Part shown: positions 1 to 64,000 of the stretch, piece by piece
Position numbering within the stretch: position 1 is the stretch's first letter
Layout: every line of letters starts with the position of its first letter
Assembly: GCA_035236585.1 (NCBI GenBank)
Contig: CP141132.1
Span: forward strand, 41,481,880 to 41,545,879
Length of the DNA stretch: 64,000 bases
Origin: Warburgia ugandensis
Taxonomy: Eukaryota > Streptophyta > Magnoliopsida > Canellales > Canellaceae
Reading direction: 5' to 3'
Notes under the pieces: generated by a model
What the model saw: only the letters and a program-made list of their open reading frames with translations
The model's database searches: none
Told to the model about the DNA's origin: nothing
Position numbers and translations under genes: made by a program

Positions 1-803
1 TCCACTTCTACTCCAATTTTGAAAATTACATGACCCAAGAAATTGACCTTCTCTAACCAGAATTCATACTTACTAAATTTACCAAATAGTTTACGTGTTC
101 TGAGGGTATTTAGTACAATTTGTAAGTGTTCTTAATGTTCTTTGATACTGGTTGAGTAAATCAGTATATCATCAATAAATACAATCACAAATTTATCCAA
201 AAATTCTTTGAAGATTATATTCATCAAATCCATAAACACTGCTGGTGCATTGGTCAGCCCGAAAGGTATGACTAGAAACTCGTAATGCCCATATCGAGTT
301 CTGAATGCTGACTTGGGTATGTCTTCATCCTTAATATGCAATTGATGATATCCTAATCTAAGGTCAATTTTGGAAAAGACCTTAGCAGATTGGAGTTGAT
401 CAAAGAGATCATCAATGCAAGGTAAGGGATACCTATTTTTCACTGTGACACTGTTCGACATTCTATAATCAATGCATAATCTCATAGACCTATCCTTCTT
501 CTTCACAAATATTACTAGTGCTCCCCATGGTGAACTACTTGGTCTAACAAATCCTTTGTCTAACAATTCTTGCAATTGACCTTTCAACTCTGCTGGGACC
601 ACCCTATAAGGTGCTTTAGAAATTGGAGTTGTACTAGGAATTACTTCAATGGTAAACTCGATTTTTTTGTGTGGGGGTAATCCTAGTAGCTCTTCAAGAA
701 AAACATCTTGGAATTCCCTAATTACTTCAATTTCTGTTATCTTGGGCTGTTCAACATCTAAGGAAATCACTGTTGCTAGAAATGTTTGACACCCCTTGGA
801 CAT
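1..803 (-). pseudogene. T1 pol fragment: reverse transcriptase
   Basis: Reverse transcriptase copies the element's RNA into DNA in the cytoplasmic particle. The longest open stretch (803 to 132, 223 codons) starts in the protease-RT linker, then shows a basic [14 protein letters not shown] segment, the YPLP block, [12 protein letters not shown] with the first catalytic Asp, and FIDDILIYS with the paired catalytic Asp residues (the codons lie near 168-173). The reading continues past a frameshift near 131 into a VNFLGHVI block typical of the RT thumb of Ty3/gypsy elements, up to the window edge. Catalytic residues look intact, unlike the T2 copy, where this part is disrupted just after TFGS. 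RNase H and integrase are outside the window. Confidence 0.9.
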
Positions 804-927
804 ATGTTTGACGCCTTCATAGTTGAGATAATGGATTGGTCTAAGTCATTGTGTTTCCCATACAATACTAATACTTCCTCACCCGGTTACTAAATGTGAT
901 TTTCTTCTTGTGACAGTCCATAACTAC

Positions 928-1731
928 TCAGTATTTTGCTAACCATTCCATTCCCAGTATGATGTCAAAATCCACCATGTTCAATAAAATGAGGTCTATG
1001 TCCATTCTTTTTCCCAATACTTCTATAGGTAAATTATGTAAGTATTCTTGTAATCTAACTATTTTTCCAACTTGAGTTGTTACATCTAGATTAAATCCCA
1101 AGTTTTTCACTGACGATTGTATACTAGATGCAAATTCGCAAGATATAAAGGAATGCGTAGATCCAGAATCAAACAATACTTTGACATAGTTGTCCGCTAC
1201 AAGTTGTGTACCTTCAATCACCGCATTGGATGGTCTAGCTTGGCCATTAGTGATGGCGAAGACCCTTCCTTGGTGTTGAGGGGTAATTTCTCGTTTTGCC
1301 TCCTTGACTACCAATGGTTTGGTACAGTAGGTGGCGGCATGTCCGTACTCCCTACAATTATGGCACTTGATTGGAAACCATTGTGGTTGTTGTTGTATAG
1401 GTCTAGGGCAAATAATGCCTTGGTGAAATCTTCTGCATCTTGGACATGGTTGTCTATTTTGCCTTGGTGCATTGTTCCTCTGATTTCTTTGGGGCTTAAA
1501 ATTGTTCCAAGGTCTATTATTTATCTGGAAGGGCTTTGGGTTATTGTTTCCTCCTCCACTAAACTTGGCAGTTTGACTCTTTTTGTATTCTTCTTCAAAC
1601 TTGGAAGCCATTTCCACACATTCTGCCAAGGTAGTGGGTTTAGTACCCAGTACCTTTATTTTCAGCCCTGGGGGCAGCCCTTCAATGAATCGATTCATGG
1701 TGTGTGTTTTAGTGTTACACACATGAGTCAC
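928..1731 (-). pseudogene. T1 gag C-terminus and aspartic protease
   Basis: This open stretch of 267 codons holds the nucleocapsid part of gag followed by the retroviral-type protease. Visible motifs are a first cysteine finger (CPRCRRFHQGIIC), a classical CX2CX4HX4C knuckle (CHNCREYGHAATYC, around 1324-1365), and the protease active site LFDSGSTHSF with an intact D-S-G triad. Near the C-terminus is FDIILGMEWL, the usual ILGMDWL block that ends the protease fold. In these elements gag binds the genomic RNA and the protease cuts the polyprotein. The frame is separated from the N-terminal gag part and from RT by frameshifts or stops, so the gene as a whole is broken. T2 has lost the protease serine (DFG). 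Confidence 0.9.
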
Positions 1732-2401
1732 AAATCACCTTAATTGTGTGAACTTGTTATCATACTCTACCACCGATATATTCCCTTGTCTTAGATCCAA
1801 AAGCTCTATCAACTTTCTTTCTTGTACATGAGAAGGGAAATATTTGTGGTTAAATACTTCCTTAAATTCCTCCCATGTAGTATCTTTAGAATTTGGGATA
1901 TGTTGTTAGCTAATATCCACCAAAATGTAGCTTCTTGTTTTAATAAGTAGGTGAAAAATTTCACCTTCAACTCTAGAGGAGTATGGAGTGCACTGAAAGT
2001 CCTTTCTACTTCATATATCCATTCCTCAGCCTTCTCAGCTTTATCCTTGGCATTATACATTGTAGTCATCTTTTAAAATCTCTCCATCATTTTGTCAACC
2101 TTTTCTGGTGTTAATGGAGATTTTCTAACTTCTTCACTTGGTACAAGGGAAGATTGCCCTTGTACTAGTGTGGGAGTACCTGGTGTTGGTGTTAGTGTAT
2201 TATGTCTCACTTCAGGCTGAGCCTGAGCCTGCGTACTTGGTATTTCTATGGGAGGTGATGAACCTTGGATTTGTTGTAGGTGAGGAAGGAGGTTCTTAAC
2301 ACCTTTGTCACCATCTCTTCTACATTGTTCATGGTTACTCTCTCCATATTGACTTCTGGAGTATTTTGAGCTGCCTACCTTGTGACTCTCTTTGGCGGCA
2401 T
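1732..2401 (-). pseudogene. T1 gag N-terminal part
   Basis: The likely original start is the ATG at 2401 (reading MPPKRVTR), followed within ten codons by an in-frame TAG, so this copy cannot make full-length gag. Downstream, an open piece at 2069-1809 reads EKAEEWIYEVERTF and then ATFWWI, the pattern of the capsid-like retrotransposon gag domain (tryptophan-rich, helical). A proline/glutamine-rich stretch precedes it (around 2130-2260), with AEAQAQ-like repeats that T2 also has. Gag forms the particle shell. Frameshifts separate this part from the zinc-finger region at 1731. The assignment rests on collinearity with T2 and on the domain pattern. Confidence 0.75.
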
Positions 2402-2517
2402 CTGCTCATAAACCAAAATTTCTATCAATCCTCTATACAACTACTTCTATCTTAATTTAGACTTGGATTATAATCTCTCTTTTGGACATATTTGTACTAT
2501 ACTGCAACTAGATGAAT

Positions 2518-2530
2518 GGCTCTGATACCA
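2518..2530 (-). other. T1 primer binding site (initiator tRNA-Met)
   Basis: The minus strand reads TGGTATCAGAGCC, complementary to the 3' end of plant initiator tRNA-Met, two bases after the end of the 5' LTR. This is the standard primer site of Tekay/Del and many other plant LTR elements. It fixes both the orientation and the LTR boundary. Confidence 0.9.
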
Positions 2531-2532
2531 AC

Positions 2533-5500
2533 TATGACGACCTAGGTTTTTGTAACACGTTTTATAATACATTTTTGAAAGACAGTGCCCTTGATAGTAA
2601 AAAAATTTCCCAAAACAAAGCAGCGAAAATTCTTTTGTTTAGAACCTGTTTTGTAAAACCCAAGTCATCACTTCATTCATAACATAAGTAGAATTTTGTA
2701 CAAGATAAAATTCCATTGAAGGAATATACTTTTATTAAATTCCAAAATCCATCCAGTGGTTCACAGTACAGCCAAATCCATTACAATACTTGTCCAAATT
2801 ACATAATCCAAAACTCAAAGCTCAGCATACAATGAAACTCTCATTACAATACAATACTCTCAAACAAAGTAAAATGTATGTCTTCAAGGGGTACACCTTG
2901 AAGATTATTCTCTTCAAGTCTTCTATTATCTTGAGCTCCTAACTCTCCTTCTCTGTATCTAAGATATTGTAAACATTGCACCATTTATAATATCTCAGCA
3001 AGCAGTGCTTGGTAGGGGATTCAAGAAGCATAATAATTGGCGATATAATTCTAATACTTCATAATCCCATTATCCCTAAACATATTTATATCTCTACTAT
3101 TTACTTTGTAATATATGTATATCCATATACATACATACTATACATGGGTAAATCAGTTAAATTTATGAAAGTAATCAAATATCATTCCCAACTAAGCTAA
3201 TCAATTCTCTCCATTATGAGAATTCAGTATTTCAGCTAATCCTACACTAGGAATTTCCCTTCTTGGGAAATATTGGTAATATCACAATTACCTAGCATTT
3301 CATTATGCTAAAACATAAGGCATTTAACTATGCCTACTCTCATATGCATCATAGTGTAAAATAATCAAAGGGCTACCATGCTGCAGTTTGATCTGTACTA
3401 GCGCGGTCAGCTAACTACCCTGTTCACCATTAATACCACGGTGGAAAATATTATGTCACTACCCATATGGGGAGACAAGACTTTCACAGTGGTGGCCTTC
3501 CCATAATTGCCCCACCCAACTTTTAGCCTCTCATAGGGCAAGGTATCATCAAATCATCAAATTTCAAGAAGCAGGTGGCCAAACCCTCATAACTCCTCTA
3601 GCATAGCATCCCCCAGGCTTATGCCTATTAAAACAAAATCACAAGCCTCCAAGCTTGCATGTAAAATAGATCTCATACATATTAGACAATATGTCTGTTT
3701 ACTTAGGGTTGAAATATCTTCTAGTTCCATATTCACTTAAAGTGTAGTCCTTAACCATTTTATATGTGCTTGGTTGGATCATAACAGTTTTAGGGGATTT
3801 AATACAAGTATTAACATTACTCTTGTCAACATGAGGTCATGGGTTCAATCATGTACATCACATGTAAATTCATTCATCAAATCCTCCTACCTTCATGTAG
3901 TGATCCCTTTTCCCAGATCTTCCATGATCCTGACTGATGTATGTAATCTGTACATCCACACACACTGTCAATATATATAAATTATGAACAATCCTATTGA
4001 TCACTAGATCTGATGTTTAGAATGATCTTTAAATCATTTATATCTAAGTATTTTCTATCTCTAAGTCTTGGTGTGTCCATCTCCTTTATCTCGATCTTTC
4101 ATAGATCCTTTGATCGACAATCTACACTTATTGATAAAGATCAAGGTCTTAAATATTTTATCATCTAATTCTTCTTTGATCTAAGTTTAGTTATTGGATC
4201 ATCCCTAAGGAGGATGATCTTGGTTTTCTTCCTTGAATCATCTTTGATCAAGGGTTTGGATTATCTAATCTAATAAACAATATGTGATCTATAACATGCA
4301 TACTAAATACAATAAAATATTCTTATTCTTATTGTTCATGATCATTCAAGATCTAATGGATCTTGTTTGATCATCCTTATCTTACTTACAATTTTTATTA
4401 GGGTTAGATAATTTACTAACCTGTTATGCTTTTACTATTATTATTCAACCAGTTAATGTTTTGCTGGTTGAAAGTAACTTATTTCATCCTAAGTCTAGAT
4501 TGCTCCTCTTATTTTCAATTGGCTAAAGCTTACTAGCTGAATGGGTGAACACAACGTGGTTACTTCAATCCTCATGTAAGAAGGTGTATAGACCTCACAA
4601 ATGTCAATGGAAGGTAGGGGAAGAGTCAGGCTCTATTAGACAACCCCCTTAACCACTATATTCAACATTCATTAGAGTGACCTTAGCTCAACCTTTCATA
4701 AGGTTCCTATAAGCATGTTGACCCTAGGTACTCTTTCTAATTGATTTTAATTAAGTCCATGAACATTTACAATGTCATTCGTGGGGTTTATTATTTTCCT
4801 AGTTTGGGCCAAGGATTTGATAATCCTTATATTGTCCTACTAACTATAGCCCTTACTAATTAAGTCCAAAATAATTCACTCTTATTTGTGTCATGAAACA
4901 CTACTTTCTCATTAGATTTCATTTTTGGTGTTTTATGATCTTTATCTCATAACAAGTAGATCTACTAATGAAATTTAACCATAAATGAATTATAAATTCA
5001 AAGCATAAAACTACATAATTGAACAACTTAATGATAATGATACAAGGTACTTAAAATTACACTAGCATGATTTTCAACTCATATACCTTAATAACTCAAT
5101 TTAAACTAACATGTACCTAAGGTACAATCTCATACTATAGTATAATCTTACATGAAATCCTAGCATGGCCCTAAGTTACAATAGCATGAAATCATACTAA
5201 CTTGGTCCTAAGTTACACTTGCATAAAATCACACTAACATGCCCTAACATAATTAAATCTAGTAACCTATTATAACAATCTAATCACATATCATGCTAAA
5301 GTCTAAAAGTTGCACTAGTATGCTTTATAACATAAATCACATTTAAAATGCTATTATCAATTAATAAAAAATAAAACTAATTACATTAATATTTTTAGAA
5401 ACCTTTGCTTATGATCCAACCATTAGATATTAGATCTTTTCCGTTTAATCAAGGGTTTTAATTACATTCAGGGGGTTTTCTTCATTAAGGTCCAAAGATC

Positions 5501-7262
5501 ATATTGCTTTGTTTTTGTCATATTCAATCCATGATCTCCATGGATTTCATCATATTAACATTTATTCAATCTATCCCAAGGATCTGATCACACTTGATCT
5601 CATTGATAAAGTGGGTTCATTTGTATTTTTAGGGTTTTTCTACCATAACGGGTAGATTCCCTTAATATAGCTCAGATATGTCCAAATAAACCATAGATAT
5701 CACTTTATTTCAATAGTATATCATTATTAAAATAGATTACCAAGATCTGATCACCTCAGATCTTGAAGATCTTGGAAATTGGAAACTTATTTCCTAAATA
5801 CAGAAAGTTTCATAAGATATTTTCTCCATTTTATCATTTCATAAGAAACTAGAGGTTGTAGGATTTCCTTAGCTTCTTTTCGATCTCAATTTGGAGTTCA
5901 TATGACTCCTGAATTGAGTTCGGAAGTTCATGGTCCATTCCTAGGGTCTAGATATGATCTAGGCCCATCGGAACAGACGACCCAGATAGTTCAGGGGGAA
6001 CATTCAAGCGGTGCCTCTGTCACCGGGACAAACATCGTACACGCAACGCACACTTGGAAATGTTGCTGCGTGCTGCGTTTCCATGCGGTGTTTCACACGT
6101 CATCCTGGGGAACCTAATTCGATCGAGAGATCGAATAGTCCGTTCTGGACCATCCAATCAATCCATCTCAATTGAGGTTCCAAAACTTAATATAATTTCG
6201 TGAAACTTTTACCCTAGGGGTTTTGGACCCTTTTGGATCGATTGGAAGGGTCAGATTTTCCATCTAAGCCCTCAACTTACTTTATTTTTACAATTTTTCA
6301 CCCAAATCAAATTATAGTAAAATAAAATTTTCATTAAACAACAATAAATATGTCTAGGAAGTAGTTCCACCTACCTGATTGGAGAAAAGCGTCAATTATA
6401 TAGTCCAAATTAAGACAATACCAGTTTGATGATAAGATAGCCCAAGATCCACTTGTTTTGTGATTTTCGTTGTTTGAGCTATTGGATCTTGAAGTTTCTT
6501 TGGGTGTTTTGTAGCTATGGTATGGTAAGAAATTTTATACATTGCGATCTATGATATTTGATCTAGAACAGAGTGCCTAATTGAATTTAAGTCTCTTGTT
6601 CCAATTTAGAGAGAGGAGAGAGAAAATGAAAGAAAGAGATCTTTTGGGAGTTTTGGGATTTTGAGAATGGATCTATGTTTGGTTTTGCTGGGGAAGTCAA
6701 GATAATTTTGTGAAAATTTTATGGACATTTTTAGAGGATTTTTTGGGGTGTATTTATAGGCATTTTTGGGTGTTTTTCATGATTATGTGTAATGATTATG
6801 GTTTATTCTTTTTATTATTTAATTAACATTGGATTCTCCACTACCAGCTGGTAGTGGTTTGACTCACAGTGTAAAAAGAGCTTTTTTGCCCTTTATGTAT
6901 AAAAATTAGGGTTTATTCCCATGATTTCAGAATTGAGCGTACTTAGTGGCGTTGGATTTGTATTTCTTAGCACATTCTAAATTTTGATGTCTCAGATCTT
7001 GATTATAGGTAAAATTACTATTTTACCCTTTTATCCATAAAATAAAGAAAATTAAGGATTTTTCATCCGAATTCAGAATTTGTCGTGCTTACAGTCATTC
7101 TGAAGGGTTCACTGAGTTCAATTTCAATCATACATGTCTTATGCCTTGATTATACTTCTATAAGAATTACATTCTAAATAACGCTAATATTCCAACCCAA
7201 AATTTCTGAAACTCAAACTTTATTGATTTTCTCAATCAAATACAAAAATTGGGATTATTACA
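2533..7262 (-). repeat. T1 5' LTR (about 4.7 kb)
   Basis: Read on the minus strand, the LTR begins TGTAATAATCCC at 7262 and ends GTCGTCATA at 2533 (the canonical CA appears mutated to TA), next to the primer site. It is collinear with the T2 LTRs: start, TATA box, a GC-rich segment (about 5900-6150 here), the low-complexity AT-rich middle, the module around 3420-3560 ending in GGGGAGACAAG, and the terminal module with AGCATTGCTTGC-like text near 2990-3010. It contains no gene that I recognise. Short open frames inside it (for example 5902-6117) do not resemble proteins. Confidence 0.88.
6751..6758 (-). promoter_or_regulatory. T1 LTR TATA box
   Basis: TATAAATA on the minus strand, about 505 bases into the LTR. 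The same sequence in the same context (CCTATAAATAC) occurs in both T2 LTRs (44426 and 56917), so this is the probable core promoter for the element's transcript. Confidence 0.6.
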
Positions 7263-7894
7263 CATTCAAGGACATTAATGTTTCAATATTGTGCTATGGG
7301 ACTTTCCCAGCAGTTAACGTGTCAGAATTGCACCAAGAATCATGGAACGATTGAAAAAGTTTAGGTATTATGTTTAGGACTTTCTCTATACTCGAAGTGA
7401 TTTAACTACATGCCTAAGGAGTTGTGATGGTATAAAATACCTTATCATTATGTCATAGGACTTACCAATGCCAAACATGCTCGGCTATCATGCTAATGAA
7501 CACCCAATAGTTTGAAAACTTTAGACATTGTGTTGGGGAACTTCTTCAGATTAGAAGTGACTCAACTTTGTGGTAAGGACTTCTATGGACATGTAACGTT
7601 TTGACATTTTGCTTTGGGACTTCCCAATGGTTGAAGATCATGAACATTATGCCAAGGATCATTCAACGGTTTGAAAAGATTAGACATTGTGTTTGGGAAC
7701 CTCTCAGGACTTGAAGTGACTTGATTTTGTGCCAGGTACTTCCAACAACATATAATGTATTGACAATTTATTTTGGGACTTATAAGTGGTTGAAGTACTT
7801 CAAAATTTTGCTAGGATTTCCCATGGCTTGAAAAGATTAAGCATTGTTATTGGGAACATCGCAGGACTCATACTGATTTGACGTTGTCTTTAAG
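7263..7894. repeat. 160-bp satellite array, segment S1
   Basis: About four diverged units of the tandem repeat that underlies the window. Recognisable core words are GACATTGTG, GGGACTTCC, ATCATGGAACGATTGAAAA and CTCGAAGTGATTT, in the same order as in the other segments. The left end abuts the T1 LTR, the right end the CACTA element. No coding capacity. Confidence 0.85.
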
Positions 7895-8018
7895 CACTAA
7901 TACACACAAGGGTTTCAAAGTAGTCATAAAGAAGTTGCTTATTTGACTGCCAAGTTTATAAATAATTTACAAGTTGGTTTAAAAAACTGGCACAAAGAGG
8001 GAATTTTTTGTGGGAAGC

Positions 8019-8442
8019 ACTTTTAAGGTCATTTAATATTAAATGACTTCAAAATTTGATAACTTTTAAAGTCATTTAGAAAGAAATGACTTTAAAACTC
8101 AATAACTTTTGAAGTTGTTTTACATAAGCGACTTCAAAAGTATCACAATAAATTTAGCGAGAATATTATATTTAGCTGGAACAGACTTTTAAAAAATTTT
8201 ACTACTAAATGACTTTAAAAGCGAACAACTTTTAAAGTCAATAATTCTAAATGACTTTAAAAATATGACAAGAAATTTGGTAGGATGATTAATACTATGC
8301 GGGAATGAACTTTTACAGTCCTTTGACACAAAGCAACTTTAATAGTCAATAACTTTTGAAGTCGCTTTAATGAAGTGACTTTAAAAGTCAATTCTAATAT
8401 ATGCTTTTAAAGTCATTTAGTACTAAGCAACTTCTAAAGTCC
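8019..8442. repeat. CACTA subterminal repeats, left cluster
   Basis: More than ten copies of a motif close to ACTTTTAAAGTCATTTA alternate with its reverse complement TAAATGACTTTAAAAGT, separated by short spacers. Dense inverted and direct short repeats next to a terminus are the known binding sites for CACTA transposition proteins (TNPA-like). Every copy is slightly different. Confidence 0.8.
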
Positions 8443-9204
8443 TTGTTCATTTATAAATAGCTATCAACATCCCATTTTTTCTTGTATCCACTTCTTCTTA
8501 TGAGTGGCATGATGGCTTCTGCCTTCATCCTTATGCTTCTCTCTTTTTCCCTTCTTGCTTTCCATTTTTTATATTTTGACTATTTGTGTCACAAAATAAA
8601 ATTGTAAGGAAACCATAATTTCTTTTAATCACAAATTCCTTTCTTGTTACTAACTCTCCTTGTTTTCTTTGTATAGATCATGTAGGTTTTCTCACTAAAA
8701 ATTTTGGGGTTAAGAAGTCTGTTAGATCATCCTAATTTCACAAAAATCATATGATTTCATTGAAAATGACAGCTACTTCTAACTTCAAGCCTCACAATTG
8801 AAGAAAGGGAGAACATCATGATTTGTGGTTCTCACTCATAAATTAGGAGTTGATGAAGAGTGGTAATTATACCATCAACTTTTGGCCAAAAAAATTGAAG
8901 CACGCACTCTCTCTCTCCATAGAATTGGTGTCACCTGAACACTAGGCTAGATTTTGATGCAAAAGAGAAAATTTACTCTTTGATCTTGTATTAATAAGAT
9001 CGAATAATATGTAATATCTTATATATATATGTAACATTGGATGTAATTAAACAAAAATTTGATTTTCTTGTCAACATGTTTGTTTATGTATATGTATTAT
9101 ATATGTTTGTGTTTATAAAATCAGTTTCATTTTGTATTTATGTAAGGTTGTAATGTATAAAAAATAAATAAATATATATTTAATCTGAAAATTTAAAATG
9201 TATT
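8443..9204. other. CACTA 5' untranslated or promoter region, no gene seen
   Basis: AT-rich sequence between two subterminal repeat clusters, with a short TA run near 9020-9030. It may hold the transposase promoter and 5' UTR. I found no protein-like reading frame or structured RNA. Confidence 0.5.
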
Positions 9205-9322
9205 AAAGTTGTTTCAAGTAAATGACTTTAAAAGTCCACACTTTTAAAGTCATTTACATAAAAAAAATGACTTTAAAATATCATACTTTTAAAGTCATTT
9301 TTATTCAAATGACTTCAATTGT
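9205..9322. repeat. CACTA subterminal-type repeats, second cluster
   Basis: Five further copies of the AAATGACTTTAAAAGTC motif in alternating orientation, the same family as at 8019-8442. Confidence 0.75.
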
Positions 9323-9947
9323 ACTTTCTATTTTATGAATTATTTAGTTGACTTACACCGTGCCTTTTCACTCGGTGTTTATTATTTGTGCACAAAACTA
9401 AACCAGATTTCTGTTTCCCTTCTCTAAACAAATCCTACCTATGAATTGGAACTACATTCACCAATACGGGGTTAATATCAATTTTGATTGTTGGTTAGTA
9501 TCTATTTGTTTGTCTCATATCTATTATGCATATTTGAAGAATTTTTACAAGGTTATGGGTTAGAAATTTTCCTTTTTAAAGTTAATTTTCTTCTTGAATG
9601 TGTCTATCATATTTGTGTTTTTTTTCATTGTCAATTGAAAATTTTCATGAAATGTAGTTATTTCAAATACTTTTAATTCTTTTATACATAGTGTTTGGTA
9701 AAATGCATAACCTTATCTTTTCATGTCTAACAAGTCTCCACACAGATTTGCTTTGATTTCTTATGTTAATTGACAAACATGCTTGGATGACTGCGACAAC
9801 AATATCAAAAGATATGGGGGAATAGAAAATTTCATAGAGTTCGTACTTAGGGCAGGTGTTGATCATAATTGCATTCGTTGTTCTTGCTCAAAATGTGGAA
9901 ACTTGAAAAAAGTAACTATAGCGGTATTCAGAGAGCACTTTATTTGA

Positions 9948-12620
9948 AAATCATTTTATGAAAAGCATGCAATGCAGCAGAAAACCTTTAGTTTTAAACT
10001 CATTTTGAAAACCCCGAGTGTCATTTGCTTTCACAACAACCAAGGTAGTTTTTGAAAAGCTTTAGAAATCATAAGTGTTTTTCCCCAGATCTATCCAGTC
10101 ACAGCACACAACCCATCTATAAATAAATACAAATACATGTCCAAAGGGTTGAGAATTTACTTACATGTATAATTGTTTCCTTTTTGATTCACTTGCTCGT
10201 AGCACTAACATAGATGTCCTCTACTTGTGGATGGAATTATCCTGAAAAATGTTAAGGATAGGGTGAGTATATACTATACTCAGTAGGAGTCTATCACTAC
10301 TAGTTTTGCAATGCATGTTATGTTAAAAATCATATGCTCTTAAAAACATGTGCATGTTCAAGCAATCATGTTTAATATCAATATTAAAAACCATTGTCAA
10401 ACCGAAATACTGACGACTTAAAGAAATATCATAATCCAAGTCGAAAGTATCATATATCATAAACCTAATGATATACATAAGATGCTCAACTGAATCCAAC
10501 TCATGGATATCTGGTATGGTATGGTCGACCAACCTCATATCATGCCATATGCAATGCAAATAAGTCCACGAAACCATAGGGTCCAACTATGCCCACGACC
10601 TTCCCGCCGTGTGGTCCCCGAGTACTTGAGGACACTCGGTTATAGCCTCAACGAGGCCTATGACACGGCGACCCAATGCTGTGACACCAGTGGTAGCCCA
10701 CTGTACCACATGCAGTCGACGTAGGGATGTTGCCCTTTTTGGGCATGGTACCCATCCACCTAATAGTGGTAGAGGCTGGAGGCCAACCCAAACCTCTCGG
10801 CATAACGCCCACGAGCTTATCAGCCCAAATCATATCAGATCAAACCAACGAAAACCTCTTGTTCAAAACTCATCCTCTTTGGGTCCCTCACAACTGCCTT
10901 GCCCTCACAACTGCCTACCCAGCGTCTTTTGGGCACTCCAGCGTCTTTTGGTAACCCTCAAGGACATGCAATCTTTTAAAAACTCAATGCTCATCAATTA
11001 TGCAATATATGCATTTGTTTGCAAAACATATCTTTGCATAATGTATATGCAATCATTTGCAAAACATATCTATGCATAATGTATATGCAATTATTTGCAA
11101 AACATCTCTATGCATAAAACATTTATCATATGTATGCTGAATTAAGTCATGCTAAACAAGTTATATAATTTTTACTTAAAACATGCATAAAATAATCATG
11201 GCTCTTTTTTAAAAAGTCTAGTAGCGATAGAGCACCTACCTCAAAGTCTCCTAGAGTTGCATCCTTTATCGCTCAACTCGTCCCTAGGTCTCATTTATAA
11301 ACTCCTGGGTATAAATGGATAGAAGGAGTCCTAATTAATTTCAGTCTATTTAGACATTAGACCACTAGCACTGCCTATTGGGTCCCTGGTTCTTGCCTAA
11401 TTCATTGTCAGGCTAGATCCTATGATGTGGACCTACTATTCCATAGCTAACTCTGTAAATTGTCCTTTAATCTTAGCTTTAAAGTCTTGTTGGGTCCACG
11501 TGTCCCAGTTCCCTCACGTGCGTGCACGCCTAAAGGCCGTGTCAGGGACCGCATTTTGCATGCGCACATGCATGCTCAGGTGACGCGCTATGATGCGCAT
11601 CATCGCACGGGTGCACCTTGTATCATGGCGTGTCTCAGCTCCCAGGGCACCCCATGCACCCAGGTTGAGCCAGGACCCGTGCCCTATGTCACGCGCTTAC
11701 CCGAGGGCCGCTCCTAGGACAGTGTACGCACTGCCGTATGCCCGGAGCCCATCCCTAGGACCCTGTCCCAGGCGCACATGGAGCAAGGCGTCCCTGGGAT
11801 GCCTGGCTCGTGCAAGGTCATTTGGACCTAGCTTGGGGCATTGTGTTCATGCAGGGCCGGCCCAAGCCAGCTTGGGCATTTTTCGGCCAAGAACCTGGCT
11901 GGAAAATGACCAGAAAGGACCAGGGAAAGTGGAAGGGAAGAGGAGGAAAGGAAAATGGCTTACCTAGGTCGCTGGTGATGGAGCTCTTCCTCCCTAAAAA
12001 CTCTATGTTCGCCGAAAATCGTGAAGAGGGAAAGCCCATCATCATGCAAGGCTGGAAAAGAGAAGAGAGGGGAAATGGGGAGACAGGAACGGGATGGCCA
12101 GCCTGATTTGGGCCTGGCCGTTACCGAAAAACTCAAGGGAGATGGTTTGAGACGGTTTTCGATTTTTCCAGAAACCCCAGTCTCAAAGGGCTGGAAAAAC
12201 GCCGAAAAATCACGTTTTTTTGGAGAGGGGAGATGGGGCTTTTATAGACCGGCTATGGCGGTGGCAGATCCCTCTAGAAAAATCGGGATCGAGGGTTTCT
12301 GGGAGGGTCTAGAGGTTGAAGACAATAGGGGGTGCCGTTATCAAAACGGCCCCTGCGTTTTTTGTCTTTTTTCATTTTTTCGTTTTTCTATTTTATTTTC
12401 TGAAATACCCCTATCTTTAAACGGCTGTAACTTCCTCATACGAATTCCGTTTTGGGTGATTTTTAAGGCGTTGGATTCTATTTTTCGAGTATAATCTAAT
12501 GGTACTACTCACAAATTCCTTCATTTACTATTTTAAATAAAGTGAAACATTTAACTCAGTTTATTTCCTATGGAATGTTTAATTTTCATTAAAAATAGTG
12601 TAAATTGCTCGGGCATTACA
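9948..12620 (-). mobile_element. C1: solo LTR inserted in the TNP2 gene
   Basis: Homologous along most of its length to C2 (26674-29418) in the same orientation. On the minus strand it begins TGTAATGCCCGAGC at 12620. Compared with C2, about 70 bases of the LTR end (low-coordinate side) are missing at 9948, together with roughly 45 bases of the TNP2 frame, so the insertion junction was trimmed. It contains the shared box at 12328-12354, a TATAAAA on the minus strand near 12246-12240, and a GC-rich part (about 11490-12370) with many CpG. Open frames in that part differ from C2 and resemble no protein I know. No internal retrotransposon genes are present. Confidence 0.82.
12328..12354 (-). promoter_or_regulatory. 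Shared LTR box, copy in C1
   Basis: The plus strand reads GGGGTGCCGTTATCAAAACG followed by GCCCC, a partly palindromic GC-clamped motif about 266 bases from the LTR start and about 80 bases upstream of the TATA-like site. Equivalent copies occur in C2, A, B, D and E. Confidence 0.6.
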
Positions 12621-15571
12621 CATGGTGAAGAGATTTCACATAGGCCCTTGACAAGTTCGAGAAGATATGATCAAGACAATGTAAGAAGTGTTGGAGGCAG
12701 TACAACTATACCGATGTTTCAAGATGCATATGATAACTTCTAGGATGACCCTAAACAATTTCATATCACATTAGAGGAAGCCGATGAGCTATTGTACACC
12801 AAGTGTAGAGATTATACCAAGCAGTCCGCAATGGTAGAACTTTACAGTATGAAATCAAGATTTCATTTTTTTTATCAAGGTATTACAGAAGTATTAAAAG
12901 TAGTGGGTAAAATGCTACCGAAGGGTAATAAATTGGTGAAGTCCACATGGGAGGCAAAGAAAATCATGGTTGTACTAGGGTTGAAGTATGAGAAGATACA
13001 TGGTTGTCCCAATGATTGCATCTTGTACAGGAAGAAGCACAAGGATAAAACTACATGCCCAACTTGTGGACAACCAAGAATTCAATTGAGACAGTTACAA
13101 ACATTTTTGCAAAGGTTCTATGGTACTTCCCCCTATCTAAGGTTCAAAAGAATGTTCCATATAATAGAAACAGCAAAGAAATTAGTGTGGCTTGCCAATG
13201 ATAGAGTAGCTGATAGCTTTTCATGTCATTTAGTAGATACCCTAGCATGGAAACTCGTAGACTTCATGTGGCCTAATTTTGGTGAAGAACCTAGAAACCT
13301 ATGACTAGAATTATCTACAGATGGGATTAATCCTCATGGTTCTATGAGTTGCAAGCATAGTTATTTGCCTGTTATATTAGTTTGTTACAATCTTCCACCA
13401 TCTCTATGCACGAAGAGGAAATTCATGAGGCCAACTATGTTGATATTAGGTCCAAAGCAGCTAGGGAAGGACATTGATGTGTACTTGTCTCCTTTGATCA
13501 ATGATCTTGAGGCATTATAAGCCACAAGCATTGAAGCATACGACACATACTGGAAAGAGTCATTCACCCTAAAGGTTATACTGTTGTGGACAATAAGTGA
13601 CTTCCCTATGTATGGTAATTTGTCTAGATACATTATTAAGGGATACAATGCTTGTGCCATCTGCAGTGATCAAACATGTGTTGTACGACTTTAAAATGAT
13701 AGGAAAATGGCATTCCTTAGGCATAGAAGATGGTTGCACAAAGACCATCCATATCATCTTCAAAAGGGAGAATTTAATGGGAGTGTATAAATAAGGACAC
13801 CTCCAAAGATGTTGACAGGACAATAATATTGGAGCAGGTTGAATACATTAATGTCTTGTGGGGAAAGAAGAAAGCAAGTAAATGTGCAGGTGAAAGTAAT
13901 TGTAGAAATTATTGGAACCAAAAATTAATATTCTTTTGTCTAGCATACTGGAAATCACTGCATATACGTCATGTGCTTGATGTCATGCACATGAGAAGAA
14001 TGTGTGTGAGAGCTTGATCGGTACCTTGCTTAATATCTCAGGAAAAACAAAGGATGGACTTGCAACTCTATGCAACTACTACTACTACTAATAGCAATAT
14101 GTTTAATGTTACCAGATAAAGTTAGGGGAGCTATTACAAAATTCTGATACTTCTTTAATGCTTTGTACAAGAAGGTGGTGGATGTTTCAAAATTATAAGA
14201 AACTCAAGGTCATCTAGTGATAACTTTAAGTGAGCTTGAGACAATCTTCCCACCATCTTTCTTTGACATCATGGTACACTTAATAGTGCACCTCATTGAT
14301 GAGGTTAGACTTTGTAGGCCAGTTTACTTGCAATGGATGTATCTATTTGAGAGGTACATGAAAATTATAAAAGGGTGTGTACATAACCACAACCAACTAG
14401 AGGGGCGTATAGTCTAATGTTATATTGTAAAGGAAGTAATGGAGTTTTATGCAGAGTACTTAGCAGGAGTGGATGCCATTGAAATCTCAAGAAGAAAATA
14501 ATCAGTTCCATTTCATGATCCCAAGGTTAGCAAACCTCTATCAAGTGGTTGTGTATCGACTATAGACTATAAAGAACAAGATCAGGCACATCTTTATGTG
14601 TTGCAAAATGTTGATGAACTCCAACCATGCAATGAGTAAGTTGATCATGCATGCACTTATTTAAAATTTAATTATTATTGATGGTTAATTACATTTTCTT
14701 TTATTACTCTATTAATTTGTGTGTGTGTGTACATAGTGAACACATGGATGTACTTGAGGCAAAGAATCCAAGTTATGCAAAGAAACCAAAGTGCTACAAT
14801 TTGAGCATTGTCACACTTTCAATAATTGGCTACGTAAGAAGGTAAAATGAAAGAATTCTCACTTAATATTAATTAAAAAACTACATTATGTGTATATATA
14901 TATGTATGCATGCATGCACACATTAATCTTACTTAAGCCTACTTAATATGAATATACACATATTCAAGATCAGGGAGAAGTAGCAGCCAACAGCATATGA
15001 GAAACCTTGGGCTGGATAGTGATGGAACCATTACCAGAAGCAATAAAATATGCTGGATATGCCATCAAAAGACTATGATAACTCAAGAGTATAACAGAAT
15101 AGTGGAGTTAGCTTAGTTTCCAATGCTACATTCTTTTCCAGTTCAAAGGATAACAGACCAATAGTGGTGGATGATATTTATTATGAGGTTATAAGTGAGA
15201 TTTGGGCCTTGAATTATATTTTTAGAACTGTGGTTGTGTTTAGGTGAGATTGGGTGGAATACCACAAAGACAACATCAAAACTAGTGCCCTTGGATTGAC
15301 ATTGGTTGACCTTAACAGCATCGGCTATAAAAATGATCAATTTATTTTGGCATCTCAAGTAGAACAAGTTTTTTACATGCAAGATGAACATGATAAGAGA
15401 TGGCCAACTATTTTATCATCCTATCTGAGGGATTTTTATGATGAAGACAATGTAAGAGATACTAAAATATATTACCCTTCAATTACCAAAACAATCCCAT
15501 CAATCGAAGTAGCACTTGATGAGAAGGAGGATTATATGCATGAAAACAGTGAGGAAGGTGCTTGGATTTGA

Positions 15572-15825
15572 AAACAATATATATTTTGGGGTATGTGGAA
15601 TATGTATATTAGTCGGTTGCAATATATATATATATATATAATTCCATATTTATAATTTTTAGCTCTTTTGTCATGAGTTATATGGATTGATAAGTGAGCA
15701 TATGTGCATACAAAGAATGCATGAATCAATGTTGAATAACATAAAAAATCTAGTTCATTGTGAATTTATTGTTAGATATTGTAAAGTACTAACTTAAAAG
15801 GTGTATATATTTTGAATTTAAAAAA
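15572..15825. other. CACTA intergenic stretch with TA microsatellite
   Basis: AT-rich sequence following the DUF4216 part of TNP2, with a (TA)n run near 15620-15645. Probably the 3' UTR of the transposase gene. Nothing else recognised. Confidence 0.5.
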
Positions 15826-16020
15826 CCTTTTAAGTCATTTATTATAAACGACTTGAAAGGTGTACACTTTTAAAGTCATTTATTAGTGACTTGAAAAGTG
15901 TACACTTTTGAAGTCGTTTATCAGTATGCAACTTCAAAAATGTACAGTTTTGAAGTCATTTATCTGTAAACAACTTTAAAACTGTACACTTTTAAAGTTG
16001 TTTACATTAAACAACTTCTT
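15826..16020. repeat. CACTA internal repeats of the subterminal type
   Basis: About eight alternating copies of TTTTAAAGTCATTTAT-like and reverse-complement motifs joined by GTGTACAC spacers (ACTTGAAAAGTGTACACTT type). They resemble the left cluster but with a different spacer. They could be the original right subterminal region or an internal cluster. No TAGTG terminus or satellite follows them, which favours internal. Confidence 0.7.
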
Positions 16021-16128
16021 TATGTACAATCAAATTTAACAACATAAAGAACCTAACAAATTTAAATAATAATTTATAAAAGTTTGAATTATGTGAAATT
16101 GGTATCAAGAAAACTTTAATATGAGAAA

Positions 16129-16133
<5 letters not shown>

Positions 16134-16193
<60 letters not shown>

Positions 16194-16208
16194 CACACAC
16201 ACACACAC
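16134..16208. repeat. (CT)n microsatellite followed by (AC)n
   Basis: About 27 uninterrupted CT units (16134-16188), then ATA and an (AC) run to 16208. A compound dinucleotide microsatellite. Confidence 0.95.
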
Positions 16209-16455
16209 CCTTCCCATCTCATTAAATAGACAGGGAAATTTAAGCTAACATACACTCATTCCCAACTAATAATTAATTTAATTATCTTATTTTTCTTAAA
16301 ATTCTTTTACTACAATAGTTTTTGTACTTCAGTATTTGTTATATCATATTTTTAGTTCTTTAGGAATGTTTCTACAATATTTTGTGGCGCAAGTAAACTT
16401 TGAAGCTTAGTATCAATCAAATACATATATTCATTTAAAATTAAGTATAGTTCCA

Positions 16456-16570
16456 CCCTGAACCCTGAACCCTAACCCTAACCCTAACCCTAAGCCCTAA
16501 CCTTAAACCCTGAACCCCAAACATTGAGCCCTAAATCCTAAACCCAAACCCTAAAACCTGAACCATGAAC
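16456..16570. repeat. Interstitial telomere-like repeat tract
   Basis: Runs of CCCTAA and close variants (CCCTGAA, CCCTAAG, CCTTAAA, CCCTAAAT, CCCAAACC). At least three perfect consecutive CCCTAA units occur near 16470-16490, with degenerate units on both sides. The canonical plant telomere is CCCTAAA, so this tract mixes hexamers and heptamers. It lies inside the CACTA element, far from any expected chromosome end. Confidence 0.85.
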
Positions 16571-16639
16571 TGTTAAGAAATCTTATGAATGACAATTAAT
16601 TAAAAGCAACCTAGCTATGTGATCAGACTTAGTGTGGGA

Positions 16640-16840
16640 TGCATCTTTCCCTCTGATTTGGCGAATCACACCCAACCATGGGCCATTCATGATGACCACC
16701 ACTATCTCCCACTGGCAATGCACAAAAGCGAGTAGCTTTCCCTCTAACACCGCCAATCGTGCTTAACCACCAGCCATCGCCAATTGCATTGATCACTACT
16801 AACGTGCAAAAGCCTATGCTTTCCCTCTAAATATTGTTAT
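16640..16840. repeat. Imperfect tandem duplication, about 90 bp
   Basis: Two adjacent units each start with CTTTCCCTCT, contain a CAACCATGGGCCAT or CAACCACCAGCCAT-like middle and end with TGCACAAAAGC or GTGCAAAAGC. A third CTTTCCCTCTAA start follows. No coding sense recognised. Confidence 0.6.
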
Positions 16841-17934
16841 TCCAAAATTAGATTTTTGGAAACTTTGTTATGCTTAATAAAAGCGTAGGTTATGAAAAGG
16901 AATATTTTGGTAACTTAAACATTATTAACATTGAAATCTTGTTGTTGCTTTATATTTAAATCAATAATATGGTCAGCCATCTTTCAAGAGGTAAAATGCT
17001 TGCAAATGTTAGAGAAGTGGAGGACTATCATAATTGGAGAACAAATTCCTACAAAGAAAATAGGAAGTTGATGCCTATAGGATCATGCCCCCATCTAGGT
17101 GGTGTTTGGCCATGACAAAACTGCAAACCATGGTAACATGACCTAGCTAACTATGCAATACGAATCCTAAGAAAAAGTGATCTAAAGTCTAAGAAACCTA
17201 AAATTTTAAATTCCATTTCAAATAATTATGAATTACTTTTGATAAGTGCAAATTGAGAAATGTTCATGTTTTGATTACACATGCGTTTACCTTCAGAAAG
17301 ACACCTAATTGAACCCTAAAACCTTAAATTTGAATTGTACTCGAAAAAACAAATACAACAACATAAAGAACACTGAAATCAGAGTTGAAATGAAGAAGTT
17401 ATGACATGAATGGTAATTTTTATAAAATTAAGAAAAAAAACACATTAGTTTTGGGTTGGGTTGCAGAATTGATATCAGCACCCCTCCTTACTTAAGTCTA
17501 ACAAAATAGGCTGCATAGTTTGCTCTGCCAAGCCCAACAAACACACACATAGAGTGAAAACCGAGGGAGAAGAAAGAAGAGTAGAAGTGGAAGAAGGAAG
17601 GAGGGGAGGAGAGGGATAAAAGAGAGAGAGGATAAAAGAAGGAGAAACTTCTGATGGCAGGAGGATGGCACGCCGACAAGGAAAAGTGAAAAGTAAGGGG
17701 TTCTGAACATCATTGTTGGAGCTCATTGAAGGTGATGACAGCTTGGATCATTAATTCGAGCCGATTATCTTCAATGGTGCATCCAAAAGAATGAAAAACC
17801 CTTGGAGATTTCAAGATCGAGGCATTTTCATTGTGGGTTTTTGGAGAAATTGATGACACCGATGAAGATGGACTACCCTACCTTGTAAGAACTTCCATCT
17901 CTATTTCTTCCTAATATATTCCTTTACAGCAAAA
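16841..17934. other. CACTA internal region, no gene recognised
   Basis: AT-rich up to about 17460, then a purine-rich stretch (17560-17660, GAGAGAGGATAAAAG type) on the plus strand, which often marks a 5' UTR. It may be the leader of the second CACTA gene, whose conserved part is at 20700-21280. The minus-strand open frames here are leucine/serine low-complexity shadows of this purine tract. Confidence 0.4.
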
Positions 17935-18230
17935 TTAGGGTGAGGGGGTGAGCTGTATCGTACAGGGATGTGGGGCTGAGCTAAGAAATTGAGGGATTGT
18001 GTGCTTGGGTTGGGGGGGTAGTGGTTCGGGTATTGTGAAGGGGGGGGGAGGGGAGTTTCATGGGTACCAGGGAGGGGTGTGGGGCAGGTGGGGAAGCTAT
18101 TCATGTACCAAGTTTTAGGGAGGGGATAGGGGGTCACGGGAGCTGTTAGGGTACCAGAGAGGGGGAAGGGGTTCAGGTGCTGGGCTTTAGGGAGGGGAAC
18201 AAGTAGCAGAGAGGGGGGGGAAGGACCGGA
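17935..18230 (+). other. G-run-rich tract (possible G-quadruplex forming)
   Basis: The plus strand has more than fifteen runs of three or more G within 300 bases, including runs of 7, 8 and 9, with almost no C runs. This strong strand asymmetry favours G-quadruplex formation on the plus strand or on an RNA read from it. Function unknown. Confidence 0.7.
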
Positions 18231-20699
18231 ATAGGAGCTATTTCTTGACCCATTTTCATGGTGTTTCTACAGAATTAAGTGATTCATGTGCAAACATTAA
18301 CATTGGGGGTATTCATTCAGAGGAATCAAAGTTGACAAGTGCAATCTTGTAGGTGCTTGATTTCTTCTACTTTTCTTTTGTTTCTTATCAATGGATGGAC
18401 AACAACTCTTGCTCTACTTGATAGAATCATGTTTTAAATGAGTACTTGAAGTGGACTGCCATATGGTTATAAATTTATGTAAACTTGTAGCAGTAAAACA
18501 CTATTAATTTTCATCTTTTGGTGAAGCATTTTTTACTATTAACATAGGGATAACTAAATGCCTTCTTGTTGGTGCTTAATTTGACTTAAAAAGAAGTAGA
18601 ATTGATGGAGTTATCTTTGGACAATAATGCGTTAAATGCTTTAAGGGGCATTATAGGCACATTTCATACCCTTATGAATGATGATTGTATCCTATCACTT
18701 TGAATTTGAAATAATGGTGTTTGGTATGGAACAACATGAGTGAATGGGAAGCCCTTGGTAAAAAATCAGCACAGAGGTGCCTTATGTTGGTGATCTTTTG
18801 TCCTTTGGTTGATTGGAAAATGAATGGGAGTTCATGGGAAATTTGTAATTGACTAATAACTCTATCAGTTGGTTGATGTTCCATGAATGAAATGATTGGC
18901 TAAGGTAGACTTCTGACCTCGTTTTGGGTGGATGTGGTGGAATGTCCAAGCAAGAATTTTGAGCAGGGAGGTATCCGCTTGTGGAACCAATTAGACCATG
19001 CTTGGGTGGTTAGTTGAATGAAATTCCCCATGGTTGAAGGATCTTAAACTTCATTAACATGTCTAGTAATAACATCTTGCATAACATAAGGGAAAAAAGT
19101 AGCATAAGCTATGCTTATCACTACTTGTGAATGGTAACTTCCAAATGGACTAGCTAAGTCAAGTAACATAACCTATAATAAAATGAAAATTCTTATGATA
19201 AAAGGGCAGTAACATGGGCCTTAGAACTCCTGGAATTTTAATACGGACTTTGGGACACAATCCATGGTGGCTTTGCCATGCTTAACAAGCAATTGAATAT
19301 TGTGGAAAGTGGTTGTGTGATGGCTAAGGATATAATGATTTGTAAATGTAATTACAAGAGTAGGTTATACATGATTAGCTTAATCTTAATCAATGCTACC
19401 ATAGTAATTGAATCCTTCAAATATTATGTTTAAATATTATTCAACCCCTAAGGTAATAAAGACATTTTCCATTTGCAAGTTTCAAAGAGAAAGACATTTC
19501 TTATTCGCATGATATAGGGCCTTCGCAAAATTTTCTTTGAATCTTTAAAGGAAGCAATATAATTATATTAAATGAAATGGGAGGTTTAGCATTGGTAGTG
19601 TCATTTCAAGGAAGCAATATAAAATGCAATCACTTTTATCATTTTCAAGGAGGTTTATTATACAATTTTCACTGCTACTGTGGAGCTGGTGGGGCTAGTG
19701 AAACCAGCGACACTGACTCAGCTAAGTATCCCATGACACAAAACTAGTCTCCAAAAGAGAATTATATATATCTTTATCAAATTATTTGAGAGATATGCAT
19801 ACTTAACTTCAAAAATGAAATATATTCCTTGGTCAATAATATATAGATGTTTCTAGAAAGTGAATAAATTGAATTTGATTTAAACTTGCTATAAGATAAC
19901 TTCTAAAATCTGATTAGCTAGTGTTTTTGGTCCCCCAACATTGTTAGCACTAATAATACACATTTTCATGCCTAAATTTATAACCTAAAAGCAAGCTGCT
20001 ATAGGTATTATGAGTCCGGAATTGCTTACTGTTTGGAGTTTATTTCTTGATAATTCTCAGGCCAAAAACTTCATAATTGTTAATGGATTAGTATATTTAG
20101 TAAATATAGGATTTCCTGTGCAAGAATTATAAAAAATTTGGATTCCTACAATGATGTTTTAAACGAGTTTTGAATTACTTGATGTGGACTTCCATATGGG
20201 TATAAACTTGTAGCAGTAAAACATTGTTAAGAGATGTGGTTTTGCCATGCTAAACAAGCAATTGAGTAATGTTGAAAGTGGTTGAGTGTTGGCTAAGTGG
20301 TGAACATCAAACATGATATTCATGCAAAAATCATATGAATTCCTACACCCAATAAGAGATGTGAACTCAAAACAATGGAGTTAAAGACTAGTGAAAGGTC
20401 TATGGTATTTGTAGCCATTTTACAAATATATATACTAAGTAGGTAAATACTTTTCATGCGTCCTTTATCTATTTTATTTGAGGTTAGTTTGTCACATACG
20501 TTAGATATTGTATATTTATGTGAATGGATGTAGACGGAGTCTCCTTTAATTCTTTTTTTACTCAAACTATGTTTATCTGGGACATTGGTTTGGTTTCTTT
20601 AAATGAGTTACATAGTTTTTTTGTGTGTCATTTTTCTAATATCATTTTGTTCTTCTTTGTAGTAATGATGGAATAAGAAAAACATCAAACTAAAGATTA
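18231..20699. other. CACTA internal region, probably introns of the second gene
   Basis: AT-rich DNA without convincing protein similarity in any frame. Two near-copies of the phrase ACTTGTAGCAGTAAAACA (18485 and 20206) and of GTTTTGCCATGCTAAACAAG or CTTTGCCATGCTTAACAAGC (about 19270 and 20240) show a local duplication of a few hundred bases. Position suggests intronic sequence of the gene ending at 21280, but splice sites cannot be defended over this span. Confidence 0.4.
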
Positions 20700-21280
20700 C
20701 TTCCACAATGAAGATCATGAACAAGAGGCCAACATGAGCACTACTCCAAAAACAAAGGGCAGAGGGTGAACAACAATGGAAAAGGTTATCAAGAGAAAGT
20801 CGAAGGGAATTAAAGAAATTGTTTAATACAATAGTACAAGGCAAGAGATTGGTGAGAGTGCACATGCTCATAATAGTTTCATCTGTTCTACAGTAAGAAG
20901 CATAGTTCCTATCACATTTAATGATTGGAGACATGTGCCATCCTCGACAAAAGATTCAATATAGGAAATGGTGAAGGTATGTAAACATTAAGTACATGTA
21001 TTATTTACATTATTTTTCAAATATAGAAATTTGATGTGTTCAATTTGTAGTGTGCTTTTGATGTGCCAAATGATAAGAAGATGCATGCTTTACACGAGGC
21101 TAGTATGCAATGGAGAAAATGGAAGAACTACCTTATTTGCAATTCCATAGCTCCAAATGTCAATGATCCATCAAGGTTGTACACGGTGCCCCCCATTTAC
21201 TCCACATCATTAACCAGGAGGCTTGGAATGCATTTGTATAGAAGCACACCTCTACCAGGTTTGAGGTATATGTAGAAATG
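20700..21280 (+). pseudogene. Second CACTA gene fragment (Transposase_24-like)
   Basis: The plus-strand reading gives VPITFNDWRHVPSSTKDSI, then a stop where the family has a Trp codon, then EMVK. A canonical GT-AG intron follows (20977-21050), and the next exon reads CAFDVPNDKKMHALHEASMQ and then WRKWKNYL. The order DWRxVP, kinase-like KxxIW, FxVPxDKK, WRxWKxxL is typical of the plant Ptta/En/Spm Transposase_24 family, thought to supply the accessory, DNA-binding (TNPA-like) role of CACTA elements. Several stops upstream (20750-20880) make it nonfunctional. The frame ends at 21273, possibly another splice donor, just before LTR A. The rest of the gene is not found beyond A and is probably deleted. 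Confidence 0.75.
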
Positions 21281-21869
21281 ATGCTTCATTTAATTAATTA
21301 CATGTAACATTCAATTATTGCACTTGGTCATGCATGTACAAATTGTAACAAACCTAAAATTATACTATTCCATTATCAAGTTATGAGTTTTTAAGAATAT
21401 ATTTTAATAGGATAATAATTTAGAACTAAAACTAATACCATTAGATAGTACTCAGAAAATGGAATCCAATGAGCCAAAGAAAGCTGAAAACATAGTCTGA
21501 ATGAGGAAGTTATGGGACTTTGAAGTCAGGGGCAATACAGTAATTTAAAAAACTAAGAACATGAAATTAAAATTATAAAATCTGGATTCTACTCATTGAT
21601 ATGAATCCAACGACACTAAGATTGCTGAAAATGAAGTTCGAATGTATAATTGCGAATTTTCTTACCAAGGGTAATTTGGTAATTGTACCAATGGGCCGCA
21701 CTTGCAGAAATATGGGCCTGATGATAATTACAAGTTAGTAAGACATCATGTGGAGGAATCATGCCTTATGTTTGAAAGTATGTTGGGAGGAATGATGAGA
21801 AAAAACATCATGATTAACAACAAACATAAATTAATTAAAGGAAAAGAAGAATAAAAGAAAATAATAAAA

Positions 21870-21899
21870 GGGGGGGCCATATTTGATAGTGGCACCCGC
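21870..21899 (+). promoter_or_regulatory. Shared LTR box, copy in A
   Basis: GGGGGCCATATTTGATAGTG followed by GCACCC, about 526 bases after the LTR start, the same distance as in B (527). A GA-rich stretch (22000-22060) follows in both A and B. Confidence 0.6.
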
Positions 21900-22379
21900 C
21901 CCCTTAGTGGTTTTCCAAAAACAGATCATATGATCTATTCTCAAACGAAGAAACTCTCCAACCATGAAACCCTACGCCAATGAGAAACTATGGAGAAAAG
22001 GAAAAGAAAAAAGGAGTGAAAGGAGAAGAAAAGGAGAGAAGAGAGAGGGAGCAAGAGGGTTTTGTGAAATCGTTTTTAGATTTTTTGAATACTTGACAGG
22101 GTCAAAACAAAAGCCTAGAGAATTTTTGCTCCAAGAATCCATTCGTTCATGGAAATTCTGTAAGCAAAAGCAGATCTTTTGACTCCATGGTTGATTAGAG
22201 ACCCCAATTTGAGCTTACCTAGCTCTCCAAACATCGTGATCTCATCTCAATTCTCTAAAATCCTGCCTTCTCTTAATCCATAAGGATTGGGAAAATGGCT
22301 AATTCTTGCATTCTTCGCACTGGGTTCAAATTATATATGTTAATAACTAACATTCTGTTTTATATTTATTGTTCTTGTA

Positions 22380-22745
22380 GTGTAATCTTGGATGCACTCA
22401 ATTTATATTACAGAATGTTTGTTTGGGATGTGGTTTCTTGGCACACTAGGATGTCTGAATTAGCTAGGTCTGGATTTCCTAAAGACAGGTTTTGGTTCTT
22501 TAGTGAGAGAAATGGGTAGGAATCCATCCTAATCAATTGAGCTTGTCTTCGATTCTGCTATGTTCTAGTGAGATAGGCAATTAAATTTCCAGCAATTGCA
22601 CACAGTGAGTTTGAAATGTGGGTTCTCTTCTGATTGTCGTGTAAGGAATGCACACTTAACAGCTTATGTAAATTGTAAAAGTATCACTAATGCAGGGACA
22701 ATGTTTGATGGATCTGTCAGGTGGAAGGGCTTGTACATGGGCAGA
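22380..22745 (+). pseudogene. Captured PPR-protein gene fragment
   Basis: Pentatricopeptide repeat proteins bind organellar RNA. Plus-strand reading with frame changes gives MFVWDVVSWHTRMSELARSG then FPKDRFWFFSE, then GIHPNQLSLSSILLCSSEIG. A degraded VLKCGFSSD-RVRNA-like stretch follows, and then [14 protein letters not shown]. This is the repeat grammar of PLS-type plant PPR proteins (DVVSWN, ARSGF, GxxPNxxxLSSIL, NALxxxYxxC). About 120 codons are represented. At least three stops or frameshifts break it. The preceding TTCTTGTAG at 22371-22379 resembles a splice acceptor. It is absent from the related LTR B, so it was acquired by this lineage or lost from B. Confidence 0.78.
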
Positions 22746-22803
22746 GGGTTTTGAACACTGGTTCTCCCATCACTGTACCTGTGGGTGAGGGAGAAGAAGA
22801 CTA

Positions 22804-23018
22804 GAATTCACAAGTTCCTCGAAATTCCAGTCCTCAAAACTGTATGTGTAAAGTACGAATTTGTGAGTTCCTAGGAATTCCAGTCCCTAGAACTGTATGT
22901 GTAAAAGTTGGAATTTGCTAGTTCCTTTAAATTCCAATCCCTAGAACTGTAGGTGTAAAATTTAGAATTCTCTAGTTCCACAAAGTTCTAGTCTCTAGAA
23001 TTGTACGTATAAGATTTG
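22804..23018 (+). repeat. 54-bp tandem repeat in LTR A
   Basis: Four units begin GAATT at 22804, 22857, 22911 and 22965, each containing AGTTCC, ATTCCAGTCCCTAGAACTGT and a GTGTAAA tail. Units differ at several positions. Not found in B. Confidence 0.8.
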
Positions 23019-23070
23019 GAATTAGAAGGAGAAATTGGCTTAGACTCTGACCAATTTACCCGAAATTACA

Positions 23071-23340
23071 TTTTATGCAGTAGCTTCATTATCAATGGTC
23101 CTGGCAATGTTCTACACTTCAACCCTTGTTATGGTGAGACACATATTAGTTTACTTGGACATCAATTCTTTAACGAATTCACTAACGGTTGTCAGCATAA
23201 AAGCCATTAGTATTGCCATAAAGCTTGCAATAGGGGAATAAGGGAAGTAGCTTGTCCAAAAACATGTTTTGTTCTTTTTGTTGCTATAGCAGTTGTGTGC
23301 ATTCTAACTCAATTGAATTACTTGAATAATATTGAAGCGC
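23071..23340 (+). pseudogene. Captured NIPA-type magnesium transporter fragment (copy in A)
   Basis: NIPA-domain proteins are multi-pass membrane proteins linked to Mg2+ transport. Readings in two frames give FYAVASLSMVLAM, FNPCYGETH, HILVYL, SLTVVSIKAISIAIKL, PKTCFVLFVAIAVVCILTQL and then NYLNN. The order (YGxTH, LVYLGICSL, GSLTVMSVKALGIALKL, YPxTW, CVLTQLNYLN) follows the family across about 90 residues spanning three membrane segments. Two frameshifts and two stops make it dead. The same fragment lies in B on the minus strand (48545-48345), so it belongs to the common ancestor of this LTR family. Confidence 0.8.
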
Positions 23341-25078
23341 ATGATGGGTCATGAAGAAGAGGGCGATTAAAGCTAGTGGAATCAGATGAACGCATCACAC
23401 GAGTTAAGTGGAAATTTAAGACAGCATGTCTAAATAATAAGATGCATGTTCTAAACATGATCTTATTTCTGATTATAGGTGTTATGAAACTAAAATGGTA
23501 TGATTGATATTCGACATGCTTCAAATTGAAATGATGAAATAATGTTAATTAAAAGAATCGCATGTTATAATTGATGCTTATGACTTGTACATCATGTATG
23601 TGAATTGTGAAATTATGTTTATGGTACATGGGTACCATGTCAGTATTGATGATGTATGAGTCTAAGTTTATAAGATACATCCTTGTGGGTTATTACAAAA
23701 TAAGTGAGGATATTATTCTTGTTATAAAATATATGAACAGGCAAATTGCCTACTATTATGATTATCTTACATCCGGGCATGGAGGCCTGAGAGTTTTGTT
23801 TAAGACAAGCATATGCCTAGGGATGCTATGCTAGGAGAGTTATGAGGGTTTGGCCACCCGCTCTCCAAAATTTATGATATGATGGATACCTTGCCCTAGG
23901 TGTGGCTAAAAGTCAGGTAGGGCAATTATGGGATGGCCTTACTGTGAAAGTCCTGTCTCGCCATATGGACAGTGACATTGTTTTTCCACTGTGGTATCAG
24001 AGGTATATAGAGGCACACATCCAGGCATGCTGTTATGGATTAGTGTTGCAATGCATAGTAGTCCTTATGTTTGATGCACTATGGTGCTTATATTATGGCA
24101 TTATGAGATGTCTTATATGTGGCATGATGATATGCCTTATATTGTTCTTTTTCTAGCAATGGCTGGAGGATTGTGGACCCCGTATAGTGAGGTGCATGAG
24201 GATTATATTGATATATCAATAGAGGCTGAATGATTATGAACCCCACATGATGAGGGGTATGATTCTGAAACCTAGTATAGTCTGAGAATGTAAATTAGAT
24301 GATATTGATTATATTCATAATTTTGTATGTCTTTTAACAATTTCCACATATGTGTACGTATGTTATACATATATGATTAAGGGCATAGTTTCATATGGGT
24401 ATATGAATTGGTAGATCTATTATGCAGAGTATGGTTCATGGAATTGGATTAATTTATTTAGATAACAAATAATAATTAAAGATGTTTGATAAATAAATGG
24501 ATTACTTATAATTATGAAACATGTAGATATCGACAATTATGAAACATATTAATAATTGATTCATCAATGGATTGTTAATGATTATGAAATATGTAGATAT
24601 TTGGTTTATAAATGGATTATTGAAATGTGAAATATACAGTAAATCTCATTCAATAAAATTGCTAGGAAAATGAATACTCTAATTACAATGGAATAATTAA
24701 TGTATCTTAAGATTTAGCATGCTTCTTAAACTTCCCTACCAAGCATAGCTTGCTGAGATACTATAAATATTTTGTGTTTACACTATCTTAGATATAGATA
24801 CACAGGAGAAGATGTACACAAGAAGAGGAATCCTGCAACCATACTCTTGTGCTCAAGTATACATTTTATTAAAGCTTTTGTATTGTGTAGTTAGTCATTT
24901 GGATTGTGATATTGGACATTTAATATAATGTTATAGGGGCTATACAAGTGAACCACTAGATGGGTCCTATTTTAATAAATGAATTTCTATCTTTTAGAAA
25001 ACTATATATATGTGTATAGTGTGAGCATAAAGGTGACATCTGAATTTTTGGAAAAATGAATTTCAAAGGAAAATCTTT
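23341..25078 (+). other. LTR A 3' half, no gene
   Basis: LTR backbone shared with B and, over 23780-24020 and 24720-24990, with the T family (modules with GGTTTGGCCACCC, CTTGCCCTA, GTGGTATCAG and AGCATAGCTTGCTGAGATA). The short open frames here are not protein-like. The conserved modules point to common ancestry of the LTR families. Confidence 0.7.
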
Positions 25079-26673
25079 GGCTCTCAGACTTTGCATCAAG
25101 GATCATCCAACTACATGAAAAGTTTAGACATTGTGTTTGCAAATTTCCCAAGACTCGAAGTGATCTCACTTTGTGGCTATGGAGTTGTGAGGGTATGTAA
25201 TGTTTTAATATTGTACCTTGGGACTTCTCCACACTTAATGTGCTTAACCATTGCATCAAAGAATATCCAATAGTTTAAAAATTTTGGATATTACATTTTG
25301 GAACTTCCCAGGACTCATAGTGATTAGACTCAATGCATAGGGATTTCTAAGGACATGTACCATTTTGTCATTTTGCTTTGGGACCTACTAGTTTAAGCAC
25401 TCAGACATTGTGCCAAGAATTATCCAATAGCTTGAAAGGATTAGACAGTGTAAGAAAACTTCCCAAGAGTTGAAGTGACTTGACTTTTTGCCTTGGCACT
25501 TCCAAGAACATGTAATGTTTTGACATTGTGCTTTGGGACTTATCAGCACTTGAAGCACTCAAACATTGTGCAAAGGATTACCCAATGACTTAAAAAGTTT
25601 GGACAGTGTTTTTGGAGTGCTATGACATTGTGCTTTGGGATTATCCAATTGCTTGAAATGTTTAAACAATGTGTTTAGGAACTTGTCAGAACACAAAGTG
25701 ATTATGCCTAGGTACTAATTATGCCTAAGTATTCCCAAGCACATCTAATGTTATGATATTATGCTTTGAGAACTTCCCCAAACTCGAAGTGATTTGATTT
25801 TGCACTTAGGGACATCTAACAACATGTAATGTTGCAACATTGTTCTTATGGTCTTCTCACAGCTTTAAGTGCTCGAATATTGTACCAAGGAGCACCCAAT
25901 GGCTTGTAGAGTTTAGACAATGTGTTTAGGAACTTCCTAGGTCTTGAATTGAGTTGACTTTTATTCTTAAGTACTTCTATAGGCATGTAATGTTTAGACA
26001 TTGTGAATTGGGACCTCCCAAATTTTAATATTCAGACATTTTTCCATGGATCAACCAATGGCTTGAAAAGTTTAGATGTTGTATTTGGGAAGTTTGCTAG
26101 ACTCAAATTTATTTGACTTTGAGCTTTGGGACTTCTTAGCAGTTAATGTACCATGACATTGAGACAAGGATCATCCAATGGCTGAAAAGTTTAGACATTG
26201 TGTGTGGAAGCTTCCTACAACTCGAAGTGATTTGACTTTGTGCCTAGGGACATCCACGAACATGTAATGCTTTGACATTGTGCTTTAGGACTTTCCATAG
26301 CATAAAGTGGTTCAACATTGTGCCAATGAACACCCAACGACTTGAAAAGTTTAGATAGTGTGTTTGGTGACTTCCCAAGACTTGAAGTGACCATACTTTG
26401 AGCTTAGGTACTTCCAAGGAAATTTAATGTTTAAGCATTGTGCTTTGAGACTACTGGGAGTTTAAAGTGCTTGGACATTCTTCTAAGGTCATGTAAAATT
26501 TTAACATTTTGCTTTAGGAATGTCACAGCCTAATTTGCTTGAACATTGTCCCAAGTATCATCCTACAGCTTGAATAGTTAGGCAATGTGTGTGGGAAGTT
26601 CCAAAGACTTGAAGTGATTTGATTTTGTGCTTAGAGAGTTGCAAGGGCATGTGTTGTTTTGACATTCTTTCTA
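25079..26673. repeat. 160-bp satellite array, segment S2
   Basis: About ten diverged units. Spacing can be read directly: the CTGAAAAGTTTAGA word at 26181 recurs as CTTGAAAAGTTTAGA at 26341, 160 bases apart. Each unit has four sub-repeats with a GACATTGTG-like core. The left edge is a truncation junction with LTR A, the right edge the target duplication of C2. Confidence 0.9.
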
Positions 26674-28992
26674 TGATGACCCGGGTTTTCTCATGCATTT
26701 TTAAATGCAATGTCTAATTTCCTAAGGCGGGATGCATCCCTTTTTGAAAACCATTTTATAAAAACCATGCAATGCAACAGAAAACCTTTAGTTTTAAACT
26801 CATTTTTGAAAACGCCGAGTGTCATTTGCTTTCACAACAACTAAGGTAGTTTTTTGAAAAACTTTAGAAATCATAAATGTTTTTCGCCAGGTCTTTCCAG
26901 TCACAATGCACAGCCCAACTGTAACTAAGTACAAACACATGTCCAAAGGGTTGAGAGTTTACTTACATGTGTATTTGTTTCCTTTTCGATTCACTTACTC
27001 ATAGCACTAACATAGATGTCCTCTTTTTGTGAGTGAAGCTGTCCTGAACCATGATATATACAGACGTATCCTGTCCTTGAGTACTCACTGATGTCTGAAA
27101 AATGTTAAGGATTGGGTGAGTATATAATATACTCAGTAGGGCCTATCACTACTAGTTTTATAAATGCATGAGATGTTTCAAAATCATATGCTCATTCAAA
27201 ACATGCGTATGTTTGAATACTCGAGTTCAATATTAGTATAAGACTCCATAATCAACTGAAATTCAAAATATGCGTATGTTTGAATACTCGAGTTCAACAT
27301 CAGTATAAGAATCCATAATCAACTGAAATTCTTATAACTTAAAAGATCACATAATCCAAAAGTGAAAGTATCATATATATGATGACATCATGATATGCAA
27401 TAGATGCCTCATGGAGTCCAACTCATGGATCTCTAGTATGGTATGGTCGACCAACCTCATATCATGCTATACGAAATGCACATCAAATCATAGGGTCCAC
27501 TATGCCCACGACCTCCTCGCCGTGTGGTCCCCGGGTACCTGAGGACACTTGGTCATAGCCTCCACGGGGCCTATGACAGGCCAACCCAGTGCCGTGACAC
27601 CAATGGTAGCCTCCTGTACCACATGCAGTCGACGTAGGGACTTGCCTCTTTTTGGGCATGGTACCCATCCACCTATTAGTGGTAGAGGCCGGGTGGCCAA
27701 CCCAGACCCCTCGGCATAGCACCCACGGGCTTACTTGCTCAAATCACATAAGATACGTCAAAACCTTTTGTTAAAACTTGTCCTCTTTTGGGTCCCTCAC
27801 AACTACCTGGGCCTCGGCACTCCAGCGTCTTTTGGCAACCCTCAAGTACATGCAATCTTTGCAAGTACTTAAATCATGCAATACATGCACTTGTTTGCAA
27901 CACATATATGTGCATAATGTATATGCAGTCATTTCAAAACATGGCTATGTACAAAGCATTTAACATGCATGCTGAATTAATTCATCCAAATCAAGTCATA
28001 TATCTAAAACATATGTTCTCAAATAACAATAGTTCTTTTAAAAGAATCTAATAGTGATAGAGCACCTACCTGACTAGGTCGCGTTAACCCTCTTGTCCTC
28101 GTACGTTCCTGAACATGGTTTGGGGACTCAAGGTTAGTTTAGCCTATCTTTTATGCGTTTAGAGCAGTCGGGTCTCATTACTTAGGCATTAGGGGTCCAT
28201 CCCTATGCCTATGGGTGTCCTAAGGTCCTAATTGGGCCTTGGTATCCTCAGTTTTCCAAAGTTCTAGTGGCCACGCGCCACTATCCTAATCTAAGGATCA
28301 TTCTCACCTTTGATTAGGCCTTGATCAGAGATTTTATAGTTTGGATGTGTCTGTGTCATCGATACGGACACAACGCCTTTTGCGGAGCCTCAATCGGAGC
28401 TCTAGATCTCAAGTTATAAGCGTTTTAGTGTTGTATGTACATAGAGTACTTAAAGACAAAAAGTCGGAATGCTAGGGCGCTGCGCGTCAGCGTCATGTGC
28501 CCTGGCTTCCTTAACAACCAAAAAAATGATGCTCTGCTAGTGCGCTACACGTCTGCAGTGTGCACCTCAGCGGTCGCGTTTGCAGACGCGCGCGACTTCT
28601 CAGCCGTCTTCCTCTTTAGCGAGCGCGTCTACAGACGCGCCCGTTGGTTTTCTTCTCAGACACGTTCGACGCGTCTCGTCTGGAGCAGGCCGTCTCCGTC
28701 GTTGGGGGACCGGGGCATCCTTGGGATGCCCTGGTTTGTCCCTGAGGAACTAGTGTGGCCCTAGGGACGTCCCAGGGTCCTTGGTGACTCCCTAGAGACC
28801 TATTCCCCATGGATTTTTATGCAAAAACCTAAGGAAACCGAGCCTAGTACTGTAGGTGAGATGGGTTTGGGGAGTTTTTGAGCGTAGCTGCTTCGTGGCT
28901 GGTTTTCTCTCCACGTTTTCCCCTCTTGGTCACTATTCCACGATGGGTTTTCTCCAAGGTTTTGGGCTGCCATTAGAGGCACCCAAGAGCTC

Positions 28993-29000
28993 TATTTATA
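28993..29000 (-). promoter_or_regulatory. C2 LTR TATA box
   Basis: TATAAATA on the minus strand, about 130 bases downstream (in LTR sense) of the shared box and followed by the CpG-rich leader. A TATAAAA lies at the corresponding place in C1. Confidence 0.55.
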
Positions 29001-29128
29001 GGGCTTTTAAAGAGGGTTCTAGAGGGGTTCTAACCGCCTTTGAATGGCGGTGGGGAATCCTCCAAAATGGCGGTGGTTTCTCCTTGAAACACCGCCGTTT
29101 CAGAAGCCTCTAGGATCTTGAAGACGAC

Positions 29129-29154
29129 GGGGTGCCCGTATCAAAACAGGCACC
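29129..29154 (-). promoter_or_regulatory. Shared LTR box, copy in C2
   Basis: The plus strand reads GGGGTGCCCGTATCAAAACA followed by GGCACC. The arms GGTGCC and GGCACC are perfect reverse complements around TATCAAAA. It lies 264 bases from the LTR start. Confidence 0.65.
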
Positions 29155-29418
29155 TATGTTTTTCAGGTTAAGTCGTTTTTGTGAAATTTACAGTTTTGCC
29201 CCTGAACTTCAAAGGGCCATATCTTACTCATTTTAACTCTGTTTTGGGTGATTTTGGTCTCGTTGGATTCCTTTTTATGAGACACATCTAATGGAACCAC
29301 TTTTAGGACCAAATTCCTGGGTTTAGTTAAGGCAACTAGTGAAATGACCAAAATGCCCTTATCTTTAAAACTGAACTTTTTATGGGCTTTTAATATTACA
29401 AAAATTGGGGTCATTACA

Positions 29419-31749
29419 TTTTCTTAGACTTCTCAAAATTTAACATGCTTGACCATTGTGCCAAGGAATACGTGCTCGGATATTGTGCTAAGGATCATTG
29501 AATAGTTTGAAAAGTTTAGCCATTGGTTTTAGGAACTTCCCAAGACTCAAAATGACTTTAATTTGTGTCGAGGTACTTCCAAGGACATGTAAGTTTCTCA
29601 TATTGGAACTTGAAACTTCCTAGCACTGAATGTTCTTGGCCATTGTGCCAAGGAACATCCAATGGCTTGAAATGCTTGGACAATTTGTTTAAGAACTTCC
29701 GAGGACTCGGAGTGATTTGGCTATGTGCTAGGCACTTCCATGGACATGTAAGTTTTTGACATTGTGCTTTAGGACTTCCTAAAGCTTAATGTTCTCAAAC
29801 ATTGTGGCAAGGATCATCCAACGGCTTGAAAATTTTAGACAATGTGTTTGGAAATTCCCAACTAGTGATTTTACGTTGTGCCAATGGAGTTTTGAGCACA
29901 TGTAATGTTTTAACATTATGCCTTAGGACTTCCCAGCACTCAACATTCTTGGTCATTGAGCCACTAAACATTTACTGGCATGAAAAGTTAGGACATTGTA
30001 TATGGGAACTTCTTAAGACTCAAAGTGATTTGACTTTGAGTGTAGGAATTTCCAAGGACATGTATTGTTTTGACATTATGCATTTGGACTCACCAGTGCC
30101 TGAAGTGCTCAAACATTGTACTAAGGTTCTTCCAATAGTTTAAAAAGTTTAGACATTGTACTTGGGAACTTCCCAGGAGTCGAAGTGGCTTGACATCATA
30201 CCTAGGGACTTCCAAGTACATGTAATGTTTTAAGAATGTGCTGAGGAACTTCCTAGCACTTATAGTGCTCAAACATTGTGCCAAGAGCTTTCAACAACTT
30301 GAAATGTTAAGAAATTTGTGTTCTGAAACTTCCTATGGCTCAAAGATATTTGGTTATGCTACTAGGGACTTTGCAAATACATGTAATCTTTTGACAGAGT
30401 GCTTTGGGAATTGACAGTGCTTAATGTGCTCATACATTTTTCCAAGGATCATCCAGTGGTTTAAAATAGTTAGACATTGTGCTTGGGAATGTCCCACGAC
30501 ACGAAGTGATGTAACTTTTCCCAAAGGCATGTAATGTTTGTAGATTGTGCTTTGTGATTTATTAGCACATGAAGTGTTTGGATTTTGTGCTAAGGATCAT
30601 CCAACTGCTGGAAAAGTTTAAACATCATGTTCTAAAACTTTCTAGAACTCAATGTGACACTATGTACTTAGGGACTTCCAAGGACATGTAATATTTTGAC
30701 ACTGTGCTTTGTTACTTCCAAGCACTTAAAGTGCTTCAACATTGTGCCAAAGAACTTTGAAGGGCATGAAAAATTAAGACATTGTATCTGAGAACTTAAG
30801 ACTTGAAGATATTTGAACTCATGCTTAAGGGACTTCTAGGGACATATAATTTTTTGACAATGTGCTTGGGGACTTAGCAGCATTTAACATGCTTGGACAT
30901 TATGCCAAGGATTAGCGAACATTTTGAAAATTTTAGACATTGTGTTCTAGAACTTCCTAGGAGTCGAAATGACTTCATTTTGTGCTTAGGGACTTCCAAG
31001 CGCATGTAATGTTGACCTTATGCTTTGGGACTTGTTGGCACTAATAGTTCTCAAACATTGTGCCATGGAACATCCAATGGTATGAAAACATTAGAAATTG
31101 AGTTTGGCAATTTTTTAGAGCTCGAAGTGATATGACTTTATATGAGGTATATCTAAGGAAAGTAAGTTCTAAAGATTTTGCATTGCAATTTTCCAGCCTT
31201 AAATGTGATTGGATATTGTGCTAAGGATCATCCAATGGCTTAGGATGTTTAGACATTGTGTTTGGGAACTTCCCAATGCTAAAAGATATTTAACTTTGTG
31301 CCAAGGGAATTCAAGGACATGTTATCTTCGCTTAACATGCTCGACATTGGGCCAAGGGATGTCCATCAGTTTGAAACATATAAACATTATGTTTGGCAAC
31401 TTCCTAGGACTAGGAGTGACTTGACTTTGTGCCTAGGCACTTCCATTGTAATGTAAGTTTTTGACATTGTGTTTTGGAACTTCTTATAGCTTAATGTGTT
31501 TAGACATTGTGGCAAGGATCATCCAAAAGCTTGAAAAGTTTAGACATTGTGTTTGGGAAGTTCCCAACACTAATAGTGTTTTTACATTGTGCCAAGGGAG
31601 TTGGGACCACATGTAATGTTTTACCATTAATCCTTAGGACTTCCCAGCACTTCAAAGTTCTCAGTCATAGTGCCACTATGCATCCACTGGCTTGAAAAGT
31701 TAGGACATTGTGTTTGGGAACTTTCTAGAACTCAAAGTAATTTGAATTT
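29419..31749. repeat. 160-bp satellite array, segment S3
   Basis: About fourteen units. Two blocks, 29722-30020 and 31424-31740, share many private variants (GCACTTCCAT, GTAAGTTTTTGAC, TTGTGGCAAGGATCATCC, AAAAGTTAGGACATTG) at an offset of about 1.7 kb, which suggests a higher-order repeat. Open frames such as 29802-30143 are chance frames across units, as 160 is not a multiple of three. Confidence 0.9.
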
Positions 31750-32860
31750 ATTCATAACTTATAGTTCTTCAAGATCATTCAAGTTATCCCTATAAATGTC
31801 TAAGCAGTTTGTCATTCACTAGTTAAATTAACTTAAGATTATTGAGGTATATAACATTCTCATTATCATGTATAAATGCAGTTATCAACATCTTGGTCTT
31901 TAGGAACACAATGCATTTTCTTATGTGAGAGTAAATTGGTACATGATCATGTAGATTTGGTCATAATGATCAAGCAATCTAGCACTTTGAAAGTTGACCG
32001 TGGCAGAACCATCAGTTTACGAAAATCAACACTTATTATAATATTAATGGAAAAATCACTAGCTAGATGTAAGCATCAAAGTATGATATTGATAAAAACA
32101 AAGTCAGTTGATCAAGTTGGTACCAAACCAATGTTTGATAAATCTTCGATCTGGCAGAACCAAGAGCTATTTGTGTTTTCCAAAAGCATAATCGTCAATT
32201 CGTATGCAAAATAGTTCTTTCCCCATCAAATTAAACGGGAAACCATAACTGTGAAAATCTGTCTCACATATGAGAGATGAAAATCCATGAGGAAAATCTA
32301 GTAATACAAGTCATGTGCAATATCCAAAAGAAATGGAAAGTCAATTGATTTGATATGCTCAAATATGTAAACAACAAAAGTCTAGGGTGCATAGCCCTCA
32401 AGCTGTAATACAAAAATCTGAACCCACATTGTCATGTAAAACTGATCACTCTATATCATAGTGGCATACTGTCCTACAACCACAGACTGGTCCAGACTAT
32501 TAAGAAATGATCTGCATGCCCAACATGTAGAAACACCGATACTTGTAGGTCCCTTTCATCACCCAATGGAAACTATAGCAACCTCTATCACACTATAAAA
32601 CCTCACCAGACCTCGTGGGGGCTACCTACTATAACTCAGAGTGCTTCCCCATGACATGCTACGCCTACTACCAACTGTCTTCATCATAGGGCTGGTATCA
32701 ATATCATCTTAGAGGTTAGTGGCCAACTACACCTCCTAGCACAAGGTCTCCAAGACTAACAGTGGCACATGACACACCTACCTCCAGATCTTACTGCTTC
32801 CCAGGCGTGCATGGCTCCAGTCTTATAGTAGTCGCAGAGCACTTACCAAATAGCGATTCG
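31750..32860. other. Left part of D, no gene recognised
   Basis: AT-rich sequence with one 112-codon plus-strand open frame (31876-32214) that has no recognisable motif and is probably chance. Confidence 0.4.
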
Positions 32861-33090
32861 GGACTTAGTACACTATAGGAGTGGATGCCCAAAATATTGA
32901 TGATTTCCATATCCACAAGGACTTACAACTACTTGTAGAGTGCTTGCCTAAAGCATTAATGAAACCATAACAATCAGGGTTTATAGTTGCTCATGGAATG
33001 CTTGCCTAAATGTCAATAAATTTGCATTCATTAGGACTTATAGCTACTCATTGAGTTCTCACCCAAATCATAAATGTATTCATCTCCAAA
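32861..33090. repeat. Imperfect 58-bp tandem repeat in D
   Basis: Four units begin at 32861, 32919, 32977 and 33033 with GGACTTA or GGGTTTATA, each followed by a CTACT-like word, GAGTGCTTGCCTAAA (or a variant) and an AT-rich tail. Period 56-58 bases. Confidence 0.7.
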
Positions 33091-34873
33091 ACCATTTCAT
33101 AAAGATAAAATTGTTATTTCAAAGTTTTATGAGAAACTATTCAAATCTATTCATTTTCAATCCATATTCTCGACAAGCTGTAAAAACATATCTTCATGAG
33201 CATTCAAACCATGCATTCTTTATTCATATATTAGATAATGCTTTTTTTGTTCCCAAAAGTATGCATCCAATGCAATGATTATAAAAGATAAATATTTAAA
33301 CTGTATTATAAAAATACAAGTTGTTAAGCGGTTTATAGTTAAACTAGTGATGAAGGCCTTACTAGTAAAGGCAAGCCTATGAGTGTAGCATATTAAATTT
33401 TCTTCTATCTTAGATCCATTCATTATATCATTTTATCTTAGAATCAATCTTCTAAAAAAAAATTCCTAGGTCTTTTTATAGTTCAACCTTATGAGCTACA
33501 CTGAAATGTTAACTTTGTTACTGATGTACTTATTAGCATACTGCATTATTTAAGCGTTCCAACTGTTATAGCATGAAATATATAAGTTCTTTATGTCTTA
33601 GTAGAGTGAGTAAAGTCTAATTACGTTCAAGGTATTGCAATGTCAACATAAGTGTAGATTTCTACCTTAGTGATTAGTCCAATTATTCTTTTCTCCTAAT
33701 GTTATAATTTGGATAAACCAAGTATTTTAAGTTCAATTTTCTATTGTAGCTAGTTTGAATTAAAGTGAATAATGTTTCTAAGTATTTCCAACATCAACCA
33801 AAAGTATACATATCTATAATAAGTTTCAGTCAATGAGTATAACATCCATTCTTTTGTTTGGATGAATCAACTAGATTAGCATTAACATTCTCTATTTAAA
33901 TTTAGTCATTCATTTCCAATTTAATAAAGTGAAATGTTTCACAACTACTAAATTTATCACATGCTTCCATAATTTTTAGTATTTAAGGACAATACTTTGT
34001 AAATCATCATTTGTCTTAATTCAATCTTATAAACATATGACAATTATTAAACCTTTCAAAATAACAAATCTTAATCCACCTACCTCGTATGGCATTTATC
34101 CTCGGTTGTCGTGTGCCCCTCCTTTACTTAGATTTATTGATTGAGCAATTCATAGGTTTCGTTGTTAATCCATAAATGGATGGCTCTAATCGTGTCTTTG
34201 TCACTAATTAATGTAATAAGAAAGTAAAGATATGCTTGTCTATAGCTCCAACCATGGAACCATTACATATTAGAAAGAGATGTAGAGCTTGATCACACAG
34301 ATTTGGCATTAGATGGTCAATCAATGGTCAAATCTATGAACAAGCTAGATATGTCATTGTTCTAGGGGTCTAGTGATAGATATATAGTCAGATGAGAACA
34401 AATCCTTGAATTAGGTATGGATCTAAGGGCATGTTCCCTAATATACTATTAGATCAAGATGAAGGGTTAGATCTGATCACATATTAGATGATATGGGGTG
34501 AAATCTGCATCTAGACCTAAAGGGGAGCTCATATTGACTGTAGATCTAGGTATTAGGTAGTAATTAGTAGTCGAATCATCCCTTACGGGTGGATCAGTCA
34601 AAGATCTAATGTTTCAATGACCATTCTAAAATTACATAACAATAAATAGATCATATCAATCATATATCTAGTTTCTAATGATAACAGTTGGATCTTGGTG
34701 AATGGGTTAGATTGGTCAGAGATCAAGGTGTCGATGACAAATCAACGGCAGGAGACCGAGGGACAAAGAGGACGACAGAGGAGGGAGGAGAAACTGAACA
34801 AGTAGTGTTGATTGGTCTGTGTTGGTCAGAGGAAGATGACAAAGAGAATGAGAGGGAGAAATGAGAGAAAGAG
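33091..34873. other. Part of D between tandem repeat and E, no gene recognised
   Basis: AT-rich, with a CACCTACCTCGTATGGC-like sentence near 34080 that recalls a module of B near 48285 (CACCTACCTCGTGTGACGC). A purine-rich stretch (34740-34873, GAGGACGACAGAGGAGG type) precedes the E insertion. Confidence 0.45.
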
Positions 34874-35111
34874 TGCAACGACCCTCAATTTTTGGTCATT
34901 TTTCAATATATTATATCATAATTTTAAAGGAGATGAAATAAAAAATTTATTTTATGAAAAATGGGGTTTCGTGAAAGTAGCATCATTCTAAACTTAGAAT
35001 TTGCACTAAAAATTTTCAAATTTGGAATGTACATGTTGATACAATTTTAACAACACTAATTTTTGAAAAAACAGAGATCGAGGTGGAAAATCTCCAAAAT
35101 TTCACTAATTT

Positions 35112-35146
35112 AGGGGCGGTCCAAATTGATAATGGCACCCCCACCT
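35112..35146 (+). promoter_or_regulatory. Shared LTR box, copy in E
   Basis: GGTCCAAATTGATAATGGCA followed by CCCCC, 238 bases from the LTR start. The arms are GGGCGGTCC and GGCACCCCC. Confidence 0.6.
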
Positions 35147-35279
35147 CAGTTTTGCTTCAGATGCATCAAATCGACCCTCTACGCATGGACTTGGGCTTGA
35201 CACACAATGGGTTGGTCTTCCAGGTGTCGCTACTCCCTAGATGATCACAAATATAACAAAATAGGGGAACACTGGCAAG

Positions 35280-35610
35280 AGGAGAAACACGGCATCCACC
35301 CCCTCCATTCGACCCCACCGGTGGAAGTTCCCCCCCGCAGATCCCCCCCCCCTCCCCCCCGATCTAATCCTCACCAGCATCCTCATCGTGGTTGCTTTTT
35401 TTCAGCCTTTCACACCCACTGGAGCAGGCCACAGGCAGAGAACCTAGATCGTGCCCCCCCCTTCCACTTGATCTCTCTTCCTCGACTTCGGCAGGGGCAT
35501 CTGGGCGATGACAGGGATCCCAGATCAGGTTCCCCCCCCACCCCCCACCTTTCTGGCCATGCCTCTACTCTTCCCCCTGATCTTCCATTTCTCTAGTGTG
35601 TGAAACCCCT
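35280..35610 (-). other. C-run tract in LTR E (G-rich on minus strand)
   Basis: Runs of 6-9 C (35330-35360, 35455-35462, 35533-35545) inside a CT-rich leader. On the minus strand this is a candidate G-quadruplex region, on the plus strand an i-motif candidate. Confidence 0.55.
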
Positions 35611-38600
35611 CCCAACGAGGTGGTAGGCATCGATACACACAAAACCCTTTTCCTTGGGTTTCCCTTTCTCCAGCAATGGCAGAAAACCCAAATCGGGTTT
35701 TCCCCTAGATGACTAGCTAGACACCCATTTCTCCTCTAACACCACCTGATCCCTCTTCTTTTCCTCCGACGATGATTTTGGCTGGATCTAGGCGTGTGTG
35801 AGGAGGGTAACCAAAACCCCCATCTCTCTCTCCTCTTCCCTCTTTGCCCTGTTTGTTGGGTTCCTACCGCACGGCTAGCTGGGTATGCTTGAGTGCGCGC
35901 AGGCCGACCAGACTACTCACTCCTCCCTCTTCTCTTTCCCTCCAGATCGGGCAACGTTGCATTGCAGCCAAGCTGGTATGCCGGCATGCATAGACCAAGA
36001 GCATAGGCTGCTCACTTCTTCCCTCAACCCATTTTTCCCCTTTCTCCTCTTAGCCAGCCCATGGGTAGGCTAGTGAGCCAGGACCCTTTTCCCCCTTTAT
36101 CTCTCCCTCCTGGTCGGACTTGGTCGGTGACATCACCATAGCCACCACCTCCCCCTCTCCCATCTTCCTCTATTTTCCCTTTTTGGCGAGTTCAGGCTAA
36201 GCTAACTCGCTGAGTCAACTCTCCCGACTAGATTTGGGGGAGACAAGTTGACTCAGTTAACCTATTTGACCCCTTGAACTTTGAGCCTTTGTTCTGGACA
36301 ATTCAGGAGGAATCTTGGAGATTCGAGAGTATCCTCAGGATCCTTGTAGCATGTGGAATGAAACTCATCTCCCCATTTCTTGATTAGGGAAGATCCAATT
36401 GTCAATTTGACCAAACCTTTTATCGGTGATCAGATTGTCGGATCTGTGATGATCTGACTCTATTTTTCTGATCCAAGTAGTTTATAGTGACCCTCATGAA
36501 ACGTAGACCATTGATCTATATAAGAATTTTTGGATTTGAAGCGATTATGGAGATGATTTGGCCAATCTTGATCAATGATTTAGATCAACTAAAGATCCAA
36601 GTATGAAATTGGATCCAAATTAATGATTTAAACCATTTAGAATCATTTATTTGATCAAATAACTTAAATTACTAAAGTGTTATGCTATCTGGGGCAATCA
36701 GGTGAAGAAATTTGATGAGATCAGTGTAGATGTTTGTTGATCGGGCACAATTGAAGTGATCAGTGGGCGATCTAACCATTCAAACGGCTGAATATTATTC
36801 AGATTGACTTATCCAAGGTAATAGTACTATCTTAATCATTTGATGGAGTGATCTAATTTCATTTAGATATGATTGAGCATGATATTTATATAGTAATGCT
36901 TGATTAGTGGATTAAATTATAAATTAACCTAGATGTATATTGATTTAAGCTTAATAGCTTTAAAATATTCATGGATGTAATTAAGAAAAGGACGAGATGG
37001 TTATGAGTGGGCCCAATTAAGTGTGATTTGAATTATTAGCCAATTAAGGATGGCTCCGCTTTGAGATTCCATGGTTGGGAATTCTTGAAATGCCTTGAAT
37101 GCAATGTAATGAAACACAAAAACATAATGTTATGTGATTAAGAATCCAGGTTAAATAAAGTGGATTTTGAGTATGACAAGATGTGTTGTATATCTAGGTA
37201 CGAGTATTGAGGTGATTGAGCTAAACTATAGTCTCATCGGGACTTGAGAGGTATAGATGAGTAGTTCTTCATCTGAGGTAGGTGATTACATTCGGGATTT
37301 TTCCTTGATTTCATGATCATGACTTCTCACTTGAAATTCTTGAGGTATGTGTTTTATGCCCATCATGTTTATTAAAACTTGTTTATTACTTCACTTTGAT
37401 AGCATGCCATTTGATTATACGATTATCCATGTTTTCACATGTGATGGTTTATACTTTATCATGTAGGGTTGGCCACCCACCCTTTAACTTTGTGATGATG
37501 ATGATTAGACACCACCCTTGAGTAGTACAGGGCTAGGTATGTAGATGGTGGTACCATGGGTAGCCCCCCTATGGGTCTGTTCCCCCCCATGGGGACAGAC
37601 AAATTCTCCCGTTTAGGTGTCGACAGGGAGCGGTAGTGGTTTAGATCCTGGTGTGGTTGCCACTGCAGCATAGTAGTCATACTCTTATTCTGTATGCTCA
37701 TGTGGTATTTATATGTGGCATGAACTGAGGTAAGCCAGGCCTAGGCCGTGAGTGACTCTAGGGGCCAATGTGGGCTGCACGGGAGGGACCCATGGAATTG
37801 GTATGAGTACTTATTACCGGTGATTGAGTGTCGTGCAACACTCTTAAGGCTTGTTTTTGTATGGTGCCCTATTTTATCATGACATGCATTATATTTCGAT
37901 GTGGACATGGATTCTTATTGCTTTTGATGGATGCTCATCCATGTTTTGATCATGCCTTGCATGCCATGATGTTTTGCTTTGATATTGCATTGCCTCATAT
38001 GAAAAGCATGTTTTGATCCTGATTGTTTCATTTAGATTTATGATATTCATGAGCTTTACATTCTGAATGCATGATGATTTCATTTGCCTTATAAATAATT
38101 TACTCTATTGATACTCGACATAATATTGGTACTCTTTGCAAGTATTTATTGTATCTTTTATTTCTCATAATCACCTACACAAGCATAGCTTGCTGAGGTT
38201 GCAATGCCTCAAATATAGAGAGTGACAACAGGTTAACACACTGATAGAGTAGGTAAAAGTGATGGAAATTTCCTAGTGAACCATTGAGGATGTTCAGAGA
38301 TGACAAGGTTTGTTCAAGACCTCACTTTGGGTTTTGAGTATGGACTGTACTTTAATTAAAATTGCAATGTGACCTGGATGTAAGAATATGAATTCATGTT
38401 GGATGTGATGGCTGTATGGAGGGACCTTGGGTATTTTGTCATGACTTGATTTTCTTATCCATTATTGGAGTATACATTTTGTTGAAAATAGTATTTGTTT
38501 GTGTGGATGGGTGTGGAGATTGAGTCTCCTATATTTCATGTCTTATATTATGTTTATCAGGTTATTTTGTATTGCACTTGTCATGTGCAATGATCCAAAA

Positions 38601-39280
38601 TACAAAGGAGACTACCCAATTTTCAGTAGAAATGGTATTCCATTTAACTATTTAATCCGTGGTTTTGTGGTTGTATGACTCTCGGGATTTTGAAATAAAT
38701 GCTTTTATTTGAGTTATGTTTTTGGTTACTTTAAAAATCAAAGTTTTAAAAACAAGGATCCCGACTATTTTTATAAATTGTTATTAAATTGTTGTTTAAA
38801 ACCTATGGTGTCACAGAGAGAGAGAGAGGGGGGTGTTTTTGGGTGTTGGTTGGAGAACCATGGCTCGGTTACCTCTTAGGCTAGATCTAAAGGTAAAGGT
38901 GGGGAGAAGAAAAAAAGGAATGAGGTTCTAGCATGCAAGTAACGGTGGCATTCGGCCCCACATCAGTCACCGAAGAATGAAACCAAGAAGGGGATGGGAG
39001 TGGGATTGGTGTGGCCAATTGGGGGTCGAGCCAAAGGAAGAGAAGGGAGAGAGGAGGGGGGTTTTGTGCGACTGGCCGACTTTGACAGTCCCATCACTGT
39101 TTCGATGGAATAGATAAGAGGGGGCAGGCAAATGCCGAAGTTTTCCCCTTTTTTCTAACATCTTATGTTTTTCCTTGTTGTAGGTCATTGAGTTGGGCTG
39201 ATGCGTGGTAGCCATCAGCATGCATGTTGCCTCTATTCCACATGTGTCACATCCACTATAGCCCACAAAGAACCCAAATT

Positions 39281-39310
39281 GGGGGGTGCCTTTATCAATT
39301 TGGACCCACC
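39281..39310 (-). promoter_or_regulatory. Shared LTR box, copy in D
   Basis: The plus strand reads GGGGGGTGCCTTTATCAATT followed by TGGACCCACC. It matches the E copy in LTR sense (GGTCCAAATTGATAA, then GGCACCCCC). Confidence 0.6.
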
Positions 39311-41194
39311 CTAGTTTAGTAAAAAATTGAGGATTTTTTGCCCCAACCTCCTTCTCGTGCAAATTGGTGTTGTTGGAATCATCTCAATGCAGAGTTTTCA
39401 TTTTTTATAATTTCATAATCAAATTTTGAGTTTTTAAGGGAGGTCACTTTCTTGATATTTAATTTTTAAGAAATTAAAATTTATTTTTATTTAAATTAAA
39501 ACATATTATAATTACCCAGAAATTAACTCAAAATATGAGTTTGTTACACTAGTGCTCTGACATGGTGCCAAGGATCATCCAATGGTTTGACAGTTTAGGC
39601 ATTGGTTTGAGAAATTCCTAGGATGATTTTGTACCTAAGTGTTACAAAGCACATGTAATGTCAACTTAATGTGCTCAGACATTGTGCGAAGGATCATCCA
39701 AGGTTTTCAAAAGTTTACCTATTTTGTTTAAGATCTTCCCAAGACTCGAAGTGATTTGACTTTGTGGTTAGGGACTTCAAGGACATATAATGTTTGACAT
39801 TGTGCTTTAGGATTTCCTAGAACATAAAATATTTAGACATTGTGCAAATGAACATCCATCTACTTGAAAAGTTTAAACATTGTTTTTGGGAACTTCCCAA
39901 GATAGGAAGTAACGAGACTGTGCCTAAGGATTTCCAAGGACATCTAATGTTTTCATATTGTGCCTTAGGACTTACCAGCATTTAAAATGCTTGTACATCA
40001 AGCCAAGTCTCATCCAATGCTTCAAAAGTGTAGAAATTGTCTTCTCAAGTTCCAAAAGCTCAAAGTGACTTGACTTTGTGCCGAGGCACTTTCAAAGACA
40101 TGTAATGTTTAAAAATTATGCCTTGGGACCTACCAGTGCTTAAAGTACTCTGCCATTATCCCATGGAACATCCAGCAGCTTAAAAGTTTAAACATTGTAT
40201 TTGGGAACTTTCTAGGACTCGAAATGATATGACTTTGTCCCTATGGATAACTAAGGACATGTAATGTTTTGACATTGTGCCTTGGGACTTACTAGTGCTT
40301 AAAGTGCTAGGACATTATGCCAAGTATCATCCAAATGTTTTTGAAGTTTAGTCATTTTTTTGGGAACTTCATAGGACTCATTGTAGTTTGCCTTTGTGTC
40401 CAAGGACATCTCAAGACATTGTGCCTTGGGACTTACCAAAATTTAAAATGCTTGTACATTAAGCCAAGGCTCATTCAATGGCTTGAAAAGTATAGAAATT
40501 GTCTCTGGGAATTTCCAAGAGCTCAAAGTGACTTGACTCATTATTGTTTTTGCATTGTTTCCTGGGAATTCCTAGCACTTAAAGAGCTCACACAATGTGC
40601 CAAGGACCACAAACAAGCTTGATAAGTTTAATCATTGTTTTGGGGAATTTCTTACTATGCATAATGATTTGACTTTGTGTCTAACGACTTCAAAGGATAG
40701 GTAATGTTTTGACAATGTGCCCTAGGAGTTTCTAGTGCTTAAAGTTGTCAAAAAAATTTCTAGGGATCATCTAATAGCTTGAAAAGTTTACACATTGTGT
40801 TTGAAGACTTCCTAGGATTCGAAGTGACTTCACTTTGTTTTTAAGGACTTATATGGGCATGTAATGTTTAGACATTGTACCTTGTGAGTTCCTAACAATT
40901 AAAGTGCCAAATATTGTGCCAAAGATCATCCAACTACATGAAATGTTTAAACATTGTATTTGGGAACTTTCTATTATTCAAAATGATTTCAAATTGTTCC
41001 TAGGGACTTACAATGACATGTAATGCTTTGTCATTGTGCTTTGGAACTTCACAGCACTTCAAGTTCTTGGACATTGTAGAAAGGAACATCCAATATCTTG
41101 AAAAGATTAGAAATTATGGTTTGTAGCTTCCTATGTCTCAAAGCCATTTGATTTTGTGCGTAGGGATTTCCAAGGGCATACAATGTTTTAATAG

Positions 41195-41537
41195 TGGGTT
41201 AGTTGCATCTTATCCATAGTCACTGTGTTGGATGGATTGGTTTCTTTTTCAATTAGATGTGAAGAATGCCTTTATTCATGGTGACATGCATGAGGTTTTG
41301 CAAATCCTCCGCACCTGCATCTTAGTTAGAGCAAGACTCGTCATGTTTGTTCCCCCTATGTCCAAGGATTCCCCATTCTTATTCATGCCTCCTTAAGATT
41401 CATTACTCTTTCCATACTGCTCTCTGAACTTCTTTCCACCAAAGCTAGAGCTATCCTTTCTTCCAAGGGGAACTTAAAATATATAGCTAAAGACTAGCTT
41501 CTAAATTGGGGGCACTAAACAAAAAAGACACAATTGC
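41195..41537 (+). pseudogene. Ty1/copia reverse transcriptase fragment in satellite
   Basis: About 340 bases that do not fit the satellite. At 41250-41285 the plus strand reads QLDVKNAFIHGD, the hallmark block of copia-type reverse transcriptase (the D is the first catalytic aspartate). A frameshifted CPP/HVC-like continuation follows that could match the PPG...HVCKL region. The rest is not recognisable. No LTR ends or clear target duplication are seen, so it could be a remnant carried in by recombination. Confidence 0.6.
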
Positions 41538-43591
41538 GTAAAGTGCTCCAACATTGTGACACTGATCATCCAAGGGCATGAAAATTTAGTCATTTTGTTT
41601 GGGAACTTCCTATGACTGATAGTCATCTGACTTTGTGTCGACTTCTAAGGTCATGTAATCTAATGTTTTGACATTGTGCCTTGGAACTTCCCTACACTTA
41701 AAATGCTCTAATATTGTGCCAAGGTTCATCCAACAGCTTAAAAAGTATAGACATTGTGTTTAAGAACTTCCCAGGATTCAAAGTGATTTGACTTGTTGCC
41801 TACGTACTGACAAGGACATGTAATGTTTTGACATTGTTCTTTGGGAGTTCTAAGCACTTAATGTTCTTGGATGTTGTTCAAGGGATCATCCAACTGCTTA
41901 AAAAGTATAAACATTGTGTGTGGGAACATTATAGCATTCTAAGTGTTTTGACTTCAATGCTTAGGGATTTCGAAAGATATGTAATGTATTAGCATTGTGC
42001 CTTAGGACTTCTCATTGCCTAATATGCTTGGACATTGTGCGAAGGATCATCCAACAACTTCAAATGTTTAGACATTGTGTTTATAAACTTCCTATGACTC
42101 TATGTGACATTGTCCTTGGGCCTTTACAGCTCTTATTATGCTCGAAGATTGTGTCAAGGATCATCCAATGGCTTAAGGAGTTTAGACATTTCTTAGTAAA
42201 TTCCAAGGACTTGAAGTGATATGACTTTGTGCCTAACAATTTCCAAAGTTGTGTAATGTTTTGACATTGTGCCTTGGGACTTCTCGATGCTTAAACTGCT
42301 CGGATATTATACCAAGGATCATTGAAGGGCTTGAAAAGTTTTGTCATTGTGTTGTGAACTACCTAAGACTCATTATGACTTGACTTTGTGTCTAGGGAGT
42401 TCCAAGGACATGTAATATTTTGAAATTATGCTTTGGGAGTTCCTAGCACTTAAAGTGATCAAATGTTGTGTGAAAGATCATCTAAGAGCTTTAAAAGTTT
42501 GGAAATTGTGTTTAGGAATTTCCCAGGACTTAGGATTTGACTTTCAATCTAGGTATTTCCAAGCATTAAATGTTTTAACAATGTGCTTTGTGACTTCCCA
42601 GTGAGTAAAGTTCTTAGACATTGTGCAAAGGAACATCCAACAGGTTGAAAAGATTAGACATTATGTTTGGGAACTTCCTAGGACTTGAAGTCATTTAAAC
42701 TTGTGCCAAGGGATCTCCAAGGGCATGCAATATTTTAACATGGGGTCTTGGGACTTACCAATGCATAAATTGCTTGGAGTTTGGGTGAAGGATCATTCAA
42801 GGGCTTGAAGAGTTCAGTCATTGTGTTAGGGAACTTCCCAGGACTATTACAATTTGGCGTTGTGTTTTAGGAGTTACGAAGACATCTAATGTTTTGCAAT
42901 TATGCCTTGGGAGATCTAATGCATAAAGTGGTCAGTGTTGTTCAAAGGATCAACAGGTGACTTAAAAATTTTAAACATTGTGTTCTAGAACTTCCTAGTA
43001 CTCAAGGATATTTGACTTTGTGCCTAAGTACTTTGCAAGGACATGTAATGTTTGACTTATGCTCTAGGATTTACTAGCACTTAAACATGCTCAAACATTG
43101 TGTCAAGGATCATCAAATGGTATGAAATGGTTAAACATTGTGTTTGGGAACATACTAGAACTCAAATGATATGATTTTGCACCAAGGTACTTCCAAGGAC
43201 ATGTAACTCTGTACATTGCACATTGTTATTTAACAAACCTTGAAGTATTCGTACATTTTGTCAAGGATTATTGACTCCTTAAAAATTTTAGACATTATGT
43301 TTGGGAACTTCCCAAGACTCAAAGTGAGTTTACTTTGTGCCTAGGGAATACTAAGTACATGTAATGTTTTGAAACTATGCATTGAGAGTTTCCAGCACTT
43401 ATATTCTTGGACATTGTGCCATGGAACATCCAAGGGGTTGTAAAGTTAAGACGTCATGTTCTAGAGCATCTCAGGACTTGAAGTGACTTTAATATTGTGC
43501 CTAGCTACTTCCAAGGACATCTAAGTTTTTTATGTTGTGCCTTGCAACTTGCAAGCACTTAACATGCTCAACCATTGTTCCAAGGAACATC

Positions 43592-43761
43592 TAGGCGTAG
43601 CCCTGGGGAACTAAGATCTAGAATCTATAGGTCTTGGCAAAGGGGCAAACCACAAGGGTTTATAATACACAGCTTTGCCTTACACTTTTGCAAGAGGTTG
43701 TTTCCATGCCTTGAACCAGTGACCTCAAGGTCACATGATGACAACCTAACATTTGTGTCAT
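43592..43761 (-). mobile_element. Au-type SINE (tRNA-derived), minus strand
   Basis: Reverse-complement reading gives a box A-like start (ATGACACAAATGTTAGG), then GTCATCATGTGACCTTGAGG, box B GGTTCAAGGC (43717-43708), TGGAAACAACCTCTTGCAAA, and AAGGCAAAGCTG. This order matches the widespread plant Au SINE family. The element is about 170 bp. Both sides carry a 10-bp target duplication AAGGAACATC (43582-43591 and 43762-43771), which is itself a satellite word (CCAAGGAACATCC). The 3' end beyond TTCCCCAGGGCTACGCC is degraded. SINEs are transcribed by RNA polymerase III and rely on LINE enzymes to move. Confidence 0.85.
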
Positions 43762-44425
43762 AAGGAACATCCAAAGGGTTTAAAAGCTTGTGTTTGTGAA
43801 CTTTCCAGCATGCAAAGTGATTTGACTTAGTGCTTAGGGACTTCCAAGGATATTTTATGTTTTGATATTGTGTTTAGGACTTACCAATTGTAATAACCCC
43901 AATTTTTGTAAATTGATAAAGTTTGAGTTTTCATAAATTTTGGGCTGGAATATTAGGTTATTGGAAATTCTCTTTTTAAAGAGTTAAAAACATGATTTAA
44001 AAATTAGAAATTATGAATGTACTTGAAAAATCGATCAAAATGACACTAAGTACGTTCAATTCTCAGTTAAAATGAAAAATCCCTAATTTTCTTTATTTTT
44101 TTATGAATAAAAGGGTAAAATGATAATCTTACCCCTAATTGATATCTAAGACATCAATATTTAGAATGTACTAAAAAATACGAATCCAATGCCACTAAAT
44201 ACGCTCAATTCTGAGTTCAAGAGAATAAAATATATTTTTCTCCATAAAATGGCAAAATTGTCCTTTCACAACCCTGTGGGAACCAAAAGGGTATGTAATG
44301 AGTGTCAAACCACTACCAACTACTAGTGGAGAAGGAGGTGATAGTGGAGGATCCAATGTTAATTTAATATTCCAAAGAATTAAAACATAATTATTACAAG
44401 TAATTATGAAAAAAGGCAAAACACC

Positions 44426-44433
44426 TATAAATA
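44426..44433 (+). promoter_or_regulatory. T2 5' LTR TATA box
   Basis: TATAAATA in the context ACACCTATAAATACCCC, 537 bases into the LTR, conserved at 56917 and in T1. About 95 bases downstream is a CT-rich leader typical of a transcription start region. Confidence 0.6.
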
Positions 44434-46679
44434 CCCCTCCAAAAATCCTCCAAAAATGTTCATTAAAATTTTCACGAAATCATCTTACTTACCCTAAAAA
44501 ACCATATCTAGATTCCTTCCTAAATTTCCAAAACTCCCCAAAATCTCTCTCCTCTCTTTAGATTGGAATAAGAGACCTAAACTCAATTAGGCACTATGTT
44601 TCAAATCAAAACTCACAAATCCCACCATCCACAAGACCCTAGACTACCTTATCTTAAAAACCCCCAAATCAATTTGAAGATCCAATGGTTCAAACAACGA
44701 AAAATTACAAGATAAGTGGTTCTTGGGCTATCTTATCATCAAGTGGGTATTCTTTTAATTTGGACTGCAAAACTGAAGTTTTTCTCCAATCAAGTAGGTG
44801 GAAACCCTTTCCACACTTGTTTCATGTTATTTTATGTAATTTTTATTTTTCTAAAATTAAGTTTAGGTGAAAAATAATAAAAATCAGGTAAGGGTAAGAA
44901 CCCTTCAACTCTGGATGATGGAGGGCTTAGATGGAAAGTTTGAGCAATTCAATCGATCCAAAACTATTAGAATAGAAATTTCAACAATTTTTATAAAGTT
45001 TTGAGCCTGTAATAAAAGAGGAATTGATTGGATGGTCCAAAATAGATTGTTCGATCTTCTTAAGAAGATTGGGATCCCAGGATGCCGCACGAAAATGCAC
45101 CCTACAGGAGAATAATAAACCCCATGAATGATAATTTAAATGTTCATGGGTTTAATTAAAATCATTTAGAAAGAGTACATAGGGTTAAAATGCTCATAAA
45201 AACCTTATGAAAGGTTGAATTAAGGTCACTCTATTAAATGTTGAACATGGTGATTAAGGGGGTTCTCTACTCGAGCCTCGCTCTTCCTCTACCTTCCGTT
45301 GATGTTTGTGAGGTCTAAATACCTCCTTACATGAGGATTGAAGTAACCACCTTGTGTTCAACCATTTAGCCAGTAAGCCTTATCCAATTGGAAATAAGAG
45401 GAGCAGTTTAGACTTAAGTTGAAATAAGTTATCTTCAACCAGTAAAACATTAACTAGTTGAATAATAATAATAATAATAATAATAAGAGCATAAAAGGTT
45501 AGTAAATTACCTAATCCTAATAAAAATTGTACGTATTATAAGGATGATCAAATAAGATCCATGGGATCTTGAATGATCAAGAACAATAAAAAGAAATAAA
45601 TACTTCTTGATGATGATAAATATATATTACTTGCAATTTAGATCAAATAAACTAGAAGATCTAAACCCTTGATCAAATATGATTCAACGAAGAGAATCAA
45701 GATCATCCTCCATAGGGATTGTCAAACAACTGAACCTAAATCAAAGAAAAATTAGAAGATAGAAGATCTAAGCCCTTAATCTTTATCAACAAGTATAAAT
45801 TATTGATCAAAGGATCTATGAAAGATCTATATCAAAGAAAGGAATACACAAAGACTTAGGATAGAAAATACTCAGATCTGAAAGATGAGAAGATCTTTCT
45901 AACCATTAGATCTATTGATCACTAGGATAGACACTATCTGAAGAAGATAGATCATAATAGGACAAAAGGTCTAGATCCTTTATATCAAAGGATAAGCTTA
46001 GACTAAGAATATAGATAGGATTATTCAGATTGTATAAATATTGACAGTATGTATGGATTTACAGATTACATAAGTCAGTCAGGATCATGGAAGGTCTGAA
46101 GAGATGGATCAATACTTGAAGGTAGGAGGATTTTATGAATGCATCTACATGGGATGTACATGTTGAATACATGATCTTATGTCTATAAATGTTGACTCGT
46201 GTAATGTTAATACTTGTTTTAAATGCCCTGAAACCCTTATGATCTAACCAAATACATATGAAATGGTTAACTTAGACTTGAGGAAAAGACTCTAAGTGAA
46301 TATGGAACTAGAAGATATTTCATCCCTAAGTAAATAGACAGATTGTGTGATATGTATGAAACCTACAAGCATGGAGGCTTGTGGTTTTATTTTAAACAGG
46401 CATAAGCCTAGGGATACTACGCTAGGAGAGTTATGAGGGTTTGGCCACCCACTTCCTAAAATTTGATGATGCCTTGCCCTATGAGAGGCTAAAAGTCGGG
46501 TGGGGCAATTATGGGAACGCCACCATTGTGAAAGTCCTATCTCCCCATATGGGCAGTATGACACCCTAGGTTTTTCATGAAAACTTTTCATGTTTATTTC
46601 AAAAGATGAAATTTTAAAATACAAAAACAGAGAAAGATTTTTCTTTAAAATTCATTTTTCCAAAAACTCGGATGTCACC

Positions 46680-48340
46680 CTTATGCTGACATTATACATA
46701 TGTATAGTTTTCTAGAAGATAGAAATTCATTTTTTAAAACAGGACCCATCTAGTGGTTCACTTGTATAACCCCTATAACATTATATTAAATGTCCAATAT
46801 CAGAATTCAATGACTAACTACACAATACAAAAGCTATAATAAAATGTATACCTAAGTGCAGAAGTATGGTTGTTGGATTCCTCTTGTTGTGTACATCTTC
46901 TCCTATCTTTCTGTATCTGAGATATTGTAAACATAAAACATTTATAATATCTCAGCAAGCTATGCTTGGTAGGGGAGTTTAGGTAGCATACTAAATCTTA
47001 AGATACATTAATTATTATAAGTAATTAGAATATTCATTTCCTAAATATCTACATGTTTCATAATCATTAACAATCCATTGATAAATCAATTATTAGCATG
47101 TCTCATATTTATCAATATATATATGCATGTTTCATAAATATAAGTAATACATTGATTGATCAAACATCTTTAATTATTATTTGTTATCTAAATAAACCAA
47201 TCCAATTCCATGAACCATACTTTGTATAATAGTTCTACCCATTCATAAACTCATATGAAACTTATACGAAACTACGCCCTCAATCATATACATATAGCAC
47301 ACATACACATATATGAAAATTGTTAAAAGACATATAAAATTATGAATATAATCAATATCATCAAATTTACATTCCCATACTATACTGGGTTTCAAAATCA
47401 TACTCCTCATCATGTGGGATTCATAATCATCCTGCCTCTACTGATATATCAATATAATCCTCATGCCCCTCACTATATGAGGTCAACATTCCTCTAACCA
47501 TTGCTGGGAAAACAATATAAGGCATATCATCATGCCAGCATCATATGAGGCATCTCATCATGCCATGGTAGTACACTACCTATCATATGTGCATAATAAT
47601 GCAAAATACACAAGGACTACTATGCCACAGTCTCAATCCATACAGCATGCCCAGATAACTACATAATAATCCACTGATACCAACTATGGAAATAATAAAT
47701 CCATGTCCTCATGGGGTGGACCATAACTGTCACAGTGGCGGCCTTCCCATTATTGCCCTACCTGACGTTTAGCCTCTCATTCGGCATGGTATCATCATAT
47801 AAATTTTAGGAAGTGGGTGGCCAACCCCTCATAACTTCCACAGCATAGCATCCCAGTCCTAGGGCTGTGGAAAACAAAATCACAAGCCACCATGCTTGCA
47901 TGTAAAATACTAATATACAGGCATCTTGTTTGTCCATGATATATATATATGAATATCTCATAATAATAATAACATCTTCACTTATTAGGTGATTGCCCAC
48001 TAAGGATGTAATGTAAATCCTAAACTCATATATCATCAATACTGACATGGTATCTATGTACCATAAACATAATTTCATGGTTCAAATACATGATATACAA
48101 GGCATAAGCATAAATTATAACATGCATTTCTTTTAATTAACATTATTTTCATCATTATAATTTAAATCATGTCAAATATCAACCATGTCATTTTAGTTTC
48201 ATAACATTTATAATCAGAAATAAGATCATGTTTAGAACATGCAACTTATGATTTAGATATGCTATCTTAAATTTTCACCTACCTCGTGTGACGCATTCAT
48301 TGGATTCCACTAACTTTAATCGCCCTCGTCTTCACGACTA
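46680..48340 (-). other. LTR B 3' half, no gene
   Basis: LTR backbone collinear with A 23341-25078, including the modules with GGGCAATAATGGGAAGGCC near 47740 and CTCAGCAAGCTATGCTTGGT near 46950. AT-rich. The open frames here are not protein-like. Confidence 0.7.
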
Positions 48341-48344
48341 ACCA

Positions 48345-48545
48345 TGCACTTCAATATTATTCAGGTAATTCAATTGAGTTAGAATGCACATAACTTCTAT
48401 AACAACAAAAAGAACAAAAACATGTTTTAGGATAAGCAACTTGTCTTATTCCCTCTATTGCAAGCTTTATGGCAATACCAATGGCTTTTATGCTAACAAC
48501 CGTTAGTGAATCTGTCAAAGAACAGATGCCCAAGTAAACTAACAT
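48345..48545 (-). pseudogene. Captured NIPA-type magnesium transporter fragment (copy in B)
   Basis: The minus-strand frame reads MLVYLGICSLTDSLTVVS, then IKAIGIAIKLAIEG and VAYPKTCF. After a one-base shift it continues VLFVVIEVMCILTQL and NYLNN. It is better preserved than the A copy, with a single frameshift over about 67 codons, and matches two membrane segments of the NIPA (DUF803) family. Upstream NIPA sequence present in A (FYAVASL, YGETH) is missing here, replaced by other material. Confidence 0.8.
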
Positions 48546-48600
48546 GTGTCTGAAGATTTCATAGATATCAGTGGAGGATTCTCACAATGCATGTCGTTTT

Positions 48601-48786
48601 CTAATTACAAGCATGGAAGATTTTCATTGGGGAACTAATTCTGGCATGAATGTCATTGCCATTTAGATAACCAAAGGTGGTTGCAAGAGCTGGATCTGTC
48701 AAGTCATCATCAGGCACATATCTTAGCAAACTAACACGTGGACATGCATAAAATAGTAAGCAACCTTGTCTCCTGGCATGTAACAC
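48601..48786 (-). pseudogene. Possible captured gene fragment, unidentified
   Basis: The 61-codon minus-strand frame contains FYACPRVSLLRYVPDDDLTD and then PALATTFGYLNGND, with normal amino-acid composition and no low complexity. Upstream (49050-48900) another frame reads YKMNGNLYLVGKCFVAGFNP and then TTGLVAY, which recalls beta-propeller or kelch-like proteins, but this is weak. I cannot name a family. Its position between the chimeric frame and the NIPA piece makes a third captured exon likely. Confidence 0.4.
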
Positions 48787-49088
48787 TTCTAGTGTAGCTC
48801 ACCAGTACTATCCATCACGTTTTTCCATGGCTCCAAAAAGATACAAGTAGATCTTTACTATCCAATAAAAATGCCCTTGCCACTAAGTTTGGTAATAATT
48901 TTACTTTCAACCTTCATTAGTAAGCCACCAATCCAGTAGTCGGGTTGAAACCAGCAACAAAACATTTGCCCACAAGATATAAATTTCCATTCATCTTGTA
49001 ACATGAATAATAAGCATGCCTAAACACGAGAAGTTTCACATTCATATTGAATCATCGTGCACATGTAGTCCTTTGTACCTCTTCTAAC

Positions 49089-49916
49089 TTAAAAGTAATT
49101 CGTCCTCCTCCTCGTGTCATCATTCCCAGCCAAATGCCTCATCTTTAACTCCTTGATCAACTGAACATGCTCAAAAAGATCATTTTTCTCATCAACACGC
49201 TTAGGTGCCCATCGGTCCACTTTATGGTCATAATCCCCCAAATCAGCACTACTTATCATCTTCTTCACACTTCTACCTCTTGTATCCGGCTCTTCATCGG
49301 ACTGACCTTCATTCAAATTCAACCTTGCCCATCTAGAATTCTTAATGTGAGTAGCTTTAAACGCATCATCATCTTCCTCGTCACTTGACGAACTCCTACT
49401 TGCCCGAAACTGATATCTCGACCTCAATGTCCTACTCGCCTCCACAGAATAATGCCTACGGTTTAGCAAATCTATTGGCATTCTCAAATTACTGCCATCA
49501 TCCACTAAATTACGCCTATCAGACATGAGTTTTCTTAAATCAATAGGTGGGGAAATACTATAGTTTTGATGGCGAACACGTGCTGGAGATTTCAAAGGTC
49601 CTTCATCTTCGTTCCATAGATCTTCTGCCCTTTCTTCATGAATGGATCGGCTATATGAGTAAGTGACTCCTCCAGCAGTACAGGCAGCGTAAAAAGCTAG
49701 AGAATACATCTCCATCTTTCCTGGCTCACTTGGAGCAGGAATTATAAAGCTCTTAGAAGATCCATTTGAAGAAGAAGCAGATCTAGGAGAAGGGAAGCTA
49801 GGGTTTCTATTGAGGATGTTTTTAGTATTTAAAGATTTGGCGGAGGACATTGAGCAAAGAAAATTGGGAATGAGAGAATGGCAAGATTTTTTATTAGGAG
49901 TACAGATCAAAGCCAA
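49089..49916 (-). CDS. Chimeric 275-codon frame: phosphate-carrier N-terminus fused to unknown protein
   Basis: The frame is uninterrupted, unlike everything else in the window. Residues about 12-83 (SLIPNFLCSMSS, a Ser-rich presequence, PAPSEPGKMEMYSLAFYAAC and then TAGG) match the N-terminus of plant mitochondrial phosphate carriers (PHT3/MPT3), which import phosphate through the inner membrane. The match stops just at the first membrane segment. Residues 84-275 are unrelated: basic and Arg/Ser-rich (SRYQFRASRSSSSDEEDDD), then DRWAPKRVDEKNDLFEHVQL, ending RRRTNYF. I do not recognise that part. No carrier motif (PxDxxK) is present, so no transport function is expected. The fusion within one frame, inside an LTR and in LTR sense, indicates exon capture. 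Translation is not shown. Confidence 0.6.
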   Translation of the reverse strand: MALICTPNKKSCHSLIPNFLCSMSSAKSLNTKNILNRNPSFPSPRSASSSNGSSKSFIIPAPSEPGKMEMYSLAFYAACTAGGVTYSYSRSIHEERAEDLWNEDEGPLKSPARVRHQNYSISPPIDLRKLMSDRRNLVDDGSNLRMPIDLLNRRHYSVEASRTLRSRYQFRASRSSSSDEEDDDAFKATHIKNSRWARLNLNEGQSDEEPDTRGRSVKKMISSADLGDYDHKVDRWAPKRVDEKNDLFEHVQLIKELKMRHLAGNDDTRRRTNYF

Positions 49917-50074
49917 ATTGTTAGGGCTGAAAATGGCACAATTGAAAACATGACATCAGAATCTTCCGCATCGCAACGGATGAACAACTCAAAACGGAGC
50001 GGATGCAGATGGCATGCACTCAGAATGACACGGAAAGCACTCAACAGAAGTAACCAAATCAAACATTCTTTAGT

Positions 50075-50146
50075 TTCCACCGATCTCTGCAGCTTGTACA
50101 AATCTCCATACACTGTCATCGTATAAACATTGTTCCGGAGATTCTC
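50075..50146 (-). pseudogene. Captured ankyrin/TIP1-like segment
   Basis: Twenty-four codons on the minus strand read ENLRNNVYTMTVYGDLYKLQ and then RSVE. The pattern (DVYTAAAYGDLEKLxRLVE) resembles the first ankyrin repeat of plant TIP1-type S-acyltransferases, with two or three changes. It lies in the same orientation, upstream of the chimeric frame and downstream of a GA-rich leader. Too short to be certain. Confidence 0.5.
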
Positions 50147-50334
50147 TTTGCCGACAAGAGCTGATTGAGACACCTCCCGATCTCTTGCTCCTTCTCTCTT
50201 CTCTCGTCTCCTTCTCCTCTTCCCTCTTCCCTCTTCCCTCTTCTTGTTCTTGTTCTTCTTGTTCTTTTCTGTCTTTTCTTCTGTTCGTCTGGTTTTGGGA
50301 ACAGACCTCAGTCTATTCGATGTTTTCACTTAAG

Positions 50335-50363
50335 TGGGGGTGCCATTATCAAATGCACCCTCC
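50335..50363 (-). promoter_or_regulatory. Shared LTR box, copy in B
   Basis: The plus strand reads GGGGGTGCCATTATCAAATG followed by CACCCTCC, 527 bases from the LTR start and next to the purine-rich leader (50165-50290 on the minus strand). Confidence 0.65.
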
Positions 50364-51824
50364 TTTTTATTATTTTAGTTTAGTTTAGTTTTATTTATTT
50401 TAAATTTTAATATTGATGTCCCAACTATTCTGAACACCATGATGCCAGTCAACGCAGACAGTACACCATACTAATGATGTTTTTCAACTTCATTGACTGT
50501 CACATTCCATCTCCTGCAAGTGTTGCCCACTTAACAAAATTACTAAAATACCCTTTTACAAGAAAATTATCGTTTATTCATCCAACCTCCAATTTCAATG
50601 AACTTAGTGCCATTGGATTCATATTGACGAGTAGAATCCAGATTTTATAATTTCAATTTCATGTTCTTAGTTAGTTTTTTTACTTTTAATTACCATATTG
50701 CCCCTGACTTCAAAGGCCTATGACTTCTTCATACGGACTCTGTTTTCAATGTTCTTTGGCTCATTGGATTCTATTTTCCAAGTACTATCTAATGGTATTA
50801 GTTTTAGTTCCAAATTATTATAGTATTAAAAGATATACTTCTTGAAATCTCACAACCTGATCATGGAATAGTAAAATTTTAGGGTTGTTACAGGCAATGA
50901 CACAATATTTTCAACCGTGGTATTAGTGGTGAACAGGGAAATTATCCAAGCGCACTAGTATGGATCAGACTACAGCATGGTAGTCCTTTGATTATTTTGT
51001 ACTATGATGCATATGAGATGTGCATAGTGAAATGCCTTATGTTTTGACATAATGAAATGCTAGGTAATTATATATTACCAGTATTTTTCAAGAAGAGAAA
51101 TTCTCAGTATAAGACTAGTTGAAATACTGATTTCTCATAGTGGAAAGAATTGATAGCTTAGTTGAGAATGTTATTTGACTACTTTCATAAATTTGATGGA
51201 TTTATCCATGTACAATATGTATAAGGATGTATATGTATTACAAAGTAAAGAGTTTGATACATGAGTATGTTTATGAATAATGGGATTATGAAGTATTAGA
51301 ATTATACTATCAAATTATTATACTTCTTGAATCCCCTACCAAGCATAGCTTGCTGAGATATTGTAAATATTTGAATGTTTACAATATCTCAGATACAAAG
51401 AAGGGGAGTTAGGAGCTCAAGACTGAAGAAGACTTGGAAGAATAATCATCTGGGTATAGCCCTTAAAGACGTGTATTTTTGTTTTATTTGTGAGTATTGT
51501 ATTGTAATGAGAGTTTCATTGTATGGTTAGCTTTGAGTTTTGGATTATGTAATTTGGACAAGTTTTGTAATGGAATTGGCTTGTAATGTGAACCACTGGA
51601 TGGATTCTTGAAATTTATAAAAGTATATTCCTTCAATGGAATTTTATCTTGTACAAAAAAATTCGACTTATGCTATGTATGAAGTGATGACTTGGGTTTT
51701 TCAAAACAAATTCTAAAGAAAAGAATTTTCATTCCTTTGTTTTGCAAAAAAAATTTACTACTAAGGGCCTTGCCTTTGAAAAATGTATTATAAAATGTGT
51801 TACAAAAACCTAGGTCATCACAGT

Positions 51825-51836
51825 TGGTATCAGAGT
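51825..51836 (+). other. T2 primer binding site (initiator tRNA-Met)
   Basis: TGGTATCAGAGT, two bases after the LTR end CACA. It differs at the last base from the T1 site (TGGTATCAGAGC). Confidence 0.9.
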
Positions 51837-51952
51837 CATTCATCCATTCACAGTACAGTACAAATATGTCCAAAGGAGAGATGATAATCCAATTTTAGAT
51901 TAAGATATAAATAGTTGTATAGAATATTGATAGAAATTTTGGTTTATGAGCA

Positions 51953-53120
51953 GACACCACCAATAAAGTCACAAGGTAGATAGCTCAAAATACTTTAGAA
52001 GATAATACGAAGAGATTAACCATGAATAATGTGGAAGAGATGGTAACAAGGGTATTGAGGAACCTTCTTCTTCACATTCAAGAACCCCAAAGTTCATCAC
52101 CTCCAGTAGAGATACCAAGTACTCAGGCTCAGGCTCAGGCTGAGCCTGAAGTGAGACATAATACACCAACACCAGCACCAAATACTCCCACACTGGTACC
52201 GGGTCAATTTTCCCTTATACTAAGTGAAGAAGTTAGCAAGTTCCCATTAGCACTAGAAAAGGTTGACAAAATGATGGAGAGATTTCAAATGATGGCTACA
52301 GTGTATAATGGCAAGGACAAAGCTGAGAAGGCTGAGGAATAGATATATAAAGTAGAAAGAACTTTCAGTGCACTATGTACTCCTCCAGAGTTGAGGGTTA
52401 AATTTGCCACCTATCTATTAAAACAAGAAACTGTATTTTGGTAGAGATTAGCTAAATACCTTCTTCTCAAATTCTGAAGATACTATATGGGAGAAATTTA
52501 AGGAAGTCTTAACCACAAATATTTCCCTTCTCATGTGCAAACAAGAAAGCTGATAGAGTTTTTGGAACATAGACAAGGGAACATGTCAGTGGTAGAATAT
52601 GATAATAGATTCACCATGTTAAGGAGATTTGTGACTCATGTGTGTAATACTGAAACACACATAGTGAATCAATTCTTAGAAAGGCTACACCTAGGGCTGA
52701 AAGTAAAGGTACTTTGTACTAAACCTACAACCTTGGAGGAATGTGTGGAAATGGCTTCTAAGTTTGAAAAATAATACAAGAAGGGTCAAACCACCAAGTT
52801 TGGTGGAGGAGGAAACTATAATCCAAATCCCTTCCAAAACAACAAAAGACCTTGGAACAATTTTAAGCCCCAAAGAAATTAGAGGAACAATTTACAAGGG
52901 CAAAATAGATGACCATGTCCAAGATGTAGAAAATTCCACCAAGGAAATGTATGCCCTAGACCTGGACAACAACAACCACAATGGTTTCTGATCAAGTGCA
53001 ATAATTGTGGGGAGTCTGGACACATCGCCACCTACTGTACCAAACCATTAGCGGTCAAGGAGGCAAAACCAAAAATTGCCCATCCACACCAAGGAAGGGT
53101 ATTCGACATCACTGACAATT
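51953..53120 (+). pseudogene. T2 gag
   Basis: Collinear with T1 gag. The original ATG position (about 51955) now reads ACA. The longest N-terminal frame starts at 52022 (MNNVEEMVTRVLRN), has the alternating Gln/Ala/Glu-Pro tract, and stops at 52340 in the middle of the capsid-like domain (EKAEE, then TAG). The second half (52535-52774) reads RQGNMSVVEYDNRFTMLRRF, the conserved gag end block. The zinc knuckle CNNCGESGHIATYC (CX2CX4HX4C) is at 52997-53038. The first finger CPRCRKFHQGNVC (about 52917) is split by frame changes. Several stops, so not functional. Confidence 0.88.
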
Positions 53121-53430
53121 AGGCTGGACCATCTAATGCAATGATTGAAGGTACATTACTTGTAGTTAACAACTATGCCAAAGTACTATTTGATTTTGGA
53201 TCTATGCATTCCTTTATATCTTGCGTATTTGCATATAGTATACAACTGTTAGTGAAAAACTTGGGATTTAGTCTAGATGTAACAACTCCAGTTGGAAAAA
53301 TAGTTAAATTACAAGAATACTTGCATAATGTACCTTTAGAAGTATTGGGCAAAAGAATGGACATAGACCTCATTTTACTGAACATTGTGGACTTTGACAT
53401 CATATTGGGTATGAACTAGTTAGCAAAATA
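53121..53430 (+). pseudogene. T2 aspartic protease
   Basis: The open frame 53141-53419 contains VLFDFGSMHSFIS, where the family has D-S/T-G. The middle residue is now Phe (catalytic Asp codon at 53192), which would abolish activity. The C-terminal block DFDIILGMN is followed by a TAG in place of Glu or Asp. T1 keeps the intact DSG. Confidence 0.88.
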
Positions 53431-53639
53431 CTGGGTAGTTATGGGCTTTCACAAGAAGAAAATCACATTTAGCATACCGGGTAAGGAAGTATTAGTACTA
53501 TACGAGAAACACAATGACATAGACAAATTCATTATCTCAACTATGAAGGCTATCAAACATATGTCCAAGGGGTGTCAGGCATTTCTAGCAACAGTTGTTT
53601 CTATAGATGTTGAATAGCCCAAGATAACAGAAATTGAAC

Positions 53640-54330
53640 TACTCAGGGAATTCCAAGATGTTTTCCTGCCATGTTTACCCCCACATAGAGAAATTGAGTT
53701 TACCATTGAAATAATTCTTGGTACAACTCCAATTTCTAAAGCCCCTTATAGGATGGGCCCAGCAAAGTTGAAAGAGTTGAAAGGTTAGTTATAGGAATTG
53801 TTAGACAAAGGGTTTGTTAGATCAAGTAGTTCACCATGGGGAGCACCAGTAATATTTGTGAAGAAGAAGGATGGGTCTATGAGATTGTACATTGATTATA
53901 GAATGTTGAATAGTGTCACAGTGAAAAATAGGTATCCCTTACCTCCCATTGATGATCTCTTTGATCAGCTCCAATCTGTTAAGGTTTTTTCCAAAATCGA
54001 ACTTAGATCTAGATATCATCAATTGCATATTAAGGATGAAGACATACCCAAGTCAGCATTCATAACTCGATATGGGCATTACGAGTCTCTAGTCATGACT
54101 TTTGGATCTGATGAACATAATCTTCATAGAATTTTTGGATAAATTTGTGATTGTATTTATTGATGTTATACTTATTTACTCTACCAGTATCAAGGAACAT
54201 TAAGAAACTTACGAATTGTTCTAAATACCCTCAGACCACATAAACTATTTGGCAAATTTAGTAAGTGTTAATTTTGGTTAGAGAAGGTCAATTTCTTGGG
54301 TCATGTAATCTCCAAGAATGGAGTAGAAGT
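53640..54330 (+). pseudogene. T2 reverse transcriptase
   Basis: The 53798-54142 frame reads [20 protein letters not shown], then [20 protein letters not shown] and [13 protein letters not shown], typical of Ty3/gypsy RT. The next block reads [12 protein letters not shown], where the catalytic Asp of FSKIDLRxGYHQ has become Glu. Soon after MTFGS the frame breaks and part of the NAPAxFxxLMN block is lost. The FIDDIL motif is degraded to FIDVIL-like text near 54150. The thumb (VNFLGHVIS at 54289) is still readable. Confidence 0.9.
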
Positions 54331-54339
54331 GGACCCCAC

Positions 54340-54960
54340 CAAGGTTGAAGTAGTAATAAATTGGAAGAAACCTAAGACAATAATAAAAATACGTAGTTTT
54401 CTTGGACTAGCAGGTTACTAACATAGATTCATTCAAGGATTTTTTCATATAGCCCTTCCTTTGACTACATTGACTAGAAAAGGGGTACAATTCGCTTGGA
54501 CAGAAGAATGTGAAAATAGTTTTCAAGAGCTAAAGAAGAGGTTAACTATAGCACCAGTATTGACTTTGTCATCAGGAAGTGGGGGATATGAAATATACTG
54601 TGATGCTTCAGGCAAAGGGTTAGGAGGTGTGTTGATGCAAAATGAGAAGGTCATTGCTTATGCATCTAGACAATTGGAGAAACATGAAATAAATTACCAA
54701 GTATATGACCTACAATTGGCAACCATAGTTTTTGCATTAAAAATTTGGAGACACTATTTGTATGGAGAAAAGTTTAATGTATTTACAAATCATAAAAGTC
54801 TCAAATACATACTCACTCAGGCTGATTTGAACATGAGACAAAGAAGATGGATAGAATATATCAAAGACTACGATTTTGCCATCCAATACCACCTTGGAAA
54901 AGCGAACGTAGTAGCCGATGTATTAAGTAGACAGCTAAGTGTTGTACTCACAAATATCAC
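54340..54960 (+). pseudogene. T2 RNase H
   Basis: Best-preserved part of T2 pol, inside a 205-codon open frame (54461-55078). [18 protein letters not shown] carries the first catalytic Asp. The Glu-bearing segment [20 protein letters not shown], the Asp-equivalent [13 protein letters not shown] (TNHKSL has Asn where TDHKSL is usual, a probable catalytic loss) and the ADVLSRQ end are visible. RNase H removes the RNA strand during reverse transcription. Confidence 0.9.
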
Positions 54961-55078
54961 CATTAAATCAACTTTTGTGGAAAGAGTCCATAAAGCTCAT
55001 GAAGAAGATACAGTAACTCAGGAATTGTGTAAAAAAAAAGGATTTTGTAAGGGTACAGATGGGGGTATATGTTTTTAG

Positions 55079-55990
55079 GTGAGATTGGTGGTTCCTTTAA
55101 ATACAGACTTAAGAAAAGAACTATTCCAAGAAGCCCATCAGTCAAAATTTTTCATACACCCTGGGGGTACAAAGATGCATCAGGATTTGAAAAGAAACTT
55201 TTGGTGGAAAGGCATGAAAAGAGAAATAGGGAAATTTGTGGCTAAATGTCTAAATTGTCAACAAGTAAAAACTGAACACTAAAGGCCAACTGAAAAGTTA
55301 CAAACATTGGAACTTCCAGAATGGAAATGGGATAACATCACTGTGGATTTCATAGTAGGATTACCAAAGACCTGTACAGGTCATGGCATGATTTGGGTGA
55401 TTGTGGATAGGTTAACAAAGTCAGCACATTTCCTTCCAATTAGGCAGAACTAGTCATTTGACAGTCTAGCTAAGTTATACATCAAAGAAATAGTAAGTCT
55501 TCATGAGATTCCACTATCCATTATCTCTGATAGGGATGGAAGATTTACTTCAAGATGTTGGAAGAGTGTATAACAAGCCTTAGGAACCCCACTTAAATTT
55601 AATGCAGCATTTCACCCCTAAACAAACAATTAATCAAAAAAAACTATTTAGACTTTAGAAGATATGTTGGGAGTATGTTCATTAGATTGGAAAGGGAATT
55701 GGGATGAACATCTTCCGTTAGTAGAATTCGTGCAGAACAACAATTTTCAAGCAAGTATTGGTATGGCACCATATGAAGCATTGTATGGACGGCCATGTCG
55801 ACCACCAACCTGGTGGAGTGAAGTTTTAGAAAGAAAGCTAATAAAGTCAGAACTAGTGGACCAATGTACAGACAAGATTAGATTGATACAAAAGAGGTTG
55901 TTAATACACACGGTCAGCAGAAGAGTTACGTAGATAAAAGACATAGAAACATGGAATTTGATGTGGGGGAGCATGTATTTTTTAAAATAT
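55079..55990 (+). pseudogene. T2 integrase
   Basis: The N-terminal HHCC zinc domain is visible (FFIHPGGTKMHQDLKRNFWW, then CLNCQQVKTEH, 55140-55280), followed by a stop. The core shows WDNITVDFIVGLPK with the first Asp (about 55330), then SDRDGRF with the second Asp (about 55530), and after stops the third acidic block EDMLGVCSLDWKGNWDEHLP, PYEALYGRPCRPP (55660-55810). The fold is complete in outline, but at least four stops or frameshifts interrupt it. Integrase inserts the cDNA and makes the 5-bp duplications seen here. Confidence 0.9.
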
Positions 55991-56383
55991 CACCAGTCAA
56001 AGGAGTAATGAGGTTTGGAAGAAAAGGAAAACTTTGTCCTAGATTCATCTGTCCATTTGAAATCCTAGAAAGAGTTGGTCCAGTAGCTTAAAAATTAGCC
56101 TTACCACCCCAACTCGCAAAAATACAGTGTCTTTCACGTATTTACACTACGAAAATGCTTATAAGGTGACACGCATGTACTTCAAAGGGTGCCAGAAGAG
56201 CTAAAGCTAGACCTAACCTTTCAAGTGAAGGCAATACGGATCTTGGACCGCATGGAATAGAAGTTAAGGACCAAAACCATTCCGCTAGTCAAAGTCATGT
56301 GGCAACATCACTCTGTTGAGGAAACCACGTGGGAAACAGAAGTAGAAATGAGGAAGACACACCCTAGTCTATTTGATTAAGTA
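55991..56383 (+). pseudogene. T2 pol C-terminus with chromodomain-like tail
   Basis: Readings in changing frames give GKLCPRFICPFEILERVGP-like text (56020-56090), then AIRILDRME, a stop, LRTKTIPLVKVMWQHHSVEE and TTWETEVEMRKTHPSLF. This C-terminal block (RILDR, KTIPLVKVxWxxHxVEEATWE) is the chromodomain-related tail of Tekay/Del elements, thought to direct insertion to certain chromatin. It supports the Tekay/Del assignment. Confidence 0.8.
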
Positions 56384-56417
56384 ATTGTATTACAAATTTC
56401 GAGGACGAAATTATTGT

Positions 56418-56429
56418 AAGGGGGGAGAT
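56418..56429 (+). other. T2 polypurine tract
   Basis: AAGGGGGGAGAT immediately before the 3' LTR, preceded by the TTTCGAGGACGAAATTATTG phrase common before the polypurine tract of Tekay-type elements. It primes plus-strand DNA synthesis. Confidence 0.9.
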
Positions 56430-59400
56430 TGTAATAACCCCAATTTTTGTAAATTGATAAAGTTTGAGTTTTCAGAAATTTTGGGTTGGAATATTAGGTT
56501 ATTGGAAATTCTCTTTTTATAAAGAATAAAATATGATTTAAAACTTATAAATTATGAATGTACTCAAAAAACCGATTGAAATGACACTAAGTACATTCAA
56601 TTCCAAGTTAAAATGAAAAATCCCTAATTTTCTTCTTTTTTTATGAATAAAAGGGTAAAATGGTAAATTTACCCATAACTGAGATCTAAGACATCAATAT
56701 TTACAATGTACATGGAAATACAATTCCAACTCCACTAAGTACGCTCAATTCCGAATTCAGGAGAGTAAAATGAATTTTTCTCCATAAAAGGGTAAAATGG
56801 TCCTTTCACATCCTCATGGGGCCCACAAGGGTCCACAAACGAATCCAATGTTAATTTAATATTCAAAAGAATTAAAACATAATTATTACATGTAATTATG
56901 AAAAATGCAAAACACCTATAAATACTCCTCCAAAAATGCCCCAAAAATGTTCTTTAAAATTTCCCCAAAATCATCTTGCTTACCCCAAAAAATTAGCTCT
57001 AGATTCCTTCCTGAATTTCCAAAACTCCCCAAAATCTCTCTTCTTTCACTTTCTCTCTCCTCTCTCTATATTGGAACAAGAGACCTAAATTCAATTAGAT
57101 ACTCTGTTCCAAATCAAAACTCACAAACCCCACCATCTATATGTCCCTACACTACCTTATCTACAATACCCTCAAATCAATTTCAAGATCCAACGGTTCA
57201 AACAACAGAAAATCACAAGACAAACGGTTCTTGGGCTATCTTATCATCAAGTGGGTATTCTTTTAATTTGGACTGCAAAACCGAAGTTTTTCTCCAATCA
57301 GGTAGGAGGAAACCCTTTTCACACTTGTGTCATGTTATTTTATGTAATGTTTATTTTTTTGAAATTAAGTTTAGGTTAAAAATAATAAAAATCAAGCAAG
57401 GGTAAGAACCCTTCAATTCTAGATGATGAAGGGCTTAGATGGAAAATCTGACCCATCCAATCGATCCAGAAGAGATTCAAAACCCTTAGGATAGAAATTG
57501 CAAAAAAATTTATTAAGTTTTGAGCTTGTAATTAAAGAGGAATTGATTAGAGAATCCAAAATGGACTATCTAATCTTCTTAAGAAGATCAAGATCCTAGG
57601 ACGCCGGACAAAAACATGCCCTGCGAGAGTGTCTCATCATGTGACGCCGTCCCAACTAAACTGTCCCGTGCCAATGCTGGTCTCAAGGAGCATGTTATTG
57701 CATGCATCCCAGTGATGGGAGCACAGTGATGATTTTGCCAAATTTGATCTGCCCGACTGATCCTAGCCATCTGTTCCACTAGGCCGAGATCAAATCTAGA
57801 CCCTCGGAATGACTGTGAACTTCAGTCATCAATTGTGGAGTTATCTAAGCTCCAAAATTGAGATAAAAAAAAGAGCTATGGAAAGCTTGTAACGTCTATT
57901 TTCTTCTGAAATCATAACATTTAGAAAATGCTTCGTGAAACTTTCTTTATTTAGGAAATAAGCTTCTAATTTCCAAGATCTTCAAGTCTGAGATGATCAG
58001 ATCTTGGGAATCTATTTTAATGATGATATAATGTTGAAATCAAGTAGTATCTGTGATTTATTTTGATAGATCTAACATAAAATGAGAAATCTACCTTTAC
58101 GGTAGAAAAACCCTAAAAATGCAAAGGGACCCACTTGATCAATAAGATCGAGTATGATCAGACCCTTGGGATGGATTGAATGGATGATATTATGATGGAA
58201 TCCAATTTGATCATGGATTAAATATAACAAAAACAAGTGGATATGAGGTTTAGATCTTAATAGAGTAAAAGCCCTAAAATTAATTAAAACCCTTGATTAA
58301 AAGGAAAAGATCTAAAATCTAATGGTTCAATCATAAGTAAAAGTTTCTAATAATCTTAATCTAATTAGTTTAATTATCTTTTATTTGATAATAGAATTGT
58401 AAATGTAATTTATGTTGTAAATTAGGAAGCATGATAGTATAATTCTTAAATGTTAGCATGCTATGCTCTATATATTATTAGCTTATTATAATAGGTTGGT
58501 AGATTTAATTATCCTAGGGCCATGTTAGTTTAAATTTGAGATGTTAGCATGATTCCATTTGATTAGTATTAAATTTCATGTATTTCATAACTTAGGATTA
58601 TGCTAGTTTAAGTATAGTTTTATTTCATTAGGTTAAGTTACATACATAGGAAGCATGTTAGCATAAACAGTTGTTAAACTTATATTGGATTTAGGCTTTA
58701 AAGTTTACAATTTATTTATTGATAAATTTTATTAGTAGATTCAAATGTTAAGTAGTTGTTAAGATATATTGAGCATAAATCACCAAAATGTAAACTAATG
58801 GAGTATAGAGATTCATGGACGTTTAAGATGAGTGAATGACTGTGACTTAATATTAGTAAGGACTATAGTTAATAGGACAATATAAGGATTATCAAACCCT
58901 TGAACCAAACTAGGAGAATAATAAACCCCATGAATGACATTTTAAATGTTCGTGGGTTTATTGAAATCAATCAAAAAGAGTACTTATGGTTAAAATGCTC
59001 ACAGGAACCTTATGAAAGGTTGAGCTAAGGTCACTCTAGTGAATGTTGAACATTGTGGTTAAAGGGGTTCTCTAATAGAGCCTCGCTCTTCCCCTATCTT
59101 TTGTTGACATTTGTCAGGTCTAAATGCCTCCTTACATGAGGATTGAAGTAACCACCTTGTGTTCAACCATTCAGCTAGTAAGCCTTAGCCAATTGGAAAT
59201 AAGAGAAGTAGTCCAGACTTAGGCTGAAATAAGTTATCTTCAACCAATAAAACATTAACAAGTTGAATAATAATAATAATGATAAGAGCATAAAAGGTCA
59301 GTAAATTATCTAATCCTAATAAAAATTGTAAGTAAGATAAGGATGATCAAATAAGATCCATGGGTTCTTGAATGATCAAGAACAATAAAAAGAAATAAAT

Positions 59401-61316
59401 ACTTCTTGATGATGATAAATATATATTCCTTGTAATTTATATCAAATAGAATAGAAGATCTTATATCAAATAAAATAGAAGATCTGAACCCTTGATCAAA
59501 TATGATTAAATGAAGAGAATCAAGATCATCCGCCTTAGGGTTGATCAAATAGTTGAACTTAGATCAAAGAAAAATTAAAAGATAGAAGATCTAAGCCCTT
59601 GATCTTTATCAACAATTTTAAATTATTGATCAAAGGATCTATGCAAGGATCAAGATCAAAGAAAGGAATACACAAAGACTTAGGATAGAAAATACTTAGA
59701 TCTGAAAGATTAGAAGATCATTTTAACCATCGATCTATTAATCAAATGGATAGACACTATCTAAGGAAGATAGATCATGATAGGACAAAAGGTTTAGATC
59801 CTTTATATAAAAAGGACATGATTAGACTAAGAATATAGATAGGATTATTCAAATTGTATAAATACTGATAGTATGTTTGGATTCATAGATTATATACATC
59901 AGTCAGGATCATGGAAGGTCTGAAGAGATGGATCACTAATTGAAGATAGGAGGATTTTATGAATGCATCTACATGGGATGAACATGTTGAATACATGATC
60001 TTATGTCTATAAATGTTGACAAGTGAAATGTTAATACTTGTATTAAATCCCCTGAAACCCTTATGATCCAACCAAACACATATGAAATGGTTAAGTTAGA
60101 CTTGAGGAAAAGACTCTAAGTGAATATGGAACTAGAAGATATTCCAGCCCTAAGTAAATAGATTGATTGTCTGATACGTATGAAACCTATTTTACATACA
60201 AGCATGGAGGCTTGTGGTTTTGTTTTAAACAGGCATAAGCCTGGGGATACTATGCTAGGGGAGTTATAAGGCTTTGGCCACCTGCATCCCAAAATTTGAT
60301 GATACCTTGCCCTATGAGAAGCTTAAAGTTAGGTGAGGCAATTAGCGGAAGGCCACCACTGTGAAAGTCTTATCTCCCCATATGTGCAGTGACACAATAC
60401 TTTCTACCGTGGTATCAGTAGTGAATAGGGCAGTTATCCGAAGGCACTAGTACGGATCAAATTGTAGCATGGTAGTCCTTTAACTATTTTGCACTATGAT
60501 GCATATGAGATAGGCATAGCAAAATGCCTTATGTTTTTGCATGATGAAATGCCAAGTAATTGTATATTACCAGTATTTTTGAATAAGGGAAATTTGTAGT
60601 ATAAACTAGCTGAAATACTGATTTCTCATGGTGGAAAGAATTAATCAGCTTAGTTGGGAATGTTATTTGACTACTTTCATAAATTTGATGGATTTATCCA
60701 TGTACAATATGTATGTATAAAGATGTACATATATTACAAAGTAAAGAGTTTGATACATGAGTATGTCTATGAATAACGGTATTATGAAATATTAGAATTA
60801 TATTGTTAAATTATTATGCTTCTTGAATCCCCTACCAAGCATAGCTTACTGAGATATTATAAATGTTTGAATATTTACAATATCTCAGATACAGAGAAGG
60901 AGAGTTAGCGCTCAAAATTGAAGAAGACTTGGGAGAATAATCATCAGGGTATACCCCTTGAAGACATGTATTTTGTTTTGTTTGAGAGTATTGTATTGTA
61001 ATGAGAGTTTCATTATATGGTGAGCTTTGAATTTTCAATTGTGTAATTCGGACAAGTTTTGTAATGGAATTGAGCTATACTATGAACCACCGGATGGATT
61101 CTTGAAATTTATAAAAGTATATTCCTTCAATGGAATTTTATCTTATACAAAAAAATTCTACTTATGCTATGTATGAAGTGATGACTTTTGTTTTTCAAAA
61201 CAAGTTGTAAAGAAAAGAATTTTAACTGCTTTATTTTGCTAAATTTTTTTACTACTAAGGGCCCTTCCTTTGAATAATGTATTATAAAATGTGTTACAAA
61301 AACCCGGGTCATCACA
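56430..61316 (+). repeat. T2 3' LTR (4.9 kb)
   Basis: It starts TGTAATAACCCC, ends CCCGGGTCATCACA, and is collinear with the 5' LTR apart from the B insertion and a 1.29-kb stretch present here (57622-58911) but absent there. It contains the TATA box at 56917, a GC-richer segment (57598-57800) that differs strongly from the equivalent part of T1, the AT-rich middle with an (ATA)n run (59264), and the terminal modules near 60830-60900. No genes. Confidence 0.93.
56917..56924 (+). promoter_or_regulatory. T2 3' LTR TATA box
   Basis: TATAAATA in the context ACACCTATAAATACTCC, 487 bases into the LTR. Same site as in the 5' LTR and T1. Confidence 0.6.
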
Positions 61317-64000
61317 CTAATGCTTGAAGTGCTCCAACATTGTGCCAAGTATTATCCAACATCTTGAAAAGCTTAGACATTGTGTTTGGGAACTTTTTGG
61401 GACATGAAGTGACTTGGCTATGTGCTTAGGGACTTCTAGGTAAATGTAATATTTTGACACTTAAAGTGCTCGAATATTGTGCTAAGGAACATTTAAGGGC
61501 TTGAAAATTCAAGACATTGTGCTTGAGAACTTCTTAAAACACTGGGATATTTGACGTTGTGCCTAAGGGTCTTCCAAGCATATGTAATCTTTTGATAGTG
61601 TTCTTTGGGTCTTATCTACATTTAACATGCTTAGACATTATGCTAAGGATCATCCAATGGTTTAAAATGTTTAGACATTGTGTTTGGGAACTTTCTAGTA
61701 GTTGAAGTGATTTGGCTTTATGCCTAGGGACTTCCATGGACATGTAATGTTTTAACATTATGCTTTGAGACTTCCTAGTGCTAGTAATGCTTAGACATTG
61801 TGCTAAGGAATGTGTAATGGCTTGAAACATTTTTGATATTGTGTATGGGAATTTCCCAGGACTCGAAGCCATTTGACCTTGTGTAGAGGTACTTCCAAAG
61901 AAATGCAAGCTTTTAACATTGTGTTATGCATTTCCCATCACTTAATATGCTCAGACATTTCACTAAGGATCATTGAATAGCTTGAAAAGTTTATACCTTG
62001 TGCTAGGGAACTTCCTAAGACATGAAGCCATTGGACTTTGGGCCTACGGTCTTCCAAGGATATGTAGTATTTTGACTTAGTTGCTTAGGGACTTCTCAGT
62101 GCCTAAATTGCTCAAAATTTATGAAAAGGAACATCAAGCTTGAGAAGTTTATATATTGTTTCGAACTACCACGGATTTGAAGATGTTTGACTTTGTGCCT
62201 AAGTACTTCCAATGGCATATAATGTTTTGACAATACATTTTAAGACTTTCTAAAATTTAAAGTGCTTGGACATCATGCCCAGGATCGCCCAATAGTTTGA
62301 AAAGATTACATATTGTTTTTGGGAACATCGTACGACTCATAGTGATTTGACTTTGTGTATAGGGCTCTGAAACACATAATGGTTTCACATTGTACTTTGA
62401 GACTTGCTAGCACATGAAGCAATCTCACATTGTGCCTAGGATCATTTTCAAAAGTTTATACATTGTGTATGGGTATTTCCCAGGACTCGAAGTGACTTGA
62501 CTTTGTGCTTTGGTACTTTCACGAACATGAAATGTTTGGACATTGTGCATTGGGACTTCATAGTGCTTATAGTGCTGGGACATTGCTACAAGGAACATCC
62601 AATGGCTTAAAATGTACATTGTGTTTGGAAAATTACTCTGAGTCAAAGTGACTTGACTTTGTGCCAAGTGACTTCAAAGCACATGTAATATTTTGACATT
62701 TTGCTTTGGAACTTCCCAGCAACTTAATATGCTTGGACATTGTGCCAAGGATGATCCAACGGGTTGAAAATTTTAGGCAATGTCTTTTAGAAGTTTCTGA
62801 GACTCAAAGTGATTTAACTTCATGCTCAAGGAGTTCTGTAGGCATGTAATGTTTTGACGTTGTGCTTAGGACTTCCTTATGCTTATAGTGCTTGAACATT
62901 GTGCCATGGGACATCCAAAGCCTTGAAAAGTTTAGACATTGTTTTTGGCAACTTCTAAGGCCTCAAAGCGATTTGACTTTGTGCATAGGGACATTCTCGA
63001 ACCTATAATAGTTTGACATATGCTTTAGGACTTCCAACCACATAAAGTTCTCAAAGATTGTGCCAAGGAACACTCAATAGCATGAAAAGTGTAGAAAATG
63101 TGTTTGGGAGCTTCCTAAGACTTTAAGTGACTTGAATTTTTGTGCCTGTGTACTTCTAAGAACATGTGATGTTTTAACATTGTGCTTTGGTACCAGCACC
63201 TAAAGTGCTCAGACATTGTTCAACGTATCACCCAATGGCTAGAAAAGTTTAAACATTATTTTTGGGGACTTCGTAGGACTCATAGTGATATGACTTTATG
63301 TCTAAGGGTGTCCAAGGACATGTAATGTTTTGACATTATGCTTTATGACTTTGCACCACTTAAAGTGCTTGGACATTGTGCTAAGGAACACCCAATGGCT
63401 TGAAATATTTAGGCTTGTGTTTGGTAACATCCCAGCACTCAAAGTGACTTGACTTGGTACCTAGGGACTTCCAAGGACATGTTATGTCTTGAAATTATGC
63501 ATTGGGACTTCTTAACATTTATAGTTCTTAGACATTGTGCCAAGGAATGTCCTCAGCTTGAGAGTTTAGACATTGTGTTTAGGAACATCCTAGGACTCTA
63601 AAGTGATTTGAAATTTGTGCCAAGGTACATCCAAGGATATGTAAGTTTTTGACATTTTACTTTGGAGCTTCTCGTCCCTTAATGGGGTGAGACCTTGAAC
63701 TGAGGATCATCGAATAACTTGAAAAGTTAATTCATTGTTCCGAATTATTTTCCAACACTTGAAATGATTTGACTTTGTGATTGCATAGTTGTGAGGGCAT
63801 GTAATGTTTTAATATTGGGCCTTGGGACTTCCCAGTACTTAACATCCCAGGCCATTATGCCAAGGAACATCCAATAGTTTTTGACATTTTACTTTGGAGC
63901 TTCTCATCCCTTAATGGGGTGAGACCTTGAACTGAGGATCATCGAATAACTTGAAAAGTTAATTCATTGTTCCGACTTATTTTCCAACACTTGAAATGAT
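61317..64000. repeat. 160-bp satellite array, segment S5
   Basis: About sixteen units continuing to the window edge. At the right end two 124-base stretches (63645-63768 and 63877-64000) differ at only two positions and are 232 bases apart, far more alike than ordinary neighbouring units. No genes; long minus-strand frames (61612-61908, 62425-62667) are chance. Confidence 0.9.

Follow-up and report, generated by a model that had tools for sequence, protein, structure and literature searches.

In maize, the retrotransposon Bs1 contains pieces of three host genes, and in the cited sections gene capture by LTR elements elsewhere lies between the LTRs or is ascribed to template switches (PMC13317346, PMC2774510). 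The survey of maize elements, as far as the cited excerpts extend, reports no element in which the fragments come from more than one standard nuclear gene (PMC13317346, PMC2774510), and a review states, in the portion cited here, that no 5′ transduction has been reported in plants (PMC13317346). Among the open-licence papers covered by our literature search, spliced mRNA pieces inside LTRs were not found in print. Here, we analyse a window of 64,000 nt from Warburgia ugandensis (assembly GCA_035236585.1, CP141132.1, 41,481,880 to 41,545,879, forward strand), in which a solo LTR (LTR B) contains pieces of at least five host genes: a TIP1-like palmitoyltransferase, an NCRK-like kinase (its 5′ end), a mitochondrial phosphate carrier (MPT), a DEAD-box helicase 48-like gene and NIPA. 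Two cargo joints in this family lie at positions expected from splicing, which points to a way in which such elements may gain and spread host exons.

LTR B lies within the 5′ LTR of another Gypsy element (Table 1). It is recognised as an insertion because it is flanked by GGCAG and GGCAA, and because the 3′ LTR of the element that holds it has the empty site. The right-hand end at 50892 had been placed correctly in the original prediction, but the left-hand end moves from 46559 to 46557 once the degenerate TA end is counted. Matches to Pfam gag, CCHC, protease and RT fragments follow the 5′ LTR of the holding element; these matches belong to that element and not to B's own family. LTR A, a sister of B in the same window, has other cargo at the same place, presumably PPR-like, for which no convincing match was obtained in Pfam and NCBIfam.

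Table 1. Features of LTR B, the element that holds it and LTR A, in window coordinates (a slash marks a joint)
Feature	Position	Strand	Basis or comparison
LTR A, sister of B, other cargo at same place	21344..25085 (end approximate)	+	Self alignment, genome copies
LTR A cargo, 71% to 924-codon open frame at C10:56.07 Mb	22277..22516	+	Genome search
NIPA piece of LTR A, without the 135-nt intron of the gene	23071..23329	+	Comparison with gene
5′ LTR of Gypsy element holding LTR B	43887..51822	+	Self alignment
Target-site duplication GGCAG	46552..46556	.	One mismatch versus GGCAA on opposite side
Solo LTR B, TGTAACAAC...GTGTCATA in sense	46557..50892	-	Self alignment, empty site, likeness to LTR A and other genome copies
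LTR 3′ part, from acceptor 1 (/ATTGAAG) onward	46557..48355	-	Comparison with cargo-free copies
NIPA piece, exon-exon joint near 48499, 3′ end at gene exon end	48356..48549	-	Pfam, gene comparison
Stretch recurring in genome, beside NIPA at places listed by both searches	48550..48710	-	40 of 40 scored places
Helicase 48-like exon 1 and ~368 nt of intron 1 (from ~49078)	48711..49653	-	92% to L002/L012
Chimeric open frame of MPT and helicase, 288 codons from stop to stop	49089..49955	-	Frame listing, alignments
MPT exon 1 piece	49665..49891	-	84.7% to gene at C9:0.138 Mb
NCRK-like receptor kinase gene, 5′ end	49881..50044	-	91% and 87% to C9:54.179 Mb
TIP1-like palmitoyltransferase exon 1 piece	50056..50195	-	82.9% to L054 gene at C2:9.0577 Mb
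LTR 5′ part and GA-rich leader, common to cargo-free sister LTRs	50196..50892	-	83% to L047 over B 8-705; segment table
Target-site duplication GGCAA	50893..50897	.	Other flank of LTR B
3′ LTR of Gypsy element holding B; empty site near 60386	56428..61316	+	Self alignment, empty site

The original prediction listed several host gene fragments in one LTR, and all of the pieces it named are present, on the LTR sense (minus) strand and in the order given. Donor loci for five separate host genes were found in the same genome. The ankyrin snippet was rightly called TIP1-like, as its donor's exon 1 matches ankyrin repeats, including those of ZDHHC17/HIP14; the proposed phosphate carrier N-terminus likewise has its donor gene, and the magnesium transporter fragment matches Pfam PF05653 (E 1.1e-11). 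The MPT piece of LTR B has derived changes in common with that of another copy (L011). Its start overlaps by ~11 nt with the NCRK-like piece, cargo that had been missed. The C9:54.179 Mb gene has kinase exons, and kinase cDNA is present in sister LTRs; NCRK is a presumed name, the kinase matches backing the fold only. The protein to which MPT was said to be fused does continue in frame, but it is not the unknown acidic protein proposed: it is a helicase N-terminus, the exon 1 relatives of its C10 locus bearing the names DEAD-box RNA helicase 48 or 33. A further 61-codon piece (48798-48604) is a real frame but does not represent a known coding sequence; as far as 48711 it consists of helicase intron 1, and the remainder is the stretch repeated next to NIPA.

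The chimeric frame is open, as claimed, and is longer from stop to stop than the 275 codons first given. Its residues 106-282 are 85% identical to the C10 locus, and the 287-aa frame had no match in Pfam and PDB. Its 288 stop-free codons are what speaks for a new gene under selection, an explanation that we find hardly credible: changes private to B show no third-position bias (for codon positions 1/2/3, the counts are 3/7/5 in the helicase part and 9/5/8 in an alignment of the MPT part that extends over the seam), and sister copies of the frame contain 1 (L003) and 3 (L004) stops. Nor is the chance of remaining open small. The helicase part differs from the gene at 37 of 550 sites, and in simulations it stays open in 0.29 of trials with 40 substitutions, the MPT part in 0.60 of trials with an assumed 25. 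The hint of recent capture or selection that had been drawn from the open frame is not supported. The MPT-helicase fusion looks like one seam of a mosaic LTR.

Introns are missing from several of the cargo pieces. The TIP1 cDNA of L021 consists of four exon blocks with three introns gone, the MPT piece of L011 lacks a 981-nt intron, and the 135-nt intron is gone from NIPA in B, A, L009 and L037. A NIPA family search gave single-stretch copies over model positions 49-230, beside multi-exon genes; introns are also missing from the NCRK-like pieces. Since NIPA in B, and TIP1 and MPT in sister LTRs, are exactly without the introns of their genes, capture took place via spliced RNA. This precise absence holds for TIP1, MPT and NIPA; the helicase piece is the exception, and the intron kept there would suit a DNA transposon. 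Pack-MULEs and Helitrons are known carriers of captured plant genes (PMC13317346, as far as cited here), and one that held gene fragments could have inserted in the LTR. We consider this very improbable, as introns are absent from the TIP1, MPT, NIPA and NCRK-like pieces, where retained introns would be looked for, and as the cargo takes the place of the native LTR middle and does not interrupt it. Intron removal would also be explained by processed pseudogenes, made by LINEs, landing in one LTR and later being amplified. That route seems very unlikely: the cargo from TIP1, MPT and the helicase comes from the 5′ portion of each gene, no poly(A) tail is present at the 3′ joints of NIPA, MPT and a TOPLESS-like piece, and several genes share one LTR slot.

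The replacement is visible in the copies compared. A 1,174-nt native middle is 80-100% covered in all 10 cargo-free copies and 0% covered in all 15 of the B-like copies (B, A, L009, L011 plus 11 more, including L026, in which no host piece was recognised). The cargo thus replaces the native middle rather than interrupting it. Two cargo ends, NIPA and, in a sister LTR, the TOPLESS-like piece, lie at a host splice donor and are joined exactly after the AG of cargo-free LTRs. For NIPA, the gene exon reads AATAAG/GTCAGT, L037 reads AATAAG/ATTGAAG and cargo-free copies read TATAG/ATTGAAG. For the TOPLESS-like piece, the corresponding sequences are TTGGAG/GTACTA, TTGGAG/GTGAAGAA (L021) and CCAG/GTGAAGAA. 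TOPLESS is our presumed name, and weak WD40 matches back the fold only; when the second frame of L021 was searched against proteins, all 11 matches were without a name. In cargo-free LTRs, AG stands directly before the acceptor at 13 of 14 places for acceptor 1 and at both of two for acceptor 2. The native region around acceptor 1 is matched by 12 cargo copies, eight of which start at the site. Since seven of these eight share one NIPA event, there are few independent splice joints, two of them proved on both sides. On the host side, the MPT piece of L011 also ends at the end of an exon (exon 2).

These observations suggest that the B family (putatively Gypsy-type, with LTRs of ~4 kb and no coding frame seen between them) has probably gained host 5′ exons inside its LTR repeatedly, via RNA, by splicing into the LTR and with later template switching. 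An element copy in a host gene would be read from the host promoter, and a host exon would be spliced into an acceptor inside the LTR. Reverse transcription could then run from the LTR on through the host exons and, on reaching the RNA 5′ end, switch to the GA-rich leader within the 3′ LTR. The predicted product, consisting of U3/leader, host exons and LTR 3′ part, would be copied to both ends, and later template switching among packaged RNAs of different lineages would give rise to B. Several observations count against splice capture. The helicase cargo, with its ~368 nt of intron, does not end at a splice donor; no AG was found at the MPT joint in L065, the only other copy found across that joint; and the sequence directly before acceptor 1 in L063 was not traced to any exon. 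Other copies are offset from acceptor 1, starting 4 and 12 nt inside it (L058 and L061) or matching 20 and 13 nt farther upstream (L022 and L024). In the parts of the donor genes examined, no B- or A-like LTR was seen.

Plain template switching, in which reverse transcriptase used short matches to jump from element RNA to a packaged host mRNA and then to return, would need no LTR splice site. It accounts for intron loss and sense orientation, suits the helicase piece with its intron, and is in keeping with short shared words at seams: an A-run before the helicase 5′ UTR (L009), the MPT-helicase seam and, in L011 as well as L065, CTTGG at the 3′ end of MPT. The LTR chimera BARE-2 is attributed to such a route in the cited part of the review (PMC13317346). 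It does not predict that NIPA and TOPLESS-like cargo end at an exon's last base with the LTR resuming right after a native AG, and we hold it to be a possible but doubtful account of the whole.

In one search, NIPA cargo occurred in about 80 places. Duplication of cargo at both ends, as had been proposed, is found in other elements with helicase, NCRK or NIPA cargo; it is not visible for B because B is a solo LTR. LTR B did not simply gather its host fragments in succession: it resembles a mosaic of LTR lineages that bear TIP1, MPT and helicase cargo. Copy L011 has ATAAC on either side and the ends TGTAACA..GTGTCACA, i.e. TG...CA with a 5-bp target duplication. The sister element L050/L049 has an LTR pair, a PBS (TTTGGTATCAGAGC) and a PPT (AAGGGGGAAAGAT); L009/L010 is an LTR pair with cargo, in which the second-LTR match breaks off at L010 1735. 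Between the LTRs, no sense frame exceeds 132 codons in L050 and none reaches 70 codons in L009, which decay could also account for. LTR elements without gag-pol between their LTRs are termed LARDs, and the B family may be LARD-like. When 94 additional stop-to-stop frames, taken from LTR A, L011 and 16 sister LTR loci, were searched against Pfam, only five families came up, all with weak E-values (best 0.0038) and none convincing; the 10 most promising frames were scanned separately.

Judged from these sequences, the LTR may, with slightly better than even odds, act as an exon trap. Retained 3′ splice sites would splice host 5′ exons into element RNA (5′ transduction), reverse transcription would place them in each LTR, in the interval from promoter to primer site, and cargo lineages would recombine into multi-gene chimeras, the NIPA piece having spread to at least many dozens of places, perhaps over a thousand. 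Should LTRs with splice acceptors of their own gain host 5′ exons in this way, capture would become predictable, with exons and joint forecast from the position of the element. Because of its location in the LTR, the cargo is present twice in each full copy and is kept in solo LTRs. Shuffling between lineages can bring exons from unrelated genes together in new open frames, and the NIPA piece shows that cargo of this kind can turn into a standing component of a multi-copy family.

Outside the LTR elements there is SVA, a non-LTR element of humans. Its 5′ transduction is alike in that the element can take a host promoter and the sequence upstream with it (PMC13317346, in the part cited). BARE-2 has, in the cited text, an LTR rebuilt by template switching between elements; its partner was another retrotransposon, whereas here the partners are host mRNAs (PMC13317346). 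Cassandra, Helenus and Ajax also have host gene sequence inside the LTR, hence at both ends, but the cited sections describe small RNA genes with Pol III promoters, unlike the spliced mRNA pieces of LTR B (PMC10886601). LTR B is 4.3 kb long; Cassandra-type TRIMs have a 5S or tRNA-like Pol III promoter in a short LTR. The TRIM GmaRetroS15 shares exon-only pieces (three genes) and 5-bp target duplications; in the TRIM elements covered there, the gene matches lie in internal regions of 1.2-1.4 kb elements and not in the LTR (PMC4717578, in part). Bs1 and similar LTR elements resemble B in their host gene pieces and, according to the cited excerpts, have them within the element, where B has them inside the LTR; elements of the maize survey contain fragments of at most one standard nuclear gene, and LTR B contains pieces of five (PMC13317346, PMC2774510).

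The host gene pieces (cargo) inside the solo LTR B originate from several genes, in agreement with the original prediction. Donor searches in the same genome (1.12 Gb, 14 contigs, denoted C), probably that of a flowering plant to judge by named protein hits, found separate loci for the TIP1-like, NCRK-like kinase, mitochondrial phosphate carrier (MPT) and helicase pieces. The TIP1-like donor exon 1 protein matches ankyrin-repeat chains, including ZDHHC17/HIP14; the NCRK-like donor has kinase exons at C9:54.170, and among 120 listed of 122 relatives of helicase donor exon 1, several carry the name DEAD-box RNA helicase 48 and a single one helicase 33. About 368 nt of the helicase piece, starting at B 1815, correspond to intron 1. 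A 160-nt stretch before the NIPA (magnesium transporter) piece, at window 48710–48550, is possibly one more captured piece; it matches in all 40 scored of 50 candidates (22 near full length, 18 starting at position 52–55). All strand-determined cargo lies in LTR sense (TIP1, NCRK-like, MPT, helicase, NIPA, the PPR-like cargo of LTR A and the second cargo of locus L021, which we take to be TOPLESS-like).

LTR B, its cargo and neighbouring LTRs (B coordinates in sense: B p = window 50893 - p)
Feature	Position	Strand	Donor match or relation
LTR B	window 46557-50892	minus (= sense)	
TIP1-like piece	B 698-837	sense	82.9% to C2:9.0577 Mb (locus L054)
NCRK-like kinase 5′ end	B 849-1012	sense	91% and 87% to C9:54.179 Mb
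MPT piece	B 1002-1228	sense	84.7% to C9:0.138 Mb
Helicase piece	B 1240-2182	sense	92% to C10:33.12 Mb
NIPA piece	B 2344-2537	sense	
5′ LTR of Gypsy element	window 43887-51822	plus	interrupted by LTR B
3′ LTR of Gypsy element holding LTR B	window 56428-61316	plus	
LTR A	window 21344 to ~25085	plus	sister of LTR B

The Gypsy element holding B retains gag, zinc knuckle, protease and reverse transcriptase fragments in its interior, and the insertion-free site of B is visible in its 3′ LTR; the flanks of B, GGCAG/GGCAA, differ at 1 base. LTR A shares 80–81% identity with B across the initial 379 nt and final 1.9 kb, with a 45-nt sole match in its middle. Elsewhere in the window, a second, inverted Gypsy copy (1–7262) is 85% identical to the B-holding element across 3.5 kb, and diverged tandem repeat blocks with 80- and 160-nt spacing occupy 7.3–7.9, 25.1–26.6, 29.5–31.7, 39.7–43.6 and 61.3–64.0 kb. 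Transposase_21 (tnp2, 1.3e-25), DUF4218 and DUF4216 each match one of 78 scanned frames, with no position assigned; together with a weak tnp2 match at 12744–13301, we read these as CACTA remains.

Capture of the cargo passed through RNA, because cargo copies lack the gene introns (TIP1, MPT, NIPA, NCRK-like and TOPLESS-like). In L021 (C12), TIP1 gene exons 1–4 align to the LTR piece as four blocks of 277, 141, 117 and 78 nt, spaced by at most 4 nt, while the gene holds introns between the same exons; L021 continues into the TOPLESS-like piece, with 95 codons unbroken versus separate exons in the genes. The donors fused here are same-strand neighbours separated by 16 kb (C2 9.0577 and 9.0738 Mb), a paralogous pair lies 30 kb apart (C13 10.770 and 10.800 Mb), and the order in L021 is the opposite of that in a read-through transcript. 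In L011 (C7), MPT exon 1 is fused to exon 2 and 981 nt are absent, for which the gene has the intron signals GT and AG. B itself has a NIPA exon joint near window 48499, where a 135-nt gene intron is absent. Scoring 133 of 362 candidates for the NIPA family gave 148 matches. Some copies span model positions 49–230 unbroken, while genes, e.g. at C4:46.98 Mb, match by exon; about 80 of at least 148 matches (hand count) are short, at roughly 160–233, the part retained in B and A. The NCRK-like query, which the C9 gene splits over two exons, is covered unbroken over at least 103 of 106 residues at 77% identity or more in at least 18 places (150 of 930 candidates scored). Of 18 such one-stretch copies (e.g. 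C3:75709979), 13 lie in a 127-codon frame, 9 of these 13 being stop-free in the match; this could reflect either recent amplification or constraint.

The NIPA and TOPLESS-like cargo ends join the LTR at two putative 3′ splice sites inside it, respectively acceptor 1 (/ATTGAAG; slashes mark junctions) and acceptor 2 (/GTGAAGAA). Cargo-free LTRs, which keep the native middle, read like TTTTTATGCATTGTATAG/ATTGAAG at the equivalent of B 2538, and AG precedes acceptor 1 in 13 of 14 distinct cargo-free places, L025 being the exception (these places account for 18 rows in a test of 42 sequences). In the gene, the NIPA exon has the end AATAAG/GTCAGT, and NIPA copies in B, A, L011, L020 and L023 read AATAAG or AATAAT/ATTGAAG, as does L037 with A or G variants; further variants are GAGTAAG/ATTGAAG (L020) and AATAAT/ATTAAAG (L009). 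Among 12 cargo copies matching the native acceptor 1 region, eight start exactly at the site, including the kinase-bearing L063 (LTR side only), and L058 and L061 start 4 and 12 nt inside it; in the NIPA-bearing L024 and L022 the match extends 13 and 20 nt upstream, which we take as chance. Acceptor 2 follows CCAG or CTAG in both cargo-free places, and the TOPLESS-like exon end (TTGGAG/GTACTA) joins the L021 LTR exactly there. The L011 MPT piece stops at the exon 2 end; on the LTR side of this joint L065 reads CTCTTGG, with no AG. In L046 (sense, 3862–5061), a second LTR 3′ part begins exactly at acceptor 1, after sequence without assignment.

We propose splicing into the LTR because the cargo copies have the layout expected of a host-promoted spliced RNA: leader, then cargo, then LTR from the acceptor onward. 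Such an RNA would begin with the host 5′ UTR and exons, end its host part at a splice donor, and continue into the 3′ part of the LTR and the primer site, without the LTR middle. Coverage of the native middle of L047 (1,174 nt, up to acceptor 1) is 0% in 15/15 B-like copies (B, A, L009, L011, L020–L024, L026, L037, L056, L058, L061, L063; L026 without known host piece) and 80–100% in 10/10 cargo-free copies. A second-type middle (L048, 864 nt) is also at 0 in the same 15, and 67 nt of it are present in L065, the flank of a NIPA-bearing copy; in odd copies the middle may have been lost from view by divergence, not replacement. The proposed splicing route would close with a transfer to the 3′ LTR leader from the 5′ end of the RNA; pairing in this step would be aided by the leader's GA-rich composition and by stretches rich in GA or A at 5′ joints. 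The main rival is ordinary template switching onto spliced mRNAs, which may account for the helicase piece, whose 3′ end lies within an intron.

The search for further LTR copies with cargo found helicase, NIPA and NCRK pieces in LTR pairs, in line with the expected duplication of cargo at both ends. The LTRs of L009/L010 (C11) start 8,675 bp apart and each carry helicase cargo (87.9% identity), the alignment to the second LTR stopping within the cargo. A 381-nt query (LTR A NIPA piece plus about 120 nt of flanking LTR) matches near full length at 84–100% in 40/40 scored of 1,140 candidates, B being absent from these; same-strand NIPA pairs are spaced by 8.1–8.7 kb (C2, C1 and C8) or 5.0 kb (C5), and NCRK pieces are paired at C2:38.27 and C5:34.88 Mb. 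In the cargo-free sister element L050/L049, a primer site and a polypurine tract accompany an LTR pair.

Segment comparison with L047, LTR A, L021, L009 and L011 suggests that B is a mosaic of LTR lineages. B 1–356 is closest to cargo-free L047 (86.5%; LTR A, L021 and L009 81–82%; L011 from 247 only, 74%), and B 360–698 matches L047, L021 and partly L011 at 81–82%, LTR A over 45 nt and L009 not at all. The sole match of the five is L021 at B 700–837, L011 at 849–1228 and L009 at 1250–2345. B 2342–2540 matches LTR A (90%), L009 (88%) and L011 (83%), and from 2540 onward L009 (81%), LTR A (79%), L011 (71%) and L047 (70%). In MPT, B and L011 have derived changes in common, B extending further 5′. 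The MPT–helicase seam of B is short by 11 nt on the MPT side and by one on the helicase side, and these losses leave the frame open by happenstance. The intact chimeric frame had been thought to hint at selection, a suggestion not borne out by codon-position counts and simulation, which reveal no selection on it. Private changes by codon position in the helicase part (604 columns, ~30 intronic) are 3/7/5 in B, 7/9/9 in L009, 11/11/9 in L010 and 4/1/3 in the gene, and 37 of 550 helicase sites differ between B and the gene. The simulated helicase part stays open in 0.29 of trials with 40 substitutions, and the MPT part in 0.60 with an assumed 25.

We found no published report of spliced mRNA pieces within LTRs in a literature search conducted largely without full texts. 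A maize survey describes, in its accessible text, 425 elements that carry gene fragments, derived from at least 189 captures, none of which combines two or more standard nuclear genes (PMC2774510). A 2026 review covers Bs1 and BARE-2 and, in the portion available, gives 5′ transduction as unreported in plants (PMC13317346). The accessible account of a survey in rice and sorghum gives numbers of captured genes and does not place these within LTRs. TRIM cargo, as described in the available part of its report, is exon-only and placed in internal regions (PMC4717578), and small-RNA genes within LTRs are, per the accessible part of another source, already known (PMC10886601).
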